Made by a program: the position numbers and the translations under genes
Origin: Pigmentiphaga humi
Lineage (GTDB): Bacteria > Pseudomonadota > Gammaproteobacteria > Burkholderiales > Burkholderiaceae_B
NCBI RefSeq assembly: GCF_900606115.1
Contig: NZ_UWPJ01000024.1
Location: 1-64,000 of the forward strand
Reading direction: 5' to 3'
Length of the DNA: 64,000 nt
Shown here: positions 1-64,000 of the stretch, piece after piece
Layout: the number at the start of each line of letters is the position of its first letter
How positions within the stretch are numbered: position 1 is the first letter of the stretch
Notes under the pieces: generated by a model
The model's input: only the letters and a program-made list of their open reading frames with translations
What the model was told of the DNA's origin: nothing
The model's database searches: none

Positions 1-2
1 GC

Positions 3-1184
3 CCGCTGCCACCCCCCATCGCGCGCCCGGCCAACCTGCCTCCGCTGGCGAGCAGCAAGCACTACGCGCGCGCGAGCTGGCAGCAGCTCCCCGGCTGGAA
101 GACCGATACGCTGGACGTGCTGTGGCGGCCGCTGCTGGCCAACTGCCGCACCCTCATCCTGCGCACCGGCAAGCCGGCGTCGAACACGGCGCCGCCTGTG
201 GCCGACTCCTATGCCTGGCAGCGCACGTGCGCCGCCGCGCGCGACATGCCCGCCGTCCCGTCGGCCGAACAGGTCCGCGCGTTCCTGGAGCTGTGGCTGC
301 AGCCCTGGTCGGTCCGCGGCCCCGCGGGCGAGCCGGCAACCGGCCTGGCCACCAGCTACTACGAGCCGCTGGTCCATGCCTCGCGCGAACGCGGAGGCGC
401 CTATCAATGGCCGCTCTACGCGGTGCCGCCCGACCTGCTGACCATAGACCTGGGCGGCCTCTACCCCGAACTGGTCGGCAAGCGCGTGCGCGGCAAGCTC
501 GACGGCCGGCGCGTCGTTCCCTACGACACACGCGCCGAGATCGAGCGGCCCGAACGCCAGCCGCCAGCCATCGTCTGGGTCGACGATCCGGTGGAAGCCT
601 TCTTCCTGCAGGTACAAGGCACGGGGCGCGCAGTGCTGGACATCGGCCCCGGCCAGGGCAGCACCATCCGGCTGGCCTATGCCGACCATAACGGCCACCC
701 CTACGTGTCCATCGGGAAGTGGCTGATCGACAAGGGCGAGCTCACCATGGCGCAGGCATCGATGCAGGGCATACGCGCCTGGGCGCAGCGCAATCCGGCG
801 CGCGTCAAGGAGATGCTCAACGCCAACCCCGCCGTGGTGTTCTTCCGCGAAGAAGCCGTGGCCGACGCATCGGAAGGCCCCAAGGGAGCCTTGGGGCTGC
901 CGCTGACGCCGCTGCGCTCGATCGCGGTGGACCCGTCCATCGTCCCGCTGGGCAGCCTTGCCTACCTGGCGACCACGCGGCCCAATACCCGCCAGCCCAT
1001 GAACCTGGCCGTCCTGGCGCAAGACACCGGCACCGCCATCAAGGGGCCGGCGCGGGTGGACCTGTTCTGGGGATTCGGCGACGAAGCCGGCGACATGGCC
1101 GGCCGCATGAAGCAGGAAAGCCGGTTGTGGGTGCTGTGGCCGAAAGGTGAAGGCGTGCCTATAGGTTCCCCCCCTATGCGCTGA
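3..1184 (+). CDS. mltA: Membrane-bound lytic murein transglycosylase A (5' end outside window)
   Basis: MltA cleaves the peptidoglycan glycan strand between MurNAc and GlcNAc, forming 1,6-anhydro-MurNAc, at the outer membrane. The reading frame is open back to base 3 and the residues encoded before the first possible GTG at 117 (SWQQLPGW, then LANC) match the family's N-terminal region, so the true start and lipoprotein signal lie upstream of the window. The C-terminal 3D domain is clear: AQDTGTAIKGPARVDLFWGFG holds the two conserved aspartates of the active-site region, followed by EAGDMAGRMKQ and LWVLWPKG. The last residues (GSPPMR) and the stop codon lie inside a dispersed intergenic repeat, so the natural C-terminus may once have been different. 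Convergent with dsbC. Identification is firm. Confidence 0.93.
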   Translation, partial: PLPPPIARPANLPPLASSKHYARASWQQLPGWKTDTLDVLWRPLLANCRTLILRTGKPASNTAPPVADSYAWQRTCAAARDMPAVPSAEQVRAFLELWLQPWSVRGPAGEPATGLATSYYEPLVHASRERGGAYQWPLYAVPPDLLTIDLGGLYPELVGKRVRGKLDGRRVVPYDTRAEIERPERQPPAIVWVDDPVEAFFLQVQGTGRAVLDIGPGQGSTIRLAYADHNGHPYVSIGKWLIDKGELTMAQASMQGIRAWAQRNPARVKEMLNANPAVVFFREEAVADASEGPKGALGLPLTPLRSIAVDPSIVPLGSLAYLATTRPNTRQPMNLAVLAQDTGTAIKGPARVDLFWGFGDEAGDMAGRMKQESRLWVLWPKGEGVPIGSPPMR

Positions 1185-1247
1185 CGCGCGCCCCCCAGGG
1201 GGCGGCACTGGCGGACCGGCAAAGCCGGATCCGCTGTGCCCTGGGTC
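1168..1247 (+). repeat. Dispersed intergenic palindromic repeat, copy A
   Basis: GC-rich element built from nested palindromes: a C-run/G-run pair (CCCCCCAGGGGG), then GGCAC...GTGCC enclosing GCGGACCGG-CAAA-GCCGGATCCGC, ending in CCCTGGGTC. The same unit occurs at 27876-27954 (reversed), 29362-29440, 52131-52205 (eroded) and 61715-61854 (compound). As RNA it would fold into a long hairpin. It lies between the convergent mltA and dsbC genes and overlaps the last codons of mltA. Confidence 0.85.
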
Positions 1248-1268
1248 AAAAAATCCTCGGCGGGATCT

Positions 1269-1997
1269 CTACATCGCCTCCAGGCGTTGCTTGAGGCTCT
1301 CGGCGGGAATCGCGCCGCCGACCCGGGTGTTGTCGCCGAAGATGATGGTGGGCGTGCCGGTGACCTGGAGCTTCTTGCCCAGGGCCAGGACTTCCTGGAT
1401 GGGGGCGTCGCAGTTGGCGGACTTGGGGGCCTTGCCGTTGAGCATCCAGTCGTCCCAGGCCTTGCCGCGGTCGGAGGCGCACCAGACCGCCTGGGATTTG
1501 GTGGTGGAATCAGGCGACAGGATGGGATAGAGGAAGGTATAGATGGTGACGTTGTCTATGCCCTGCATGGTCCGCCGCAACTGCTTGCAGTAGCCGCAGT
1601 TGGGATCCTCGAACAGCGCGATCCGGCGCTTGCCGTTGCCGCGCACCTGCTTGATGGCGAGCTTGAGCGGCAGCTCGTCGAACTTCACCGCGAGCAACTG
1701 CTCCTTGCGTTCGCGCGTGATGTTCTTTTTGGTCGCGGCATCGATCAGGCTGCCGTCGAACACGTAGCTGACGTTCTCGTCGGTATAGACCAGTTCGCCG
1801 CCGATGCGGATCTCGTACAGCCCATAGGGCGTGCGGGAGACGCCGTCGATGCCGACTGCGCCGAAGCGTTGTTCGAAGCGCTGGCGGACAGCGCTCTCGG
1901 CCGCCGACGGCTGGGCCGCGGCGGCCTGCGCCCAGGCGGCGCCCACCGGCACCGCGCAGGCGGTCATCAATACCAGGGATGAAAACAGGCGTTTCAT
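1269..1997 (-). CDS. dsbC: Periplasmic disulfide isomerase DsbC
   Basis: DsbC rearranges wrong disulfides in periplasmic proteins as a V-shaped homodimer kept reduced by DsbD. The 242-residue product has a signal peptide (MKRLFSSLVLMTACAVPVGA, cleavage near AWA-Q), an N-terminal dimerisation domain (about 30-95), then a thioredoxin fold with the CGYC active site at 134-137 (FEDPNCGYCKQL) and the cis-proline segment GTPTIIFG near residue 205. Length is normal for the family. The start has a good ribosome site (GAGGAGA, 4 nt before ATG). It lies 48 bp downstream of the ubiH-like gene in the same direction and may be cotranscribed with it. Confidence 0.95.
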   Translation of the reverse strand: MKRLFSSLVLMTACAVPVGAAWAQAAAAQPSAAESAVRQRFEQRFGAVGIDGVSRTPYGLYEIRIGGELVYTDENVSYVFDGSLIDAATKKNITRERKEQLLAVKFDELPLKLAIKQVRGNGKRRIALFEDPNCGYCKQLRRTMQGIDNVTIYTFLYPILSPDSTTKSQAVWCASDRGKAWDDWMLNGKAPKSANCDAPIQEVLALGKKLQVTGTPTIIFGDNTRVGGAIPAESLKQRLEAM

Positions 1998-2045
1998 GGA
2001 TTCTCCTCATCCGGCATACGGACTGCCTGCCGGTCTTCGTTCATT

Positions 2046-3272
2046 TCAAGCACCTGCCGCGCCATTGACCAGCAGTCGCTTGAGCAGCGGCAGCTTGTCC
2101 ACGACGTCCAGCCCGGCATTGCGCAGCCACCCCACCGGAGCCGCCGGCGCGCCGAACAGATGGAACAGGCCGTCGGTGACGATCCGCATCGCCATCAAGG
2201 GCTCGGCACGCGCCCGCGCGTAGCGGCGCAGCAGGCGTTCGTCGTCCACGGCGCGGAACGGCTCGCGGCCGCCCAGCACCTCGGCCAGCGCTGCCACGTC
2301 GCCCAGGCCGAGATTGAGCCCCTGGCCGGCGAGCGGATGCACCAGATGCGCGGCGTCGCCCACCAGCACCACGCCGCGATGCGCGAGCAGCGGGCTGTGC
2401 TGCAAGGCCAGCGGAAAGCCCAACAGCGGACTGCGTACGCGCAGCGCCCCCAGCCTGCCGGCGGTTGCCTGCGCCAATCGGTGTTCGAGCACGGCGGCCT
2501 GCTCGGCCTCGGGCAGTTCCAGCAGCGCACGGGCCTGACCGCGCGGCATGGACCAGACCATGGAAACCTGGTGTCCGGCCGCCGTGTCCGGCATGGGCAG
2601 CAGCGCCAGGATGCCGTCCTGGGTGAACCATTGGCAGGCGCATTCCTGGTGCGGCAGCCCGGCATCCAGGTGCACCACGACGCCGGTGGCGTCGTAAGGC
2701 GTGCGCGCAACGGCCAGCCCCGCCATCTCCCGCAGGCGCGAATCGGCGCCGTCCGCGGCGACCGCGAGCCGTGCCCGTAGCGTCTGCCCCGAGGCGGTAG
2801 ACAGCGCCAGGCCGCCTCCCGCGGGCGCCGGCGCGAATGCCGCCAGCGTATCGTCGGTCCAGCGTATGCCCGACCACTGCACGGCCTGCCGCAGCACCCG
2901 TTCCAATTCGCGCGATTCGACGATCCAGGCCAGGTAGTCGCTGCCCGCCTGCCAGGCGGACAGGCCGAGGCGGCCGGGACGACGGCCCGAGGCGGCATGA
3001 TCGCCACGGATGTCCATGGTTCGCACGCCGGTGATGCGTTCGGCCGGCAAGGCCTCCCAGATGCCCAGTTGCGCCAGCATGCCGCGGCTGGCCGGCGACA
3101 GCGCATAGACGCGCGGATCGTAGGCGTCGGCCTCGGGCGCGGGCAGCGGTTTGCGCGGGCCCAGCAGTTCCACCCGCAAGCCCTTGCGCGCGAGCGCGAG
3201 CGCGGCGGCCAGGCCGGCAATGCCGGTTCCGACCACAGCGACGTCGGGAAGCGAAGAAGCGGCAGATGTCAT
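2046..3272 (-). CDS. ubiH: UbiH/UbiF/VisC-family FAD hydroxylase (ubiquinone biosynthesis)
   Basis: Flavin-dependent monooxygenase of the UbiH/UbiF/COQ6 branch, which hydroxylates the ring of ubiquinone precursors using NAD(P)H and O2. The N-terminal dinucleotide fold reads VVGTGIAGLAAALALARKG (residues 13-31); a DG motif (AVAADGADSRLRE) lies mid-protein; the FAD ribityl-binding GD motif VGDAAHLVHPLAGQGLN starts near residue 304. At 408 residues it has the normal length. The exact ring position (UbiH against UbiF or UbiI) cannot be settled from sequence alone. Upstream, 30 bp away, is the mscS-like gene; downstream is dsbC. This conserved core context fits a housekeeping role rather than catabolism, unlike the other FAD hydroxylases in the window. 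Confidence 0.85.
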   Translation of the reverse strand: MTSAASSLPDVAVVGTGIAGLAAALALARKGLRVELLGPRKPLPAPEADAYDPRVYALSPASRGMLAQLGIWEALPAERITGVRTMDIRGDHAASGRRPGRLGLSAWQAGSDYLAWIVESRELERVLRQAVQWSGIRWTDDTLAAFAPAPAGGGLALSTASGQTLRARLAVAADGADSRLREMAGLAVARTPYDATGVVVHLDAGLPHQECACQWFTQDGILALLPMPDTAAGHQVSMVWSMPRGQARALLELPEAEQAAVLEHRLAQATAGRLGALRVRSPLLGFPLALQHSPLLAHRGVVLVGDAAHLVHPLAGQGLNLGLGDVAALAEVLGGREPFRAVDDERLLRRYARARAEPLMAMRIVTDGLFHLFGAPAAPVGWLRNAGLDVVDKLPLLKRLLVNGAAGA

Positions 3273-3302
3273 ATCAGGTTGTCCACAGTGTACAGCGCTC
3301 GC

Positions 3303-4157
3303 TCAGGCGCGGCCGGCCTCGGCCGCGAGCTGGCGGTAATAGTGGGCCAGGATGTCCTGCCCCGTTGCCACGCGCGCATTGCTCGGGCACGGGAAACGCA
3401 AGGCCACGTCCACCCGCTTCGCATCGACCGGTTCGATCAGCACCAGCGGCTGGCTGGCCGGCAGCGCGATCAGGTAGGCGCCCTCGATATGGCGGAAATG
3501 CGCGTCCGCCTGTTCCAGCCAGGGCGCGCAGACATTCTTGCCGGCCTGCAGCAGGCGCGCCTGCGCGCCGGGAATGTCGTCGCCGGGTTCGAGCGGCACC
3601 CGCACCGTTTCCAGCACGAACGTCCCCATCGCCGAATAGACCCGCACGGGGTTGGTCAGCAGGAGCATATTGGGAAAACGGCAGATGCGCCCGTTCACGT
3701 AGCCCGACGAGGATTGCTCCAGCAGCGCGGTGGTGAAGAGGTCGATGGTCAGCACCTCGCCCTTCATGCCGTTGATCTCGATGACGTCGCCGACCGAATA
3801 CGAGCTCTGCGTGGCTCGCATCAGCGAACCGAGCGCGCTCATCACGTATTCCTTGCTCGCGATCGCGACCGCCGCCGCCAGCGCCGCGACCGACAGCGCG
3901 AAATGGCGCAATTGCCCGCCCCAGATGAACAGCATCAGCAGCAAGGTGAGGATGACGATGGTGTTGCGCACGGTCAGATAGCCCGTGCGCCGTTCTTCGT
4001 TCGACCCCGAGCCCTTGGCGCGGTAATAGCGAATGGTGGCGCGCGTGGCGAAGGTCGCCGCCAGCAGCACCAGCAGCGTGATGACCAACTGGCCGGGCGT
4101 ATCGGAGGACTCGAACCACCTGATCAACGGGGCCCACAACGACGAGATGGCATCCAT
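3303..4157 (-). CDS. MscS-like mechanosensitive channel protein
   Basis: Small member of the MscS family, inner-membrane channels that open on membrane tension to release solutes. Predicted 284 residues with three hydrophobic segments: about 20-38, 64-80 and 85-103, the last (ALSVAALAAAVAIASKEYV) being the Ala/Gly-rich pore helix; then the cytoplasmic beta-domain signature SVGDVIEINGMKGEVLTIDLFTT, where the family usually has F.VGD.I...G..G.V..I. An open frame continues to a TTG at 4175, but ATG at 4157 (MDAISSLW) is preferred. No strong ribosome site is visible for either. Possibly first gene of an mscS-ubiH-dsbC transcription unit. Confidence 0.85.
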   Translation of the reverse strand: MDAISSLWAPLIRWFESSDTPGQLVITLLVLLAATFATRATIRYYRAKGSGSNEERRTGYLTVRNTIVILTLLLMLFIWGGQLRHFALSVAALAAAVAIASKEYVMSALGSLMRATQSSYSVGDVIEINGMKGEVLTIDLFTTALLEQSSSGYVNGRICRFPNMLLLTNPVRVYSAMGTFVLETVRVPLEPGDDIPGAQARLLQAGKNVCAPWLEQADAHFRHIEGAYLIALPASQPLVLIEPVDAKRVDVALRFPCPSNARVATGQDILAHYYRQLAAEAGRA

Positions 4158-4512
4158 GACATGCAACGGCGGCAACCGTTCAGAAACAATTCACGCCATT
4201 CTACGTTGGCGGGAAAAGGCTGGGCAGTGTTAAGGTTCGGCGTGGGCGCCTCGCGCCCCGGCGATGCGGCAAGCTCCGCATCGCGCGCAGGAGCCGCTCC
4301 CGGGCACGTTTGATGCTGACCGGAATCGCGGCGGCTCTTGCATCATCGCCGCGTCTTGCGACGCGCTTCCCAGAGCCGCTTCCGGCTGCAAGGGCCGCTT
4401 TGGCGGGCCCTGCCGATGGCTCGTCAACCTCCGAATGGCTCACCGTCATCACGGATGCCAGGCCGCGTTCCCACCGGTATGCGGCCATGGCGCAACCATG
4501 GAGAACCTCTCG
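4158..4512. other. 355-bp divergent intergenic region with a stem-loop
   Basis: Separates the leftward mscS-like gene from the rightward DUF481 gene. The clearest structure is a perfect 9-bp hairpin, GCGATGCGG-CAAGCT-CCGCATCGC, at 4261-4284. A -10-like TAGAAT for the leftward gene reads at 4203-4198 on the minus strand, without a convincing -35. Open frames continue through the region on both strands but have no family resemblance and are taken as GC-rich chance frames. Confidence 0.4.
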
Positions 4513-5262
4513 ATGTTCCATACCGCACGCATCGCCGCGCTGGCCCTTGCCGTGGCCGCCCTGCCCGTCTGGGCCCAGGCGCCCTTGAAGACCGATGGGC
4601 AATGGCGCGGCTCGGTCAACGCCGGCGCCAGTCTCGCCAAGGGCAATACCGACTCCACCACCCTGAACATAGGCGCCAACGCCGGCAAGGCGACCGAGAC
4701 GGACCGGTTGAATTTCAGTCTCACGGCGCTGTACGGCACCAAGAATGAAAACGGCGACAAGTCCGAGACCGCCAATCTCTGGCGCATGGGCGGCAAATAC
4801 GACCGCGACATCACCGACCGCATGTTCGGCTTCGGCTCGCTGGACCTGGAGCACGACAAGCTGCAGGAACTCGACCTGCGCGGCGTCGCGGCGGGCGGCG
4901 TGGGCCGGCACATCGTCAAGACCGACAAGACCCTGTTCGACGTATTCACCGGCCTGGCCTACAACCATGAGCGCTTCACCCACGACACGCGCAATTCCGT
5001 CGAGTGGCTGCTGGGAGAAGAGTCGTCGCACAAGATCTCGGATACCACCTCCTTGCACCAGCGGCTGGCGGTCTATCCCAACCTGAGCAACGGCGGCGAA
5101 TACCGCGTGCAGCTCGATGCCGGCCTGACCACCTCGATTACCAAGAAGATCGAGTTGAAGCTCACGCTGTCCAACCGCTATATGAGCAATCCGCAGCCCG
5201 GCGTGAAAAAGACCGATACCCTGCTGCTGACCAGCATCGGCTATCGCTTCGGGCCCGACTGA
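4513..5262 (+). CDS. DUF481 outer-membrane beta-barrel protein (YdiY-like)
   Basis: Predicted 249-residue secreted protein with a Sec signal peptide (MFHTARIAALALAVAALPVWAQA) followed by DUF481: WRGSVNAGASLAKGNTDSTTLNIGANA, then alternating polar/hydrophobic strands and an aromatic C-terminus (IGYRFGPD), typical of small outer-membrane barrels. DUF481 proteins are salt-induced outer-membrane proteins of unknown function. ATG 4513 is chosen because the signal peptide begins there and GGAGA lies 9 nt upstream; ATG 4498, five codons earlier and in frame, is an alternative. The open frame runs back to 4264 but the extra residues show no signal-like character. Confidence 0.85.
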   Translation: MFHTARIAALALAVAALPVWAQAPLKTDGQWRGSVNAGASLAKGNTDSTTLNIGANAGKATETDRLNFSLTALYGTKNENGDKSETANLWRMGGKYDRDITDRMFGFGSLDLEHDKLQELDLRGVAAGGVGRHIVKTDKTLFDVFTGLAYNHERFTHDTRNSVEWLLGEESSHKISDTTSLHQRLAVYPNLSNGGEYRVQLDAGLTTSITKKIELKLTLSNRYMSNPQPGVKKTDTLLLTSIGYRFGPD

Positions 5263-5285
5263 GCCCATCCCGCGCGGAAAATGTG

Positions 5286-5316
5286 AAAAAGCCCGCCGGC
5301 GTGTGGCTGGCGGGCT
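5286..5316 (-). terminator. Rho-independent terminator of the DUF4148 gene
   Basis: Inverted repeat AGCCCGCC (5290-5297) with GGCGGGCT (5309-5316), extendable by three more pairs including one G-U, leaving a 5-nt loop. On the minus strand the stem is followed by TTTTTCAC, giving the U-tract expected of an intrinsic terminator. It lies 54 bp beyond the stop of the leftward DUF4148 gene, between it and the convergent DUF481 gene. Confidence 0.75.
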
Positions 5317-5370
5317 GGCGCGCAGGCGAGGTAACGCCCGCGCGCTGCGGCTATCGACGGCCGGCGCGCT

Positions 5371-5694
5371 TTATAGCGCGGCAGGCTCGTCGCCTGGCAC
5401 CGTCACGCGGTGGCTCAGGCGGAACTCCTTGAGTTCCTGCTGCACCCGGGCGCGGTCCACGGACTGGCCGGCCTGTTGCAGCGGCGCGCTGGCTAGGTCC
5501 TCACGGCCATAGACGATGCCGCCATTGGCCTTGGCTTGCGCCAGTTCGGCCAGCACCTGGGCGCGGCTCAGCTCATGGGTGGCCGAGATCCCGGGGGGCG
5601 GGAAATCGTTGCCGTAGTTGTTGCCTTGGTCGGCATGGGCGGCGGCGCCCAGCAGCGAAGCGGCAATCAGAGCGGTATAGGCGAAGGCTTTCAT
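5371..5694 (-). CDS. DUF4148 small secreted protein
   Basis: A 107-residue protein with a signal peptide (MKAFAYTALIAASLLGAAAHA) followed by the DUF4148 pattern: a segment with LSRAQVLAELAQAKANGGI, then YGREDLAS and a C-terminal half with VQQELKEFRLSHR. DUF4148 proteins are very common in Burkholderiales, are predicted periplasmic, and have no known function. ATG 5694 is preferred over an ATG four codons upstream because the signal peptide starts there. The gene is divergent from the LysR gene at 5839, which may regulate it, and ends in an intrinsic terminator. Confidence 0.85.
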   Translation of the reverse strand: MKAFAYTALIAASLLGAAAHADQGNNYGNDFPPPGISATHELSRAQVLAELAQAKANGGIVYGREDLASAPLQQAGQSVDRARVQQELKEFRLSHRVTVPGDEPAAL

Positions 5695-5838
5695 AACTAA
5701 CTCCATCTTGTTATCGTTGAAAGATCAGTCACGTTCAAGGGTATGTACTGATTGCTTGAATGACCGTGGAGTTATAGTGCGCCTTCCTGAGCGATAATTG
5801 AAATCAATACTCTCGATTATTGGTATAAGGATTCGATT

Positions 5839-6780
5839 ATGCCTAGCCGCACCGACCTGAATCTGTTGCTGACGCTGGAGACCTTGCTGGCGGAACGCAA
5901 CGTGACCAAGGCCGCGGCCAAGCTCAACAGCAGCCAGCCCGCCGTGTCGGCGCAGCTGGTCAAGCTGCGTCGCATGTTCGACGACCCGCTGCTGATACCG
6001 GGCGCCCGCGGGATGACGCCGACGCCGCGCGCCCTGGAACTGGCGCCGCGGCTGTCCGAGCTGCTCGATGGCTTTCGCTCCATCGTCCACGCCGAAGACT
6101 TCGACCCAGCCACGGCGCAGGCCCGCATCCTGATCGGCACCAACGACGCGACCCAATGCCGCATGGTGCGATGGTTCGGCGAGCTTGCCACGACGGCGCC
6201 GGGCATACAGATAGGCTTCGTCTCGGCCACTCGCGTCATGGTGCCCGACATAGAACAATACATGGCGTCGGGCCAGGTCGATATCATCATTTCCCGGCGC
6301 AGCGCGTTTCCCGACCGGCTGCACGTGCGCGGACTGGACGACGAATATTTCGTCTGCGCCATGCGCTGGGACCATCCTTTCAACAAGAAGCAGCTCACTG
6401 CCAAGGCCTTCGCAGCCATGCGGCACGTCATCGTCTCGCCGTTGGGCGGCGATTTCGCCGACACGACCGACGAAACCTTGCGCGAGATGGGGCTGTCGCG
6501 CACCACGGGGGTCTCGGTGCCGAACTTCCTGGTCGCCGAACAAATCCTGCGCAGCACGGATATGGTCGCGGTATTCCCCGCATCGCTGGCGCGCTCGATG
6601 GCGGCCAGCCTGAAGAGCTATCCCCTGCCCTACCCGGCGCCCAAGATAGAACTGGCGATGGCCTGGCACGTGCGCACCCACCAGAGCCCCGCGCACCGCT
6701 GGGTGCGCGACCAGCTCGCGGACCTGCTCATCGGCCAATTGAAGAACGACGCCGGCCCGCTGGCGCAGGTCGCCTGGTAG
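5839..6780 (+). CDS. LysR-family transcriptional regulator (NodD/PcaQ-like)
   Basis: 313-residue LysR regulator. The N-terminal winged HTH reads DLNLLLTLETLLAERNVTKAAAKLNSSQPAVSAQLVKLRRMFDD (about residues 6-50), followed by GMTPTPRALELAPRL, the arrangement of the NodD/NahR subgroup that responds to aromatic or related inducers. The effector domain spans roughly 90-300. ATG 5839 has AAGGA 8 nt upstream. It is convergent with the FAD hydroxylase gene at 6790 and divergent from the DUF4148 gene. The spacer upstream contains ATTGA-AA-TCAAT at about 5797, a small dyad that could be part of its binding site. Confidence 0.9.
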   Translation: MPSRTDLNLLLTLETLLAERNVTKAAAKLNSSQPAVSAQLVKLRRMFDDPLLIPGARGMTPTPRALELAPRLSELLDGFRSIVHAEDFDPATAQARILIGTNDATQCRMVRWFGELATTAPGIQIGFVSATRVMVPDIEQYMASGQVDIIISRRSAFPDRLHVRGLDDEYFVCAMRWDHPFNKKQLTAKAFAAMRHVIVSPLGGDFADTTDETLREMGLSRTTGVSVPNFLVAEQILRSTDMVAVFPASLARSMAASLKSYPLPYPAPKIELAMAWHVRTHQSPAHRWVRDQLADLLIGQLKNDAGPLAQVAW

Positions 6781-6789
6781 CCGGCCCGC

Positions 6790-8394
6790 TCAGCCCCGCC
6801 CGGCCGCGGCGTAGCGCGCGTACAAATCGTCCAGGCGCGCGGCATCGCCATCGCGCAGGAAGGCAAGCACGTAGCGATCCGGGCGGACCAGCACGGCCCG
6901 CGCCTGCGCGGCCGCCAACAAGCGTTCCAGCGCCCCCTCGCAATCGCGCACGAGAACGCGTCCGTCCCGCGGCTGCGGCATGGGCCAGGGGAAATCGTCC
7001 TCGGGCCGGACCAGCTCGACGCGCCGCATGCCCGTCGCGGCGATCAGGCGCTCGGCCTGCTCGGGCAGCGATTCGCCAACCCAGCTCACGCAGGCAAAGC
7101 CCTGCCCCAACGCCTCATCCAGCAACCGGCGCGCGCCCCCCGGCCACTCCACGCGCGGCTGCGGCAGCAACTGGCCGGCCTTGACCGCGTCGTCGGGCGC
7201 CCGGCAGGGCACGAAGAAGCCGTCGGCAAAGCGCGGCTTGGGCTTGAACTTGAGCTGCAGCACATAGTCGCGCGCGGGCCGATACAGGCTGCACAGCTTG
7301 AGCGCCCATTGCGCAGCCATCGCTCCCAGCCGGGATTTGGGCTGCATGTAATGGCCGATGCGTATCGCCATCTTGATCAGCGCCCAGGCGTGCGGCTTGC
7401 GTTCGGTCTCGTAGGTGTCCAGCAATTGCGGCCCCTGCCGGCCCTGCACGACGGCCGCCAGCTTCCAGGCCAGGTTGGCGGCATCGCGTATGCCGCTGTT
7501 CATCCCCTGGCCCGCGAAAGGCGGCGTCAGGTGCGCGGCGTCGCCGGCCAGGAAGATCCGGCCCTGCTGCCAGCGCTCGGCCTCGCGGGCATGGAAGGTG
7601 TAGACCACCTTGCGCGCGATGACCAGGTCGGCGTCCGAAGGCTCCCGGTCGCGTATCCAGCCGCGCAGGCGCGTGTCGTCGAGCACGTACTCCGGCGTCT
7701 CCCCGTCCTTGAGCATGAACTCATAGCGCACCGTGCCCTGCGGCCCGGGCAGCCGGATCGCGGGTCGCACGGGGTCGCAGTACGTACGCGTATGGCGGAA
7801 CGGCGTCTTGCGGTCCAGCATGTCCACGATCAGCCATTTCTCGGCGAACGTGTTGCCCGACAGCGCGATGCCGAGCTGCTCGCGCACCCCGCTGCGGCCG
7901 CCGTCGCAGGCCACCAGCCAGTCGCAGCTCAGCGTCGCCGGGGCGCCGTCATGGTCCACTTGCAGCACCACCTTGCCGCCGTCCTGCGCGAAGCTGCGCA
8001 GCTCATGGCGGAAACGCACCTCGACATGCGCGAACCGCCGCAGCCCCTCGCGCAGCTGCGCCGCCAGGACGGCCTGGCGGAAGGCATTGCGCTTGGGATA
8101 GCCGAACTCGACCGACTGCGGTTCGATGCGGGCGAACTCCTTGTCCGCCCACGAGAAGTAGTGGACGCCATAGCCCGGCACGATCTGCGGCATGACCGCA
8201 TCCACCAGCCCCGCGGCCTGCATCGTGCGCAGGCTCTCGTCGTCGATGGAGACGGCGCGCGGCTCGTCCACCGTCGAGACATTGCGTTCGAGCAGCAGTG
8301 TGGGGACGCCGTAGACCCCGAGCAGGTTGGCCAGGGTCAAGCCGGTCGGGCCGGCACCGAGGACGATGACCGGAAAGTGTGTGGTTGCTTGCAT
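6790..8394 (-). CDS. MhpA-type FAD-dependent aromatic hydroxylase
   Basis: Predicted 534-residue class A flavoprotein monooxygenase, close in plan to 3-(3-hydroxyphenyl)propionate hydroxylase MhpA (about 550 residues). FAD motifs: IVLGAGPTGLTLANLLG (residues 9-25), the DG motif ACDGGRSGVREQLG, and the GD motif LAGDAAHLTPPFAGQGMNSG; a C-terminal thioredoxin-like region follows, ending in the VLVRPDRYVLAFL pattern. It would add a hydroxyl ortho to a phenolic OH using NAD(P)H and O2. It is the last gene of a leftward operon: VOC/extradiol-like protein (9169), IclR regulator (8400), this gene, with gaps of 7 and 5 bp. Substrate unknown. Confidence 0.88.
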   Translation of the reverse strand: MQATTHFPVIVLGAGPTGLTLANLLGVYGVPTLLLERNVSTVDEPRAVSIDDESLRTMQAAGLVDAVMPQIVPGYGVHYFSWADKEFARIEPQSVEFGYPKRNAFRQAVLAAQLREGLRRFAHVEVRFRHELRSFAQDGGKVVLQVDHDGAPATLSCDWLVACDGGRSGVREQLGIALSGNTFAEKWLIVDMLDRKTPFRHTRTYCDPVRPAIRLPGPQGTVRYEFMLKDGETPEYVLDDTRLRGWIRDREPSDADLVIARKVVYTFHAREAERWQQGRIFLAGDAAHLTPPFAGQGMNSGIRDAANLAWKLAAVVQGRQGPQLLDTYETERKPHAWALIKMAIRIGHYMQPKSRLGAMAAQWALKLCSLYRPARDYVLQLKFKPKPRFADGFFVPCRAPDDAVKAGQLLPQPRVEWPGGARRLLDEALGQGFACVSWVGESLPEQAERLIAATGMRRVELVRPEDDFPWPMPQPRDGRVLVRDCEGALERLLAAAQARAVLVRPDRYVLAFLRDGDAARLDDLYARYAAAGRG

Positions 8395-8399
8395 GGTGC

Positions 8400-9161
8400 T
8401 TATCTTTTCGTGCGTGCCCGCAGGCGTTCGGTTTCAAGGGCCGATTCGATGGACGAGGCGGCCGAGAAGAGCTTGGACAGCACCGCCTGGCTGCGCCCCC
8501 CGGGCAGCCTGGACAGGGGAATGACCACGCTGAGGCTGCCCAGCACGCGCGCGCCGTCCAGCAGCGCCACCGCGATCCCCGCCAGCCCCGGATCGACCTC
8601 GCTGTGCGTCACGCAGGCCTTGGCCTGCTTGAGCGGCTCCAGCGCCGTGAGGAAGCCGTCGAAAGCCGCCGGGAAACCCGCCGCCTCGATGGCCTTGCGG
8701 TCCCGCTGCCACAACCGCTCCAGTTCGCCCTGCGGCAGGTGCGCCAGGATCACCTTGGAGGTCGCGCCGCGGTACAGCGGCATGGCGCGCCCGCGCTCGT
8801 AGCTCACCGGCGTCGCGGCATCCGTCGGCAGCTCCTGGTGGATGCACAGCACCTTGTCGCCATGGACCCTGCACAGCAGGATCGTGCCGCCGGTGTCGGC
8901 GGCCAGCCGCCGCAGCATCGAGCCGGAAGCCTGCAGCAGCGGATCGGCCAGCCGGATCTGCCGGTCCAGCTCGACGATCAGCGGCCCCAGCGCATAGCCC
9001 CGGTCCGCCACCCGCTCCAGCAGGCCGGCGGTCTCGAGCGCCTTGAGATCGCGGTAGATGCTCGCCCGCGACACGCCCAGTTCATCCATGAGCTGGGCCG
9101 GCTTGCGGACCGGATGGTCCAGGTCGAAAGACCCGAGGATGCGCAACAGTCGGTCTGACAT
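8400..9161 (-). CDS. IclR-family transcriptional regulator
   Basis: 253-residue regulator with an N-terminal winged HTH (RKPAQLMDELGVSRASIYRDLKALETAGLLER, about 19-50) and a C-terminal IclR effector domain (about 80-245: GTILLCRVHGDKVLCIHQ, then ERGRAMPLYRGATSKVILA and the SEVDPGLAGIAVAL segment). IclR proteins sense small aromatic or organic acids. It sits between the extradiol-like gene and the FAD hydroxylase gene in the same operon, so it probably controls that operon and itself. Confidence 0.92.
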   Translation of the reverse strand: MSDRLLRILGSFDLDHPVRKPAQLMDELGVSRASIYRDLKALETAGLLERVADRGYALGPLIVELDRQIRLADPLLQASGSMLRRLAADTGGTILLCRVHGDKVLCIHQELPTDAATPVSYERGRAMPLYRGATSKVILAHLPQGELERLWQRDRKAIEAAGFPAAFDGFLTALEPLKQAKACVTHSEVDPGLAGIAVALLDGARVLGSLSVVIPLSRLPGGRSQAVLSKLFSAASSIESALETERLRARTKR

Positions 9162-9168
9162 GGCCGGC

Positions 9169-9996
9169 TCAATCGCGCATGATCGCCTTGCCCCATTGGT
9201 TCAGCGTGCGCTCTTCGTGCACCCAGAGGCCAGTGGGCCGGTCCGGGGCGCAGACCTCGATCTCGGCCGAGATCTCGGCCAGGTTGCCGTCGGGATCGCG
9301 CACCATGAAAAACACGTCGTCGCCCGGGCCGTGGCGGCCGATGCCCCAGACGATGGTTTCGCGCACGGCCGCCATGTGGTCGCCCCAGTGCTTCATCGCA
9401 TCCCACGAGGTGGTCTCGAAGGATTGGTGGTCGAAGCCGGCCATGGGCGCGCGGAACAGCGCCAGGGCATGGTGCAGGCTCTCGGTGCGAAGAAAGCAGG
9501 CGCGCAGCACGCCCTCGTCGTCCTGCACGCGATCCGAAATCACGAAGCCCAGCACCTCGCCATAGAACGCCGCCATCGGCGCCGGGTCGAGCGTGCGCAG
9601 CGCGAAATGCTGCAGGTGGGCGGCGGGCAGCGCATCGGCCGCCAGCGCGGGGCGCTCGGGCGCGTGCATGAAGACGATCCGGTTGCCGTCCGGATCGCGC
9701 ACCGCCACGGCATCCTCGCAGGTCACCGGCAGGCGCGGCACCTCCGTGGCCACGCCCGCGGGCAGGCGGCCGCGGAAGGCTTCCCAACGCGCAGCATCGG
9801 CAAAAGCGTAGGCCGCATAGACCAGTTGGTTCGCAGGACCCGGCGAGACCAGCAGCAGACGCCCCTCGGCTTCGCAGATCCAGGTCTCGCCATCCTGGCG
9901 GGGAGCCATCCCGTGGCTGCGCTCATAGAACGCGGCCAGTTTCTGGGGATCGGGTGAGGTCAGATGCAAATGATGAAGTGCGCAGCCCAGTTCCAT
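9169..9996 (-). CDS. Two-domain VOC protein, type I extradiol ring-cleavage dioxygenase-like
   Basis: 275 residues with two vicinal-oxygen-chelate domains. The C-terminal domain keeps the candidate Fe(II) ligands of type I extradiol dioxygenases: His in AHLQHFALRTLD, His in GFDHQSFETTS and Glu in DGNLAEISAE, a triad of the BphC/catechol 2,3-dioxygenase kind. It would open a catechol ring next to the diol. ATG 9996 is preferred (GGAGA 6 nt upstream; the family N-terminus LHHLHLTSPDPQKLAAFYE follows) over an ATG 11 codons earlier. First gene of the operon with the IclR regulator and the FAD hydroxylase, a natural hydroxylation-then-cleavage pair. Confidence 0.85.
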   Translation of the reverse strand: MELGCALHHLHLTSPDPQKLAAFYERSHGMAPRQDGETWICEAEGRLLLVSPGPANQLVYAAYAFADAARWEAFRGRLPAGVATEVPRLPVTCEDAVAVRDPDGNRIVFMHAPERPALAADALPAAHLQHFALRTLDPAPMAAFYGEVLGFVISDRVQDDEGVLRACFLRTESLHHALALFRAPMAGFDHQSFETTSWDAMKHWGDHMAAVRETIVWGIGRHGPGDDVFFMVRDPDGNLAEISAEIEVCAPDRPTGLWVHEERTLNQWGKAIMRD

Positions 9997-10151
9997 GTCG
10001 GTCTCCGATGGATTTCTCGATGGCTGCAACTATCGGCGCTGGGCCATGATGCGTCAACGCATTTTCTCACCGGCTGAGACAAACCCGTAGGCCAAGACTG
10101 GGCGGCCAAGCCGTTTCCAGGGCTCTGCCGGGCGGCGGCCCGTACTGCGGA

Positions 10152-10182
10152 TCATTGCCCCATGGCCGGCACGGGGCAATGA
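10152..10182. other. 10-bp stem-loop downstream of a Bug gene
   Basis: Perfect inverted repeat TCATTGCCCC (10152-10161) and GGGGCAATGA (10173-10182) with an 11-nt loop. It lies 24 bp beyond the stop of the leftward Bug gene at 10207. There is no U-run, so it is a weak terminator candidate or an mRNA 3'-end stabiliser. It marks the left edge of the 10.2-20.3 kb catabolic cluster. Confidence 0.45.
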
Positions 10183-10206
10183 CGCAAGGCGATGCCGACC
10201 CAATGC

Positions 10207-11184
10207 TCAGTCGGCCGTCACCCCGGTCGCCTTGACCACTGCGCCCCATCGGGCGATTTCTTCCTTCATGAAAGCACCGAACGCCTGGGGCGTGCTCGGG
10301 GCGACTTCGAACTGCATTTCTTCGAGCTTGGCCTTCACATCGGGCATCTGCAGAATCCTCGTCAACTCGGCGTGGTAACGCCGGACGACGTCGGGAGACG
10401 TCCCGGAGCGAACGAGGAAGCCGATCCAGGCTATCGCCTCGAAGTCCTTAAAGCCGCTTTCAATCATCGTCGGCACATCAGGCGTCGCTGCAACACGCTG
10501 CCTTCCGGACGACGCAATCAGCCGCAGCCTGCCGCTGGGGACGTAGGGCAACGCATTTCCCGGCACAAGGAAAGCTGCCTTGACATTCCCGGCGACCAGG
10601 TCGGTAAGCGCGGGTCCCGCGCCTCGATACGGAACGTGCGTCATCTGCAAGCCGGCCGAGGCGCGGAACATCTCCATCGTGAGATGCGACGCGCCGCCAG
10701 TCCCTACCGATGCGTACGGAAGGCCCGGGTTCGCTTTGACGTACGCGACGAAGTCTTCGACCGAGCGCACGGGCAACGAAGGATGCACCACGAGATACTG
10801 AGACGTCGAAACGCCCATGGTCACCGGAGAGAAATCCCTGACGGGGTCGTAGGGAAGGTTCTTGAACAAGGTATTGTTCACCACCAGCGGGGCATTGACT
10901 CCGACCAGCAAGAGAGAGCCGTCCTGCGGACCCTTGGCTACGTGATCGGTTGCTATGTTTCCCCCTACACCGGGCCTGCTATCCACGATCACCGTTGTGG
11001 ACAGCGCCTGCGCCAGCTTCGGTGCGACGAGGCGCCCAAGCACGTCGGCGGTGCCGCCGGCCATCGGCACGACTACGTTGATCTGCCGAGGTGGAAACGC
11101 CGGCTGGCTTCTCGCCGCGAAACTCGCGAACAACGCGACGAGAAGCGGCACGACAAGAATCTTGCTCGAGGACAATGTGTTCAT
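10207..11184 (-). CDS. Bug-family periplasmic substrate-binding protein
   Basis: 325-residue Bug (TctC-type) extracytoplasmic receptor, the soluble part of tripartite tricarboxylate transporters that binds organic acids. Signal peptide MNTLSSSKILVVPLLVALFA, then the family start PPRQINVVVPMAGGTADVLGR, the DSRPGVGGNIATDHVAKG segment and the VPYRGAGPALTDLVAGNV loop that usually lines the ligand pocket. ATG 11184 is chosen over one five codons upstream because GGAG lies 10 nt before it. Last gene of the leftward arm (Rieske oxygenase, aldehyde dehydrogenase, Bug). No membrane components (TctA/TctB) lie in the window. Confidence 0.92.
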   Translation of the reverse strand: MNTLSSSKILVVPLLVALFASFAARSQPAFPPRQINVVVPMAGGTADVLGRLVAPKLAQALSTTVIVDSRPGVGGNIATDHVAKGPQDGSLLLVGVNAPLVVNNTLFKNLPYDPVRDFSPVTMGVSTSQYLVVHPSLPVRSVEDFVAYVKANPGLPYASVGTGGASHLTMEMFRASAGLQMTHVPYRGAGPALTDLVAGNVKAAFLVPGNALPYVPSGRLRLIASSGRQRVAATPDVPTMIESGFKDFEAIAWIGFLVRSGTSPDVVRRYHAELTRILQMPDVKAKLEEMQFEVAPSTPQAFGAFMKEEIARWGAVVKATGVTAD

Positions 11185-11292
11185 GATGCGGGACTCCATC
11201 GTATTGAGCGTGCTCGGCGAGTCGGAGTCGATCTCGCCGCAGTTGTTATCCTGGTTATTCGCCGGGCTGACAGGCCTTGGGGGCCAGCGTAC

Positions 11293-12774
11293 TTACGGCG
11301 ATTGCTCGAATGACGTGATGGTCTGGCTGTGCAAGTACTCACGGATTCCCTGCAAGCCCGACTTTCTGCCCATCCCGCTTTGCTTTACGCCGCCATAAGG
11401 CGCACGATGGTTGATGGCGAGAATGCCGTGGCTATTGATCCAGACTTGTCCGGACTCGATCCGCCGGGCTACTTCGATGGCCTCTTCCACATCCCGTCCC
11501 CAGACGGATCCACCAAGGCCAAAGCAGGTTGCGTTCGACCTGCCGATCGCCTCGTCGATGCTGTCGAACGTGCCGACGGGGACTGCTGGACAGAACTGCT
11601 CCTCCATCACGAGCCGCGCGTCGTCGGCCAGATCGGTGACCAGCGTGGGCCGCATGAAGTAGCCGTCATCGAATACCCCGGCGTCCAAGACGGTGCCCAG
11701 TTCGGACACGCTGGCGCCGCGCGTTTCGGCATCGAGAACCAGCTCTCTTGCGCGCGACAGGCCGGCCTTGCTGTGCAGCGGACCAAGCGTCACTTGCGGC
11801 AGCAGGCCGTCGCCGACGACCAGCTCGTCGATCGCCGCAGAGAATTTTTCAAGGAATTCATCCTTGCGGGATCTATGCACGTAATAGCGCTTGATCGCCA
11901 TGCATACCTGGCCGGACATCATGAATGTCGCCGTCATCATTCGCGCGATCGCCGCCTGATCGAGCACTACGTCTTTCAGCAGGATGGCGGGATCGTTGCC
12001 CCCCAGTTCGAGCGTCAAGCCCTTGATGGTTTGAGCGGCGTTCGACATGATGTGCCTGGCGGCGGGAATGCTGCCGGTGAACCCGATCTTCCCGACATCC
12101 GCGTGCGTCGTGAGCGCATCGCCGATCTCGCCAGGCAAACCCGTCACGACGTTAATAATTCCCGGCGGCAGGCTTTCGGCGAACCGGCGGACAGAATCGA
12201 TCAAGGTGAGAGGACATGATTCCGGCGGTTTCAGAACGACGCCGTTTCCGGCCAGGAGCGCGGCGACGACCTGCGTGAACGCCAGAATGTCCGGCGAATT
12301 CCAGGGCACGATCGATACGACCACGCCATAGGGCCTGGATGTCACTATCGTGCGGCCCGTTTCGCACTGGACCCGATGCTCGGCGTCGAGTTCATCGGCG
12401 AACGAGAGCGCCACGCGCTGGCGCTTCGGCACGCTGACGAGCTCCGCGCGCGCCTGGGAGAACGGTTTGCCGTTCTCGCGAACGAAAACCTCCGCGCGGG
12501 CATCGACGTCCTCCTCCAGCTTTTTCAGCCCCGCTTCGAGCGCAAGCGCCCGCTGTTTGAAGGTGAGACCTTCCCAGGCGGGCTGTGCCTTCCTGGCCGC
12601 CGCCACGGCGGCATCGACCTGGGCCGGGGTGCCTCGAACGACCATACCGACGACTTCAGCAGGCCGTGCAGGATTGCGAACTTCGAGCCGATCGGAACTG
12701 GCGATCTCCTTTCCGCCTATCAGCAGATTAGCGACTATCGGCTCTCGATGACGAGCAGCTTGATCAAGCATCAT
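11293..12774 (-). CDS. NAD(P)-dependent aldehyde dehydrogenase
   Basis: Predicted 493-residue aldehyde dehydrogenase that oxidises an aldehyde to its acid. Signature residues are present: PWNSPD (cofactor-binding loop), the general-base Glu in GLTLELGGNDPAI, the nucleophilic Cys in MMSGQVCMAIKRYY, and GGVKQSGMGR near the C-terminus. The open frame begins at a TTG at 12795, but ATG 12774 (followed by another ATG) with TGGAAA upstream is a better start. It lies 22 bp downstream of the Rieske oxygenase. With the ThDP enzyme of the other arm it could form a 2-oxo-acid to aldehyde to acid step; that pairing is inferred. Confidence 0.9.
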   Translation of the reverse strand: MMLDQAARHREPIVANLLIGGKEIASSDRLEVRNPARPAEVVGMVVRGTPAQVDAAVAAARKAQPAWEGLTFKQRALALEAGLKKLEEDVDARAEVFVRENGKPFSQARAELVSVPKRQRVALSFADELDAEHRVQCETGRTIVTSRPYGVVVSIVPWNSPDILAFTQVVAALLAGNGVVLKPPESCPLTLIDSVRRFAESLPPGIINVVTGLPGEIGDALTTHADVGKIGFTGSIPAARHIMSNAAQTIKGLTLELGGNDPAILLKDVVLDQAAIARMMTATFMMSGQVCMAIKRYYVHRSRKDEFLEKFSAAIDELVVGDGLLPQVTLGPLHSKAGLSRARELVLDAETRGASVSELGTVLDAGVFDDGYFMRPTLVTDLADDARLVMEEQFCPAVPVGTFDSIDEAIGRSNATCFGLGGSVWGRDVEEAIEVARRIESGQVWINSHGILAINHRAPYGGVKQSGMGRKSGLQGIREYLHSQTITSFEQSP

Positions 12775-12796
12775 GGTTTTCCAGGTTGGTTTCAAG

Positions 12797-14065
12797 TCAA
12801 ACGCTGAAAACGGGCTTTTCCAGCGATGTCAAAGCATCTTTGGCCCATTCCTCCGCCTTCGCGCCGCGATCCAGGAGCACCGATGCTGCGCGAACACGCT
12901 GCGACATCGCATCCAGCGCCGGAGGTTCGGCGCCGCCGTCGAGCTCTCGCGCCGCCCGCGCCAGCATCCTGCGCGCCATGACGATGGCCCGGTCTGTGGC
13001 AACCAGGTGCTCCTTCGAATAATCCTGGATCGGACCCATGCTTTCTTGCAGCGAAGCATCCTGCACCGAGAACCCCTCCACCCCGCTGAAAGACATCTTG
13101 TCCTTCTGCGCCTTGCGGTCGACGAGCCAATCGTTGCTCGGGTTCGCCAACGGGACGAATGTGCCGGGGATGTACTTCACGTGGATGCCTTTGCCCTCTC
13201 TCATGGCTTGGAGCTCATCGTCAGGCAGCGGACGATCCGGCAGGAAGTTGATGCTCCACGCCCAGCAGCTCTCGTCGTCGATGGGAATCCACATGTGGCC
13301 GCCCAATGCATGAGGGCCGAACGGCGGGATCAAGGTAAACCACGGGAATATCCATTGCGTAATGCGCCAGTAGTGTGAGTCTTCTTCACCATTTCGCCGG
13401 CCGAAGATCGTCAAGCCGTGCGCGGCCTCTTCGATATCGAAAACGGCGTTCGTATCGGCTTTGATGTACTTGTTGGCCTCCGCCTGCCTGTGCATCGGGT
13501 CCTGGTCCAGTTCGAACCGATGAACCCAGGACGCATGCGTCGTGTCGATGCCTCCTTCCATTGCCTGCAGCCAGCCGCTTTCCTGATAGCGCTTGCTGAC
13601 GAACCGGTGGCTGGCCGGAACCATGCACCATTCGAGCTCCGGGGGCTCGGGCATCCGGTCGGACTGGCCCATATACGCCCACAGGACGTCGCCCCGCTCG
13701 ATACATGGATAGGACCTGATGTGCATCCTGTCTGCGAGATGCGGAACCGACGGCAACTCCATGCAGCGACCGTCGACGCCGAACTTCCAACCGTGATAAG
13801 AACAGCGAATCCCCCCCTCCTCGTTTCGGCCCAGAAAGAGCGAGACGCCACGATGCGCGCAGAACTCGTCCACCAGCCCTGGTCGACCGTCGGTGTCGCG
13901 AAAGGCGATCAGCTTCTCGCCAAGTATCTTCACCCGCACGGGTGGGCAATCAGGCTCCGCAATTTCCGATGCGAGCATCACCGGAACCCAGAATCGGCGC
14001 ATCAACTTGCCCATGGGTGTATCGGGACCCGTGCGCACCAACAGTTCTGCAGTCACCTTGTCCAT
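12797..14065 (-). CDS. Rieske non-heme iron oxygenase, phthalate 4,5-dioxygenase-like
   Basis: 422-residue oxygenase of the single-subunit VanA/phthalate 4,5-dioxygenase branch. The Rieske [2Fe-2S] ligands are in CAHRG (about 68-72) and CSYHGWKFG (about 87-95); the mononuclear Fe ligands are in GGIDTTHASWVH (D-x3-H-x4-H type). The opening GPDTPMGKLMRRFWVPVML is typical of this branch. ATG 14065 has GAGGA 6 nt upstream; the frame runs 22 codons further up into the promoter and operator DNA, so the longer form is rejected. These enzymes need a reductase supplying electrons, and none is encoded nearby. First gene of the leftward arm. Confidence 0.9.
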   Translation of the reverse strand: MDKVTAELLVRTGPDTPMGKLMRRFWVPVMLASEIAEPDCPPVRVKILGEKLIAFRDTDGRPGLVDEFCAHRGVSLFLGRNEEGGIRCSYHGWKFGVDGRCMELPSVPHLADRMHIRSYPCIERGDVLWAYMGQSDRMPEPPELEWCMVPASHRFVSKRYQESGWLQAMEGGIDTTHASWVHRFELDQDPMHRQAEANKYIKADTNAVFDIEEAAHGLTIFGRRNGEEDSHYWRITQWIFPWFTLIPPFGPHALGGHMWIPIDDESCWAWSINFLPDRPLPDDELQAMREGKGIHVKYIPGTFVPLANPSNDWLVDRKAQKDKMSFSGVEGFSVQDASLQESMGPIQDYSKEHLVATDRAIVMARRMLARAARELDGGAEPPALDAMSQRVRAASVLLDRGAKAEEWAKDALTSLEKPVFSV

Positions 14066-14114
14066 AAGTTCCTCAAAGAGTGGGAGAGTGGAGCAGCGAA
14101 CCAAGTCGCTTTTA

Positions 14115-14159
14115 TGTATGTATACATACAATATTAAACAGTGGCAAGACGATCGTCAA
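14115..14159 (-). promoter_or_regulatory. Promoter and 16-bp palindromic operator of the Rieske oxygenase arm
   Basis: On the minus strand, TTGACG (14159-14154), a 17-bp spacer and TAATAT (14136-14131) form a sigma70-type promoter. Immediately downstream of the -10 lies the perfect 16-bp palindrome TGTATGTATACATACA (14115-14130), where a bound repressor would block the start site. The gene starts 50 bp further on. The same half-site occupies the same place in the opposite promoter at 14242-14283. Confidence 0.65.
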
Positions 14160-14194
14160 TAAAATCAGCTCGGTGAATATCCATGAAAAACATT

Positions 14195-14211
14195 GATATG
14201 TATGGCATATC
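14195..14211. promoter_or_regulatory. Third inverted repeat in the divergent spacer
   Basis: GATATG-TATGG-CATATC lies midway between the two divergent promoters and contains TATGTATG, part of the half-site found in the two promoter operators. It could be an auxiliary operator allowing looping, or a site for another regulator. The rest of the 14066-14402 spacer is AT-rich and holds no gene. Confidence 0.35.
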
Positions 14212-14241
14212 CTATTCAAAAATGCTGATGTAACTTTCCGA

Positions 14242-14283
14242 TTGACAGAGCATCAACCCATCTTTATTGTATGTATGAATACG
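14242..14283 (+). promoter_or_regulatory. Promoter and operator of the monooxygenase-ThDP arm
   Basis: TTGACA (14242-14247), 17-bp spacer, TATTGT (14265-14270). Overlapping the -10 is TGTATGTATGAATACG (14268-14283), matching the 16-bp palindrome of the opposite promoter in all 8 bases of its first half and 5 of 8 in the second. The start codon at 14403 is about 120 nt downstream, leaving a long leader. Confidence 0.65.
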
Positions 14284-14402
14284 TTTAAACGCACGACCAC
14301 TAGCCAAACGGCCGAGTTCCGCATTGCCTCGGTTGCGTTGCCGGGGCAGACCGTGTGGATGAGGGTCGTTCGGACCGGTTTTAGAGAGCCTTACAGGAAA
14401 TC

Positions 14403-15596
14403 ATGAATACGAAGCTTCGCGTCACCATCATTGGAGCCGGCCTCGGCGGCCTGGTCGCGGCCATCGCGTCCAAACGCGCCGGATTCGAGGTCCGCGGTTT
14501 TGAACAAGCGAAGGCATTCGGCGAAGTCGGCGCCGGAATCCAGCTCGGGCCGAATGCGGTAAAAGTCCTGCGAGCGCTCGATCTCGAGCAAGGCCTGTTC
14601 GAGTTCGGCGCACAGCCTCGAAATCATGTTGCCCGCAGCTGGAAATCAGGACGCGAACTGTTTCGCTCGCCCACTCGGGATGCATGCGTAGAACAATTCG
14701 GGTCTCCCTTCTTCCAGGTGCAGCGCTCGGATCTCCACCAGCACCTGCACGGCGCGCTTCCCGATGACACGTTTCTGCTGAACAAGAAGATGACCGGGTT
14801 CACCCAGAGCGAGAACTCGGTCGTGGCGCGCTTTGACGATGGAACCGAGGTCGAATCCGACGTCCTCGTCGGTGCGGACGGCATCCATTCCACCGTCCGG
14901 AATGAGCTTCTAGGAGCGGGGAAGCCGCGCTACACGGGAGTCATTTGCTGGCGCGGCCAAGTCGACGCCTCCCGTTTGCCGTCCGACCTCATCCCTCCGG
15001 ATTCCTTGAACTGGATGGGGCCAGGCGGCTGTGTGGTGCACTATTTCGTGCGGCCGGGACGGCTGGTGAATTGGATCGCACATCGGCAAGTCGACGTCTG
15101 GGCGGACGAATCGTGGTCCAGGCCCGGCGACAAGAATGAGCTGCTGGAAGCCTTCACAGGATGGCACCCGTCGCTGCTGCAGATGTTCGAAGCCACGGAA
15201 ACCTGCTTCAAGTGGGCGCTGTTCGACCGCGATCCGCTTCCGACCTGGACCAAAGGCCGAGTCACGCTCCTTGGCGATAGCGCGCACCCCATGCTGCCTT
15301 TCTTTGCGCAAGGAGGCGCGATGGCGATGGAAGACGGCTACGTCCTTGCCCGGGCGCTCGCGCGCAATCCCGATCCGATTGCAGGTCTGCAAGCCTATGA
15401 GGCGCTGCGGAAAGAAAGATCCACGCGCGTGCAGCTCAGTTCACGGGCGCGCGCCGATTCTATTCAAACGACTTCGCGGCTGGCCCAGGTCAAGCGCGAC
15501 ATCGGATTCAAGGTCGATCAATGGTTGCGTCCCGCAGGGGCCATCCGGCGCGCCGATTGGATCTACGGCTACGACGCGACGGCGGTGTCCGCATGA
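14403..15596 (+). CDS. FAD-dependent monooxygenase, salicylate/3-hydroxybenzoate hydroxylase-like
   Basis: 397-residue class A flavin monooxygenase of the salicylate 1-hydroxylase, 3-hydroxybenzoate 6-hydroxylase and 6-hydroxynicotinate 3-monooxygenase group. FAD motifs: VTIIGAGLGGLVAAIASKRAG (residues 7-27), EVGAGIQLGPNAVKVLRAL (41-59), DG motif LVGADGIHSTVR, and GD motif LLGDSAHPMLPFFAQGGAMAMED. It would hydroxylate, possibly decarboxylate, an aromatic or N-heteroaromatic acid. AGGA sits 6 nt before the ATG. Its stop overlaps the start of the ThDP enzyme (ATGA), so the two are translationally coupled. First gene of the rightward arm. Confidence 0.88.
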   Translation: MNTKLRVTIIGAGLGGLVAAIASKRAGFEVRGFEQAKAFGEVGAGIQLGPNAVKVLRALDLEQGLFEFGAQPRNHVARSWKSGRELFRSPTRDACVEQFGSPFFQVQRSDLHQHLHGALPDDTFLLNKKMTGFTQSENSVVARFDDGTEVESDVLVGADGIHSTVRNELLGAGKPRYTGVICWRGQVDASRLPSDLIPPDSLNWMGPGGCVVHYFVRPGRLVNWIAHRQVDVWADESWSRPGDKNELLEAFTGWHPSLLQMFEATETCFKWALFDRDPLPTWTKGRVTLLGDSAHPMLPFFAQGGAMAMEDGYVLARALARNPDPIAGLQAYEALRKERSTRVQLSSRARADSIQTTSRLAQVKRDIGFKVDQWLRPAGAIRRADWIYGYDATAVSA

Positions 15597-17350
15597 ACGC
15601 GCGCCTGTCGTATTCGAGAGAGCTTGTCGAAGTGCCCGAAGGGGATGCAGGCGATGCCATCGTCGCGGCCCTGGCAGCGGGTGGAGTCGACTATGTGTTC
15701 TTCACGTCGGGGTCGGAAATCTGCTTCTATCAAGAAGCGATCGCCAAGGCCAGGGCAACCGGCCGCCCGGCGCCGAAGCTGATCGTCATGACGCACGAGC
15801 ACGCCAGTTTGAATGCCGCGCTCGGGTACAGCGCCGTGACGGGCAAACCTTCTGCGACGGCGGCTCATGTAGACGCCGGAACCTTGCATCATGGCGCTGC
15901 AATCCACACCACAATGCATGCGCACCTGCCCATCATCATGACGGCGGGCTTTCCTCCCACCAGCGCAACGGGATCCACGCGGGCGGCCAGAAACACCGGT
16001 GCGCACCTGTGGCTGCAGGAGACCTTCGACCAGCACTCGGTCGTCCGCCAGTACGTAAAATGGGATCACCAACTGAAGGGGCATGACGATCCCGGCCTCC
16101 AGGTAAGCCGCGCGATTCAAGTGGCGACGTCCGAGCCTTGCGGGCCCGTCTATCTTTCGGTGGCTCCCGAGGTCTCGATGGCTGCCAGGCAGGCGAGCAG
16201 CTTTCCCAGCGCCCGGGCGCTGGGAGCCGCGACACCGCCCGCGCCGGATCCGGATGGAATCGAAGAGATCGTCGCAAGAATTCTTGCTGCGGAGCGTCCC
16301 TGTCTGATCGTCTCCGGCTCGGGGCGAAATCCCGCGACCGTCCCGGAACTGGTGTCTCTGTGCGAGCTGCTGGGGCTGCGCGTCGTTCACGGGGCGACGC
16401 AAAGCTATCTGAGCTTCCCTTTGGCGCACCCGTTGATGCAGATCGAGTCCGATCTGCGGAATTGCGACGTGGCCGTAGTGCTGGAGACCGACGTTCCGTG
16501 GATGCCTGGAGAGCGGGCGCCGGGTGGCGATGCGTGGGTCGCCGTTCTCGGCCTCGATCCCATCAAGGGCAAGATTCCCACGTACGAGTTCACGGCCGAT
16601 ATGCGGCTTACCAGCGACTCGCTTCGCGCCATCCGGGCCCTTCGGGCGGAGGCGGACAGAACCATGACGCAGCGTGACCGCGATCGCGCCGCGTCGCGGC
16701 GAGAAGCTGCGGGGCAGGAGTCGAATGCGCAAAGAGAGGCCTTGTCCAGACTCGTACCGCCGGTCGAACCCGGCGCTCCCATTCACCCCTTGCATGTCAG
16801 CCAGGCGCTTGGCGAGTTGCTGAGCAGGGACTCGATCGTCTTTGACGACACCCTGCCCCACAACCGGATCCATCAGTTTCTTCGCAACGACGCGCCAGGC
16901 AGCTTCTTTCACACGCCGGGCACCAGCGGCGGCTGGGCGGCCGGGGCGGCATTCGGGGCCAGCCTGGGCGCGCCCGGAAAAGACATCGTGGCGATAACAG
17001 GCGACGGTTTCTACATGTTCTCGACACCGACGCCGGCTCTTTGGGCCGGCGTCCGGTACGCAGCACCGTTCCTGACGGTGGTCTACCAGAACCGAAGCTG
17101 GGCTACGGGCACAGTGCGGCTGGCGTCCATGTACCCCGATGGCCACGCACTGAAGGCCGACTGTGACGGCGGTTACTTCGATCCTCCGATGGATTTCGCG
17201 CTGGAGGCCGAGTCTGCGGGCGCGTACGGCGAGAACGTCCGCGAAGCATTTCAACTCAAGCCGGCGCTGGAGCGTGGCCTGAGGGCCGTCAGGAGCGGCA
17301 GACCCGCGGTGATTTCCGTTTGGCTGCCACGCCACCTGCACAAAGATTAA
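15593..17350 (+). CDS. ThDP-dependent enzyme, acetolactate synthase/decarboxylase superfamily
   Basis: Predicted 585-residue thiamine-diphosphate enzyme with the three-domain plan of acetolactate synthase and 2-oxo-acid decarboxylases. The cofactor-activating Glu is in MTHEHASLNAALGYS (about 62-76); the ThDP/Mg motif is GDGFYMFSTPTPALW followed by VVYQNRSW (about 463-500). The start is ATG 15593, overlapping the monooxygenase stop as ATGA; a longer frame from 15521 lies inside the monooxygenase gene and is rejected. It probably breaks a C-C bond next to a carbonyl of a catabolic intermediate. The aldehyde dehydrogenase of the opposite arm is a candidate partner. Reaction and substrate unknown. 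Confidence 0.82.
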   Translation: MNARLSYSRELVEVPEGDAGDAIVAALAAGGVDYVFFTSGSEICFYQEAIAKARATGRPAPKLIVMTHEHASLNAALGYSAVTGKPSATAAHVDAGTLHHGAAIHTTMHAHLPIIMTAGFPPTSATGSTRAARNTGAHLWLQETFDQHSVVRQYVKWDHQLKGHDDPGLQVSRAIQVATSEPCGPVYLSVAPEVSMAARQASSFPSARALGAATPPAPDPDGIEEIVARILAAERPCLIVSGSGRNPATVPELVSLCELLGLRVVHGATQSYLSFPLAHPLMQIESDLRNCDVAVVLETDVPWMPGERAPGGDAWVAVLGLDPIKGKIPTYEFTADMRLTSDSLRAIRALRAEADRTMTQRDRDRAASRREAAGQESNAQREALSRLVPPVEPGAPIHPLHVSQALGELLSRDSIVFDDTLPHNRIHQFLRNDAPGSFFHTPGTSGGWAAGAAFGASLGAPGKDIVAITGDGFYMFSTPTPALWAGVRYAAPFLTVVYQNRSWATGTVRLASMYPDGHALKADCDGGYFDPPMDFALEAESAGAYGENVREAFQLKPALERGLRAVRSGRPAVISVWLPRHLHKD

Positions 17351-17377
17351 CTCCCCCCACGAACCAGGACTGACATC

Positions 17378-18352
17378 ATGGACGCTTTCCGTCGGCATTC
17401 CCTACGCCTGCTGCTTTCGCTTGCCGCTGCCTGTAGCTTCCCGGCAGCCGCCCAGACTTTCCCGTCCCAGCCGATCACGATCATTCTTCCATATTCGCCG
17501 GGCGGTGCCGTGGACGCGATGGCGCGTCTCCTCGCAACAAAGCTCGGGGAACGGCTGCAAGTGCCTGTCGTGGTCAAGAATGTCGCAGGCGCCAGCGGAG
17601 CCATAGGGATGGCAGAGGTTGCCCGAGCCGCAGGGGACGGTTACACCCTTTTGTACGCCCCCAGCACCATCGCCATTCTGCCCGCTTTCTATCACAAGCT
17701 GAGCTTCGACCCCGGGAAGGACCTGGTGCCAGTGAGCCAGTTCCTGGAGGGCACGTTGCTGGTCGCGGCGAATCCGAATACCGACATCAAATCGCTGCAG
17801 GAACTCATCTCGCAAGCCAAGGCCAGACCTGGAAAACTCAACTTCGGCTCTTCAGGAGTTGCCGATACCCTGCAATTGGGTATCGAGATGCTGAAGGTAG
17901 ACACAGGTACCGACATGGTGGCTGTACCTTACAAGGGCCAAGGGCCCATGCTTGTCGCCCTCCTGGCCGGGGAGGTGGATGTGGCGGTCGTGTCGGTCCA
18001 GCTCTCGCTGCCGTATATCCGCAATGGGAAGCTGCGCGCACTGGCGGTAACCAGCCCGAACCGCTCGCCCGCATTGCCCGAGGTTCCGACCGTGAGCGAG
18101 CTTGTTCCGGGATACGAGCTCGCCAGTTGGCATGGCGTCTTTGCTCCGGCGAGCATGCCTCCAGATCTCGTGCGACGCCTCCAACGCGAAATTGCCGAGG
18201 TCAGCAAAGATCCCGCGGTCCGAAAGACCGTAGAAGATGCGGGAAACGCGGTCCTGGGAAGCACTTCCGAAGCATTTAGGAAAAAATTCGAGGCCGAGAT
18301 CGTAAAGTACAAGAATGTGGTCAAGCAGGCACAGCTGCCACTCCAGGATTGA
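17378..18352 (+). CDS. Bug-family periplasmic substrate-binding protein
   Basis: 324-residue Bug receptor. Signal peptide (LLLSLAAACSFPAAAQT near residues 11-27), then PSQPITIILPYSPGGAVDAMAR, VVVKNVAGASGAIGMAEVARA and VPYKGQGPMLVALLAGEVDVA, all family hallmarks. It lies 27 bp downstream of the ThDP enzyme in the same operon and 24 bp before the cupin gene, so it likely binds this pathway's substrate. The cluster's other Bug (10207) is clearly different in sequence, suggesting two ligands or two uptake routes. Confidence 0.92.
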   Translation: MDAFRRHSLRLLLSLAAACSFPAAAQTFPSQPITIILPYSPGGAVDAMARLLATKLGERLQVPVVVKNVAGASGAIGMAEVARAAGDGYTLLYAPSTIAILPAFYHKLSFDPGKDLVPVSQFLEGTLLVAANPNTDIKSLQELISQAKARPGKLNFGSSGVADTLQLGIEMLKVDTGTDMVAVPYKGQGPMLVALLAGEVDVAVVSVQLSLPYIRNGKLRALAVTSPNRSPALPEVPTVSELVPGYELASWHGVFAPASMPPDLVRRLQREIAEVSKDPAVRKTVEDAGNAVLGSTSEAFRKKFEAEIVKYKNVVKQAQLPLQD

Positions 18353-18376
18353 TCCAGGACCGGCAAGGAGAGCGTC

Positions 18377-18895
18377 ATGAATGAACTCACGAAAGGGCCG
18401 TCTCGGGTGATCGGGCCCGACGAGGGCCAATCTTTCTGGCAGCCCGGCCCGCATCACGGCCATATGACCATCAAAGTCGGGCCGGGCGTCGAGGACGACT
18501 CCGATCCCGGATTCGCCTTCGGCACCCAGGTGCTGCCGCCGGGATGCTACGTCAGAGAGCACGGCCATGCGCGAAACACCGAGATTCTCTTTATCTATGA
18601 GGGCACGGGAAGTGCAGAGCTCGACGGTGTTTCGCAACGCATCGGGCCCGGCTCGACGATTCTGCTCGGCAAGTATGTCGGGCACACCATCACCAATGAC
18701 GGCGCCGTCGACATGAAGTTCGCCTGGTTCTTCACGCCGCCCGGCCTGGACGACGTCATTCGGGCCGTAGGCATTCCGAAGTCCGAGGGTGACAGCCCGC
18801 CCCAAAGCTTCGAGCGCCCGGCAAACATGCCGGAGATACTGAAAGCGGCGGGCTACGCCACTGCCGAAGAGATAGCCGCCGCGGTGCGAGAATGA
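18377..18895 (+). CDS. Single-domain cupin protein
   Basis: 172-residue cupin. The metal-binding signature is intact: REHGHARNTEILFIYEG gives H-x-H and Glu, and GKYVGHTI supplies the second-motif His, so a metal site (Fe or Mn) is likely. The central barrel spans about 45-135 and a helical tail follows (PEILKAAGYATAEEIAAAV). Cupins in aromatic pathways are ring-cleavage dioxygenases, isomerases or decarboxylases; this one is shorter than gentisate dioxygenase and cannot be assigned. The rightward arm has no other obvious ring-cleaving enzyme, so it is the main candidate. The stop overlaps the hydrolase start (ATGA). Confidence 0.8.
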   Translation: MNELTKGPSRVIGPDEGQSFWQPGPHHGHMTIKVGPGVEDDSDPGFAFGTQVLPPGCYVREHGHARNTEILFIYEGTGSAELDGVSQRIGPGSTILLGKYVGHTITNDGAVDMKFAWFFTPPGLDDVIRAVGIPKSEGDSPPQSFERPANMPEILKAAGYATAEEIAAAVRE

Positions 18896-19707
18896 GCGGC
18901 GTCGTTTACGGCAACATGAGCCGCGCCGAGTTGGATGCGGCCTACAACAACCAGGCAGCCCACCGGGACTTCGCTGCGCAAACCGCGATGTGGCGGTCTC
19001 GGTCCGACGCGCTGCGCGAAGAATGCAACCCTCGATCGAATCTGCGTTATGGCGAGCGCCCGCGGGCGGTGCTCGATTACTATCCGGGCAACGCCGCCGA
19101 GGGACCGCTGCTCGTCTTCGTGCATGGCGGCTACTGGCAGGGCGGCTCCAAAGAGTCCGTGGGTTTTCTGGCGCGCGGACCGTTGGCGGTCGGATTCTCT
19201 GTCGCGCTGATCGAGTACACCATCGCTCCCCAGGCCAAGATCGGCGACATGATCGAGGAGGTGGGAGAAGCCCTGCGCTGGCTTCGCTCGCACGCTCGCC
19301 AGCTCGGATTTGACGAGCGCCGCATTGTCATGGCGGGGCACTCTGCCGGCGCGCATCTGATGTGCAACCTGATGGGCGAGGTACCGCTGCTTGGCGGCGT
19401 GGCAATCAGTGGAATCTACGATCTCGAACCGATCCGGTACTCCTACCTCAACGAACAACTGGGCCTGAACGAACAAGACGTCCGCAGTTTCAGCCCGATC
19501 CTGATGCCGCGGACCTCCAGCGCCACCCTGGTAGTGGCGGTAGGGGCCGACGAACTGGACGAACTGATTCGCCAATCCCGCGACTTCTCCCGGGCCTGGA
19601 ATGCTCCGCTCCTCGAGCTGCGCGGGCGCGACCACTTCACGATTCTGGAAGAACTCGCCGGCAGCGACGGGCAGTTGTGTCGCGCGCTGCGCCAACTGGC
19701 TGCTTGA
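18892..19707 (+). CDS. Alpha/beta hydrolase, arylformamidase (kynurenine formamidase)-like
   Basis: 271-residue alpha/beta hydrolase. Oxyanion-hole motif HGGYWQGG at 78-85; nucleophile elbow GHSAG with Ser at 151; catalytic His in RGRDHFTI at about 248, with an acidic residue in VGADELDEL. The HGGYW motif and overall plan match arylformamidases and related carbamate/formamide hydrolases, which release formate from N-formyl aromatics. That would fit ring cleavage of an N-heteroaromatic compound, but an ester or other amide is also possible. Last enzyme of the rightward operon, overlapping the cupin gene by four bases. Confidence 0.8.
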   Translation: MSGVVYGNMSRAELDAAYNNQAAHRDFAAQTAMWRSRSDALREECNPRSNLRYGERPRAVLDYYPGNAAEGPLLVFVHGGYWQGGSKESVGFLARGPLAVGFSVALIEYTIAPQAKIGDMIEEVGEALRWLRSHARQLGFDERRIVMAGHSAGAHLMCNLMGEVPLLGGVAISGIYDLEPIRYSYLNEQLGLNEQDVRSFSPILMPRTSSATLVVAVGADELDELIRQSRDFSRAWNAPLLELRGRDHFTILEELAGSDGQLCRALRQLAA

Positions 19708-19766
19708 GCACTCGTTCGGGATCGGAACGCCGCCCTCGGGATGCTTTGGCCGGCCAGGTCTGCGCC

Positions 19767-19772
19767 TATAAT
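19767..19772 (+). promoter_or_regulatory. -10 element of the MarR gene
   Basis: Consensus TATAAT in otherwise GC-rich DNA, 28 bp before the MarR ATG. No good -35 is present at 16-18 bp (CTTTGG region). AGGAG at 19781-19785 is the only Shine-Dalgarno-like sequence and sits 15 nt before the ATG, longer than usual. The MarR gene therefore probably has its own promoter, separate from the catabolic operon. Confidence 0.45.
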
Positions 19773-19800
19773 CTCCGGACAGGAGTACGCCAGACCAAGC

Positions 19801-20331
19801 ATGATCCAGTTTCCCGACGACCTTCACAATCTTTCGCACCGCCCCGGTTTTCTTCTCCGCAAAGCGCACCAGGTAGCGGTAGCGATCTTTGGCGAGGAGA
19901 TCGGCAAACTATCGTTGACGCCTCCTCAGCACAACGTGCTGTCCGCGCTGATGGCCAATCCCGGTTGCCACCAGACCGAGGTGGGACGGATAGTGGGGTA
20001 CGACCGAGCCACGGTCGGCGCCGTACTGGCAGGACTGGAGTCGAAAGGCTTCATAGAAAGAACCGACTCGGACAAGGATCGTCGCTTGAAGACATTGCTG
20101 CTTACCAAGAAGGGGAAATCTCTCCTGGAAGCTTCCAATGCGGCGCTGGATCAAATCAATCAGCGGATCCTGGAACCTCTCGCAGAACACGAGCGTCCCA
20201 TGTTTCTCGCCCTGCTTGCGCGCGTCGCCTATCCTGCGGGAGCCCCGGCGCGACCAGGCCTGGACGCCGCTCCGGCGCCTCGCCGTCCGGGCAATAGGAA
20301 CGACTCGAACACGGCGACGCTTCCGGATTGA
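19801..20331 (+). CDS. MarR-family transcriptional regulator
   Basis: 176-residue MarR regulator with the winged HTH at about 38-100: LTPPQHNVLSALMANPGCHQTEVGRIVGYDRATVGAVLAGLESKGFIERTDSD, then the DKDRRLKTLLLTKKGKSLL wing. The C-terminal 25 residues are Pro/Arg/Asn-rich and extend past the usual dimerisation helix. It lies just after the rightward catabolic arm and is the only regulator between 10.2 and 20.4 kb, so it is the best candidate to bind the TGTATGTA operators in both divergent promoters. MarR sites are short palindromes of this size; the link is inferred. Confidence 0.9.
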   Translation: MIQFPDDLHNLSHRPGFLLRKAHQVAVAIFGEEIGKLSLTPPQHNVLSALMANPGCHQTEVGRIVGYDRATVGAVLAGLESKGFIERTDSDKDRRLKTLLLTKKGKSLLEASNAALDQINQRILEPLAEHERPMFLALLARVAYPAGAPARPGLDAAPAPRRPGNRNDSNTATLPD

Positions 20332-20413
20332 AGCAATCCGGAAGCATCGCCTCGGTCGCCGGACGTCGGAACATTCCAGCCGGCTGTTGCACGGCAAGCC
20401 GTCCTCCGCCATG

Positions 20414-20445
20414 AAAAAACCCTCCGCCATTGCTGAGGGAGGGTT
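20414..20445 (-). terminator. Rho-independent terminator of acnB
   Basis: Stem AACCCTCC (20418-20425) with GGAGGGTT (20438-20445), 12-nt loop; on the minus strand the stem is followed by a T-run (TTTTTTCAT). It lies 85 bp beyond the acnB stop and could also slow transcription from the convergent MarR gene. Confidence 0.8.
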
Positions 20446-20529
20446 CATCGGCACGCCGCGGCGTCCCATCCAGGACGCCCTTCAGCATGACGGGACAGCC
20501 CGGATGAGCCGCCCGCCGTCACCTATCGG

Positions 20530-23115
20530 TCAGACACCGACAGAATCCGCCACATCCTTGAAGTCGGGGATCTGGTCGAAATTCATGTAGCGATAGATGG
20601 TCTTCTCGTGCTCGGCCAGGATGCCGGTCTCGGCCATGTACTCTTCCTTGGTCGGGATGCGGCCCAGGCGCGAGCAGATGGCGGCGAGTTCGGCGGAACC
20701 CAGGTAGACGTTCGAGTTCTTGCCCAGGCGGTTCGGGAAGTTGCGGGTGCTGGTGGACATCACCGTCGCGCCTTCGCGGACCTGCGCCTGGTTGCCCATG
20801 CACAGCGAGCAGCCCGGCATTTCCATGCGTGCGCCGGCCGAACCCAGGACGCCGTAGTGGCCTTCCTCGGTCAGTTGCTGCTGGTCCATCTTGGTCGGCG
20901 GTGCGACCCACAGCTTGACCGGAATGTCGCGCTTGCCTTCCAGCAGCTTGGAGGCTGCGCGGAAGTGGCCGATGTTGGTCATGCAGCTGCCGATGAACAC
21001 TTCGTCGATCTTGGCGCCGGCCACGTCGGACAGCGTCTTGACGTCGTCCGGATCGTTCGGGCACGCCACCAGGGGCTCGTGCACGTCGGCCAGGTCGATT
21101 TCGATGACGGCGGCGTATTCGGCGTCGGCATCGGGTTCCAGCAGCTGCGGGTTGGCCAGCCAGGCTTCCATGGCCTTGATGCGGCGGCCGATCGAGCGCT
21201 CGTCTTCATAGCCGTTGGCGATCATCCACTTCAGCAGCGTGATGTTGCTGGTGAGGTATTCGATGATCGGTTCCTTGTTCAGGCGCACCGTGCAGCCGGC
21301 GGACGAACGCTCGGCCGAGGCGTCGGACAGTTCGAACGCCTGTTCCACCTTCAGGTCGGGCAGGCCTTCGATTTCGAGGATGCGGCCCGAGAAGATGTTC
21401 TTCTTGCCCTTCTTCTCGACGGTCAGCAGGCCTTGCTGGATCGCGTAGTAGGGAATGGCGTTGACCAGGTCGCGCAGCGTGACGCCGGGCTGCAGCTTGC
21501 CCTTGAAGCGGACCAGCACCGATTCCGGCATGTCCAGCGGCATGACGCCCGTGGCGGCGGCGAAGGCGACCAGGCCCGAGCCGGCCGGGAAGCTGATGCC
21601 GATGGGGAAGCGGGTGTGCGAGTCGCCGCCGGTGCCGACCGTGTCGGGCAGGACCATGCGGTTCAGCCACGAGTGGATCACGCCGTCGCCCGGGCGCAGC
21701 GAGATGCCGCCGCGGTTGCTCATGAACTCGGGCAGCGTGTGGTGCGTCTTGACGTCGACGGGCTTGGGATAGGCGGCGGTGTGGCAGAACGACTGCATCA
21801 CCAGGTCGGCGGAGAAGCCCAGGCAAGCCAGGTCTTTCAGCTCGTCGCGCGTCATGGGGCCGGTGGTGTCCTGGCTGCCGACCGAGGTCATGCGCGGTTC
21901 GCAGTAGGTGTCCGGACGGACGCCCTGGCCTTCCGGCAGGCCGCAGGCGCGGCCGACCATCTTCTGGGCCAGCGTGTAGCCCTTGCCGGTGTCGGCCGGG
22001 TTCTTGGGCAGGCGGAACAGGGTCGAGGGCGGCAGGCCGAGGGCCTCGCGCGCCTTGGCGGTCAGGCCGCGGCCGACGATCAGCGGAATGCGGCCGCCGG
22101 CGCGCACTTCGTCGAACAGCACGTCGGACTTGATCTCGAACTCGGCGATCACTTCGCCGTTCTTGAGAGCCTTGCCGTCGAACGGACGCAGTTCGATGAC
22201 GTCGCCCATCTCCATCTTGGAGACGTCCACTTCGATGGGCAGGGCGCCGGCGTCTTCCATGGTGTTATAGAAGATCGGGGCGATCTTGCCGCCCAGGCAC
22301 ACGCCGCCGAAGCGCTTGTTCGGCACGAAGGGAATGTCCTCGCCGGTCCACCACAGCACGGAATTGGTCGCGGACTTGCGCGACGAGCCGGTGCCGACCA
22401 CGTCGCCGACGTAGGCGACCAGGTTGCCCTTTTCCTTCAGGTCATTGAGCAGCTCGATCGGGCCGACCTTGCCCGGATCCTGCGGCTCGATGCCGGGACG
22501 GGGGTTCTTGAGCATGGCCAGCGCATGCAGCGGAATGTCGGGACGGCTCCAGGCGTCGGGCGCGGGCGACAGGTCGTCGGTGTTGGTCTCGCCGGTCACC
22601 TTCAGGACCGTGAGCGTCAGGCTCTGCGGCACTTCGGGACGGCTGGTGAACCACTCGGCCTCGGCCCAGCTCTTGATCACGGCCTGGGCGTTGGCGTTGC
22701 CCTGGTCGGCCTTTTCCTTCACGTCGTGGAAGGCGTCGAACATCAGCAGGGTTTTCTTCAGGCCGCCGGCGGCGATGGTGCCGACCTGGGCGTCGTCCAG
22801 CAGTTCGATCAGCGCGCTGATGTTGTAGCCGCCCAGCATGGTGCCGAGCAGCTCGGTCGCCTTGGCGCGATCGATCAGCGAACAGACTTCCTTGCCCAGC
22901 GCCACGGCAGCCAGGTAGGAGGCCTTGACCTTGGCGGCGTCGTCCACGCCGGCGGGTACGCGGTGGGTCAGCAGCTCGACCAGCTCTTTCTCTTCGCCAG
23001 CGGGCGGGTTCTTGAGCAGCTCGATCAAGTCGGCGGTTTGCTGCGCCGAAAGCGGCAGCGGCGGGATGCCGAGCGCGGCCCGCTCGGCGACGTGTTGGCG
23101 GTAGGATTCAAGCAT
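20530..23115 (-). CDS. acnB: Aconitate hydratase B
   Basis: AcnB interconverts citrate and isocitrate in the TCA cycle with a [4Fe-4S] cluster, and can act as an RNA-binding iron sensor when the cluster is lost. The 861-residue product has the normal AcnB length and domain order: N-terminal HEAT-like helical domain ([21 protein letters not shown] at the start), the swivel domain ([23 protein letters not shown]), then the catalytic domains. Cluster cysteines are in the [15 protein letters not shown] and [14 protein letters not shown] segments. Some aconitases also hydrate 2-methylaconitate. It has its own promoter and terminator and appears independent of the flanking catabolic genes. Confidence 0.98.
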
Positions 23116-23156
23116 TGCAGTGTCCCGTTCTGGTTGGGATGGGGGGATACCGCGGG

Positions 23157-23206
23157 ATTGTAGGACTATGGGCAGGCGGCTGCAAGCTCTTATATCTTAT
23201 ATAAGA
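23157..23206 (-). promoter_or_regulatory. acnB promoter with adjacent AT-rich palindrome
   Basis: On the minus strand a -10 TACAAT (23162-23157) lies 17 bp after TTGCAG (23185-23180). Just upstream is the perfect 12-bp palindrome TCTTATATAAGA (23195-23206), preceded by another copy of the half-site TCTTATAT (23188-23195). The palindrome is conspicuous in GC-rich DNA and is a good operator candidate. Its AT-rich form is reminiscent of GntR-type sites, but the regulator is not identified. Confidence 0.55.
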
Positions 23207-23241
23207 CATGCGCAACCCCGCGCCAGGCCGCATGGCGGGCG

Positions 23242-23994
23242 TCAGGCCAGTTCCGCCTCGATCAGGCCGGCGGCCTGCACCACCCGCTGCGCCACCTTGT
23301 CGAGATCGACCACGTCGATGCGCTGCATATCCATCACCAGCGACAAGGCTCCCCAGACGCCGCCGTCCGGCTTGCGGATGGGAGCCGCCACCGCGGCGAG
23401 CTGCGGCTCGAGCTCTCCGCGCGAGATGTAGAAGCCCGCCCGGCGTATGGCGGCGTAGTACTTGCGAAAGCCCGGCCAGTCCGGCGGCAGGCCGGCGGCG
23501 GCGATCTGGGCGGGATGGGTGTCGAAGAGCCTGCGCAGCTGGGCCGGCGCGAACGAGGCCAGGATGACCTTGGGAGCGCCGCCGCTGAACAGCGGCCGCG
23601 GCCGCCCGCGCCCGTAGGAAAGGGTCGCGGGGGCGCGGCCTTTCTCGCGGTGGGTATCGAGGATCTGCGAGCCGAACCACCCCGAGGTCACGCAGTCGAA
23701 GCCGGTCTTGTCCACCAGTTCCGCCATGTAGGGGACCGCCACATGCAGCAGCGGATCGGTGCGGCGCATGTAGTAGTCCAGGACGATGATGCGCGGACCC
23801 AGCGTATAGCGCGAATCGCCGGCGCGCTGCAGCAGCCCGGCATCGCAGAGCATTTTCACGTAGCGGTAGCCGGTCGGCAGCGATACGTCGAGCAGCGCGG
23901 CGATCTCCTCGGCCGTATGGGCCGGACGCTCGTCATCGAACAGGTCCAGGACGCGCAGCATGCGCTCCAGGCTGGAGGCGGATTTTTCTTCCAT
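23242..23994 (-). CDS. IclR-family transcriptional regulator
   Basis: 250-residue IclR regulator: winged HTH at about 20-60 (HTAEEIAALLDVSLPTGYRYVKMLCDAGLLQR) and the IclR effector domain at about 75-245 (RIIVLDYYMRRTDPLLHVA, YGRGRPRPLFSGGAPKVILASF). It lies 9 bp downstream of the FAD hydroxylase gene and shares its direction, so the two form an operon. The AT-rich spacer beyond the hydroxylase probably carries its binding sites and serves both this operon and the divergent Bug gene. Confidence 0.92.
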   Translation of the reverse strand: MEEKSASSLERMLRVLDLFDDERPAHTAEEIAALLDVSLPTGYRYVKMLCDAGLLQRAGDSRYTLGPRIIVLDYYMRRTDPLLHVAVPYMAELVDKTGFDCVTSGWFGSQILDTHREKGRAPATLSYGRGRPRPLFSGGAPKVILASFAPAQLRRLFDTHPAQIAAAGLPPDWPGFRKYYAAIRRAGFYISRGELEPQLAAVAAPIRKPDGGVWGALSLVMDMQRIDVVDLDKVAQRVVQAAGLIEAELA

Positions 23995-24003
23995 GGAATC
24001 TTG

Positions 24004-25506
24004 TCAGCAGCGCCGCTCGGCCTCCACGCAGGGCGCGCTCAGGCGGGAGGCCAGGCTCTCGAGCTCTTCCGCGGTACGGGCCATGCCCATCAGGTAACGG
24101 TCCGGGCGCAGCACGATGGCCTGCGCACCATGCGCATCGAGCCAGTCTTCCAGTGTACGGCCTGGACGGTCGAGCACGCATGCCCCCCACGCCGCCCAGG
24201 CCGCGCGGGCCGCCGGGCTGGCCGCCTGCAGCGCGGCCGGCCGGCCGATGACCGCGAACCGGCTACCCACCGCATCGTCCAGCAGGCGTCCGTCGTCCAG
24301 GCGAGGCTGGGCGAACGGCATGCCGACCGGGGCAGCGTCGTCGGCCAGCATGCCCGGCCCCAGCCCTGGCGAGGGGAACTCGAAGATCTCCGGCCCCCCC
24401 GCGTCGAAGCGGGCGTCGCGCGCGCGTGCCGCCTCGAGATCGGTGGCCTGGATGATGCCGCCCAGCCGTACCGCCAGCTCGACGAAGGCGCGCACGTGCG
24501 GCGCGCGTTCGGTCTCGTAGGTATCGAGCAAGGCGGACTCGGCCCGGCCGCGCAATACCGCTTCGAGCTTCCAGGCGAGATTGGCGGCGTCGCGCATGCC
24601 GGCGCACATGCCCTGCCCCAGGAACGGCGGCGTCTGGTGCGCGGCGTCGCCGGCCAGCAGCATGCGCCCCTTGCGCCAGCCGTGGGCCAGCACCGAATGG
24701 AAGGTATAGACCACCGCGCGTTCCAGGTCCGCCTGCGCCGGGGTCACCCAGCGCGCCACCAGCTGCCATAGTGTCTCGGGCTCGACCAGCCTGACCCGAT
24801 CGTCGCCCGGCATGACCATGATCTCCCAGCGCCGGCGCGCGCCCACCACGTTGCAGTACGTCATCGGCCGGCCGGGATCGCAATACTGGACGGTGTGATC
24901 GGGCAGGTGGGCGGCCACGCCGTCCTTCAGGATCGCATCGAACACCAGCCAGGGCTGATGCAGGCCCAGGTCCTCCATGCGGCTGTCCATGGTCTTGCGC
25001 ACCAGCGAACGCGCGCCGTCGCAGCCGACCACGTAGCGCGCGCGCAGCACGCCCTCCTCCTTCGCGCACGTCAGTTCGACGCAGTCGCCCCGCTCTTCGA
25101 GCGACGCTACCTCGCACTCCAGGCGCACCGTTACGTTCGCAAAGCGCCGCACACCCTCGCGCAGGACCCGCTCGAGCTCGGGCTGGTGGAAGTAATAGTT
25201 GTTGGCGCAGGCGTGCGGCCCTTCTTGCGCCGTGCCGCCGCGGATCAGCAGCGTCCGTCCTGCGGCGTTGACGAAGTGCATGCCCGCATGGCCCGGCCGC
25301 GAGACGGCCTGCACCTCGGCTTTCAGCCCGGCCGCCTGGAAGACGCGCATCACCTCGCCGTCGAAGTGGATGGCGCGGGGCAGCGGATAAACCTCGGCAT
25401 CCCGATCCAGCACCAGCACCGACAGCCCCGCCCGGCCCAGCAGGTTCGCCAGCATCGCGCCCACCGGGCCGTAGCCGACGATGGCGACGTCGAAGATCTT
25501 CTTCAA
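24004..25506 (-). CDS. MhpA-type FAD-dependent aromatic hydroxylase (TTG start)
   Basis: Predicted 500-residue flavin monooxygenase. FAD motifs: VAIVGYGPVGAMLANLLGRAG (about 8-28), DG motif VVGCDGARSLVRK, GD motif LLAGDAAHQTPPFLGQGM, and the late IVLRPDRYLMGM. The only start that fits the fold and has a ribosome site is TTG at 25506 (AGGAG five bases upstream, then KKIFDVAIVGYG); the frame runs on to 25680 but the extra residues are encoded by the AT-rich promoter and the start of the divergent gene. It sits in an operon with the IclR regulator and is divergent from a Bug gene, a hydroxylase-regulator-receptor set for one unknown aromatic compound. Confidence 0.87.
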   Translation of the reverse strand: MKKIFDVAIVGYGPVGAMLANLLGRAGLSVLVLDRDAEVYPLPRAIHFDGEVMRVFQAAGLKAEVQAVSRPGHAGMHFVNAAGRTLLIRGGTAQEGPHACANNYYFHQPELERVLREGVRRFANVTVRLECEVASLEERGDCVELTCAKEEGVLRARYVVGCDGARSLVRKTMDSRMEDLGLHQPWLVFDAILKDGVAAHLPDHTVQYCDPGRPMTYCNVVGARRRWEIMVMPGDDRVRLVEPETLWQLVARWVTPAQADLERAVVYTFHSVLAHGWRKGRMLLAGDAAHQTPPFLGQGMCAGMRDAANLAWKLEAVLRGRAESALLDTYETERAPHVRAFVELAVRLGGIIQATDLEAARARDARFDAGGPEIFEFPSPGLGPGMLADDAAPVGMPFAQPRLDDGRLLDDAVGSRFAVIGRPAALQAASPAARAAWAAWGACVLDRPGRTLEDWLDAHGAQAIVLRPDRYLMGMARTAEELESLASRLSAPCVEAERRC

Positions 25507-25630
25507 ATTTTCTCCTGCGTTCTCTTTTATCGAGAAAAATATTGATTTGAAATCGCATACATGTTTTAAATATACATAAATTCTTGTATTTTGATAACAG
25601 ACAATATTTTTTAACCAAAGGAGATCAACC
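25507..25630. promoter_or_regulatory. AT-rich divergent promoter region
   Basis: This 124-bp spacer is far richer in A+T than its surroundings. For the rightward Bug gene, TTGAAA (25547-25552), an 18-bp spacer and TATACA (25571-25576) form a plausible promoter, and AAAGGAG precedes its ATG. ATACAT occurs twice in direct orientation (25557-25562 and 25572-25577), with an inverted TTGTAT at about 25584-25589; these may be regulator half-sites. Confidence 0.4.
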
Positions 25631-26605
25631 ATGCCTGCTTTGTTGCGCAACCTCGGCCTGGCCGCCCTGGCGGCCGCCACCTTCGCTTCGGCCGCCGTCC
25701 AGGCCGAGGATTACCCGGCCCGCGCCGTGCGCATCATTGCGCCGTTCGCCGCCGGCACCGGGCCGGACGCCAACGCGCGCGAAATCGCCGCCGAGCTCAC
25801 CAAGGTCCTCGGGCAGACCGTATTCGTGGACAACCGCCCTGGCGCATCGGGCATCATCGGGACGGAAGCGGCGGCCCGCGCCGCGGCCGACGGCTACACG
25901 CTGTACATCGGCACCACCAGCACGCTGTCGGTACTGCCGCATCTGTATTCGCGCCTGCCCTTCGACGTCGCCAAGGATTTCGCGCCGGTCAGCCTGCTCG
26001 GCCTGCTCAATACCGGCCTGATCGCCACGCCCCGGCTGCCGGCCGGCGACGTGCAGGGCCTGCTCGCGCTGATGAAATCCAAGCCCGAAAGCATCAACGT
26101 CGCCACCCAAGGGCCGGGCAGCTATTCGCACCTGTCGGGCGTCTGGTTCGGCATGGCCACGGGCAGCCAGCCCAGCTTCGTGCCCTACAACAGCAACAGC
26201 CCGTACGCCGACCTGCTGGCCGGACAAGTCCAGATCATGTTCGACGGCCTGCCTGCGGCCGCCGGCAACATCCGCGCCGGCAAGCTCAAGCTGCTGGCCA
26301 TCACCGGCAAGCAGCGCCATCCCGCCTTTCCCGACGTGCCCACCTTCGCCGAGGCGGGCCTGGCCGACTTTGAACCCATCGCCTGGCAAGGGCTGCTGGC
26401 GCCCAGCGGCACGCCCAAGGCCATCGTCGACAAACTCAGCGCGGCCATGCGCAAGGCCGCGCAGTCGCAGGAACTGGCGGCGAAGTGGCGTTCGTACGGC
26501 GGGGAACTCAAAGGCAACACGCCCGCGGAATTCGCGGCGTTCATCGAAGCCGACCGGGCCAAGTGGGGGGCGGTGGCGCGGCAGGCCAACGTCAAGCTCG
26601 ATTAG
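25631..26605 (+). CDS. Bug-family periplasmic substrate-binding protein
   Basis: 324-residue Bug receptor: signal peptide (LLRNLGLAALAAATFASAAVQA), YPARAVRIIAPFAAGTGPDANAR, VFVDNRPGASGIIGTEAAARAAADG and VPYNSNSPYADLLAGQVQIMFDG. The ligand-pocket loop reads YNSNSPYA in place of the common YRG/YKG, so the ligand may differ from that of most of the window's other Bug proteins. AAAGGAG lies 8 nt before the ATG. It is divergent from the FAD hydroxylase-IclR operon and probably feeds it with substrate. Confidence 0.92.
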   Translation: MPALLRNLGLAALAAATFASAAVQAEDYPARAVRIIAPFAAGTGPDANAREIAAELTKVLGQTVFVDNRPGASGIIGTEAAARAAADGYTLYIGTTSTLSVLPHLYSRLPFDVAKDFAPVSLLGLLNTGLIATPRLPAGDVQGLLALMKSKPESINVATQGPGSYSHLSGVWFGMATGSQPSFVPYNSNSPYADLLAGQVQIMFDGLPAAAGNIRAGKLKLLAITGKQRHPAFPDVPTFAEAGLADFEPIAWQGLLAPSGTPKAIVDKLSAAMRKAAQSQELAAKWRSYGGELKGNTPAEFAAFIEADRAKWGAVARQANVKLD

Positions 26606-26729
26606 GCGTTTCCCGTCCGTCGTATTCCCCCGCACAGACCCGACGGCGCGGAACAGGCATGCTGGCATATCGAAGAGGGGTTTTCCCCCGCCACTTTTGC
26701 TACGATAGCCACATACAGGAAGAAAGGAC

Positions 26730-27020
26730 ATGCCCGCCGTGCCCTACGCACTCGACACCCTCAAAGTCACCGAGCGCCTGGAGGAATCGGGTTTCACCCG
26801 TGAACAGGCCAAGGCTCAGGCTCAGGTGCTGGCGGAGATCGTCCAGCTCGACAACCTCGGCGGCGTCACGCAGGAGGACCTCCGGCAGGCCGTGCAGCAG
26901 TTGGAGGGACGAATGGATAGGCTCGGCGCGGACCTGAATCTTCTGCGCTGGATGACGGGCTCCCTCATTGCCGGCGTGGTCGCCATCCTCGCCCGCCTGT
27001 TCCTCGTCGTGCCCGGCTGA
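26730..27020 (+). CDS. Small coiled-coil protein with C-terminal membrane anchor (DUF1640/CCDC90-like)
   Basis: 96-residue protein. N-terminal LDTLKVTERLEESGFTREQAKAQAQVLAE, then a predicted coiled coil (VTQEDLRQAVQQLEGRMDRLGADLNLLRWM, about 46-75) and a single C-terminal transmembrane helix (GSLIAGVVAILARLFLVV). The plan matches bacterial DUF1640 proteins, distant relatives of mitochondrial CCDC90/MCUR1, whose bacterial role is unknown. GAAAGGAC precedes the ATG. It stands alone between a Bug gene and the convergent salicylate-hydroxylase-like operon. Confidence 0.75.
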   Translation: MPAVPYALDTLKVTERLEESGFTREQAKAQAQVLAEIVQLDNLGGVTQEDLRQAVQQLEGRMDRLGADLNLLRWMTGSLIAGVVAILARLFLVVPG

Positions 27021-27039
27021 CGGTCCGGGCCTGTCGACG

Positions 27040-27351
27040 CTAGCCGAGCTGCAGCCAGATGCGGCCGGCCTCGACCTTGAGCGGATAGGTCTTGACGTCT
27101 TCGGTCAGCGGAGCGCACATGGCCTTGCCGCTGCGCACGTCGAACCTGCCCTGGTGCAGCGGGCATTCGATCTCGTGTCCTTCCAGGAAGCCATCGCACA
27201 GGCGTGCGTGGCCGTGCGTACAGAGATTGTCGGTCGCGTAGTACTCGCCCTCGACGCTGTACAGCGCGACGTCCTTGCCCGCCGCCGCCACGCCGATGAC
27301 GTCCTCTTCGGGCACGTCGTCGGTCGCCGCCACATCGATCCATTCAGACAT
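27040..27351 (-). CDS. nagAb: Rieske-type ferredoxin of a ring-hydroxylating oxygenase
   Basis: 103-residue [2Fe-2S] ferredoxin with Rieske ligands CTHGHARL (C-x-H) and CPLHQGRFD (C-x2-H), of the NdoA/NagAb/BphF type. It carries electrons from a reductase to the oxygenase. ATG 27351 is chosen because GAGGTGA lies 6 nt upstream; the frame opens three codons earlier at GTG. It lies 10 bp beyond the oxygenase beta-subunit gene. In naphthalene/salicylate systems this ferredoxin serves the NagG/NagH oxygenase; the symbol is given by similarity and position. Confidence 0.82.
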
Positions 27352-27361
27352 ATCGGTCACC

Positions 27362-27838
27362 TCAGATGGGGTAGATCAGGGAATTGGGAATCATCTCGGT
27401 ATCGAACACGCACAGGCGCGACGCGAACTTCAGCCCGTCGGGCGTGCGCCGTATGCGGTCGATGTAGCGGCCCACGTTGAAGACCGTGGACTCGCCCGTG
27501 AGCTTGGTGCGGAACACGGCGTAGTTGGCCTCCACCTGCAGCTCCCCGCCCGCTTCCTGCAGAATGCGAGGCAGGCCGCACACATGCCGCTGGTAATAGG
27601 GGTCGTGGAACAGCGTCTCGCTGATGCCGTACACGCGGTCTTTCAGCATGGCCTTGCTGATCAGGTAGAGCGTGGCCAGCGGCAGTCCGCGATCGAAGTT
27701 CTCGCGCGGCTGGATCTTGTACTCGCACTCGTCCAGAAAGAACTCGGGCCACTCCGCCCATTGCCGGCTGTCCACCGCCGCCGCGTAGTCGGCATGCAGC
27801 CGGGCCACGTCCAGGTAAGTCTGCAAATCGTTCATCAT
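27362..27838 (-). CDS. nagH: Ring-hydroxylating oxygenase beta subunit (NagH-like)
   Basis: 158-residue small subunit of a Rieske oxygenase (NTF2-like cone fold), non-catalytic but needed for the alpha3beta3 assembly. Start [19 protein letters not shown], then the typical [20 protein letters not shown] and [17 protein letters not shown], and the [26 protein letters not shown] tail. GGAG lies 5 nt before ATG 27838. A copy of the intergenic repeat separates it from the alpha-subunit gene upstream, the only sizeable gap in the operon. Confidence 0.85.
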
Positions 27839-27875
27839 TCTCTCTCCAAGCACTTCTCGCTTCCCCCTCTTACCC

Positions 27876-27954
27876 GACCCAGGGCACAGCGGATCCGGCT
27901 CCGCCGGTCCGCCAGTGCCGCCCCCCGGGGGGCGCGCGCAGCGCGTAGGGGGGG
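27876..27954 (-). repeat. Dispersed intergenic palindromic repeat, copy B
   Basis: Reverse-oriented full copy. Read on the minus strand it starts with C7-TACGCGCTGCGCGCGCC and ends GTGCCCTGGGTC. It starts 4 bp after the nagG-like stop and sits within the operon between the alpha- and beta-subunit genes, where its hairpin could alter the ratio of the two transcripts. Confidence 0.85.
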
Positions 27955-27957
27955 ACC

Positions 27958-29217
27958 TCACATTTCCATGACCTTGCGCCAGTAGTCGTACATGCCGCGG
28001 ATCAGCGTTTCGGTCACCATGTGGTCGGTGTTCTCGACGCCGGTGCCGCCCAGTTCCGCAAGCGCGCGATGGTAGGGCTTCTGCTCGAAGCCGCTCTGCG
28101 AAAACTCGATCACCTCGCCGTCGTCGGCCGATACGAAGCCGGCCGGGCCGAACAGGTTGGCCTGGATCAGGCGGCGCTGGACCATCTCGGGCGTGTCGTC
28201 CTCGAATGCGAAGTGCGTCCAGACAAAATCGAACGAACCGTGGCCGTTGGGCTGGATGTGGCGGGTAGAGACGCTGTTGACCTGCTGCTGGAAGATAACG
28301 CTCGGGAAGATGGTCATCATCACGGCGGTGGGCTCGCCCCACCACGGCTCGTGCACGATGTCGAGCAGCCGCTTGTCGTTGATCTCCATCTTTTCCTTGA
28401 AGCTGGTCACGCCCGCGGTGACCTCCGACTTCACGCCGGCCGAGCCGCGCGTGGAGATCATCGCGGCATGGCGGAACTGCTCGTCCATCTTCAGTTCGGA
28501 TTTGTTGTCGGCGCGCCAGAGTCCGTAGGTGATGAACCAGGTGTGCAGCAGGCCCGGGTGGTAGGGGTCCTTGATGTTCTCCTGCATCAGCTTCCAGTTG
28601 CCGGGGATGCGCTGGCGGTTGTAGCCCAGCAGCTTGAGCTTGCGGCCGTTGAACAGGCGGTCGAAGTAGCCCAGGATCACCGGCCCGAGGAATTCCTCCA
28701 GCGGCGGCACCTCGTGGTCGAAGGAGGCGAACACCACGCCGCCACGCGTAGCGACCTCGAGCTTGTTCAGGTTGTTGTCGGCCGTCTTGAAGTCGGCCGG
28801 CATGCCGCCGTTGACCTTGCCCGCCTGCTTGACGCCCCGGCGGAACGGCACCCCTTGCAGGTCGCCCTTCAGCGTGTAGTTCCACTGATGATAAGGACAG
28901 ACCAGTTCCTTGCGGTTGCCGCTGCGCTCGCGGCAGAACTGCATGCCGCGGTGGGCACAGACGTTCTCGATCACATGGATGGATTCGTCTTCCGCGCGCG
29001 TCATGAGGACCGAACGCTCGCCGATCGCGGTGCGCTTGAAATCGCCGGGATTGGGAATCTCTGCTTCCAGTCCGACGTAGTTCCAATGGCCGGAATAGAA
29101 AAACCGCTCCAGCTCTCTCTTGTACAACGACTCGTCGGTATAGGCCCAGAACGGGATGCGGCTCGAACCGCTGCCCTGCCATTCGAGTTCGCGGGGGAAG
29201 ACGGCCATGTCGTTCAT
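27958..29217 (-). CDS. nagG: Rieske oxygenase alpha subunit, salicylate 5-hydroxylase (NagG)-like
   Basis: 419-residue catalytic subunit. Rieske ligands: CAHRGMQFC and CPYHQWNYTL; mononuclear iron site: NIKDPYHPGLLH (D-x2-H-x4-H). The stretch KLKLLGYNRQRIPGNWKLMQEN before the iron site is characteristic of the NagG/anthranilate-dioxygenase branch. NagG with NagH and the NagAa/NagAb electron chain converts salicylate to gentisate. ATG 29217 has GGAGA 6 nt upstream; the longer frame to 29310 covers promoter DNA. The divergent NagR-type regulator strongly supports a salicylate-like substrate. A gentisate dioxygenase and the reductase are not in the window. Confidence 0.83.
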   Translation of the reverse strand: MNDMAVFPRELEWQGSGSSRIPFWAYTDESLYKRELERFFYSGHWNYVGLEAEIPNPGDFKRTAIGERSVLMTRAEDESIHVIENVCAHRGMQFCRERSGNRKELVCPYHQWNYTLKGDLQGVPFRRGVKQAGKVNGGMPADFKTADNNLNKLEVATRGGVVFASFDHEVPPLEEFLGPVILGYFDRLFNGRKLKLLGYNRQRIPGNWKLMQENIKDPYHPGLLHTWFITYGLWRADNKSELKMDEQFRHAAMISTRGSAGVKSEVTAGVTSFKEKMEINDKRLLDIVHEPWWGEPTAVMMTIFPSVIFQQQVNSVSTRHIQPNGHGSFDFVWTHFAFEDDTPEMVQRRLIQANLFGPAGFVSADDGEVIEFSQSGFEQKPYHRALAELGGTGVENTDHMVTETLIRGMYDYWRKVMEM

Positions 29218-29311
29218 GCGTGTCTCCAGGTGAGGATAGTGATGCCGCGTCCGCTGCCGGCATGGAATAGCTCTTGCTTTTCGACGCCAGTATAGGAAGC
29301 CCCCGCACATT

Positions 29312-29360
29312 TATATATAGCACCCGGTGAATAGTCCCCATAAAATCTATGAATAGGATA
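29312..29360 (-). promoter_or_regulatory. Promoter region of the nagG-like operon
   Basis: On the minus strand a TATATATA -10 region (29319-29312) follows weak -35 matches, as expected for an activator-dependent promoter. Upstream are CTATTCAT and CTATTCAC in direct repeat, and ATTCAT-AGATTTT-ATGG resembles the ATTCA...TGAT half-sites bound by NahR/NagR. The assignment is tentative. Confidence 0.35.
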
Positions 29361-29361
29361 G

Positions 29362-29440
29362 CCCCCCCCTGCGCGCTGCGCGCGCCCGCAGGGGGCGGTG
29401 CTGGCGAACCGGCGAAGCCGGATCCGCTGCACCCTGGGCC
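29362..29440 (+). repeat. Dispersed intergenic palindromic repeat, copy C
   Basis: Full copy with small differences (GGCGGTGCTGGCGAACCGGCGAAGCC). It lies between the divergent promoter region and the nagR-like start codon, so it would fall in the leader of the nagR mRNA. Orientation matches nagR. Confidence 0.8.
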
Positions 29441-29465
29441 GAACGAAAGAATTGTCTCAAGACGG

Positions 29466-30371
29466 ATGAACATTAAAGACATCGATCTCAATCTGCTGGT
29501 GGTTTTCAACCAGATGCTCATCGAGCGCAAGGTCTCGGGAACGGCGGAGAAGCTGGGGCTGACCCAGCCGGCGGTGAGCAATGCGCTGAACCGGCTGCGC
29601 AAGCTGCTGGGGGACGAGTTGTTCCTGCGCACGACGCGCGGCATGGAGCCCACGCCGTATGCGCGGCAATTGGCCGAGCCGATCGCCCGCGCGCTGGGCA
29701 CCATTCAGGACACGCTGAATTTCCGCAGCAGCTTCGACCCCGCCGCCAGCAACCGCAGATTCACGCTGGCCGTGACCGACATCGGCGAGATCTATTTCCT
29801 GCCGCGCCTGATGGAAGCCGCCGCGCGGATCGCGCCGGGAGTGTCGATCAACACGGTGCGCAACACCACCATCCATCTCAAGGACGAGATGGAGACCGGC
29901 CAGGTCGACCTGGCCATCGGCCTGCTGCCGCAGTTGAAGGCCGGTTTCTTCCAGCGCCGGCTGTTCACGCAGAAGTACGTCTGCCTGTACCGGCGCGGCC
30001 ATGAGCTGGACGGCCAGCGGCTGACGCTGGATGCGTTCCGCCAGGCCGAGCACGTGGTCGCGGTATCGGCTGGCACCGGCCATGGCATGGTGGACGAGTT
30101 CATGCAGAAGAAAGGCATCGCACGCAAGGTCCGGCTGACCGTGCCGCACTTCGTGGCCATCGGCCACATCCTGCAGACCACCGACATGATCGCCACGGTC
30201 CCGGAACGGTATGCCGACCAATGCCTGGAACCGTTCGGGCTGAAGGCGGCCGCGCATCCGGTCGCCCTGCCCAAGATAGGCATCCACTTGTTCTGGCACG
30301 CCAAGTACCACCGCGAACCGTCCAACCAGTGGCTGCGCAACCTGATCTTCGACGAGTTCTCGGACAAGTAG
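29466..30371 (+). CDS. nagR: LysR-family regulator, NagR/NahR/DntR-like
   Basis: 301-residue LysR regulator closely following the NagR/DntR pattern: DIDLNLLVVFNQMLIERKV, LGLTQPAVSNALNRLRKLLGDELF, TTRGMEPTPYARQLAEP, LAVTDIGEIYFLPRLM, DLAIGLLPQLKAGFFQRRLF and a C-terminus with FWHAKYHREPSNQWLRNLIFDEF. These proteins activate naphthalene and salicylate pathways on binding salicylate-like inducers. ATG 29466 is preferred because the family starts here; the frame runs up into repeat copy C. It is divergent from the nagG-nagH-nagAb-like operon it most likely activates. The ribosome site is weak. Confidence 0.88.
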   Translation: MNIKDIDLNLLVVFNQMLIERKVSGTAEKLGLTQPAVSNALNRLRKLLGDELFLRTTRGMEPTPYARQLAEPIARALGTIQDTLNFRSSFDPAASNRRFTLAVTDIGEIYFLPRLMEAAARIAPGVSINTVRNTTIHLKDEMETGQVDLAIGLLPQLKAGFFQRRLFTQKYVCLYRRGHELDGQRLTLDAFRQAEHVVAVSAGTGHGMVDEFMQKKGIARKVRLTVPHFVAIGHILQTTDMIATVPERYADQCLEPFGLKAAAHPVALPKIGIHLFWHAKYHREPSNQWLRNLIFDEFSDK

Positions 30372-30399
30372 CCGGCGGCCCGCGCGGCCGGCCGCGGCG

Positions 30400-32058
30400 C
30401 TAGCCCCGGGCCAGCGGCGGGCCGGAGAACGGCTTGGCAAACGGCCCGATGGCCCGCATGTCGAACTCCACCAGCACGGCCGGCGCGTCGCGGCCGGCGG
30501 CATCGCGCAGCACGTCTTCCAGCCGGTCCAGGCTGCGCACGGCGATGTGGTCCATGCCCACGGATCCGGCCAGGGCGCCCAGCTCGAAGCCGTGCAGATC
30601 GCAGTAGTAGCGCCGCCCGCCGTAGTCGGCGTCCTGCAGGTTGCGCAGGATGCCGTAGCCGCCGTCGTTCATGACGAGCATGACGATGCCGGTGCGCTCC
30701 TGCACGGCGGTTGCCAGTTCGCCCAGGTTCAGCATGAAGCCGCCGTCGCCGGCCAGCAGCCAGGTCTTGCGCTCGGGCCTGCCGGTGGCCGCGCCTATCG
30801 CCATGGCCAGGCCCTGGCCGATACCGCCGCCCACGGCGTGCACGCCCTGGCCGGGCTCGAAGACCTCGAACAGCCGGTTGCCCCAGGTGCTATTGGAAAT
30901 GGTGACGTCCCGCACCCAGCCGAAGTCGCGGCCGCACACGGCCTGCAGCGCATCGGCGATGCGGTCGTACGGCGCGATGGCGCCGCGCATGGCGCCCTCG
31001 GCCTGCCGGCGCGCGCGCGCCGCGTCGTCGCGCAGGGCAGGGTCGATACGCATGCGCCCCTGCAGCAGATCGGCCAGGCGCGCCAGCGTCAGCTTCGCGT
31101 CGGCCTGCACGAAGCGCGCGGTCGGGTAGGCGCGCTGGTCGGCCAGCGCGTCGGAATCGACCTGCAACAGCGTGCGCGGCAGTTTCAGGGTATGGGTCAG
31201 CGTTTCCGGCACGCGCAGGCGCGAGCCCACCACCAGCATCGCGTCGCAGGTTTCGTAGAAAGCCTCGATGGCGGGCTGGCCATTGAAGGCGCCCAGCGTG
31301 CGCGGGTCGTCTTCCGGCACCGTGCCCTTGCCCTGCAGCGTGGTCACGGCCACGAAGCCCAGGTCCAGCAGCCGTGCGATCTCCGCGCCCGCATGGCGCG
31401 CGCCGCCGCCCACCCACAGCACTGGCCGGCGCGCGGACGCCAAGGTGTCCGCCAGGTCGCGCAGGGCTTCCCGGTCCGGTTCGAGCGGCACGATGCGCGG
31501 GCGGCCGGGCGGGTTGCCCGCATTGACCAGTGCTCCCTGCAGATCGATCGGAATCTCCACGCTCACCGGCCCGCAGGGCGGGGTCAGCGCCAGCCGCACC
31601 GCTTCCTGGAACGTGGCCATCGCGGTTTCCGCCGACCAGACGCGCAGCGCCGCCTTGGACACGGACTGCAGCATGCCGAGCTGGTCCTTGGCTTCGTGCA
31701 CGTAGGAACGGCCTCGTTCCAGGTAGGGCAGCGCCACTTGCCCGGTGACGTGCAGCAGGGGCGTGCCCGCGGTCCAGGCCTCGACCAGCGCGCCGGCGGC
31801 ATTGCCCGCGCCCGTGCCGGTGCTGGTGAACGCCACCCCCAGCCCGCCGGTCACGCGGGCGCACGCATCGGCCATGCCCACGGCGCCGGCTTCGCCGCGC
31901 GCGCCGATGTAGCGGATCCGGCCGTCGCGGCCGAGGGCGTCCAGCAGCGGCATGTTGTGGATGGACAGCACGCCGTAGGCCTGCCTGACGCCGAGCGCGT
32001 GCAGGTACTGGGCCAGGGCATCGCCCACGGTATGGCGGTTGACGGTCGATGCGCTCAT
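30400..32058 (-). CDS. ThDP-dependent enzyme, acetolactate synthase-like
   Basis: 552-residue ThDP enzyme with three domains. The activating Glu is in IGARGEAGAVGMADACARVTGG (about 50-70), and the cofactor motif is GDGGFMLNLGELATAV...VMNDGGYG starting near residue 437. It belongs to the large acetolactate synthase/benzoylformate decarboxylase group; no feature fixes the reaction. ATG 32058 overlaps the upstream sulfatase stop as ATGA. Last gene of the Bug (33512)-sulfatase (32055)-ThDP module, so it probably acts on the carbon skeleton freed by the sulfatase. Convergent with the nagR-like gene. Confidence 0.82.
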   Translation of the reverse strand: MSASTVNRHTVGDALAQYLHALGVRQAYGVLSIHNMPLLDALGRDGRIRYIGARGEAGAVGMADACARVTGGLGVAFTSTGTGAGNAAGALVEAWTAGTPLLHVTGQVALPYLERGRSYVHEAKDQLGMLQSVSKAALRVWSAETAMATFQEAVRLALTPPCGPVSVEIPIDLQGALVNAGNPPGRPRIVPLEPDREALRDLADTLASARRPVLWVGGGARHAGAEIARLLDLGFVAVTTLQGKGTVPEDDPRTLGAFNGQPAIEAFYETCDAMLVVGSRLRVPETLTHTLKLPRTLLQVDSDALADQRAYPTARFVQADAKLTLARLADLLQGRMRIDPALRDDAARARRQAEGAMRGAIAPYDRIADALQAVCGRDFGWVRDVTISNSTWGNRLFEVFEPGQGVHAVGGGIGQGLAMAIGAATGRPERKTWLLAGDGGFMLNLGELATAVQERTGIVMLVMNDGGYGILRNLQDADYGGRRYYCDLHGFELGALAGSVGMDHIAVRSLDRLEDVLRDAAGRDAPAVLVEFDMRAIGPFAKPFSGPPLARG

Positions 32059-33506
32059 GAACGGGGATCTCCGATGGCGGATGAAGGAACGGGCGTGGCG
32101 CCCCGGTGTCCGGTCTGCAAGGCGGCCTGCGGGCCGCCGGCCTTGCTCACTAGGGCATCCTGGTCGCGCTTGGCCAGCGCATCGACGGCGTCCGGGTCCA
32201 GCCGCGCATACAGCGCATCGCGCAAAGCGCGCAGCGTGGCGGCCATCTCCGGCCGCGCGGCCAGGTCGATCCGTTCGTGCGGATCGGCGTCCAGGTCGAA
32301 CAATTCGGGGGGATAGCCGACGTAGTGGTGATACTTGTAGCGGCCCTGCACCAGGTAGTAGCCCGCGCTGGGGGAGCCGACGCCGTGGTACTCGCCCAGC
32401 ACCACGCGCGTCGCGTCTTCGGGTTCGCTGGCCAGCCGCCGCAGCGAACGGCCAGGCAGCCCGGCGTCCGGCTCGGGCAGCGCCATGGCGTCGAGCACGG
32501 TCGGGTAGATGTCCACCAGGCTGGCATGGGTGCGGCAGCGCTGGCCCACCGGCACGCCCGGCCCGGCGAGCAGCAGCGGAATGCCGGCGGCCTCGCGGTA
32601 TAGCGTGCCCTTGTTCCAGAGGCCCCGCGCGCCGAGATTGTCGCCATGGTCGGAGGCGTAGATCACGGTGGTGCGTTCCGCCAGGCCGGTCTGTTCGAGC
32701 GTGTCCAGGACGGTTCCCATCTGGTCGTCCATGAACTCGACCAGCGCCAGATAGGCCGCCACCGCCAGCTTCACCCGTTCGGCCCCGCCCAGCGCGGCGC
32801 CATGATCGATGTAGGCCAGCGCGCGCGCGATCCAGGGATGATGCGCCGCGTCCCGCTCGGGCAGGCAGGCGTCCAGCGCGGGATCGTCCAGCACGCGGCG
32901 CAGGTAGGCCTGCGGCACGACGAGCGGAAAATGCGGCGCCACCAGGCCGACGAACAGCGCCCACGGCCGGGCATCGCCGGCATGCTCGCGCAGCCAGGCT
33001 CGGGCCTCCCCGGCCACCGCCCGGTCGTAGCGGTTGTATTGCGACTCGCCCGCGCCGAGCGACTTGAACATGCCGGAAGGCATGGATTCGTCGGGCAGCG
33101 GATTGCGCACCGAACCCCAGACCTGGCCGATGCCGCCGGGGATGTGCATGGGCAGGATCTGCTGCCGGAACCCGGCGGGATCCTGCTCGCTGCGGAAATG
33201 CAGCTTGCCGATGGAGTCGGCGACCAGGCCGGCCTGCGAAACTTCCTGCATCCACGACCGCTGGCTGCCGTCGTAGGCCAGTGCGTTGTCCCAGCATCGG
33301 TGCTGGTGGACGTATCGCCCCGTGGCCAGGCTGGCGCGCGCCGGCACGCATAGCGGGCTCGGCGTCCAGGCGCGTTCAAACACGGTGCCGCGCCGCGCCA
33401 GCGCATCCAGGTTGGGCGTGCGCACGCAGGCGTGGCCGGCAAAGCCGCCGGCCCACGGATTGTGCTCGTCCGAGAGCAGTACCAGGACATTGCCGGAAGC
33501 GGTCAT
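32055..33506 (-). CDS. Sulfatase of the choline sulfatase/phosphonate monoesterase branch
   Basis: 483-residue sulfatase. The formylglycine motif C-x-P-x-R is SPLCVPARASLATGR with the modified Cys at about 53; metal ligands are expected from SDEHN near the N-terminus and from YASDHGDNLG (Asp-His). The segment GKLHFRSEQDPAGF and the overall plan resemble choline sulfatase. There is no signal peptide, so a cytoplasmic substrate imported through the adjacent Bug system is likely. ATG 33506 is chosen because the alkaline-phosphatase fold starts there. It needs Cys-to-formylglycine conversion; no maturase is encoded in the window. Substrate unknown. Confidence 0.85.
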   Translation of the reverse strand: MTASGNVLVLLSDEHNPWAGGFAGHACVRTPNLDALARRGTVFERAWTPSPLCVPARASLATGRYVHQHRCWDNALAYDGSQRSWMQEVSQAGLVADSIGKLHFRSEQDPAGFRQQILPMHIPGGIGQVWGSVRNPLPDESMPSGMFKSLGAGESQYNRYDRAVAGEARAWLREHAGDARPWALFVGLVAPHFPLVVPQAYLRRVLDDPALDACLPERDAAHHPWIARALAYIDHGAALGGAERVKLAVAAYLALVEFMDDQMGTVLDTLEQTGLAERTTVIYASDHGDNLGARGLWNKGTLYREAAGIPLLLAGPGVPVGQRCRTHASLVDIYPTVLDAMALPEPDAGLPGRSLRRLASEPEDATRVVLGEYHGVGSPSAGYYLVQGRYKYHHYVGYPPELFDLDADPHERIDLAARPEMAATLRALRDALYARLDPDAVDALAKRDQDALVSKAGGPQAALQTGHRGATPVPSSAIGDPRS

Positions 33507-33511
33507 GCCTG

Positions 33512-34474
33512 CTATTTCTCCAGCGTGAAGCCGGTGCGCTTGATCACCGCCGCCCACTTGGCATCCATGGCCTGCATGGAAGCGTCCAGTTCGGCGCTGC
33601 TCAGGGTCAGCGGATCCAGCGACATGCGCCGCAGCCCTTCTTCATAAGCCGGCACCTTGCATGCGGCGATGATCGCCTCGGTCAGCGCGGCGCGCACCGG
33701 CGCCGGCACGCCGGCCTGCGTATAGGCGCCATAGAACAGATTGCTCGCCAGCTCGGGAAAACCGCATTCCGATACGGTGGGGACGTCGGGCATGAAGGCG
33801 CTGCGCTGCGATCCGGTCATCATCAGGACCTGGGCCTTGCCGGCCTTGTACGGCGTCACCAGATTGGGCAGGGCTGAAATGACCGCCGGCAGGTGGCCGC
33901 CGGACAGATCGTTCATGGCCTGCGCGCCGCCGCGATAGGGCACGTGTATCAGCGGTGCGCCCGACAGCCGCTCGATCTCGGCGCCGATGAAATGCGGCTC
34001 GGTGCCCGCGCCGGGGGTGCCGTAGGAGGCCTCCGCGGGATGCTTCTTGGCCCAGGCGAGGAAGTCGGCCATGGTGCGCGCCTTGGCAGCCGGCCCCACT
34101 GCGAAGGCGAACTGGTAGCCGCACAAGGTGGTCAGGCAGGAGACGTCGGCGAGCCGGTAGCCGATGCCGGCATTGACGTGGGGCGCGATGGTGAACACGC
34201 CGGGCGGCGTGACGAGCACGGTGCCGCCGTCGGCGGGCGAACGCAGCAGCGCCTCGACGCCCAGCTGGCCGGCCGCGCCGGCATGGTTCTCGACGATGGC
34301 CAGATAGCCCGCCGCCCGCAGCTGGTCGCCCACCATGCGCGCGGCAACGTCCACCGCCCCGCCCGCGGGCCCCGCGGCCAGCAACCGCAGCCGCTTGGCG
34401 GGTTGACTGCGTACTGCGCCGCACGTCATCATGGACGCGGCCGCAGCACTCATGAAAGTGCGCCGGGTAAGCAT
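33512..34474 (-). CDS. Bug-family substrate-binding protein with Tat-like signal
   Basis: 320-residue Bug receptor beginning MLTRRTFMSAAAASMMTCGAV, with a twin-arginine motif TRRTFM, unlike the plain Sec signals of the other Bug proteins in the window. It continues with LRLLAAGPAGGAVDVAARM, IVENHAGAAGQLGVEALLRS and VPYRGGAQAMNDLSGGHLP. Last-third family marks (PDVPTVSECGFPEL) are present. It lies 5 bp upstream of the sulfatase gene, so it is first in the Bug-sulfatase-ThDP module. It is divergent from the LysR gene at 34575. Confidence 0.9.
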   Translation of the reverse strand: MLTRRTFMSAAAASMMTCGAVRSQPAKRLRLLAAGPAGGAVDVAARMVGDQLRAAGYLAIVENHAGAAGQLGVEALLRSPADGGTVLVTPPGVFTIAPHVNAGIGYRLADVSCLTTLCGYQFAFAVGPAAKARTMADFLAWAKKHPAEASYGTPGAGTEPHFIGAEIERLSGAPLIHVPYRGGAQAMNDLSGGHLPAVISALPNLVTPYKAGKAQVLMMTGSQRSAFMPDVPTVSECGFPELASNLFYGAYTQAGVPAPVRAALTEAIIAACKVPAYEEGLRRMSLDPLTLSSAELDASMQAMDAKWAAVIKRTGFTLEK

Positions 34475-34574
34475 CGTCGTCTCCGAAACTGGATGGAGAT
34501 TTCATTCTAGGGAGGACGAACCCGCGCGGATAATGAAAAGCGCAGTGCCGTCCATAACTCCCTGTTTATGCCCC

Positions 34575-35504
34575 ATGAGCGACCTACTCCGCCGCCTCAC
34601 GCTGCGCCACCTCCGGCTGCTCGTCATGCTGGGCGACCAGGGCAGCGTGACGCGCACCGCCCAGTCGCTGCACATTACGCAGCCCGCCGTATCCAAGGCC
34701 ATCCGCGACCTGCGCGAGATCCTGCACGACCCGCTGTTCGACGCCACCCCCGACGGCCTGGCCTGGACCCGCGCCGGCAAGGCCGCGCTGCAGCGCGCCC
34801 GCGCGGTGCTGCGCAATGTCGAGGACCTGGAACGGGAAACGGGGTCGCGCGGGCGCAGCGGCCCGCTGGCCGTGGGCGCCACGCGCTTCGCCGCGGCGCA
34901 GGTGGCCGCGGCGCTGCCTTACGCGCTGGCCCGGCAGGACGTATCCGTCAGCCTGCGGCACGGCACGCGCGAACAGATGCACGCCGAGCTGGCGGCCAAG
35001 TCGATAGACATCGCATTCGGCCGCTGCGACGCCGGCTTCCGGCTGACCGACTTCGAGTACCACCCGATCTACCGCGACAGCTATGCCGTGATATGCGGTG
35101 CCTCGCATCCGCTGGCCGGCGCCGGGCACGCCGAGCTGGCGGCGCTGTCGGCCCAGACCTGGGTCATGCCGCCGCCGGGCACCTTCGCCTACCATCTGGT
35201 GGAGCAGGCCTTTCTGGCCGAGAACCTGGCCCCGCCGCCGGCCCGCATCGTTTCCACGCTGGGACCGGAGGACGTGCGCATGGTGGAACTGCATCCGGTG
35301 CTCGCGCTGGTGCCGCGCAGCGAAGCGCGCCGGCTGGCCGCGCTGGGCGGCGTCCGCTGCCTGGAAGGTCTGGCGCTGCCGACGCAGCAGATCGGCGCGA
35401 TCCTGCCGCGCGGCGGCGAGCGCCACCCGGCCTGCGAACTGGCCATCGGCCTGCTGCGGGACTACACCCTGACACTGCGGGGAGAAGACGGCGGCGCCGC
35501 ATAG
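34575..35504 (+). CDS. LysR-family transcriptional regulator
   Basis: 309-residue LysR regulator: HTH LTLRHLRLLVMLGDQGSVTRTAQSLHITQPAVSKAIRDLREIL (about 8-50), effector domain about 95-300 with the GTREQMHAELAAKSIDIAFGR segment. ATG 34575 matches the family start; no clear ribosome site precedes it. It is divergent from the Bug-sulfatase-ThDP module and its stop faces the end of the long operon from 45.6 kb. It therefore lies between the two sulfatase modules and may control either or both. Confidence 0.9.
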   Translation: MSDLLRRLTLRHLRLLVMLGDQGSVTRTAQSLHITQPAVSKAIRDLREILHDPLFDATPDGLAWTRAGKAALQRARAVLRNVEDLERETGSRGRSGPLAVGATRFAAAQVAAALPYALARQDVSVSLRHGTREQMHAELAAKSIDIAFGRCDAGFRLTDFEYHPIYRDSYAVICGASHPLAGAGHAELAALSAQTWVMPPPGTFAYHLVEQAFLAENLAPPPARIVSTLGPEDVRMVELHPVLALVPRSEARRLAALGGVRCLEGLALPTQQIGAILPRGGERHPACELAIGLLRDYTLTLRGEDGGAA

Positions 35505-35517
35505 CGCCGCCGCTGTC

Positions 35518-36945
35518 TCAAAGCTGGGTGATGAACTTGGTCACGAGATAGCCGTCGAAGGTCTCGGCGCCGCCCTCGGTGCCGATGCCGCTGTCCTTGA
35601 TCCCGCCGAAGGGGATCTCGGCCGGCCCCATGCCGAAGTGGTTGATGTTGACCATCCCCGCCTCCAGGCCGTTGGCCACGCGCGTCGCGGTCTTGAGCGA
35701 TTCGGTGAAAACGTACGAGGCCAGGCCGAACGGCAGGGCATTGGCGCGCTGCAAGGCCTCGTCCTCGGTGTCGAACGGCACCACCGGCGCGACCGGGCCG
35801 AACGGCTCTTCCCGCATGATGCGGGCATCGTCGCCCAGCCCCGCCAGCACGGTCGGGGCAAAGAAGCAGCCCTCCTCGCCCACCTTGCGACCGCCCGTCA
35901 CGACCTGCGCGCCGCGGCCGGCGGCGTCCGCCACCAGGTCGGCCATGGCCGCCACCCGGCGCGGGTTGGCCAATGGCCCCATCTGGGAAGACGGATCCAG
36001 GCCGTCGCCCACGCGCGCCTGCGACAGCTCGTGCGCGAATGCTTCCAGGAACCGTGCGTAGGCTGGGCGCTGCACGTAGAAGCGCGTGGGCGAGACACAC
36101 ACCTGGCCGGCATTGCGCAGCTTGAAGCGCGCCAGCATCTGCGCCGCGCGGTCGACGTCGGCGTCGGCGAACACCAGCACCGGCGAATGGCCGCCCAGCT
36201 CCATGGTCATCCGCTTCATGTGCGCGCCGGCCAGCGCCGCCAGTTGCTTGCCTACCGGCACCGAACCGGTGAACGAAATCTTGCGCACCGCCGGCGCGGT
36301 GATCAGATGCCGCGAGATCGCCGCCGGATCGCCCCAGACGATGTTGAGCACGCCGGCCGGCAAGCCCGCATCGTGGAACAGTTCGGCCATGGCAACCACG
36401 GCGCTGGGCGACTCTTCCGGACCCTTCAGGATCAGCGTGCAGCCGGCGGCCAATGCCGCGGCCACCTTGCGCACGGCCTGCGCGAACGGAAAGTTCCACG
36501 GCGAGAACGCGGCGCAGACGCCGACCGGCTCGCGCACCACGAACTGCCGCACATCGGGCTGGCGCGGCGGAATCACCCGGCCATAGATGCGCCGGCATTC
36601 CTCGGCATGCCACTCCACGTGCTCGGCGCAGGAAGTCACTTCCACCAGCGCTTCCTCCAGCGGCTTGCCCTCGTCCAGCGTGATGTCCCGGGCGATATCG
36701 GGTGCGCGCTCGCGGATCAGCGCCGCGACCTTGCGCAGCAGGTCGGAGCGGGCCAGCGGAGACGTCCGCCGCCAGGACGCGAAGGCGCGTTCGGCCGCCG
36801 CGACCGCACGGTCGAGATCGGCCGGGCCGACGTGGGGCAGGCGCCCGATCACCTCGCCGGTGGCGGGGTTGGCGACGTCCCCGGCGTGGCGCCCTTCGGC
36901 GCCGGAGAATTCGCCGTCGATGTAGAAAGCCAGTTTGCGGTACAT
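35518..36945 (-). CDS. NAD(P)-dependent aldehyde dehydrogenase (succinate-semialdehyde dehydrogenase-like)
   Basis: 475-residue aldehyde dehydrogenase. [14 protein letters not shown] in the cofactor-binding region, general-base Glu in [12 protein letters not shown], nucleophilic Cys in [13 protein letters not shown], and [14 protein letters not shown] near the end. The plan fits the GabD-like branch. ATG 36945 with GGGAG 7 nt upstream is preferred to an ATG nine codons earlier that overlaps the Bug gene. It is the last gene of the nine-gene leftward operon and would oxidise an aldehyde made by the operon's ThDP enzyme or hydroxylase. Confidence 0.9.
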
Positions 36946-36968
36946 GGATGCGCTCCCAGCGGCGGCCG

Positions 36969-37946
36969 TCATTGCGACGTGATGCCCAGCTTCTTGATCA
37001 GCTTCTCGTAATCCACCGAATCGCGCTCCATGTCGGCGCGCGGCCGGGCCGGCGCGGGAACGCGGATCTCCACGCCGCGCTTGGCGTAGTTGGCGCGCAG
37101 CGCGGCGTCGTCCATCGCCGCCCGGATCTCGCCGTTGATCCGCTCGGCCAGCGCGTCGGACATCGTGCCCGGAGCGAACATCGAGAACACCGTGGACGGA
37201 ATCGCGCCGGGCTTGCCGCCCGCTTCCGCGAGCGTCGGCACGTCGGGCATGAAGCCGCTGCGCTTGTCCGCTCCCATCGCCAGCACCTTGATCTTGCCGC
37301 TGGGCAAGTGCTGGCTCATCACCAGGCCGCCCGCCATGAGCACGTCCACCTCTCCGCCCAGCAGCGCGGTGACGGCAGGCGCGACGCCCTTGAAAGGCAC
37401 GTAGGTGAAGTCGACCCCTTCTGAATTCGCGAGCATGGCCATGCCCAGGTGGGTGACGTGGCCGTTGCCGCCGGTGCCGACATTGACCGCGCCCGCGGAC
37501 GACCTGGCCTTGGCGATCAGCCCTCTGTAGTCGTTCACTCCCAGCGAGGCGCGCACCGCCACGTACAGGTCGATGTGGCCCACGTCGGCCACCGGCTTGA
37601 GCTCCTTGCGCCAGTCGTAGGGCAGGCTGGCGTACAGGAACGGGTTGGTGACCAGGGCGAGCCGGTCCACCATCAGCAGCACGGAACCGTCCCCGGCGGA
37701 TTTGGCGACGTTGGCGGCGCCGATGATGGCGTTGGCCCCGGGCTTGTTCTCTACGACGAAGACCTTGCCGGTGCGCTTGCCCAGTTGGTTGCCGATGTCG
37801 CGCGCCAGCACGTCGGGCTCGGTCCCCGGCGGGTAGGGCACCACGATCCGGACTTGCTCCGGCGTCCAGGCCGTCTCGGCGCGGGCAATGGAACTCAGGA
37901 CGCAGGCCAGCGCGAGGAAGGCCGAAAGAAACTTCAGACTAGCCAT
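36969..37946 (-). CDS. Bug-family periplasmic substrate-binding protein
   Basis: 325-residue Bug receptor: signal peptide [23 protein letters not shown], then [43 protein letters not shown] and [22 protein letters not shown]. The frame continues far upstream through the sulfatase gene, but the signal peptide fixes the start. It lies 59 bp beyond the sulfatase gene and 23 bp before the aldehyde dehydrogenase, inside the long operon, so it probably takes up the sulfated substrate. Confidence 0.92.
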
Positions 37947-38005
37947 GATGCTCTCCGGTAACGGCGGGGCCGGGATGCCCCCCGGCCTTGATAAAAGGAG
38001 CGGGC

Positions 38006-39622
38006 CTACCAGCGCCCGATGACGATGTTCATCATTCGTTCGTGGGCATGGGTGCGGGCTCGGACCTGCTCGAAGGTCTCCGTGCAGCGCCGGCTGCGCT
38101 GCCAGTTCCACTCGCACAGCGCCTCGCCCATTCGCTTGAGCACCGGCGCCGCCCGGGCTTCCGCGGCCAGGTCGCGCAGCTCGTGCGGATCGTCCCGCAG
38201 GTCGAACAGCTGCGGCCGGAAGCCTTGCCAGTACAGGTATTTGTAGCGGCCGTCGGCCAGCATCATGCCGCCGCATTCGGTCACGCCGCGCTCGAGGAAC
38301 AGCCGCGCCTCGCGGTAGGCGTAGTCGAGAAAGCCCACCGCGAACTCGCGCACCGGACCGGCGTCGCGCCCGCGCGTCGCGGCCAGCAGCGAGCGGCCCT
38401 CGACGCGGTGCGCGGGGATCTCCAGGCCGAGCGCATCGAGGATGGTCGGCACCACGTCCACGCATTCGGCGATCCCGGCGGCCGTGTGGCCGCGCCGCGC
38501 ATCGGCTTCGCCCGCGGGGTCGTAGACGATCAGCGGCACGCGCACCGCGCCTTCGAAGAAATACTCCTTCTCGCCCAGCCAGTGGTCGCCCTGCAGGTCG
38601 CCGTGGTCCGAACAGAACACGATCATGGTGTCGCGCATCCGGCCGGATCGCTCCAGATGGTCGAGCAGCCTGCCGATGTGATCGTCGATCTGCTTGACCA
38701 GCCCCATGTAGACAGGGCGCACCGCCTGCCAGACTTCGTCCTGGGCGAAGGACAGCGATTCCTCGTGGCGCTGGTAGGCCGCGTGCACCGGGTGCGGCCG
38801 CTCGCGCTCTTCCCTGCCCCGCAGCGGCGGCGCGGCGTCGGCGGCCGTGAACATGTCGTGATAGGGCGCCGGGGCCTTGTAGGGCCAATGCGGCTTGATA
38901 TAGGAAAGGTGCAGCACCCATGGCGCTTCGCCCTGCGCGTCGATGAACGCCATGGCGCGGTCCGTCAGATACGCGGTCTCGGAGTCGCGCTCGGCCACGC
39001 GCGCGGGCAGGCCGGCGTGTCGCAGCAGCCAGCCTGTGGCGAAGCTGCCGTCCGCATGGTCGCTGCCGATCACGTCGCGCTCCCAGGGCCGTTCGCGGTC
39101 GTAGCCGCGCGCCACCAGGTAGTCCCGGTAGGCGCTGCCGGGCTCCATCTCGAAATGGCCGTCGTAGCGCTCCAGCACCTTGAAGCCGCCTTCGTCCAGG
39201 CGTTCGCGCGCCGCGCCCTCGGCGGACAGGCCGCGCGCGGCCAGCCCTTTGCGGTCCGGCACGAAATGGGTCTTGCCCAGCAGCCAGCAGTCGCGTCCCG
39301 CCTGGGCCAGGTAGTCGCCCAGGCTCCATTCGTCCGCCGGCATGGGGACGCGGTTCCAGGTGACCCGGTGCGAAGAGGGGTAGCGACCGGTGTAATACGA
39401 AGTGCGCGAGGGGCCGCACACCGCCGAACTGACGTAGGCGCGTTCGAAGCGCACGCCCTGCCGCGCCAGGCGGTCGATGTTGGGCGTGCGCAGCGCGCCC
39501 GCTGCGCCATAGCAGGACAGCGCATCGGCGCGCAGTTGGTCGCACATGATGAACAGCACGTTGCGCACCGGAGAGGCGGGCGCGCCCTCGCCGGAAAGCG
39601 CCGTGGGAGCTTGGATATTCAT
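38006..39622 (-). CDS. Sulfatase of the choline sulfatase/phosphonate monoesterase branch
   Basis: 538-residue sulfatase. The formylglycine motif is VCGPSRTSYYTGR (Cys at about 69, C-x-P-S-R form); the N-terminal metal site is IMCDQLRAD, with Asp-Gln as in phosphonate monoester hydrolases; a second metal pair lies in FCSDHGDLQGDHWLGEKEYFFE. No signal peptide is visible, so it is likely cytoplasmic. It is clearly different from the sulfatase at 32055, so the two are not a recent duplicate. Its start overlaps the stop of the upstream FAD hydroxylase (ATGA). Sulfate or phosphonate ester substrate unknown. Confidence 0.86.
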   Translation of the reverse strand: MNIQAPTALSGEGAPASPVRNVLFIMCDQLRADALSCYGAAGALRTPNIDRLARQGVRFERAYVSSAVCGPSRTSYYTGRYPSSHRVTWNRVPMPADEWSLGDYLAQAGRDCWLLGKTHFVPDRKGLAARGLSAEGAARERLDEGGFKVLERYDGHFEMEPGSAYRDYLVARGYDRERPWERDVIGSDHADGSFATGWLLRHAGLPARVAERDSETAYLTDRAMAFIDAQGEAPWVLHLSYIKPHWPYKAPAPYHDMFTAADAAPPLRGREERERPHPVHAAYQRHEESLSFAQDEVWQAVRPVYMGLVKQIDDHIGRLLDHLERSGRMRDTMIVFCSDHGDLQGDHWLGEKEYFFEGAVRVPLIVYDPAGEADARRGHTAAGIAECVDVVPTILDALGLEIPAHRVEGRSLLAATRGRDAGPVREFAVGFLDYAYREARLFLERGVTECGGMMLADGRYKYLYWQGFRPQLFDLRDDPHELRDLAAEARAAPVLKRMGEALCEWNWQRSRRCTETFEQVRARTHAHERMMNIVIGRW

Positions 39623-41283
39623 GCCGCCTCCAGTGCGGAAGGTACCCTGGCCTCAGCGGCGCGGGCGGCGCCGGCTTGCGGTACGAAGGCGGCGACGAAG
39701 CGTTCGAGCGCCGCGATCATATCGGCCCGGCGGCCCGCCGCGGCGACATAGCGGTCGGGCCGCAGCAGCACCCAATCCGCGTGCGCGGCGGCCAGCCAGC
39801 GATGCAGCGCGTTCTCGGTATCTTCCAGCAGCAGCATGCCGGGAGGGACGTCGGGAAGCACGCCGGGCGCCGGTCCGCTGCGCGGCAGCGCCGCCACGGC
39901 CAGCCGGCACGACAGCAGTTCGAGCCGCCCGGCCAGCTCGGCGGGCAGAGGCTGGCCGGGGGCGCCCATCAGCAGCGCGAAGCCCGGCCCCAGCGCATCG
40001 TCGAGTCTGACCGGCGCGCCGCCGCCGGGCTCGACCAGCGGCTGGATGAACATGCGCCCGACCCGCTGGTCGCGCGCGGCCAGGCCGCTGTCCTGCACGA
40101 CGCCGTCGCGGTAGCGCGGCATGGGCTTGAATTTCATTTGCAGCACGTAATCGCGCACGACCGGAACGCCGCGGATGGACGTGAAGAAGGCATCGCGCAG
40201 CGCCGCCAGCCAACGGTTGCGCAGTGACAGCACCGCGCCGAACTTGTCGGCCAGGTCTATCATGGCGCGCGCATGGGCGTGGCGCTCGGCGTGGTAGGAC
40301 TGCAGGGCTTCCGGCTTGAGCCGCCCCTGCACGATCCACGCCGCTTTCCAGGCGAGGTTGCAGGCGTCGCGCAGCCCCGCATTGAGGCCCTGGCCTATCC
40401 AGGGCGGCGTCAGGTGGGCCGCGTCGCCGGCCAGACAGATGCGGCCGACGACGAACGATCCGGCAATGCGCGAATGGTGGGTATAGACGCGCGCGCGGAT
40501 CACGTTCAGCCGCGCCGGGTCGGGCACGTGCGGCGCCAGCAGCTCGGCCACCTTGGCCGGGTCGAGCACCTGCTGTTCGTCTTCGCCGTCGAACAGCATG
40601 AATTCCCAGCGCCGCAGGCCATAGGGCAGCTTCAGACAGACGTAGGGCCGCGCGGGCTCGCAATGCAGCGCCGTATAAGGCGCGTCGAGCGGATCCTGGT
40701 CGCACTCGATCACTACCCATTTGTGCGAATGCGTCTGGCCGCCGAAGGGCAGCTTGAGCAGTTTCTCGCGCACCGTGCTGCGGCCGCCGTCGGCCGCCAG
40801 CAGATAGGCGGCGCGCACCGTGCGCTCGGCGCCGGCCGCGTCGCGCAGCGTCGCGGTCACGCCGGCGGCGTCCTGCTCGACCGCGGTCAGTTCCACGCCC
40901 AGCTCCACGGCCACGTGCGGAAACCGCGCCAGGCCCGCGCGCAGCGCCTGCTCGCCCAGCGGCTGCGAGAACAAATTGCGCCGATACCAGCCGAACTCGC
41001 GCGTGGCCGGCAGGATCTCGGCAAAGCACTGTTTCTTCGCGCCATACATGCGCATGGGCACGTTCTGGATCATGTCCTTGAGCATGGCGTCGGCCACGCC
41101 CGCCGCCTGGAAGGTCCGCATGGCCTCGTCGTCCAGGCCGACCGCGCGCGGATATTCGAGGATGGCCGGGCTGCGGTCGATCAGCAGCGCGCCCACGCCG
41201 TAGACGCCGAGCAGGTTGGCCAGGGTGGCGCCCACCGGTCCGGCCCCGACGATCAGGACCGGCACGTCGCAGGTCTGGTTCAT
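39619..41283 (-). CDS. MhpA-type FAD-dependent aromatic hydroxylase
   Basis: 554-residue flavin monooxygenase. FAD motifs: LIVGAGPVGATLANLLGVYG (about 10-29), DG motif LAADGGRSTVREKLL, GD motif CLAGDAAHLTPPWIGQGLNAG, and VLLRPDRYVAAAG near the end. It closely parallels the proteins at 6790 and 24004. It is followed immediately by the sulfatase gene (4-base overlap) and preceded by the NIPSNAP gene (19 bp), so it is part of the long operon; hydroxylation of an aromatic ring in the same pathway is likely. Confidence 0.88.
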   Translation of the reverse strand: MNQTCDVPVLIVGAGPVGATLANLLGVYGVGALLIDRSPAILEYPRAVGLDDEAMRTFQAAGVADAMLKDMIQNVPMRMYGAKKQCFAEILPATREFGWYRRNLFSQPLGEQALRAGLARFPHVAVELGVELTAVEQDAAGVTATLRDAAGAERTVRAAYLLAADGGRSTVREKLLKLPFGGQTHSHKWVVIECDQDPLDAPYTALHCEPARPYVCLKLPYGLRRWEFMLFDGEDEQQVLDPAKVAELLAPHVPDPARLNVIRARVYTHHSRIAGSFVVGRICLAGDAAHLTPPWIGQGLNAGLRDACNLAWKAAWIVQGRLKPEALQSYHAERHAHARAMIDLADKFGAVLSLRNRWLAALRDAFFTSIRGVPVVRDYVLQMKFKPMPRYRDGVVQDSGLAARDQRVGRMFIQPLVEPGGGAPVRLDDALGPGFALLMGAPGQPLPAELAGRLELLSCRLAVAALPRSGPAPGVLPDVPPGMLLLEDTENALHRWLAAAHADWVLLRPDRYVAAAGRRADMIAALERFVAAFVPQAGAARAAEARVPSALEAA

Positions 41284-41302
41284 GGCGATTCTCCTGCCGT
41301 CC

Positions 41303-41602
41303 TCAGGCCTGGCTGAGCAGGCGGCTTTCCTGGCGCACCAGCAAATGCTTGACGGCCTTGCGGAAGGCCGCGAACTCCGGGTCCTGCATCAGCGCGGCGC
41401 GGCGCCGGGCGCGTTCGTCCAGCGAGTCGTAGCCCCACAGGAACACCAGCTGGTTCAGCTCGCCGCTCTCGGTCTGGTAAAGCCCGGCCAGATCGCCCAG
41501 GATGCGGGCCTGCAGGGCGCGGGCCGATTCGCCATAGACGCGCAGGTACTCGGCGGCGCCGCCGGGGACCAGCGTGTAGGTACGCATTTCCACCATCTTC
41601 AT
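41303..41602 (-). CDS. NIPSNAP-family protein
   Basis: 99-residue alpha/beta ferredoxin-like-fold protein with the NIPSNAP pattern: MVEMRTYTLVPGGAAEYLRVYGE, then LVFLWGYDSLDERARRRAALMQDPEFAAF. Bacterial NIPSNAP proteins occur in catabolic and secondary-metabolite operons, and their function is mostly unknown. ATG 41602 has AGGAG 6-7 nt upstream. It lies between the VOC gene (25 bp) and the FAD hydroxylase gene. Confidence 0.82.
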   Translation of the reverse strand: MKMVEMRTYTLVPGGAAEYLRVYGESARALQARILGDLAGLYQTESGELNQLVFLWGYDSLDERARRRAALMQDPEFAAFRKAVKHLLVRQESRLLSQA

Positions 41603-41627
41603 GTTCGTCTCCTGTCTGCGCGGGCGC

Positions 41628-42110
41628 TTACAGCGGCTGCAGATCGATCGGTTCGCTGGGCGCGTTGTAGTCGTGCAGGATGCGTTTGCCTTCTTCGTCG
41701 TCGTGCACCGTGTGGCAGAAGAACTCCAGGCGGTGGCCATCGGGGTCGTGGAAGTACAGGCCGTAGCCGACCTTGTGGTCGGTGGTCTTGAACACCTCCA
41801 CGTTCTTGCGCAGCAGCATCCCGTACAGGCGCCGCAGTTCGTCCACGTCGCCGTCGATCTCCAGTCCGTAGTGCTGCATGTTGATCTGGCCGCGCACGAG
41901 CGGCGCGCCGTCCGGCGACTCGGCGCGTATCAGCGCGATGTCGTGGTGCTTGACGCCGAACGAGAGGAAGACCCATTTTTCGCCGCGCGCCGTCTCGGTC
42001 ATGCCCAGCACGTCCTCGTACCAGGGGCCGGACTTGAACGGGTCGGCCACGAACAGGGCGAGATGGGTGCGCGTGATGCGCGGCTTGATGTCTTGCGGGG
42101 TCGCTTGCAT
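41628..42110 (-). CDS. VOC-family (glyoxalase/extradiol dioxygenase-like) protein
   Basis: 160-residue vicinal-oxygen-chelate protein with a two-module fold. Likely metal ligands are His in ITRTHLALFVAD (about 16), His in NMQHYGLEIDG and Glu in GHRLEFFCHT near 130. The family covers glyoxalases, extradiol dioxygenases and epimerases. In an operon with an aromatic hydroxylase it could cleave the hydroxylated ring, but it is half the size of the two-domain extradiol enzyme at 9169, so this is not certain. Neighbours are 9 bp (Asp-box protein) and 25 bp (NIPSNAP) away. Confidence 0.8.
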   Translation of the reverse strand: MQATPQDIKPRITRTHLALFVADPFKSGPWYEDVLGMTETARGEKWVFLSFGVKHHDIALIRAESPDGAPLVRGQINMQHYGLEIDGDVDELRRLYGMLLRKNVEVFKTTDHKVGYGLYFHDPDGHRLEFFCHTVHDDEEGKRILHDYNAPSEPIDLQPL

Positions 42111-42119
42111 GGCGATTCC

Positions 42120-43163
42120 TCAGGCGATCGATTGGGGATGCGCGGTCACCGGCGCGACGAACGGCGTCCAGGCCACCGAGGTGATCTCGCTGAAGTCGCG
42201 CCAATCCTTGAACCAGCTGCGGCCGCCGTCCATGGAGCGGAACAGGTGGCCGTACTTGGTGCCCGCCAGCACGAAAGACGGATCGGCCGCGTGCGTGCCG
42301 AAGGTCCAGAAGGTGGAGTTGGGCGCGGTGTGCAGCAGCGCCCGGCGCCAGCTCGCGCCACGGTCGGTCGAACGGTAGATGTGGCTGCGCGTGCCCGGCG
42401 TGCCGTCGCCGATCGCCAGCAGCAGCGCGCTGCCGTCGGCCAGCGGCTGCGCCGTGCGGGTGTAGTACATGCCGTCGAAGCGCAGGCGCGACGGTTCGCC
42501 GTGCCAGCTTCGGCCGTCGTCGGTACTGGCATAGACGGTGTTGACCGACAGCACCATCGTAGTCTTGGGTGATCCGCCGGCCGGCGGCAGAATGGTCACG
42601 CCGTGGATGTCGGGATTGGCGATGGCGCCTTCCCGCTCGCCCTCGCGGTCGACACGGATCCAGGTGTCGCCATGGTCGCCGCTGCGCCAGGCTCCGCCCT
42701 CTTCGACGCCGAACCAGACTTCGCCGGAAACCGCGGGATCGACGCAGATGGCCAGGATGCGCGGCCGGTTCACGCCGCGGCAGAACTCGGGAATATCCGG
42801 CGGCAGCCGCGTCCAGCTTGCGCCGCCGTCGCGCGACCGGAACATCGCCGCGCGCGACGGCGCGCCGGTGCCGGCATACATGACCGACGGGTCGAGCGGA
42901 TCGATGGCGAACGCCCACACCGCCATGCCGTCGGCCGGCGAAGCGATGCGCGCAAAATGTGCGCCGCCGTCGGTGCTGAGGCAGATGCCGCAGTCGGCGC
43001 CGGCGAACACGCGGCGTGGATCCGCCGGATCCACCGCCAGGCAGCGGACCGTGCCGTCGAACTCGATCGCTTCCTTCAACCCCAGCCTATGCCACGTCGC
43101 GCCGTCATCCGTGCTGCGCAGAATGCCCTGCCCCGCCGTCCCGACCAGTAAGGTGCCTTCCAT
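42120..43163 (-). CDS. Asp-box (BNR) repeat beta-propeller protein
   Basis: 347-residue protein with seven Asp-box motifs of the S-x-D-x-G-x-x-W/F type: STDDGATW, STDGGAHF, SRDGGASW, SGDHGDTW, STDDGRSW, STDRGASW and SMDGGRSW. This predicts a sialidase/photosystem-assembly-like beta-propeller. No signal peptide is present, so it is probably cytoplasmic, which is unusual for sialidase-like proteins. The conserved arginines and Tyr/Glu pair of true sialidases were not identified. It is coded within a catabolic operon; a lactonase-like or scaffold role is possible but unproven. Confidence 0.8.
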   Translation of the reverse strand: MEGTLLVGTAGQGILRSTDDGATWHRLGLKEAIEFDGTVRCLAVDPADPRRVFAGADCGICLSTDGGAHFARIASPADGMAVWAFAIDPLDPSVMYAGTGAPSRAAMFRSRDGGASWTRLPPDIPEFCRGVNRPRILAICVDPAVSGEVWFGVEEGGAWRSGDHGDTWIRVDREGEREGAIANPDIHGVTILPPAGGSPKTTMVLSVNTVYASTDDGRSWHGEPSRLRFDGMYYTRTAQPLADGSALLLAIGDGTPGTRSHIYRSTDRGASWRRALLHTAPNSTFWTFGTHAADPSFVLAGTKYGHLFRSMDGGRSWFKDWRDFSEITSVAWTPFVAPVTAHPQSIA

Positions 43164-43200
43164 GTCTTTTCTCCCAACCTATGCCGCCGCCCGAGGCTGG

Positions 43201-43995
43201 CTACAGAAAGATCCCGCGCGTAATCCCGCCATCCACCGCCAGCGATTCGCCGGTGATCGCCGACGCGCGCGGCGAAGCGAGGAACAGGATGGTGTCGGCG
43301 ATCTCGGCCGGCGTGAGCGTGCGCCGGATCGGCGTGACCCGGACGTAGTTCGCCTCGACCTCGTCCACCGTCAGCCCCTGCTTGGCGGCCTCTTTTTCGT
43401 ACAGCTCGCGGATGTGGGGCGTCTCGACCACGCCGGGGTGGATCACGTTGACCGTGATGCCGTGCGGACCGAGCTGGTCCGACAGGGTCTTGGTCATATG
43501 GCAGATGGCGGCGTTGCGCATGCCCGAGAGCTGCTTGCTGCCGCGGCCGGTCAGGCCGCCGATGTTGACGATGCGGCCGTAGCCGCCGGCCCGCATGTGG
43601 CGCGCCGCCGCCTTGGCGCAGCGCATGTAGCCGACCACCTTGATGTTGATGTCCTGCAGCAGGCCTTCCGGATCGGCCAGCTCGATCTCGCTGCGCACCA
43701 GGCCGCCGGGATGGGCGGCGCCGTTGACCAGGATGTCCAGCCTGCCGAAGTGGGCGGCGACCTGGTCCATCATGGCCGTCACTTGTTCCGTATCGGACAC
43801 GTCGGCGGCCACCGGCAGCACGTTTACGTCATAGGCCTGGCGGATCTCCTCTGCGGCGGTGTCGAGCTGCGCCTGGGTGCGCGAGACGATCGCCACGTGC
43901 GCGCCCTCGGCCGCGAAGGCCTCGGCGGTGGCGCGGCCGATACCCAGGCTGCCGCCGGTGATGACCGCCACGCGGCCTTTCAATTGCAGGTCCAT
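43201..43995 (-). CDS. Short-chain dehydrogenase/reductase homologue lacking the catalytic Ser-Tyr-Lys
   Basis: 264-residue SDR-fold protein. The cofactor motif TGGSLGIG (13-20), DV at about 65-66 and the NGAA motif (about 91-94) are intact, and the C-terminus (DGGITRG) is typical. Aligned by eye to FabG, the active-site positions are replaced: Ser to Gly147 (NIGGLTG), Tyr to Ser157 and Lys to Asn161 (SGMRNAAICHMTK). It may bind NAD(P)H but should not work by the usual SDR mechanism. It lies between the ThDP enzyme and the Asp-box protein in the long operon. Confidence 0.85.
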   Translation of the reverse strand: MDLQLKGRVAVITGGSLGIGRATAEAFAAEGAHVAIVSRTQAQLDTAAEEIRQAYDVNVLPVAADVSDTEQVTAMMDQVAAHFGRLDILVNGAAHPGGLVRSEIELADPEGLLQDINIKVVGYMRCAKAAARHMRAGGYGRIVNIGGLTGRGSKQLSGMRNAAICHMTKTLSDQLGPHGITVNVIHPGVVETPHIRELYEKEAAKQGLTVDEVEANYVRVTPIRRTLTPAEIADTILFLASPRASAITGESLAVDGGITRGIFL

Positions 43996-44039
43996 GAATG
44001 TTCTCCGATGAGTCGTGGGCTTGCCGCGCCGCGGCAGCT

Positions 44040-45584
44040 TTAGAGTTGCATTTCGATCAGGTACGGTCCGCCCTGCGCGCAGGCGGCGCCGAAGGCATCG
44101 GCCAGCGCTCCGGCGGTCTCGACCCGGCGCGCCGGAACGCCATAGCCGGCGGCAAGCGCCGTCCAGTCGATGCGCGGACGCTCCAGGCTGGTCAGGGCCT
44201 CGGCCCGCGCGCCGGGCGCGGCGCCCCGCGCCAGCTCCTTGCGCAGGATTCCGTACTGGTGGTTGGCGGCGATCAGCACGATCACCGGCAAGTTCTCGTG
44301 CGCCAGCGACCACAGCGTCTGCACCGTGTACTGGGTGCTGCCGTCCGACAGCAGCGCCACCACGGGCCTTCCGGGGCAGGCAACGGCGGCGCCCAGCGCG
44401 ACCGGCAGGCCCTGCCCGATGGCGCCGCCGGTATTGGTCAGCGCCGTGTGCCGGGCCGACGCGGCCGACGCCGCATAGAAGGGATAGCCGCAGGTGCCGC
44501 CTTCCACCGAGACGATGGCGTCTTCGGGCAGCAGCCGCGCAACAGTGGCGGCGATGCGCTCCGGCGTCAGCCTGCCGCTGGCCGGAGCCAGGGGCGGCGT
44601 CGCGTCGGCGTTCCAGGCCGGCGCGCCGAGCCGATCCGCCAGGGCTTCCAGCAGGTCGGCCACCGGTTCTCCCGGCGCCCCCACGGTCAGCAGGCGCGCC
44701 GGCTCGACCATCCGGCTCGGATGGCCCTCGTAGCCGAAGTAGGTCACCGGCGGCAGCGCGCCGACCAGCACCACCAGGTCGGCGGCATCCAGCACCTGGC
44801 GGGCCGGTTCGGGGAAGTACGGCAGGCGGTCGAAGTCGGGCAGGCCGCCGCCGCGCTCGGCGCGGGCCGGGAAGGTTTCCGCGTAGGCCACGGCATCCAG
44901 CGCCCGGCACAGGCGCGCGACGGCGCACTGGGCGCGTGCTCCCAGGCCGCTGGCCTCGCCGCCTCCGCCCAGCAGGAACAGGACTTTGCCGGCGGATTCG
45001 ATACGGGCGGCGCACTCGGCGAGATCCGGTCCGGAGGAGGCCGGCGCGCTTTCCCATGCCTGGGCGCCCTCCTCGCCGCCGGCCTGCCCGACCTGGAAAT
45101 CGGCCGGGAAGATCACCGTCGCGCCCTGCCCGCCCGACGCCAGGCTGGCGCGCACGGCGGCGCGCCCGACCTGCGCGGCCTCGGCGGCGCTCGTCACGCG
45201 GTGCACCCAGCCGGAAACCGGCCGAGCCAGCGATTCGATGTCGGACGTCAGCGGCGCATCGACCGGCAGGTGCCAGCTCATGTGGTCGCCGATCAGGTTG
45301 ACGATGGGCGTATGGGCGCGCCGGGCGTTATGCAGGTTGGCAATGCCGTTGGCGAATCCCGGCCCCAGGTGCAGCAGGGTGGCCGCTGGAACGCCGCGCA
45401 TGCGGCCGTAGCCGTCGGCGGCGCCGGTGCACACATTCTCCTGCAGCCCGAGCACGCAACGCATGCGGGGAACGGCCTCCAGGGCGCGCACCACGTCCAG
45501 CTCGGTCGTGCCGGGATTCGCGAAACAGACTTCCACCCCCTGCTCGTGCAGGGCCGTCAACAATGCTTGGGCTCCATTCGCCAT
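44040..45584 (-). CDS. ThDP-dependent acetolactate synthase-like/benzoylformate decarboxylase-like enzyme
   Basis: 514-residue ThDP enzyme. N-terminal CFANPGTTELDVVRALEAV, activating Glu in LGLQENVCTGAADGYGRM (about 45-62), LLHLGPGFANGIANLHNARRA with the His that aligns to a catalytic His of benzoylformate decarboxylase, and a modified cofactor motif SDGSTQYTVQTLWSLAHE...IAANHQYG (usual GDG...NN). Ser26 of benzoylformate decarboxylase aligns to Thr here. ATG 45584 has AGGAG 6 nt upstream; TTG two codons earlier is rejected. First gene of the nine-gene operon, divergent from the IclR gene. It probably decarboxylates a 2-oxo acid. Confidence 0.83.
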   Translation of the reverse strand: MANGAQALLTALHEQGVEVCFANPGTTELDVVRALEAVPRMRCVLGLQENVCTGAADGYGRMRGVPAATLLHLGPGFANGIANLHNARRAHTPIVNLIGDHMSWHLPVDAPLTSDIESLARPVSGWVHRVTSAAEAAQVGRAAVRASLASGGQGATVIFPADFQVGQAGGEEGAQAWESAPASSGPDLAECAARIESAGKVLFLLGGGGEASGLGARAQCAVARLCRALDAVAYAETFPARAERGGGLPDFDRLPYFPEPARQVLDAADLVVLVGALPPVTYFGYEGHPSRMVEPARLLTVGAPGEPVADLLEALADRLGAPAWNADATPPLAPASGRLTPERIAATVARLLPEDAIVSVEGGTCGYPFYAASAASARHTALTNTGGAIGQGLPVALGAAVACPGRPVVALLSDGSTQYTVQTLWSLAHENLPVIVLIAANHQYGILRKELARGAAPGARAEALTSLERPRIDWTALAAGYGVPARRVETAGALADAFGAACAQGGPYLIEMQL

Positions 45585-45599
45585 GGCCAACTCCTTTTT

Positions 45600-45700
45600 C
45601 TCAGTATTATCGCTATTAGATAAAACTGAAAATTAAATAAAAGAATAGCCCGGCTATTTTTGATAGTAATTTTATTTATTTGATAAATTTGCATAAAAAA
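45600..45700. promoter_or_regulatory. AT-rich divergent promoter with operator-like palindrome
   Basis: AT-rich island between the ThDP-led operon and the IclR gene. It carries a perfect 15-bp palindrome AATAGCC-C-GGCTATT (45644-45658), whose GC core stands out in the AT-rich context, and TTATC-N7-GATAA at about 45608-45624. IclR-type regulators bind 14-15-bp palindromes of this kind, so these are candidate sites for the neighbouring IclR protein. Confidence 0.45.
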
Positions 45701-45786
45701 GCATGATCGTCCAGCATCCGACTTGCCAAAGGCCGTCCATTGCGGCACGCTGGCGGGCCTGTTTCTTTCCTGCCCGCTCCCGCTTC

Positions 45787-46536
45787 ATGAACAGTCTGCG
45801 ACGCATGCTCGACGTCCTGGACCTCTTCAGGCCCGACCAATCCGTCGTGGACGTCGAGGTGATCTGCCGCCAACTGGGCTATGCGCCCGCCACCGCCTAC
45901 CGCTACATCCGCGAACTGTGCGCGGTGGGCCTGCTGGTGCGGCTGCCCGGCGGGTACGCGCTGGGGCCGCGGGTGATCCAGCTCGACCTGCAGATGCGCG
46001 AGTACGACCCGATGCTGGCGGACAGCCGGGAACTGATGGAAGAACTGGGGGAAGAAACCGGCCTGAACGTGCTGCTCAGCGAGCTGTACGGCAACTCGGT
46101 GATCACCGTGCATCACCACCCGGGGCGGGATCCCGAGCCGCTGCGCTTCGGACGCGGCCGTCCCATGGCGCTGCTGCGCAGCGCCACCGCGCGCGTGGTG
46201 CTGGCGCACCTGCCGCCGCGGCAGTTGCGCAGGCTCTACGACGAACATGCCCAGGAAGCCGACATGCAGCGCCTGGGCAAGACATGGAAAGATTTTTCAC
46301 GAGCGATGCTGGAGATACGGCGCAGCGGCTATTGCCTCTCCAAGGGCGATCTGGACCCGGACAAGGCGGGCCTGGCCGCGCCGATCTTCGACGAACGCAA
46401 GCGCATCCTGGGCAGCATCACAGCGGTGGGATCGCTCGAGCGCGTGCAGGCCTTCAACGAGGACTACCTGGCCAACCGGCTGCGCGATGTCGCGGGCGAG
46501 ATCACGCAGCGGATTTCCCAACGCGCCTCGGCCTGA
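45787..46536 (+). CDS. IclR-family transcriptional regulator
   Basis: 249-residue IclR regulator: winged HTH at about 5-50 (VVDVEVICRQLGYAPATAYRYIRELCAVGLLVR) and IclR effector domain at about 70-240 (GLNVLLSELYGNSVITVHHH, FGRGRPMALLRSATARVVLAHL). ATG 45787 begins the HTH region; the frame extends upstream to 45703 but lacks family similarity. No clear Shine-Dalgarno precedes it. Divergent from the nine-gene operon, which it most likely regulates through the AT-rich spacer. Confidence 0.9.
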   Translation: MNSLRRMLDVLDLFRPDQSVVDVEVICRQLGYAPATAYRYIRELCAVGLLVRLPGGYALGPRVIQLDLQMREYDPMLADSRELMEELGEETGLNVLLSELYGNSVITVHHHPGRDPEPLRFGRGRPMALLRSATARVVLAHLPPRQLRRLYDEHAQEADMQRLGKTWKDFSRAMLEIRRSGYCLSKGDLDPDKAGLAAPIFDERKRILGSITAVGSLERVQAFNEDYLANRLRDVAGEITQRISQRASA

Positions 46537-46554
46537 GGCGGAGTGCTTCCGGCT

Positions 46555-48201
46555 CTACGCCCGCGCGGCGGCGGTGCGCCAGCCGGTCGCCGTACCCAGC
46601 ACGCCGGGGGTCCACGTGTCGCCGCGCCACGCAACGTGCTGGTCGGGGCGCACCAGCGCCAGACGAGCCCGGTAGAGGTCGCCCAGCACCGCCTCCCGCG
46701 GCCTGGCCACGGTCAGCGGCACGCCGGCCTGGCGCGCTTCCGACAGCGCCCGCTCGATGTCGCCCTCGTCCGCCCCGGCGGTGGCCAGCAGGGTGAAGCC
46801 CGGGCCGAAATGGTCGTACAGCGAACTGCCGTCATGCAGCCAGGCGTGCGGCGCCAGGCTTCCCGGCCGCGCGGACGGGACGTAGTTCAGGTAGTCGTCG
46901 GCGGGCGGCGCGGTGCCGTCGCCCACCACGATGGGCGAGCCGTCGTAGCGGTAGCCCAGCACGACGCCCAGCGTGACGAACTCGCGCAATTTGTTCGCCT
47001 GGATCAGCGCGCCGACCTGCGCCCGCAGCGCCCGGCCGGCTTCGTCGTCGGCCTCCAGGCCGTCGCGCCAGAGCTGGTTGCCCAGCAGCGCATGGTTGGC
47101 GACCGCCTCGTCCATCACCCGCTCGTGCACCGGCCGGCGTTCGGCCTCGTAGCTGGCGAGCAGGCCCGGGCCGCCCCAGCCCTGCAGCGTGGCCGCGAGC
47201 TTCCAGCCCAGATCCACGCTGTCGGCCACGCCCATGTTCATGCCATAGCCGCCGAAAGGCGGATGCAGGTGGCAGGCGTCGCCGGCCAGGAACACCCGGC
47301 GATCCGTATAGCGTTCGCCGATCAGCTTGCTGGCCGTCCACTCGTCCGAACTGAGTATCTCGTACGGCATGGCGATACCCGTGGCCGCGGCGATTTGCTG
47401 CGCGACCCCGGCGGGATCGAACTGCTGGCCGCGCGCGACGCCCGTGCCCATGAAGAACCATTTGTCGCCGCTGTCCATCGGACCGACCAGGCTCGGGGAT
47501 TCGCCGTTGACCTGCCAGTACATGATGGCCGGGCCGTGGCGGTGCGCCTGCGCCAGCCCGGGGGCGCGGAAGATGATGTTGGTGTTGGCCGACAAGCCGT
47601 ACGTGCCCTGCATGGCGATGCCCAGCATCTCGCGCACCGTGCTGCGCGCGCCGTCGGCCCCGACCAGATAGGCGCCGTGCAGGCTGAGCGGCTGCCCGCT
47701 CGCCAGGTCGGCGGCCTGGGCCCGCACGCCCTGGCCATCCTGCTCGAACCCCTTCAGTTCGTGCCTGAACAGGATGCGCACCGTGGGCAGCGACTCCGCG
47801 CGGCGGCGCATGACCTCTTCGACGCTGTACTGGGGGATCCACTGCGCATGCTCCGAATACAGCGGGTTGCGGCCCGGCGCGCAATAGAAAGCGTTCTCGA
47901 AGCGCGCCAATTCGTGGCCCGCCAGCCGCGTCACGAAGACGACGTTGGACGGATAGCTCACGCCCAGCGGCGAGGCGGCGCGCAGCGCACCGGCGATGCC
48001 CCAGCGCCGGAAATGCTCGCGCGTGCGCACGTTGGTGGTCTTGGCACGCGGCGCATAGCCGACCCGTTCGTTGCGCTCGACCACCACGCAGTCCACGCCG
48101 CGCAGCCCCAGTTCTATGGCCAGCCCCAGGCCGGCCGGCCCCGCTCCCACGATGACCACGTCGGTCTTGATCGTCTGCGTTCCGCCCATCGCTTTTCCCA
48201 T
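46555..48201 (-). CDS. FAD-dependent aromatic hydroxylase (PheA/MhpA-type)
   Basis: 548-residue flavin monooxygenase. FAD motifs: VVIVGAGPAGLGLAIELGLRG (about 15-35), DG motif VGADGARSTVREMLG and GD motif FLAGDACHLHPPFGGYGMNMG; a thioredoxin-like C-terminal domain follows (VRPDQHVAWRG near the end). It diverges from the window's other hydroxylases (RTREHFRRWGIAGALR segment, GGYGMNMG in place of GQGMN). It is a single gene, convergent with the IclR gene and divergent from the LysR gene at 48341, its likely regulator. Confidence 0.87.
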   Translation of the reverse strand: MGKAMGGTQTIKTDVVIVGAGPAGLGLAIELGLRGVDCVVVERNERVGYAPRAKTTNVRTREHFRRWGIAGALRAASPLGVSYPSNVVFVTRLAGHELARFENAFYCAPGRNPLYSEHAQWIPQYSVEEVMRRRAESLPTVRILFRHELKGFEQDGQGVRAQAADLASGQPLSLHGAYLVGADGARSTVREMLGIAMQGTYGLSANTNIIFRAPGLAQAHRHGPAIMYWQVNGESPSLVGPMDSGDKWFFMGTGVARGQQFDPAGVAQQIAAATGIAMPYEILSSDEWTASKLIGERYTDRRVFLAGDACHLHPPFGGYGMNMGVADSVDLGWKLAATLQGWGGPGLLASYEAERRPVHERVMDEAVANHALLGNQLWRDGLEADDEAGRALRAQVGALIQANKLREFVTLGVVLGYRYDGSPIVVGDGTAPPADDYLNYVPSARPGSLAPHAWLHDGSSLYDHFGPGFTLLATAGADEGDIERALSEARQAGVPLTVARPREAVLGDLYRARLALVRPDQHVAWRGDTWTPGVLGTATGWRTAAARA

Positions 48202-48301
48202 TCTGCTGTCGCCCGCGTCGCGGCGGCATGCCTGGACGCTATCGTGGAAGGGATTCTAGGGATGGCCGGCCGCGCCTATAAGATGGCAATATCGCCCAAC
48301 C

Positions 48302-48318
48302 GATACCTATGAGGTATC
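48302..48318 (+). promoter_or_regulatory. LysR-type binding box
   Basis: GATACC-TATGA-GGTATC is a perfect dyad that contains the T-N11-A core (ATACC-N5-GGTAT) typical of LysR regulators. It lies 22 bp before the LysR start codon and within the spacer shared with the divergent FAD hydroxylase gene, a position suited to autoregulation and activation of the hydroxylase. Confidence 0.6.
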
Positions 48319-48340
48319 ACCACCCTCCGCCTATCCCCAG

Positions 48341-49273
48341 ATGAAGCTCCACCAATTGCGCGATTTCATTGCCGTGGCCGAACGCGGCAGCATCCGCGCG
48401 GCCTCGCGCCAGATCGGCATCGCCCAGCCCGCGCTCACGCGCAGCATCCATGAACTGGAGCGGCAACTGGGCGTCGACCTGTTCGAGCGCCAGGCGCGCG
48501 GCACCTCCCTCACGCCCATGGGCGAGGTCCTGATGCGGCGCGCCAGCGTCATCCAGGGCGAATTGCGCCGCGCCCAGGAAGAGATCGAGCAACTGCGCGG
48601 CATGGCGCGCGGACGCGTCAGCGTCTGCCTGTCCAGCGTGCCGCACATCGCGCTGCTGCCCGGCGCGCTCAAACCGTTCCGCCAGCGCTATCCCGAAGTA
48701 GAGCTGGACCTGTTCGACGGCGTGTTCCAGCGCGTCGAGTCCGACCTGCGGGAAGGCCGCCTGGACTGCTACATCGGGCCGCCGCCGCGCCAATTGCCGG
48801 CCGGGTTCGCGCAGGAAAAGCTGTTCGACAACATCAGGATGATCGTGGGCCGCAAAGACCATCCGCTGGCAGGCGCATGCTCGCTGGGCGAACTCGCCGG
48901 CGCGCAATGGATCTCGACCTCGGTCACGCTGCGCGCCGAGGAAGAACTCGGCCCGCTGTTCGCCTCGCACGGCCTGCCGCCGCCGCGCCTGGCCATGCAG
49001 GCGCATTCCTCGCTGAGCTACATCACGGCATTGGCCTATAGCGACCTGCTCGCCATGCTGCCCATACAGTGGAGCCGCTTTCCGCTCACACGCGAAGCGC
49101 TGCAACAGATCCACGTGCGCGAGCCGCTGCCCGGCCCCGCCATCTGCATCATCCGCCGCGCGGCGCTGCCGCTCACGCCCGCCGCCGAGTACTTCTGCGA
49201 CATGATCCGCCGCGCCTGCCCGCCGGAGCAGGCCGGCGGCACGGACTGCGGCCGCGCACCGATTCCGATATAG
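48341..49273 (+). CDS. LysR-family transcriptional regulator (CbbR/CynR-like group)
   Basis: 310-residue LysR regulator: HTH MKLHQLRDFIAVAERGSIRAASRQIGIAQPALTRSIHELERQL (1-43), VDLFERQARGTSLTPMGEVLM (45-65), effector domain about 90-290. It is divergent from the FAD hydroxylase at 46555, with a symmetric LysR box in the spacer. The C-terminal 20 residues (PPEQAGGTDCGRAPIPI) are Gly/Pro-rich and look like an extension. Confidence 0.92.
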   Translation: MKLHQLRDFIAVAERGSIRAASRQIGIAQPALTRSIHELERQLGVDLFERQARGTSLTPMGEVLMRRASVIQGELRRAQEEIEQLRGMARGRVSVCLSSVPHIALLPGALKPFRQRYPEVELDLFDGVFQRVESDLREGRLDCYIGPPPRQLPAGFAQEKLFDNIRMIVGRKDHPLAGACSLGELAGAQWISTSVTLRAEEELGPLFASHGLPPPRLAMQAHSSLSYITALAYSDLLAMLPIQWSRFPLTREALQQIHVREPLPGPAICIIRRAALPLTPAAEYFCDMIRRACPPEQAGGTDCGRAPIPI

Positions 49274-49307
49274 TCGGCCTATCGACTGGACAATCTTCAG
49301 GACGCCG

Positions 49308-50729
49308 ATGGACGAACGTGCGGCCAGGGACGTGGTGCTGGTCCACGCGCTCGAAACCACCCACCCCGACGCCCCGCTGCTGCGCAGCGACGAAAGCCGG
49401 CAGGCCGGCATCAGCGCGCGCAACATGGGCACGCTGGGCCGCGCGCGCCAGGCGGACGCGGCCGACGCTTTCCTGCATACCCGGGCGGTGCTGTTGCTCG
49501 ACGTGCTGGAGCGCCGCCTGCCGGCGCTCGGCGCGGTCCGCCGTCCCTATCCGCTGGGCCGCACGGCGGGCTGGATCGTTCCCATCGCCGGCCTGCTGGC
49601 CGGCGCCCTGACCGAGCGCATCGCCAACCCGCATCGCCTGGACCTGCTGTCGCTGCCGCTGCTGGCGGTGCTCGGCTGGAACCTGCTGATGTACGCGGCG
49701 CTGCTGGCGGCCTGGCTCATGCCCGGCGCGCGCCGCATCGCCCTGCGCAAGATGCGGGGGTGGCATGCGCCGAGCTGGCTGCGGCGGCGCCCTCCCGCCA
49801 CGCTCGCTGCCGCGCTGGCGCGTTTCGCGGGCGAATGGCAAAGGCTGTCCGCCCCGCTCACCGTGGCGCGCAGCAAGCGCATGCTGCACCTGGCCGCCGC
49901 GCTGTTCGGCGCCGGCATCGCGCTGTCCCTGTACGCGCGCGGCCTGTTCGTCGAATATCGCGTCGGCTGGGAGAGCACTTTCCTGTCCGCGCCCCAGGTG
50001 CATGCCCTGCTCGAGGCGTTGTTCGCGCCGGCGGGATGGCTGTTCGGCGTCGCGCCGCCTACGCTGGAGCAGGTGCAGGCCATGCGCTTCGGCGCCGCGG
50101 ACGGCGTGGCGGACGGTGCGCGCTGGGTGCATGCCTACGCGGCGCTGCTGGCCGTCGTGGTGGTCGCGCCGCGCCTGCTGCTGGCGGCATGGGCGCGCTG
50201 GCGCGAAACCCGGCTGCACGCGGCATTCCCCCTGGATCTGTCGCAACCCTATTACCGCCGGCTGCTGGGCGCCCTGAGCCCGGTGCCGCTGCGCATGCTG
50301 GTCCTGCCCTACAGCTATGCCCTGGATGAAACGCGCACGCAGGCCCTGCAAGGCGTGGCCCGCGCGCAGCTGGGCGATACCGCGCAGGCCGTGATCCTGC
50401 CCTCTTGCGACTATGGCGCCGACCCCGACGAGGCGCCCGGCCTCGATGCCGCCAGCGAACCGCCCACGCTCGCGGCCGCGCTGTTCAGCCTGGCGGCCAC
50501 GCCCGAGCAGGACGCCCACGGCCGGTTCGTCGCCCACCTCGCCCAGGCGCTGCCGGGCAGGCTGATCCTGCTGATCGATGCCTCCGGCTATGCGTCGCGG
50601 CTCGCCGGCCAGGCCGACGCCGGCCGGCGCCTGGCCGAGCGCCAGCGCCTCTGGCAGGACTTCGCCGACCTGTATCGCGTCCCGGCCCGCTTCACCGACC
50701 TGCTCCCGCCCCCCGCCGATGCCCGATGA
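49308..50729 (+). CDS. DUF2868 membrane protein
   Basis: 473-residue DUF2868 protein. Predicted membrane helices at about 87-104 (GWIVPIAGLLAGALTE), 113-140 (LLSLPLLAVLGWNLLMYAALLAAWL), 198-212 (HLAAALFGAGIALSLYARGLF) and 270-290 (YAALLAVVVVAPRLLLAAW), with a soluble C-terminal domain. The start MDERAARDVVLVHALETT is typical. The function of the family is unknown. It overlaps the GTPase gene by 11 bases, and the two are regularly found as a pair, so they probably work together at the membrane. Confidence 0.83.
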   Translation: MDERAARDVVLVHALETTHPDAPLLRSDESRQAGISARNMGTLGRARQADAADAFLHTRAVLLLDVLERRLPALGAVRRPYPLGRTAGWIVPIAGLLAGALTERIANPHRLDLLSLPLLAVLGWNLLMYAALLAAWLMPGARRIALRKMRGWHAPSWLRRRPPATLAAALARFAGEWQRLSAPLTVARSKRMLHLAAALFGAGIALSLYARGLFVEYRVGWESTFLSAPQVHALLEALFAPAGWLFGVAPPTLEQVQAMRFGAADGVADGARWVHAYAALLAVVVVAPRLLLAAWARWRETRLHAAFPLDLSQPYYRRLLGALSPVPLRMLVLPYSYALDETRTQALQGVARAQLGDTAQAVILPSCDYGADPDEAPGLDAASEPPTLAAALFSLAATPEQDAHGRFVAHLAQALPGRLILLIDASGYASRLAGQADAGRRLAERQRLWQDFADLYRVPARFTDLLPPPADAR

Positions 50730-52149
50730 CTGCCTGCGCATCCAGCTCTGCCTGGTCTCCCACACCAACGCCGGCAAGACCACGCTGGCGCGCACCCTGC
50801 TGGGCGCGGACATCGGCGAAGTGCGCGATGCCGCGCACGTAACGCAGGACGCCGAGAGCCACGTCCTGCTGGCCGCCGACGGCGACGAGCTGATCCTGTG
50901 GGACACGCCCGGTTTTGGCGATTCCGCGCGCCTTGCCAAGCGGCTGGCGCTCGCCGGCAACCCCGTGGGCTGGTTTCTCACCGAAGTCTGGGACCGCGTG
51001 CGCGACCGCGCATTCTGGCTCAGCCAGCGCGCGCTGCAGGCTGCGCGCGACCACGCCGACGTCGTGCTGTACCTGGTCAACGCCGCCGAAGATCCGCACG
51101 ACGCGGGCTACGTGGCCCCCGAGATGCAGATCCTGCAATGGCTGGACAAGCCCGTCCTGGTGCTGCTCAACCAGATGGGTCCGCCGCGGCCTGCGGCGCA
51201 GGAGCAGGCCGAAGCCGCGCGCTGGGCCCGGCATCTGCAGCCCTACGGCGTGGTGCGCGGCGTGCTGCCTCTCGACGCCTTCGCGCGCAGCTGGATGCAC
51301 GAGCGCGCGCTGTTCGACGCCATCCGCGACTGCCTGCCCGCCGCCAGCCAGCCGGCCTACGCGCGCCTGACGGCGGCCTGGGACAAGCGCAATCTCGACC
51401 GTTTCCGCCAGTCCATGGCACTGCTCGCCGGCCAGCTCGCCGAGGCCGCGCGCGATAGCGAGCCGGTGGACGAAGGATCGGCCGTGAAGGCCGTGCTGGG
51501 CCTGGGCCGCACCGCGGCTCACGCGGCGCGCGAACGGGCCATGAACGCGCTCGGCACGCGGCTGGCGGCCTCCGGCAGCCGCACTGCCGCCAGGCTGCTG
51601 GCCCTGCACGGCCTGCATGGCAGCGCGGCCGAACGGCTCGACCGCCGGCTGCGCGACCGCTACGCCATCAGCGCGCCGGTCAGCGTCGGCCAGGCCGGGC
51701 TGCTGGGGGCCATCGCCTCCGGCGCCGCCACCGGCGCCTCCGCCGATCTGCTCGCGGGCGGCCTGACGCTCGGCTCGGGCATGCTCTTGGGCGCCCTGGC
51801 CGGGGCGGCCTCGTTCGCCGGCGCGGCGTTCGCCATCAACAAGGCGCGCGGCACCGAACGGGCCACCATGCGCCTGAACGACGAATTCCTGCAAACCCTG
51901 GTGGTGGCCAGCCTGTTGCGCTACCGGGCCATCATCCATTTCGGGCGCGGCCGCGGCGATTATGTCGAAGGCGAAACGCCGGAGTTCTGGCGCCGGGAAA
52001 CCGAGCAGGCCGTCGCCGCCCGCGCCGCCGCGTTCGCGCGCATCTGGGAACGGATGCGGGCCCAGCCGCAGGACCCGGCCGAGCCCGACGCTCCGCGCGA
52101 CGACCTCGCCCGGCTGCTCGAAGACCTATTTCCCCTCTCTGCGCGCTGA
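50719..52149 (+). CDS. DUF3482 GTPase-like protein
   Basis: 476-residue P-loop protein. G1 motif SHTNAGKTTLA (about 11-21), G3 motif WDTPGFGD (about 60-67); the position of the G4 N/TKxD motif reads LNQMG, so the guanine-specificity Asp is missing. A hydrophobic Gly/Ala-rich stretch (about 330-375: GQAGLLGAIASGAATGASADLLAGG, LLGALAGAASFAGAAF) could insert in the membrane. DUF3482 forms the C-terminal half. The gene overlaps the DUF2868 gene, implying coupled translation. Its last residues (FPLSAR) and stop lie in intergenic repeat copy D. Function unknown. Confidence 0.83.
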   Translation: MPDDCLRIQLCLVSHTNAGKTTLARTLLGADIGEVRDAAHVTQDAESHVLLAADGDELILWDTPGFGDSARLAKRLALAGNPVGWFLTEVWDRVRDRAFWLSQRALQAARDHADVVLYLVNAAEDPHDAGYVAPEMQILQWLDKPVLVLLNQMGPPRPAAQEQAEAARWARHLQPYGVVRGVLPLDAFARSWMHERALFDAIRDCLPAASQPAYARLTAAWDKRNLDRFRQSMALLAGQLAEAARDSEPVDEGSAVKAVLGLGRTAAHAARERAMNALGTRLAASGSRTAARLLALHGLHGSAAERLDRRLRDRYAISAPVSVGQAGLLGAIASGAATGASADLLAGGLTLGSGMLLGALAGAASFAGAAFAINKARGTERATMRLNDEFLQTLVVASLLRYRAIIHFGRGRGDYVEGETPEFWRRETEQAVAARAAAFARIWERMRAQPQDPAEPDAPRDDLARLLEDLFPLSAR

Positions 52150-52205
52150 CGCGCGCTGCCGAGCGAAGCCGGCGGACGGGCAAGGCCGGATCCGCTTTTT
52201 CCTGG
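52131..52205 (+). repeat. Dispersed intergenic palindromic repeat, copy D (eroded)
   Basis: Begins CCCCTCTCTGCGCGCTGACGCGCGC, keeps GGCGGACGGGCAAGGCCGGATCCGCT, and has lost the GGCAC/GTGCC arms. It contains the stop codon (GCTGACGCGCGC) of the GTPase gene, exactly as copy A does for mltA. It lies before the convergent diguanylate cyclase gene. Confidence 0.7.
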
Positions 52206-52228
52206 ATGTGAAGCAGCCTCTTGGGCCG

Positions 52229-53443
52229 TTATGGGCCGGGAGCGGGAGGGCGCAGCAGCAGGTCCGCCGGCTCGGCGTCCGGCCGGATCTCTTCGTACGG
52301 CACGCCGACCACGCGGTCCCGGCCCATGGCCTTGGCGGCGTAGAGGGCGGCGTCCGCCCTGGCCATCAGGCTCACCAGCGCCTCGCCCGGGCGGTACTCG
52401 TCCACGCCCGAGCTGAAGCGCACGTCCAGCGCCTCGCCCTTGAGCATCCAGCCGGCCTGGGCGACCTTGGTGCGCAGCCGGTTCAGCAAGGAGGTGGCAT
52501 CCGCCAGGCGCGTTTCCGGACAGAGGACGGCGAACTCTTCGCCGCCCAGGCGCCCGAAGGTGTCGCTCGCCCTCAGGCTGCCCGTCACCACGCTGGTGAA
52601 ATGCGCCAGCACCTGGTCGCCCACGGCATGGCCGTGCGTATCGTTGATGCGCTTGAAATGATCGATGTCGAGAATGGCCAGCGACAGGGGCCGGCCGGTG
52701 CGCGCCGCGGTCCGGATCGCCGATTCGGCCTGCAGCAGAAAGGCGCGCCGTCCCAGGATGCCGGTCAGTTCGTCCAGGTTGGCCAGGCGTTCGAGCCGGT
52801 ACGCCAGGCGGTCGTGGGCCAGCAGCACCATCCCGATCGACAGGCAGGGCACGGCCAGGATGCCTATCGCCATGAAGACCATGTTCAGGGAGTCCGATTC
52901 CATCAGCTCGGTCTGATGGGCGAACTCGAAGCAGTACAGCAGCGCCCTGAGCCCCTGTCCTGCCGAGCCGATGGCGGCCGTGATGCCGACGAAACGGTAG
53001 GCGTAGCGGGGATGGGAAAAAGGCTGGGCGCACGAAATGGCCCAGGCGAGCGCGCCGTAAAGATAGGCGTGGAGGGCCGACACCACGACGATGCGCGGAT
53101 TGATGTCGGGCAGGACGTAGGTCCAGAAAGCCAGGCAGGCCAGCATGCCGCCCCAGGCCAGATACTCCCCCACCCGCTGGGGCTTGCGGCCCAGGAACTG
53201 CCGGCACCCTTCCAGCACCACCATCAGCGCCAGCGTCATCAAGGCGTTGGCGCACAGGATGGAGACCCAGTCCGGCGCCGCGCCCCGCAAGGCGAACAGC
53301 AGCAGCGCGGCGGTAGCCAGGAGGCAGGAGCAGAACCACCGCCGCACGCCCGGGATCCCGCTGCGCAGCAATGATCCCAGCACCGCCATGCCCATGACGG
53401 CCGAACCTATCGTAATGATGAGCAGGCTGAGCGGGTCGAGCAT
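52229..53443 (-). CDS. Membrane-bound diguanylate cyclase (GGDEF)
   Basis: 404-residue protein: six or so membrane helices in the first 210 residues, then a GGDEF domain (about 225-385). The active-site loop is RLGGEEFAVL (GGEEF at about 300-304) and the product-inhibition I-site RASD lies just before it (about 291-294), so an active, feedback-regulated c-di-GMP synthase is expected. Mg-binding Asp residues are in LAILDIDHFKRINDTHGH. No second sensory domain is recognisable beyond the membrane region. Transcribed alone, convergent with the GTPase gene and divergent from the DUF839 gene. Confidence 0.93.
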   Translation of the reverse strand: MLDPLSLLIITIGSAVMGMAVLGSLLRSGIPGVRRWFCSCLLATAALLLFALRGAAPDWVSILCANALMTLALMVVLEGCRQFLGRKPQRVGEYLAWGGMLACLAFWTYVLPDINPRIVVVSALHAYLYGALAWAISCAQPFSHPRYAYRFVGITAAIGSAGQGLRALLYCFEFAHQTELMESDSLNMVFMAIGILAVPCLSIGMVLLAHDRLAYRLERLANLDELTGILGRRAFLLQAESAIRTAARTGRPLSLAILDIDHFKRINDTHGHAVGDQVLAHFTSVVTGSLRASDTFGRLGGEEFAVLCPETRLADATSLLNRLRTKVAQAGWMLKGEALDVRFSSGVDEYRPGEALVSLMARADAALYAAKAMGRDRVVGVPYEEIRPDAEPADLLLRPPAPGP

Positions 53444-53686
53444 CGTTTATCGTCGAATCGGCGACCGGTTTCCCGGCCTGCGTCGCATGGGGAGGTCATG
53501 ATAATCCATTCGCCCCGCCCGAACCGCTGCACTCGCATCCCTCCCCGCGCAAGATGCGTTCAACTCCATGTCAGCGCTTCTTCACAGTCATGTCAATGCA
53601 TTTTCCTAGGATGTCGCCGTCGCGCCGCACGGCTGCTTCGCTCCGGCGAACAGTCCAGGCGCTTTCTACGAGCGTCGAGCATCCAG

Positions 53687-55633
53687 ATGTCCAATCACCT
53701 GCCCAACCCCACCCGCCGCCACGCCCTCAAACTGCTGACCGGCGCGCCGATGCTGCCGCTGGGCAGCCTCTCCGCCACCGCCCTGCTGAGCGGCTGTGGC
53801 GGGGACGGCGCCGTTGCCGCCACGCCTCCCGGCCCGGCTAGCTACGTGTCGGCCGCCTTCACCGGCATGAGCGCGCCCTCGCTGTCCGCTCCGGCCGCGA
53901 TGGCCACCACCACCGTGGGCTCCGGCCTCACGGTCACCATGAGCGACGGCAGCACCCGGAGCTACAAGCTGGCCTACCAGCCTTTCTTCATCACGGGCGA
54001 CAAGGTGCCCGACGGCAAGGGCGGCACCCTCGTCGCCGGCGGCTATTACGACATCGGCAACAAGCCCATCATCGACAAATCGGTGCCCGGTTCCGAGCGT
54101 CCGTTCTACTCGGACTCGCCCGACGGTTCTTCCTTGCTCACCCTGCCCAGCACCAGCATTCCCGGCATCAAGGGCAACGCCGTGTTCGCCGTCGTCCAGT
54201 TCGAGTACAACTCGCGCGACCTGGCCGGCAACTCCACCTACGGACAATTGCCCTCGCCCATCGCCGTGCTGACGCTGGACCAGGATCCGGCCACCGGCAA
54301 GCTCACGCTGGTCAAGTACCACAACGTCGATACCTCCGGCGTGCGCGGGCTGTGGATCACCTGTGGCGCCAGCCTGTCGCCGTGGAATACCCACCTGTCG
54401 AGCGAAGAATACGAGCCGGACGCCACCTCGATCGCCGCCAACACCCAGTTCCAGGCCTACAGCCTGAACCTGTACGGCGACGCCGCCAAGGCCAACCCCT
54501 ACCACTACGGCCACGTGCCCGAAGTTACCGTCAACCCGGACGGCACCGGCAGCATACGCAAGCACTATTGCCTGGGCCGCATTTCGCATGAACTGGTCCA
54601 GGTCATGCCCGACCGGCGCACCGTGCTGATGGGCGACGACGCGACCAACGGCGGCCTGTTCATGTTCGTGGCCGACCGCGAGACCGATCTTTCCTCCGGC
54701 ACGCTGTACGTCGCCAAGTGGAACCAAACCTCGTCCACCGGCCCGGGCTCGGCCACGCTGACCTGGATCAACCTGGGCCACGCCACCAGCGCGGAGATCG
54801 AGGCGCTGGCGAACACGCATGCCGCGGCCGACATCATGGACCTGGCCACCGCCGACCCCGGCGATCCCAGCTACACCAAGATCCCGTTCAACGGCAAATA
54901 CAACTGGATCCGCATCAAGCCGGGCAAGGAAAAGGCCGTGGCGTTCCTCGAAACCCACCGCTACGCGGCCTACAAGGGCGGCAGCATGGGCTTCACCAAG
55001 CTCGAGGGCACGACCGTGAACGCCAAGGACAAGATCGCCTACTCGGCCATGTCCTACATCCAGAGCACCATGCTCGACGGCTCGGGCGGCGTCAAAGTGG
55101 AAGGCCCCAGGGCCGGCGCCGTCTACGCGCTCAACCTGAAGAGCGGCCAGAAGGACACGGCAGGCGGCGCGATAGACAGCGCCTGGGTGCCCGTGGACAT
55201 GGCCGCGCCGGCAGCCTTGATCGGCGAAGACCTCGCCGCTCCCGACAGCCTGGGCAACACCGCCCATCCGGACAAGATCGCCAACCCCGACAACATCAAG
55301 TTCGCGGAAAAACTGCGCACCCTGTTCATCGGCGAAGACAGCGGCATGCACGTCAACAACTTCCTGTGGGCGTACAACGTCGACACCAAGAAACTGTCGC
55401 GCATCCTGTCCGTCCCCTCGGGCGGCGAATCGACCGGCCTGCATGCGGTCGACGAGATCAACGGCTGGACCTACGTCATGAGCAACTTCCAGCACCCCGG
55501 CGACTGGGAAAGCCCGCTGCACGACGTGGTCAAGCCCACGCTGGACCCGCTGGTCCGCGCCAACTACAAGGACCGCAACGGCGCCGCGGTAGGCTACCTG
55601 ACCGGCGATGCGACGGGAGTGAAGCTGGGCTGA
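53687..55633 (+). CDS. PhoX-type (DUF839) exported phosphatase-like protein
   Basis: 648-residue DUF839 protein; characterised family members are Ca/Fe-dependent PhoX phosphatases. The signal region MSNHLPNPTRRHALKLLTGAPMLPL has a twin-arginine motif (TRRHALK), and LLSGC at about 32-36 is a lipobox, suggesting a Tat-exported lipoprotein. The body includes SLSPWNTHLSSEEYEPDA and LGRISHELVQVMPDRRTV, typical of the family, with metal sites from Asp/Glu clusters. ATG 53687 is the first start giving a signal peptide; the frame is open to 53498 but that part is unlike a protein. Single gene with a strong hairpin after its stop. Confidence 0.85.
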   Translation: MSNHLPNPTRRHALKLLTGAPMLPLGSLSATALLSGCGGDGAVAATPPGPASYVSAAFTGMSAPSLSAPAAMATTTVGSGLTVTMSDGSTRSYKLAYQPFFITGDKVPDGKGGTLVAGGYYDIGNKPIIDKSVPGSERPFYSDSPDGSSLLTLPSTSIPGIKGNAVFAVVQFEYNSRDLAGNSTYGQLPSPIAVLTLDQDPATGKLTLVKYHNVDTSGVRGLWITCGASLSPWNTHLSSEEYEPDATSIAANTQFQAYSLNLYGDAAKANPYHYGHVPEVTVNPDGTGSIRKHYCLGRISHELVQVMPDRRTVLMGDDATNGGLFMFVADRETDLSSGTLYVAKWNQTSSTGPGSATLTWINLGHATSAEIEALANTHAAADIMDLATADPGDPSYTKIPFNGKYNWIRIKPGKEKAVAFLETHRYAAYKGGSMGFTKLEGTTVNAKDKIAYSAMSYIQSTMLDGSGGVKVEGPRAGAVYALNLKSGQKDTAGGAIDSAWVPVDMAAPAALIGEDLAAPDSLGNTAHPDKIANPDNIKFAEKLRTLFIGEDSGMHVNNFLWAYNVDTKKLSRILSVPSGGESTGLHAVDEINGWTYVMSNFQHPGDWESPLHDVVKPTLDPLVRANYKDRNGAAVGYLTGDATGVKLG

Positions 55634-55644
55634 CCGTCCCCGGC

Positions 55645-55681
55645 GCACCGTGAGCGGCGCCTTGCGCGCCGCTCACGGTGC
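55645..55681. terminator. Bidirectional 16-bp hairpin between convergent genes
   Basis: GCACCGTGAGCGGCGC (55645-55660) pairs perfectly with GCGCCGCTCACGGTGC (55666-55681) across a 5-nt loop (CTTGC). It is 12 bp after the DUF839 stop and 16 bp from the stop of the convergent SDR gene. No T-run follows on either strand, so termination may depend on the very strong stem or on Rho. Confidence 0.6.
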
Positions 55682-55697
55682 GACTTGCGGGCGGGTC

Positions 55698-56465
55698 TCA
55701 AACGGCCAGCCTGCCGCCCGCATCCAGCTGCACCAGCTCCCCCGTCAGCGCCGCCGGGCCGTGCGCCAGCCACCAGATCGCCTCGGCGACTTCCTCGGGC
55801 GTCTGCACCGTCTTGAGCGGGTTCTTGGCGATCAGCCCGGCGCGCACCGTTTCATAGCGCTCGCGCCCCATGCCGTTGATCAGCCAGTCGCCCTCGATGA
55901 AGCCCGGCAGCAGCGCATTGACGCGCACTTCGGGCGCGAGCACCCGGGCGAACGAGAACGTCATCGCATTGAGCGCGCTCTTGGACGCCGCGTAGGCCAT
56001 GCTCGACCCCGTGCCGCGCAAGCCGCCGACCGACGAGATGTTGATCACCGAGGCGTTGCCGGTGCGCCGCAGCAGCCCGGCCATGGCACGCGTGGCCACG
56101 TACACGCCCGAAACGTTGACGGCGAACACGCGCTGGAAATCGTCGAACGACAGGCCATCGAGATTCTTGTGGTCGTTGAAGGTCGTGACGGCCGCGTTGT
56201 TGACCAGCACGTCGAGCCGGCCCCAGCGCTGCTCGATGTCGGCCGCCATGGCGCGGCAGGCCTCGTCGCTGGTCACGTCGGCCTGCGCCACCAGCACGTC
56301 GGCCGCGCCCAGCGCGCGGCATTCCTCGGCCACCTCTTCCGCCGCCGCGGTATCCCGGGAGTAATTGACGACGACGCGCCAGCCCTGCCTGGCGAAGAAT
56401 TTGATGGTGGCCGATCCTGCGCCGTTCCTGCCGGTCGCGCCGGTCACCAGGCAGACTTTTTCCAT
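55698..56465 (-). CDS. Short-chain dehydrogenase/reductase
   Basis: 255-residue classical SDR: VTGATGRNGAG cofactor motif (about 8-18), NNAAV (about 93-97), catalytic Ser in INISSVGG and YAASK (Tyr-x3-Lys) present, so an active NAD(P)-dependent alcohol dehydrogenase or ketoreductase. Last gene of the operon running from the Bug gene at 61453, 11 bp after the acyl-CoA ligase. It probably oxidises a hydroxyacyl-CoA made by the two hydratases, by analogy with beta-oxidation. Confidence 0.88.
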   Translation of the reverse strand: MEKVCLVTGATGRNGAGSATIKFFARQGWRVVVNYSRDTAAAEEVAEECRALGAADVLVAQADVTSDEACRAMAADIEQRWGRLDVLVNNAAVTTFNDHKNLDGLSFDDFQRVFAVNVSGVYVATRAMAGLLRRTGNASVINISSVGGLRGTGSSMAYAASKSALNAMTFSFARVLAPEVRVNALLPGFIEGDWLINGMGRERYETVRAGLIAKNPLKTVQTPEEVAEAIWWLAHGPAALTGELVQLDAGGRLAV

Positions 56466-56476
56466 GCTGTCCTCTC

Positions 56477-58048
56477 TCATTTCCAGTAAGGCTGGCGCAG
56501 TTCGCGCTTGAGCAGCTTGCCCAGCGCCGAACGCGGCAACTCGTTCCGATACTCCACGGCGGCCAGCCGCTGGGTGCGGCCGACCTGGCCGTTGACCCAT
56601 GCGCGCAGCGCCTCCGCGTCCAGCGCACGGCCCGGCTGGAGCACGACCAGCGCCAGCGGCGTCTCGCCCCATTGCTCGCTGGGAATGCCGATGACCGCCA
56701 CGTCGGCAACGTCGGGATGGGCGGCCGTCACCGCCTCCAGGTCGGTCGCATAGATGTTGAACCCGCCGGAGATGATCAAGTCCTTCTTGCGGTCGAGCAG
56801 GATCAGGAAGCCATCCTCGTCGAAGCGGCCGATGTCGCCGCTGCGATGGAACGCGATGCCCGATTCGTCGCGCCAGTAGAACGCCTCGGTAGCCTGCGGC
56901 TGCTTGTAGTAGCCGGCCATCATGTAAGGCGACCAGCCCACGATCTCGCCCACTTCGCCCTGGGCCAGCACCCGCCCGTCTTCGTCGACGATGCGCATGT
57001 CGTGGTCCGGCGCCGGACGCCCGACCGTGCCGAGCTTGTCCGGAAACTCGTGGGCATCGAGCACGCAGCTGCAACCGCCCTCGGTCATGCCGTAGACCTC
57101 CCGCAGCCCGCCCGGCCATTTCTCCAGGATGAGCGACTTGAGCCGCGCGTCGAGCGGCGCGCCGGTGCACTGCTTGAGCACGAAGGAAGACAGGTCGGTG
57201 CGCGCGAAGTCTTCGTGCGCCAGCAGCCGCTGGTATTGCACGGGCACCAGCATCGTGTGGGTGACCCGGTGTTCCTGGCACAGCCGAAGATAGCCCGCCG
57301 CGTCGAACTTGCGCATCAGCACCGTCAGGCCGCCGTTCGCCGCCGTTGCCAGCATGGGCTGCAGCGTGGTGTTCGAATACAGCGGCGTCGACAACAGCAT
57401 GGCGCTTTCCGGGCCGAGCCCGAAGCTGCGCCGGTTCGCCTGCCGCGACCGCATGCCGTGCAGGTGCAGGATGCCCTTGGGCTTGCCGGTGGTGCCGGAA
57501 CTGTAGATCAGGTTGAAAGGCTGGTCCGGCCGGAACTCGACCGCCGGCGGAGCGCCCCCCTGCGCGAGCCAGGCGTCCCAGTCCAGCCAGCCCGGCGCGT
57601 GGAAATCGAGCGCGACCAGGCGCTGCGGGAACATCGCCGCCAGCTCCGCCTCGACGCCCTCGAGCGTCTCGCGCGCATCGGCGTCCGCAACCAGCACCTT
57701 GGCGTCCGAATCGCCCAGCATGCCCAGCAAGGTCGCCGCCGTGGCGGACGTCGCCAGCGGCACCACGCAGCCCCCGGCACGCACCGTGCCGAAGAAAGCC
57801 TGGACTGCACGCAGGCCTGGCGCCGCCAGCAAGGCGACCTTGCCGCCGGGCGCCACGCCCATCGCCGCGCAGGCCGCCGCGACGCGGTCCGCCTGGCGGG
57901 CCAGTTCCGACCAGCTCAGCGTATCGCCGCCGCACGCGAAGGCGGGCGCATCCGGCCGCTCGCCCGCGTGGCGGGCGATGATGGACGGGAAATCGACGAA
58001 AGGCTGCTGCGCCTGCCGCGCGAGGATGTCGTGAACGTTCTGGCTCAT
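56477..58048 (-). CDS. Acyl-CoA synthetase (AMP-dependent ligase)
   Basis: 523-residue ANL-family ligase that activates an acid to its CoA thioester through an acyl-AMP. Motifs: IYSSGTTGKPKGIL (AMP-binding, about 172-185), YGMTEGG (about 320), DRKKDLIISGGFNIYATDLE (hinge region) and the catalytic Lys in PRSALGKLLKREL near the C-terminus. ATG 58048 is preferred; an ATG six codons earlier overlaps the upstream MaoC gene. The size and HARGH-like segments suggest a medium-chain or aryl acid substrate. It sits among two MaoC hydratases, an aldehyde dehydrogenase and a Bug protein. Confidence 0.9.
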   Translation of the reverse strand: MSQNVHDILARQAQQPFVDFPSIIARHAGERPDAPAFACGGDTLSWSELARQADRVAAACAAMGVAPGGKVALLAAPGLRAVQAFFGTVRAGGCVVPLATSATAATLLGMLGDSDAKVLVADADARETLEGVEAELAAMFPQRLVALDFHAPGWLDWDAWLAQGGAPPAVEFRPDQPFNLIYSSGTTGKPKGILHLHGMRSRQANRRSFGLGPESAMLLSTPLYSNTTLQPMLATAANGGLTVLMRKFDAAGYLRLCQEHRVTHTMLVPVQYQRLLAHEDFARTDLSSFVLKQCTGAPLDARLKSLILEKWPGGLREVYGMTEGGCSCVLDAHEFPDKLGTVGRPAPDHDMRIVDEDGRVLAQGEVGEIVGWSPYMMAGYYKQPQATEAFYWRDESGIAFHRSGDIGRFDEDGFLILLDRKKDLIISGGFNIYATDLEAVTAAHPDVADVAVIGIPSEQWGETPLALVVLQPGRALDAEALRAWVNGQVGRTQRLAAVEYRNELPRSALGKLLKRELRQPYWK

Positions 58049-58055
58049 GGCGGGC

Positions 58056-58529
58056 TCACTCGTCATAGACCAGCATCAGGAATTCCGCGACCAGCGCCGG
58101 CCGTTCCTTGCCCTCGATCTCGATCGTGCATTCCGACACCACGCGGGTGGCGCCCTGCTGGCCGCCGCCCTCGCCGCGTTCGACTTCCTTGATGCGCTGG
58201 CGCAGCCGGATCCGGTCGCCCACCTGGACCGGATTGACGAAGCGGACCCGGTTCATGCCGTAGTTCAGCCCCCGGCCGCGATGCGTAATGGCATAGACCG
58301 ACCGGACCAGATAGGGAATGAACGACAGGGTCATGAAGCCGTGCGCGATGGTCTTGCCGTCCGGCATGTCCCGCTTGGCGCGCTCCACGTCCACGTGCAG
58401 CCAATGATCGTCCCCCGACAGCCGGGCGAAATCGTCGATGCGAGACTGATCGATGGCCAGCCATTCGCTGACGCCTATTTCCTTGCCTATCCATGCCTGC
58501 AGATCGGCTGGACGGTCGAGAACCACCAT
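58056..58529 (-). CDS. MaoC-type hot-dog hydratase
   Basis: 157-residue MaoC dehydratase-like protein. The (R)-hydratase signature is present: RLSGDDHWLHVDVERA (D-x4-H) followed by TIAHGFMTLSFIPYLV. Such enzymes hydrate enoyl-CoA. ATG 58529 has GGGAG 5 nt upstream; an ATG eight codons earlier is rejected. Followed by the ligase gene after 7 bp. Confidence 0.88.
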   Translation of the reverse strand: MVVLDRPADLQAWIGKEIGVSEWLAIDQSRIDDFARLSGDDHWLHVDVERAKRDMPDGKTIAHGFMTLSFIPYLVRSVYAITHRGRGLNYGMNRVRFVNPVQVGDRIRLRQRIKEVERGEGGGQQGATRVVSECTIEIEGKERPALVAEFLMLVYDE

Positions 58530-58569
58530 GACAACTCCCTGGATCGAAAACAATCGGAGAAAAAAAACG

Positions 58570-59061
58570 TCAGGCCTGCGCCCGCGCCGGCACGCGGCCC
58601 AGCGAGACCAGCGACATCACGGCGTCGCCGTGCTGGTTGCGCACCGTGACGCGCGTGCGGATCATGCCCACGCCCGGCCGGCTCTTGGAGCGGACGGTCT
58701 CGATGACCTCGCGTTCCACCACCAGCGTGTCGCCGGCCTTGACGGGCTTGGTCCACCGCAGCTCGTCGACGCCCATGCCCACCATCGGCGTCTTGCCGTA
58801 GCCGCCCGCCTGCAGGAATACGCGCATGGACAGCGCGGCGATCTGCCAGCCGCTGGCGATCAGCATGCCGAATGGGCCGGCGCGCGCGGCCTCCGGATCC
58901 AGGTGCATGGGCTGCGGATCGTTGGCACGCGCGAAGGCGACGATCTCTTCCTCGGTAACCACCGTGGGCGCGCTGGTCCAGCGCTCTCCCACCTGGAAAT
59001 CCTCGAAACAGCGCGCCTCCCCGCCATTCGCGGCGGGGGAATGGGTAGCGGCACTCGTCAT
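58570..59061 (-). CDS. MaoC-like hot-dog domain protein
   Basis: 163-residue MaoC-like protein with the pattern ARANDPQPMHLDPEAARAG (D-x2-P-x-H) but ASGWQIAALSMRVFLQ where the canonical hydratases have A-H-G, so its second catalytic residue is altered. It may pair with the protein at 58056 as a heterodimer or act on a branched acyl-CoA. Its start overlaps the aldehyde dehydrogenase stop as ATGA. Confidence 0.85.
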   Translation of the reverse strand: MTSAATHSPAANGGEARCFEDFQVGERWTSAPTVVTEEEIVAFARANDPQPMHLDPEAARAGPFGMLIASGWQIAALSMRVFLQAGGYGKTPMVGMGVDELRWTKPVKAGDTLVVEREVIETVRSKSRPGVGMIRTRVTVRNQHGDAVMSLVSLGRVPARAQA

Positions 59062-60470
59062 AGGATTGCTTTCACCTCGAGATACTCCTCGAATCCGAAG
59101 ATGCCGAATTCACGTCCGTTGCCGGACTGCTTGTAGCCGCCGAAAGGCAGGCTGCGGTCGAACAGCGCGCCGTTCAGGTAGACCCGCCCGGCCCGGATCC
59201 CGTTGGCCACGCGGCGGGCGCGGTCCAGGTCGGGCGATTGCACGAAGCCCGCCAGTCCGAACGGCGTGTCGTTGGCGATGGCGATGGCCTCCTCTTCATC
59301 GTCGTAGCAGAGGATCGACAGCACCGGCCCGAAGATTTCCTCGCGCGCGATGCGCATGTCGGGGGTCACGTCCCCGAACACGGTGGGGCGCACGTAGTAG
59401 CCGTGCGCCAGCCCTTCCGGCCGTCCGGTTCCACCGGCCACCAGCGTCGCGCCTTCGTCCAGGCCCGACTGGATCAGGGCCTGCACCTTGTCGTACTGCA
59501 TCTGGCTCACCAGCGGGCCCATGGTCGTCGCCGGGTCCAGCGGATCGCCCAGGCGAATGGCGGCGATCGCCTCGCGCGCCGCCTCGAAGGCGATATCCCG
59601 CTGCGCGCGCGGCACGAGCATGCGCGTGGGCGACTGGCAATTCTGGCCGGCGTTGGTATTGCAGGCGAGCACGCCTGCCTTCACCGCGGCCCGGATGTCC
59701 GCGTCCGGCAGGATGATGTTGGCGGATTTTCCGCCCAGCTCCTGCGCGACCCGCTTGACCGTGTCGGCCGCGAGCTTGGCGACCCGGATGCCGGCGGCCG
59801 TCGAACCGGTGAACGACACCATGTCGATCTCCGGATGCGCGGCGATCGCCTCCCCCACCGTCGGGCCGTCCCCATTGACGAGGTTGAACACTCCGGCGGG
59901 CAGGCCGGCTTCGTGGACGATGTCGGCGAACAGCATGGAACTGAGCGGCGCGATCTCGCTGGGCTTGAGGACCACGGTGCAGCCCGTAGCCAGCGCAGGC
60001 GCGACCTTGGAAGCGACCTGGTTGAGCGGCCAGTTCCACGGCGTGATCAGGCCGCACACGCCGATGGGCTCGCGCCGCACGATGCCCACGCCCATGCGCT
60101 CCTCGAACGGGAACCCCGCCAGCACGCGCTCGGCTTCCTCGAAATGGAACAGCGCGACGGTGGCCTGGCGCTCGGTCGAAAATGTAATGGGCGCGCCCAT
60201 CTCCAGCGTCATCATCCGCGCCAGTTCCGGCAGGCGCGCCCGGAAACCGGCGATGATCCGGCGCAGCCATTCAAGGCGCTGCTCCACGCTGGTGGCGGCA
60301 TAGCCCGGGAAAGCCCGGCGCGCGGCGCCGGCCGCGCGGTCCACGTCCGCGCGCGACCCGAGGCTGATGCGGGCGAACGCCTCCTGGGTCGCCGGGTTGG
60401 AGACTTCCAGGGTCCTCGGCGCCGCGGGATCGACCCACGCGCCGTCGATATAGAACTGCAATCTATCCAT
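59058..60470 (-). CDS. NAD(P)-dependent aldehyde dehydrogenase
   Basis: 470-residue aldehyde dehydrogenase: TPWNWPLNQVASKVAPALA, general-base Glu in VAQELGGKSANI, nucleophilic Cys in NAGQNCQSPTRML, and GGYKQSGNGREFG near the C-terminus. It starts 3 bp after the Bug gene stop, so it is the second gene of the operon. It may form the acid that the downstream ligase then activates. Confidence 0.92.
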   Translation of the reverse strand: MDRLQFYIDGAWVDPAAPRTLEVSNPATQEAFARISLGSRADVDRAAGAARRAFPGYAATSVEQRLEWLRRIIAGFRARLPELARMMTLEMGAPITFSTERQATVALFHFEEAERVLAGFPFEERMGVGIVRREPIGVCGLITPWNWPLNQVASKVAPALATGCTVVLKPSEIAPLSSMLFADIVHEAGLPAGVFNLVNGDGPTVGEAIAAHPEIDMVSFTGSTAAGIRVAKLAADTVKRVAQELGGKSANIILPDADIRAAVKAGVLACNTNAGQNCQSPTRMLVPRAQRDIAFEAAREAIAAIRLGDPLDPATTMGPLVSQMQYDKVQALIQSGLDEGATLVAGGTGRPEGLAHGYYVRPTVFGDVTPDMRIAREEIFGPVLSILCYDDEEEAIAIANDTPFGLAGFVQSPDLDRARRVANGIRAGRVYLNGALFDRSLPFGGYKQSGNGREFGIFGFEEYLEVKAIL

Positions 60471-60472
60471 GT

Positions 60473-61453
60473 TCACTCGACCGAAATGCGGGCCGCCTTG
60501 ACGACTTCCTGCCACTTGGCGGCCTCGGTTGACATCAATTTCTGGAGTTCCTGGGGCGTGGCGGCCAGCGGCACCATGCCCAGCGAATTGAGCTTGGCCT
60601 TGCCTTCGGGCGAACTGGTGTACTTGTTGATCTCCTGGTTCAGCGAGGTGACGATGGACTGCGGCAGGCCGGCCGGCCCCACCATCGCGCTCCACACCGT
60701 GGCCTGCAGATCGACGCCCTGCTCGATGGCGGTGGGCACGTTCGGCAGGGCCGGGAACCGCGTCTTGGCGGTAACCGCCAGCGCCCGCAGCTTGTTGGCC
60801 TGGATATTGGGAATCAGCGAAGTCACCGGCACGAGCACCGCGTTCACGGAGCCGCTCATCGCATCCACCATCGCCAGCGAGTCGCCCTTGTACGGCACCG
60901 GCTGCAGCTTGGCTCCCGCCTGCATGCTGAGGTATTCGGTGGCCAGGTGGCCGATGGTGCCGTTGCCCGGGTTGGAGACCGTCAGGCCGTTCGCCGACGC
61001 CTTGCTCAGCGCTACGAACTCGGCCAGGGTATTGGCCTTCACTGACGGATTGACCGCGAGCACGAGCGGGATCTCGCCCACCAGCGCGATCGGCGTCAGG
61101 TCTTTCTCCGCGTCGAACGGCATGGGGTTGTACAGCGATTTGTTGTTGGCCAGCGGCCCGGACGTGCCGATGCCCACGGTGTAGCCGTCCGGCGCCGACT
61201 TGGCGACGGCGTCGACGCCGATATTGCCGCCCGCGCCGGCGCGGTTCTCGGCCACGAACTGCTGTCCGTAGTGGGAACTCAGGTGCTGGGCCACCTGCCG
61301 TCCGACCAGGTCCGAACTGCCGCCGGGGGCGAAAGGAAGAATCACGCGCACGGGCTTGTTCGGCCAATTGGCCTGAGCCTGCGCCAGGCCGGGCAGCGCC
61401 GCTGCCAGTGCGGCCGTGCAGGCCAGGATGCGAAAGCAGGACAAGGGCTTCAT
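60473..61453 (-). CDS. Bug-family periplasmic substrate-binding protein
   Basis: 326-residue Bug receptor: signal peptide MKPLSCFRILACTAALAAALPGLAQA, then PNKPVRVILPFAPGGSSDLVGR, QFVAENRAGAGGNIGVDAVAKS and VPYKGDSLAMVDAMSGSVNAVL. First gene of the six-gene CoA-dependent operon, so it likely binds that pathway's starting acid or aldehyde precursor. GGAG lies 8 nt before the ATG. The upstream region contains a 21-bp inverted repeat and repeat copy E. Confidence 0.92.
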   Translation of the reverse strand: MKPLSCFRILACTAALAAALPGLAQAQANWPNKPVRVILPFAPGGSSDLVGRQVAQHLSSHYGQQFVAENRAGAGGNIGVDAVAKSAPDGYTVGIGTSGPLANNKSLYNPMPFDAEKDLTPIALVGEIPLVLAVNPSVKANTLAEFVALSKASANGLTVSNPGNGTIGHLATEYLSMQAGAKLQPVPYKGDSLAMVDAMSGSVNAVLVPVTSLIPNIQANKLRALAVTAKTRFPALPNVPTAIEQGVDLQATVWSAMVGPAGLPQSIVTSLNQEINKYTSSPEGKAKLNSLGMVPLAATPQELQKLMSTEAAKWQEVVKAARISVE

Positions 61454-61685
61454 CGTCGTCTCCATGTATTTGTATGCCCAGAAAGCCGCGCCGGACGGCG
61501 CGGTATTTTTCTGCGCTTCGATGAATGATGGTTCGCGCTCGATCGCTCCCGCCGGCGCAGCAGCCGGCACGCACGTGGAGTTCCAGCCGAGGGGGCGGAC
61601 CGTGCGCGAGGAGCATCGTTTTGTTGTTGTCTCTCCGCGGAGAAGAATGCGCGTCGCCCCGCTTTGCATCAAGGCGTGTTTTGGT

Positions 61686-61706
61686 ACTTTTCAGTACATG
61701 AAAAGT
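61686..61706. promoter_or_regulatory. Operator-like inverted repeat upstream of the Bug operon
   Basis: ACTTTTCA-GTACA-TGAAAAGT, a perfect 8-bp dyad with a 5-bp spacer, in an AT-rich patch 233 bp before the Bug start codon. No regulator gene is adjacent. The remaining DNA of the 441-bp spacer (61454-61894) holds repeat copy E and no gene. Confidence 0.45.
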
Positions 61707-61714
61707 GGGCCCAT

Positions 61715-61854
61715 CCCCTACCCGCTTACGCGGGCCCCCTCAAGGGGGCGGCACTGGCGGACCGGACGGGAAGTCCACCCCGTGCGGCTGCGCCGCTCCC
61801 CTCAAGGGGCGGCACTGGCGGACCGGCAAAGCCGGATCCGCTGTGCCCTGGGTC
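61715..61854 (+). repeat. Dispersed intergenic palindromic repeat, copy E (compound)
   Basis: Two partial units in tandem: one with CCCCCTCAAGGGGGCGGCACTGGCGGACCGG, then a second (CCCCTCAAGGGGCGGCACTGGCGGACCGGCAAAGCCGGATCCGCTGTGCCCTGGGTC). The link between them is GACGGGAAGTCCACCCCGTGCGGCTGCGCCG. It shows that the element can duplicate in place. Confidence 0.8.
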
Positions 61855-61894
61855 TAAAACAATGCAGGGAACGGGCGTTTCCTGCTGTGGGCCC

Positions 61895-62992
61895 TCAGGG
61901 CCTGTGGCCGGGCCAGGCGGCCTGGGGGACGAGGACGTTGCCTTCGAACAGGCGGCGGGCGGTGCGGATGAGGGCGGCGCGGCGGATGGCGGGGTTGGCT
62001 CCCGCCAGGTCGACGTCCAGGTCGATAGCGATGGTGCCCGACGGGTGCTCGATGCTCACGACGCCTTGCGGCGGGGCGGCGGAGAGGCCGGACAGCCGCG
62101 CGGCGATGGTGCCCGGCACGGCGCATGCCGAGGCCACGCACAGCGCGCCGGTCACGGCATGGGCGCGGTGGCAGGAATACGGCACGAAATAGCGCGACGA
62201 GATGGTGCCGCCGTGTCGCGGTTCGGCCAGCAGGCCGATCTTGGGCACCACCGAGCCCGACACGTCGCCCAGCCCCATCAGTTCGCCCGCCTTGCGCCGG
62301 ATCGCTTCCATGCGCGCGATCAATGCGGTGTCCGCATCCAGCTCCTCGGCGCTCTCGTGTCCGGTCTTGCCCAGTTGCGTGGCGGAGAACAGCACCATGG
62401 GCATGGCGACGTCCACGCAGCTGACCTCGATGCCGTCGATGACGTCCAGCGGGCGCCCGGTCGGCAGCAGCTTGCCGGTGACCGATCCGATCGCGCTCTG
62501 GAAGTTGAGCTTGACGGGCGCCGCCGTGCCCGGCACGCCGTCGATGGCGGCATCGCCTTCGTAAGTCACCTGCCCGTCCGGGGTCTGGACGATGGCTTCC
62601 ACCTGGGCCGAGGTATTGACATTGAAAATGCGTACCACGGTCTCGCCGGCGCTCGGCGCCACCAGTCCGGCCTCGATCGCGAACGGGCCGACCGCGCCCA
62701 GGATGTTGCCGCAGTTGGGCTTCGTATCGACCATCCGCTCCTTCACCAGCACCTGCGCAAACAGGTAATCGACGTCGATCCCGGGCCGCTTCGACGGGCT
62801 GATGATCGCCACTTTGCTGGTGAAAGGCGTCGCACCGCCTATGCCATCCACCTGGTAGTCATGGGGCGAACCCATGGCTGCGAGCAGCACCTGGTCGCGC
62901 GCGGCGGGATCCTCCGGCAGATCCGACGCCAGGAAAAAGGGACCGCGCGACGTGCCGCCGCGCATCATCACGCTGGGAATCTTGATTTGCAT
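61895..62992 (-). CDS. PrpF-family isomerase, 4-oxalomesaconate tautomerase (GalD)-like
   Basis: 365-residue PrpF/GalD protein: MRGGTSRGPFFLASDLPEDPAARDQVLLAAMGSP (about 10-43), VDGIGGATPFTSKVAIISPS (48-67), and KPNCGNILGAVGPFAIEAGL with the catalytic-type Cys (about 93). GalD interconverts keto and enol forms of 4-oxalomesaconate in gallate degradation; PrpF acts on methylaconitate. The MMRGGTSRG start and VDGIGGA segment fit GalD rather better. It lies 27 bp after a Bug gene, so the pair handles a di- or tricarboxylate. The other gallate-pathway genes are not in the window. Confidence 0.8.
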   Translation of the reverse strand: MQIKIPSVMMRGGTSRGPFFLASDLPEDPAARDQVLLAAMGSPHDYQVDGIGGATPFTSKVAIISPSKRPGIDVDYLFAQVLVKERMVDTKPNCGNILGAVGPFAIEAGLVAPSAGETVVRIFNVNTSAQVEAIVQTPDGQVTYEGDAAIDGVPGTAAPVKLNFQSAIGSVTGKLLPTGRPLDVIDGIEVSCVDVAMPMVLFSATQLGKTGHESAEELDADTALIARMEAIRRKAGELMGLGDVSGSVVPKIGLLAEPRHGGTISSRYFVPYSCHRAHAVTGALCVASACAVPGTIAARLSGLSAAPPQGVVSIEHPSGTIAIDLDVDLAGANPAIRRAALIRTARRLFEGNVLVPQAAWPGHRP

Positions 62993-63019
62993 ACCTGCTC
63001 CTGTGGGAAAGCCTGCCTC

Positions 63020-64000
63020 TCATTCCGCGCGGATGCCGGCTTCGGCCACGACGCGTTTCCAGACGGCGAGTTCTTTCGCGATCTGCGAGGCCAGCTGTTC
63101 CGGCTTGCCCGGCGTAGGCTCTTCGCCATTGTTCTTGAGCTGCTCGATCAGTTCGGGCTGCGCCAGCGCGGCGTTCATTTCCTTGTTCAGGCGCTGCTGG
63201 ATCGCGGGGGGCAGGCCCTTGGGCGCCACCAGGCCGTACCAGATCACCACCTCGTAGCCGGGCAGGCCCGCCTCGTTCACCGTGGGGATGGAGGGCTCGG
63301 CCACCAGCCGCTTGGGCAGGGTCTGGGCCAGCACCTTGAGGCGGCCGTTCTTCATGTACGGAAACGCGGCGCCGGCCGTGCTGAAGAACACGTTGGTCTG
63401 GCCCGCCACGGTGTCCGTCAGCGCGGGCGCGGTGCCGCGGTACGGCACGTGCGTCATCTCGATGCCCGCGTCCTTCAGGAAGAGCTCGGTGGCCAGATGC
63501 GAGATGCCGCCCTGGCCCGACGAGGCATAGGTCATGTCGCCCTTGCGCGACTTGGCCAGCGCGATCAGTTCGCTCAGGTTCTTCACCGGCAGCGAAGCGG
63601 GAACCGCGATCAGCAGCGGCCCTTGCGCGATCATGCCGATGGGCGTGATGTCCTTGATCGGATCGAACTTGATCGTATAGAGGCTGGGGTTGACCGCATA
63701 GCTGTTGGAGATCAGCGTCAGCGTGTAGCCGTCGGGCTCGGCGTTCACGCCCGCGTCCACTCCCAGACGGCCGCCCGCGCCGGCGCGGTTCTCGATCACG
63801 ACGGGCTGGCCCAGCGCCTCGCCGATGCGGCGGCCGATGGTGCGCGCGATGGCGTCGTTGCCGCCGCCGGGGGCGAAAGGAACGATCAGCTTGATCGGTT
63901 TTTCCGGATACGCCGCCGCGGCGGGAGCGGCCAGGGCGGCTCCCAGCAGCGCTGGCGGCCAGCGTGGGCAGAAGGGGCGGAACAAAGCGGGCAGAACGGG
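63020..64000 (-). CDS. Bug-family periplasmic substrate-binding protein (5' end outside window)
   Basis: Bug receptor truncated by the window edge. The signal-peptide hydrophobic core (LLGAALAAPAAAA) is followed by YPEKPIKLIVPFAPGGGNDAIAR, VIENRAGAGGRLGVDAGVN and VPYRGTAPALTDTVAGQTNVFF. The frame has a TTG at 63985 but stays open to base 64000 (PVLPAL precedes it), so the real start is probably just upstream. Likely cotranscribed with the GalD-like gene 27 bp downstream. Confidence 0.9.
   Translation of the reverse strand, partial: PVLPALFRPFCPRWPPALLGAALAAPAAAAYPEKPIKLIVPFAPGGGNDAIARTIGRRIGEALGQPVVIENRAGAGGRLGVDAGVNAEPDGYTLTLISNSYAVNPSLYTIKFDPIKDITPIGMIAQGPLLIAVPASLPVKNLSELIALAKSRKGDMTYASSGQGGISHLATELFLKDAGIEMTHVPYRGTAPALTDTVAGQTNVFFSTAGAAFPYMKNGRLKVLAQTLPKRLVAEPSIPTVNEAGLPGYEVVIWYGLVAPKGLPPAIQQRLNKEMNAALAQPELIEQLKNNGEEPTPGKPEQLASQIAKELAVWKRVVAEAGIRAE

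Follow-up and report, generated by a model that had tools for sequence, protein, structure and literature searches.

The window, a 64,000-nucleotide stretch of Pigmentiphaga humi DNA, carries nine genes in one block at positions 10207 to 20331, which the original prediction had singled out as a catabolic cluster. All nine reading frames are open, and each product matched a Pfam family of its own class above the curated cut-off. A gene-neighborhood search, proposed in that prediction, recovered the complete set in the same gene order in L009, the sole complete relative found, and parts of it in L010 (Pusillimonas noertemannii DSM 10065) and L011. Recurrence of the set and its order in L009, and of portions of it in L010 and L011, is more than chance would give, and the cluster is real. 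DNA homology to L009 spans 10205 to 20300, with identities of 83% (10205 to 14298) and 85% (14373 to 20300). To the left of 10205, no DNA match was found to the 4.8 kb of L009 on that side; DNA similarity with L009 resumes in acnB, at 92% identity. The block had also been described as less GC-rich than its flanks, and windowed GC and codon-usage calculations bore this out: 2-kb windows starting at 10001 to 19001 have a GC content of 0.579 to 0.643, compared to 0.690 to 0.699 for those starting at 6001 to 8001, with equally low values outside the island at 4001 (0.635) and 28001 (0.627). GC3 separates better than GC does, at 0.678 to 0.779 in the nine cluster genes versus 0.843 to 0.911 in eleven other genes of the window. 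Gene content, discrete boundaries, and differing codon usage are read directly from the DNA sequence, and the island was probably acquired horizontally.

The three minus-strand genes encode BugA, a TctC-type solute-binding protein (10207 to 11199; PF03401, 228.6 bits; 85% identical in L009), an aldehyde dehydrogenase, ALDH (11293 to 12795; PF00171, 433.2 bits), and an IPDO-like Rieske oxygenase (12797 to 14131). No NCBIfam subfamily model reached its cut-off for ALDH among the 25 of 42 matches listed, and no PDB match was obtained at 1e-100, an uninformative threshold. The Rieske enzyme matched IPDO of Comamonas testosteroni KF1 (9ina; PMC12445078) with 625 bits and 62.2% identity, and the alignment places its likely true start at 14065. 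In a 14-row tree, some of whose other forks are open, with long branches elsewhere, it was sister to IPDO (support 100/99), apart from the other phthalate-type oxygenases. The carboxylate-binding residues R234 and H257 are kept in the enzymes of the window, L009, and L010, and F249, I246, I294, F333, G172, T175, and D174 of IPDO are also kept in the window enzyme. It differs from IPDO at V178A and L198N, position 178 forming the gate on the ortho side of the ring and Ala178 being present in all three cluster members; in IPDO, R234A and H257F abolish activity, while V178A retains isophthalate activity (PMC12445078). Altogether, the sister position and both carboxylate-binding residues support the predicted phthalate-type oxygenase, and the aligned residues give it an isophthalate-type pocket. 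No dihydrodiol dehydrogenase (SDR) or PDR/VanB reductase was matched by Pfam among the nine cluster genes; elsewhere in the genome, we found an iph-type reductase (56% identity) and a protocatechuate 3,4-dioxygenase scoring over its cut-off.

The plus-strand genes begin with a single-component FAD hydroxylase (14403 to 15596; PF01494), whose nearest solved relatives are tropone 2-monooxygenase (8rqh, 241.8 bits) and 6-hydroxynicotinate 3-monooxygenase (8uiq, 231.5 bits); its top NCBIfam model, 3-hydroxybenzoate 6-monooxygenase, scored 267.8 bits, below the cut-off of 459. Within a set of 399 genomes from its order, the closest relatives of this hydroxylase are found in nicotinate-type neighborhoods. 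An Amdase-family gene, presumably maleate-isomerase-like, occurs within about 4 kb of relatives with 46 to 47% identity, genes that we take to be NicX-like (with no family match) lie near such relatives, and isochorismatase-family and alpha/beta hydrolase genes are also nearby in G098. The nic-type families maleate isomerase, isochorismatase-family amidase, and deformylase accompany relatives in L064 and partly in L065; none was matched in the window cluster by Pfam or NCBIfam.

The alpha/beta hydrolase (18892 to 19707, plus strand; BD-FAE, Abhydrolase_3) had been labeled arylformamidase-like, which stands in part. It matches kynurenine formamidase 4e11 at 3e-24 and contains, by eye, GHSAGA and HGGYWQ, the latter a motif that we take to be typical of arylformamidases, but both "Lipase 1" (9n8r) and a putative esterase (2pbl) obtain higher scores than 4e11. 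Allophanate-hydrolase or amidase-type genes occur no more than about 6 kb from three of its five nearest relatives outside the window, the one in G131 being called by eye. Since the relatives of the FAD hydroxylase occupy nicotinate-type neighborhoods and the hydrolase is arylformamidase-like, an N-heteroaromatic substrate is favored, and the earlier suggestion to that effect is plausible. The N-formyl intermediate deduced along with it is not established by this hydrolase type, as PMC12633357 proposes a broad amidase role for the "kynurenine formamidase" of the iad locus.

A small cupin (18377 to 18895, plus strand; PF07883, 38.5 bits), 95% identical in L009 and 55% in L011, had been credited with possible ring cleavage. 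Its metal motif is complete by eye, its best solved match reaches only 9e-6, and NCBIfam gave no gentisate-dioxygenase match. Relatives at E 1e-25 or better were present in 6 of the 399 genomes, its own included. When the surroundings of the six other cupin copies were searched by tblastn with the window proteins, relatives of the ThDP, Rieske, hydrolase, and MarR proteins were not found; a relative of the FAD hydroxylase (41%) lies about 8.4 kb from one copy, an ALDH (33%) lies about 5 kb from one, and Bug genes accompany three, the G105 contexts coming from tblastn alone. Given the weak solved match and these unlike contexts, we dropped the cupin as a proven ring-cleaving dioxygenase.

The last gene encodes a MarR-family regulator (about 19801 to 20331, plus strand, start inferred; MarR_2, 53.7 bits) that is 94% identical in L009 and 79% in L010. 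A palindrome occurs twice in the divergent promoter: predicted operator 1, on the Rieske/ALDH side (14110 to 14131), reads TTRTATGTATNNATACATAYAA with 1 mismatch (0.00 expected from 100 shuffles), and predicted operator 2, on the FAD hydroxylase side (14267 to 14288), follows the same pattern with 2 mismatches. The pair has a counterpart in L009, the equivalent L010 promoter also carries a match, and both relatives share the MarR gene; L010 contains six matches in three places, with copies also upstream of marR and of an ABC transporter gene. Genome-wide, the real pattern matched 3 times and a reversed control 4 times, so this count is meaningless by itself, and no missing pathway step was found under the same operator elsewhere in the genome at up to 2 mismatches. 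The palindrome pair in the divergent promoter, kept in L009 and L010, suggests that both operons form one regulon under MarR. The second solute-binding protein, BugB (17378 to 18352, plus strand; PF03401, 230.3 bits), is 32% identical to BugA, and its best solved match is 2dvz, a putative exported protein, followed by Bug27 and terephthalate-binding proteins; Bug relatives of known structure do not discriminate between ligands. No relative of either Bug was detected in L010, which carries TRAP-type and ABC-type transporter genes (by eye). That two Bug proteins imply two transported compounds, as had been argued, does not follow, because the operons share a promoter with conserved operators and L010 lacks Bug relatives.

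The ThDP-dependent enzyme (15593 to 17350, plus strand), a single chain of 585 amino acids whose gene, with its inferred start, overlaps that of the FAD hydroxylase by 4 bases, belongs to family NF006203 (471.3 bits; cut-off 456), which NCBIfam names only "thiamine pyrophosphate-requiring protein." Its best solved match, a weak one, is benzoylformate decarboxylase; such decarboxylases do no better than an ancestral acetolactate synthase, all at 68 to 70 bits, and the benzoylformate decarboxylase equivalog NF005485 gave 126.4 bits, below its cut-off of 493. A plasmid search returned 2 distant records. We surveyed 26 related loci, 17 of which have at least 4 kb on both sides. A Rieske gene was detected in six (L009, L010, L011, L020, L027, and L030) and not detected in the other 20, and an ALDH gene adjoins or lies near the ThDP gene in four (L009, L010, L020, and L030). 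Five of these Rieske genes lie within 4 kb of the ThDP gene compared to about 1.2 expected, a rough figure taken from the Rieske density of this unusually Rieske-rich genome, with L009 and L020/L030 not independent. Their types are isophthalate-, benzoate/anthranilate-, AndAc-, and GbcA/HcaE-like, the last three called from models below cut-off. The hydrolases vary: L010 and L012 carry PF04199 proteins, L011 carries an allantoinase/hydantoinase-like protein, and L009 is the only one of the 26 loci with the alpha/beta hydrolase; the cupin was present in 2 of the 26. A gentisate 1,2-dioxygenase, itself a cupin, neighbors the ThDP gene in L024 and L027 (505.1 and 509.8 bits; cut-off 442.1). L010 has the ALDH, Rieske, ThDP, and MarR genes without the FAD hydroxylase, cupin, and alpha/beta hydrolase, whereas L011 has the FAD hydroxylase, ThDP, BugB, and cupin genes and a MarR gene without ALDH or an isophthalate-type Rieske gene; from these opposite absences, the two cluster halves can exist apart. 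Altogether, ThDP, ALDH, and Rieske genes recur together.

Our tentatively preferred reading is that the island encodes a single MarR-controlled pathway that breaks down a carboxylated aromatic acid, probably an N-heteroaromatic or nitrogen-bearing one, with substrate and step order deduced from gene resemblances. BugA and BugB would import the acid, the FAD hydroxylase and cupin would act upstream to oxidize or open the heterocycle, and the arylformamidase-like hydrolase would cleave an amide or lactam. The ThDP enzyme would decarboxylate the exposed 2-oxo acid, an aryl or heteroaryl compound, to an aldehyde, and ALDH would convert the aldehyde to a substituted isophthalate-type acid. Dihydroxylation of this acid by the Rieske enzyme, with electrons coming of necessity from an unlinked reductase, would yield a catechol resembling protocatechuate, on which other enzymes of the cell would act. 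As the cluster lacks a dihydrodiol dehydrogenase, we infer that loss of a leaving group, e.g., CO2 together with an amino group in the ortho position, as happens with anthranilate, would spontaneously restore aromaticity, the aminoisophthalate step being a chemical proposal. A broader version is speculative, and we consider it improbable in its entirety: NF006203-type enzymes would be widespread aryl- or heteroaryl-glyoxylate decarboxylases with interchangeable hydrolases upstream and benzoate-family Rieske enzymes downstream, and here the Rieske enzyme, its pocket opened by V178A, would have a new activity, turning an amino- or hydroxy-isophthalate directly into a protocatechuate-type catechol; CO2 and the ortho group would leave, and no dehydrogenase would take part.

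A carbocyclic route without nitrogen, which we regard as somewhat unlikely, would have the FAD enzyme para-hydroxylate a substituted isophthalate or hydroxybenzoate to a gentisate-like product for ring cleavage by the cupin, the hydrolase cut an ester, lactone, or C-C bond, and the 2-oxo acid pieces pass to the ThDP enzyme and ALDH. The 3-hydroxybenzoate 6-monooxygenase model, even below its cut-off, the gentisate dioxygenases of L024 and L027, and a Rieske pocket of the benzene dicarboxylate type fit this scheme; the tropone and hydroxynicotinate enzymes as best solved FAD matches, the nicotinate-type neighborhoods, the small cupin without a gentisate-dioxygenase match, and the esterase-/formamidase-like hydrolase with amidase-type neighbors of its relatives argue against it. 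Distinctly unlikely is a nicotinate-kind route for a pyridine dicarboxylate, with decarboxylative hydroxylation by the FAD enzyme, the cupin in place of NicX, the hydrolase in place of NicD, and the ThDP enzyme removing the carboxylate beside the ring nitrogen. The gene families near the FAD relatives and the isophthalate-like shape expected of 2,6- and 3,5-pyridinedicarboxylates speak for it, as does the decarboxylation of a quinoxaline carboxylate by LumK/LumL (PMC12746152); these, however, are two proteins of 20 and 23 kDa as opposed to one 585-residue chain, no nic-family gene was matched in the window cluster, and ALDH would be left without a clear role. Literature on dipicolinate and on P. 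noertemannii clusters yielded nothing useful.

The gene content of L011 would suit two unrelated adjoining pathways, the left operon (Bug, ALDH, and Rieske) serving an isophthalate-like acid and the right operon another compound, but ALDH and Rieske genes stand together with ThDP and MarR genes in L010, both operators occupy one divergent promoter conserved in L009 and matched in L010, and the nine genes form one block by homology and composition, making this very unlikely. That a known isophthalate, nicotinate, auxin, or lumichrome pathway has merely been oddly annotated is scarcely credible, for although single enzymes resemble those of each, the iph SDR and reductase, the nic partners, the iadF/G/H classes, and the lum P450 and xanthine-oxidase steps were all unmatched among the nine genes, and the operator search did not locate missing steps elsewhere in the genome at up to 2 mismatches. 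L010 also has SDR, StyA-like, and flavin-reductase genes, which resemble iifB-C-D as described in PMC6221969, and a PF04199 hydrolase, features that make isatin or indole attractive as the substrate. We rejected this as a settled answer, since none of the six L010 operator matches lies near the StyA genes and PMC6221969 reports isatin as a possible dead end in iif; it may be one possibility only.

If the single-route proposal is true, carboxylated (N-)aromatic acids gain an additional, so far undescribed degradation route, a candidate function emerges for the NF006203 ThDP family, and a natural V178A relative of isophthalate dioxygenase becomes available, useful for phthalate-type pollutant work. 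With the operator pair and a named relative, P. noertemannii DSM 10065, the proposal is directly testable.

The enzyme types are all known; the combination, as had been noticed at the outset, matches no described pathway in the openly licensed literature on related pathways, in which we found no cluster of proven function with the same gene set. The iph-type cluster L043 shares Bug genes with the island and has an SDR and a PDR/VanB reductase, whereas the island lacks both and has ALDH instead. A MarR regulator and a deformylase-like hydrolase make the nic cluster a functional parallel. The island FAD hydroxylase may belong to the NicC branch, although it scores higher with tropone 2-monooxygenase, and has Gln, as does 8uiq, where the solved chain 5eow has His; NicX-, NicE-, and NicF-type genes are unmatched in the island, and its hydrolase is of another type. 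The lum lumichrome cluster of Nocardioides simplex, in the available portion of PMC12746152, has hydrolases, a ThDP decarboxylase, a Rieske enzyme, and a cupin, as in the island, but differs in the two-protein LumK/LumL, an alpha/beta Rieske enzyme (LumA-D) with ferredoxin and reductase, and P450 and xanthine-oxidase-type steps; that portion mentions no FAD hydroxylase of the island type, and no ThDP beta subunit, ferredoxin, or reductase was matched among the nine cluster genes. The iad auxin (IAA) locus of Variovorax (PMC12633357, PMC9613470) shares a Rieske enzyme, an amidase annotated as kynurenine formamidase, and MarR control with the island, and is unlike it in having large and small Rieske subunits with a reductase, an acyl-CoA synthase, a thiolase, and the indolepyruvate ferredoxin oxidoreductase homologues iadA/iadB. 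Its likely intermediates before anthranilate have the formulas C8H7NO3 and C7H7NO (PMC12633357, PMC9613470). The lum and iad systems serve as precedents for the proposed route.

All nine genes between positions 10207 and 20331 were found to be open, and Pfam and NCBIfam profile matches gave the enzyme classes named in the original prediction. The genes form two divergent operons starting from about 14.07-14.40 kb, the leftward one (minus strand) encoding the Rieske oxygenase, an aldehyde dehydrogenase (ALDH) and the TctC-type solute-binding protein BugA, and the rightward one (plus strand) an FAD hydroxylase, a ThDP enzyme, BugB, a cupin, an alpha/beta hydrolase and a MarR regulator. If the ThDP gene starts at 15593, as inferred, it shares four bases with the end of the FAD hydroxylase gene, and the coordinates give the cupin and hydrolase genes an overlap of equal length; because of these overlaps, each pair is probably co-translated.

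The discreteness of this island is well supported. In Burkholderiales bacterium 67-32 (locus L009), DNA similarity to the window covers 10205-14298 (83% identity) and 14373-20300 (85%). The 4.8 kb of L009 sequence available further left shows none, and similarity returns in acnB (20479-23219, 92% identity), with a Fic-like gene, assigned by eye, between the island block and acnB. The region had been predicted to be less GC-rich than its flanks; this was clearest at third codon positions (GC3 of 0.678-0.779 in all nine genes versus 0.843-0.911 in the eleven other window genes measured). Plain GC is lower as well (0.579-0.643), but the stretches 4-6 kb (0.635) and 28-30 kb (0.627) reach equally low values. 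The window contains no tRNA genes. Among 399 genomes from the window's order, presumably Burkholderiales judging from L009, only the window's own had the ThDP gene at E 1e-100 or better. Because of the discrete similarity to L009, the GC3 contrast and this restricted occurrence, we read the island as a putative horizontal acquisition. Upstream lies a separate catabolic group (6790-10029, minus strand) of high GC3, unlike the island, with an MhpA-like FAD hydroxylase and an IclR regulator (both by eye) and an extradiol/glyoxalase-family protein. Two sulfatase-like genes (by eye) lie at 32058-33557 and 38009-39622, one adjoining an MhpA-like FAD hydroxylase gene.

The divergent promoter carries two copies of the palindrome TTRTATGTATNNATACATAYAA (14110-14131 and 14267-14288), found nowhere else in the window at three or fewer mismatches (0.00 expected from 100 shuffles). 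A shorter core is present twice in the same promoter of L009, and in Pusillimonas noertemannii DSM 10065 (L010) it matches the Rieske-ThDP promoter and sites upstream of marR and of an ABC transporter gene; the core search gave no match in L011, whose MarR is just 41% identical. Genome-wide, at two or fewer mismatches, all three core matches fall in this divergent promoter; a reversed control pattern gave four, so the genome count is not significant by itself. A shared promoter motif is well supported, and we infer that MarR would bind these predicted operators. In L010 (6208-15254) and L012 (8959-16987) alike, the ThDP gene is accompanied by a PF04199 hydrolase and by NMT1-type transporter genes that resemble each other, recognised through Pfam in L012 and by eye in L010; because an operator copy precedes it, the L010 transporter is suggested to be the uptake system there.

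Among solved structures, the Rieske enzyme comes closest to isophthalate dioxygenase (IPDO) from Comamonas testosteroni KF1 (9ina; 625 bits). Comparison at eleven IPDO sites, taken from PMC12445078, revealed nine identities, including R234 and H257, whose R234A and H257F mutations abolish IPDO activity according to the same paper. The window, L009 and L010 enzymes all carry Ala for V178 and Asn for L198; IPDO V178A is described there as keeping isophthalate activity and, alone, not gaining phthalate activity (PMC12445078). In a 14-row tree, these three enzymes were sister to IPDO plus the Comamonas endophytica enzyme (support 100/99). A predicted isophthalate-type pocket is well supported by these comparisons. 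Unlike the Comamonas iph-type cluster L043, whose oxygenase has an SDR and a PDR/VanB reductase close by, the island has neither; an iph-type reductase with 56% identity is encoded at another place in the genome. The lack of a dehydrogenase in the cluster suggests, but does not show, that the diol of the predicted substrate would re-aromatise by group loss. Because the 5.1-Mb genome yielded 38 matches to the Rieske enzyme (itself included, at least two being fragments of a single frame) and 16 to the LigB family, the strain is apparently a very rich aromatic degrader.

The best solved matches of the FAD hydroxylase were tropone 2-monooxygenase (241.8 bits) and 6-hydroxynicotinate 3-monooxygenase (231.5 bits). 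None of the best 25 of 57 NCBIfam models matched reached its cut-off, the top one being 3-hydroxybenzoate 6-monooxygenase (267.8 versus 459). At E 1e-95 or better, relatives occur in 2 of 399 genomes of the order, its own (a second copy) and G098 (46 and 47% identity). An Amdase-family gene, which we take to be maleate-isomerase-like, lies no more than about 4 kb from each relative; in G098 the neighbors also include an alpha/beta hydrolase and a member of the isochorismatase family. Presumed NicX-like genes near both relatives matched no family model. Because tropone 2-monooxygenase is likewise the best solved match of the G098 enzyme, this branch is not proof of substrate; an N-heteroaromatic character of the pathway is moderately supported. 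The second copy, within locus L065 (C22:502000-519000), near amidase and Amdase-family genes and the presumed NicX-like neighbor, probably belongs to a separate pyridine-type pathway.

The ThDP enzyme exceeded the cut-off of NF006203 (471.3 versus 456), named just 'thiamine pyrophosphate-requiring protein', and its solved relatives, benzoylformate decarboxylases and an ancestral acetolactate synthase, are distant (about 68-70 bits). A second ThDP-enzyme-like gene (44043-45590, minus strand; by eye) has high GC3. The hydrolase scored higher with 'Lipase 1' (216.8 bits) and a putative esterase (101.0) than with kynurenine formamidase (89.2). Five of the 399 genomes, its own among them, contain relatives at E 1e-60 or better. 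Of the five copies that lie outside the window, three have genes of allophanate-hydrolase or amidase type no further than about 6 kb away (one recognised by eye), a no more than loose hint of amide chemistry.

One genome scan gave 26 ThDP loci, 17 with at least 4 kb on both sides, whose neighbors were surveyed by tblastn with chosen reference proteins. Rieske genes were present in six (L009, L010, L011, L020, L027 and L030), an ALDH beside the ThDP gene in four (L009, L010, L020 and L030), the cupin in two (L009 and L011) and the alpha/beta hydrolase in L009 only. These Rieske genes differ in kind. L009 and L010 carry the isophthalate type, and L030 has one of benzoate/anthranilate type, as does L020 with an 80% relative (386.6 bits to benA, below cut-off); the L027 gene is AndAc-like (458 bits, below cut-off) and that of L011 GbcA/HcaE-like (below cut-off). 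Five loci had a Rieske gene within 4 kb; by a rough control from the density of this genome (38 matches in 5.12 Mb), about 1.2 would be expected within 4 kb of 26 ThDP genes, and 2.9 over all available flank. Because the loci are not independent, this excess is a pattern, not a statistic. PF04199-type hydrolases matched in four loci (L010, L012, and L025 and L026 at 30-31%); the L010 and L012 proteins had arylformamidase as their single NCBIfam match, far under its cut-off, and the L011 hydrolase is allantoinase/hydantoinase-like, below cut-off. Class A FAD hydroxylase relatives were counted in four loci (L009, L011, L014 and L028), leaving out a still more distant one in L021; those of L014 and L028 are only 31-33% identical to the window enzyme. 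These two alphaproteobacterial loci are a further combination, in which the ThDP gene is flanked by an FAD hydroxylase of NF005720 type (507.2 bits in L014, over cut-off; the L028 enzyme is 85% identical to that of L014) together with Bug genes.

For the proposed substrate and step order, the simplest chemistry that fits would run from hydrolysis through decarboxylation of a 2-oxo acid and oxidation of the aldehyde to attack on the aromatic acid. A gentisate-type route fits equally well as far as the Eremiobacterota MAG loci L024 and L027 are concerned, in both of which gentisate 1,2-dioxygenases that exceed their cut-off lie close to the ThDP gene. Also against the proposed chemistry, L010 lacks the FAD hydroxylase, cupin and alpha/beta hydrolase, L011 lacks ALDH and an isophthalate-type Rieske gene, and the window hydrolase scores better with 'Lipase 1' and the putative esterase than with kynurenine formamidase. 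L024 and L027 also have acyl-CoA-dehydrogenase-like genes (by eye) near the ThDP gene, L027 together with its AndAc-like Rieske gene.

In the open-licence literature searched, which lacks most subscription papers, no described pathway matched the island. Its gene set is absent from the available portions of the reports on the lum (PMC12746152), iad (PMC12633357, PMC9613470) and iif (PMC6221969) clusters. The iif indole cluster pairs an oxygenase with a flavin reductase and also uses an SDR (PMC6221969), and the iad auxin pathway resembles the island in having both a Rieske enzyme and an amidase that carries a kynurenine formamidase annotation, C8H7NO3 and C7H7NO being likely intermediates ahead of anthranilate (PMC12633357). 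The lumichrome (lum) cluster likewise unites a ThDP enzyme that decarboxylates a heterocycle with hydrolases, a Rieske system and a cupin, the last apparently the hydratase, but its proteins differ from those of the island (PMC12746152). Altogether, the island is real, coherent and catabolic, made of known enzyme classes, and apparently undescribed so far.
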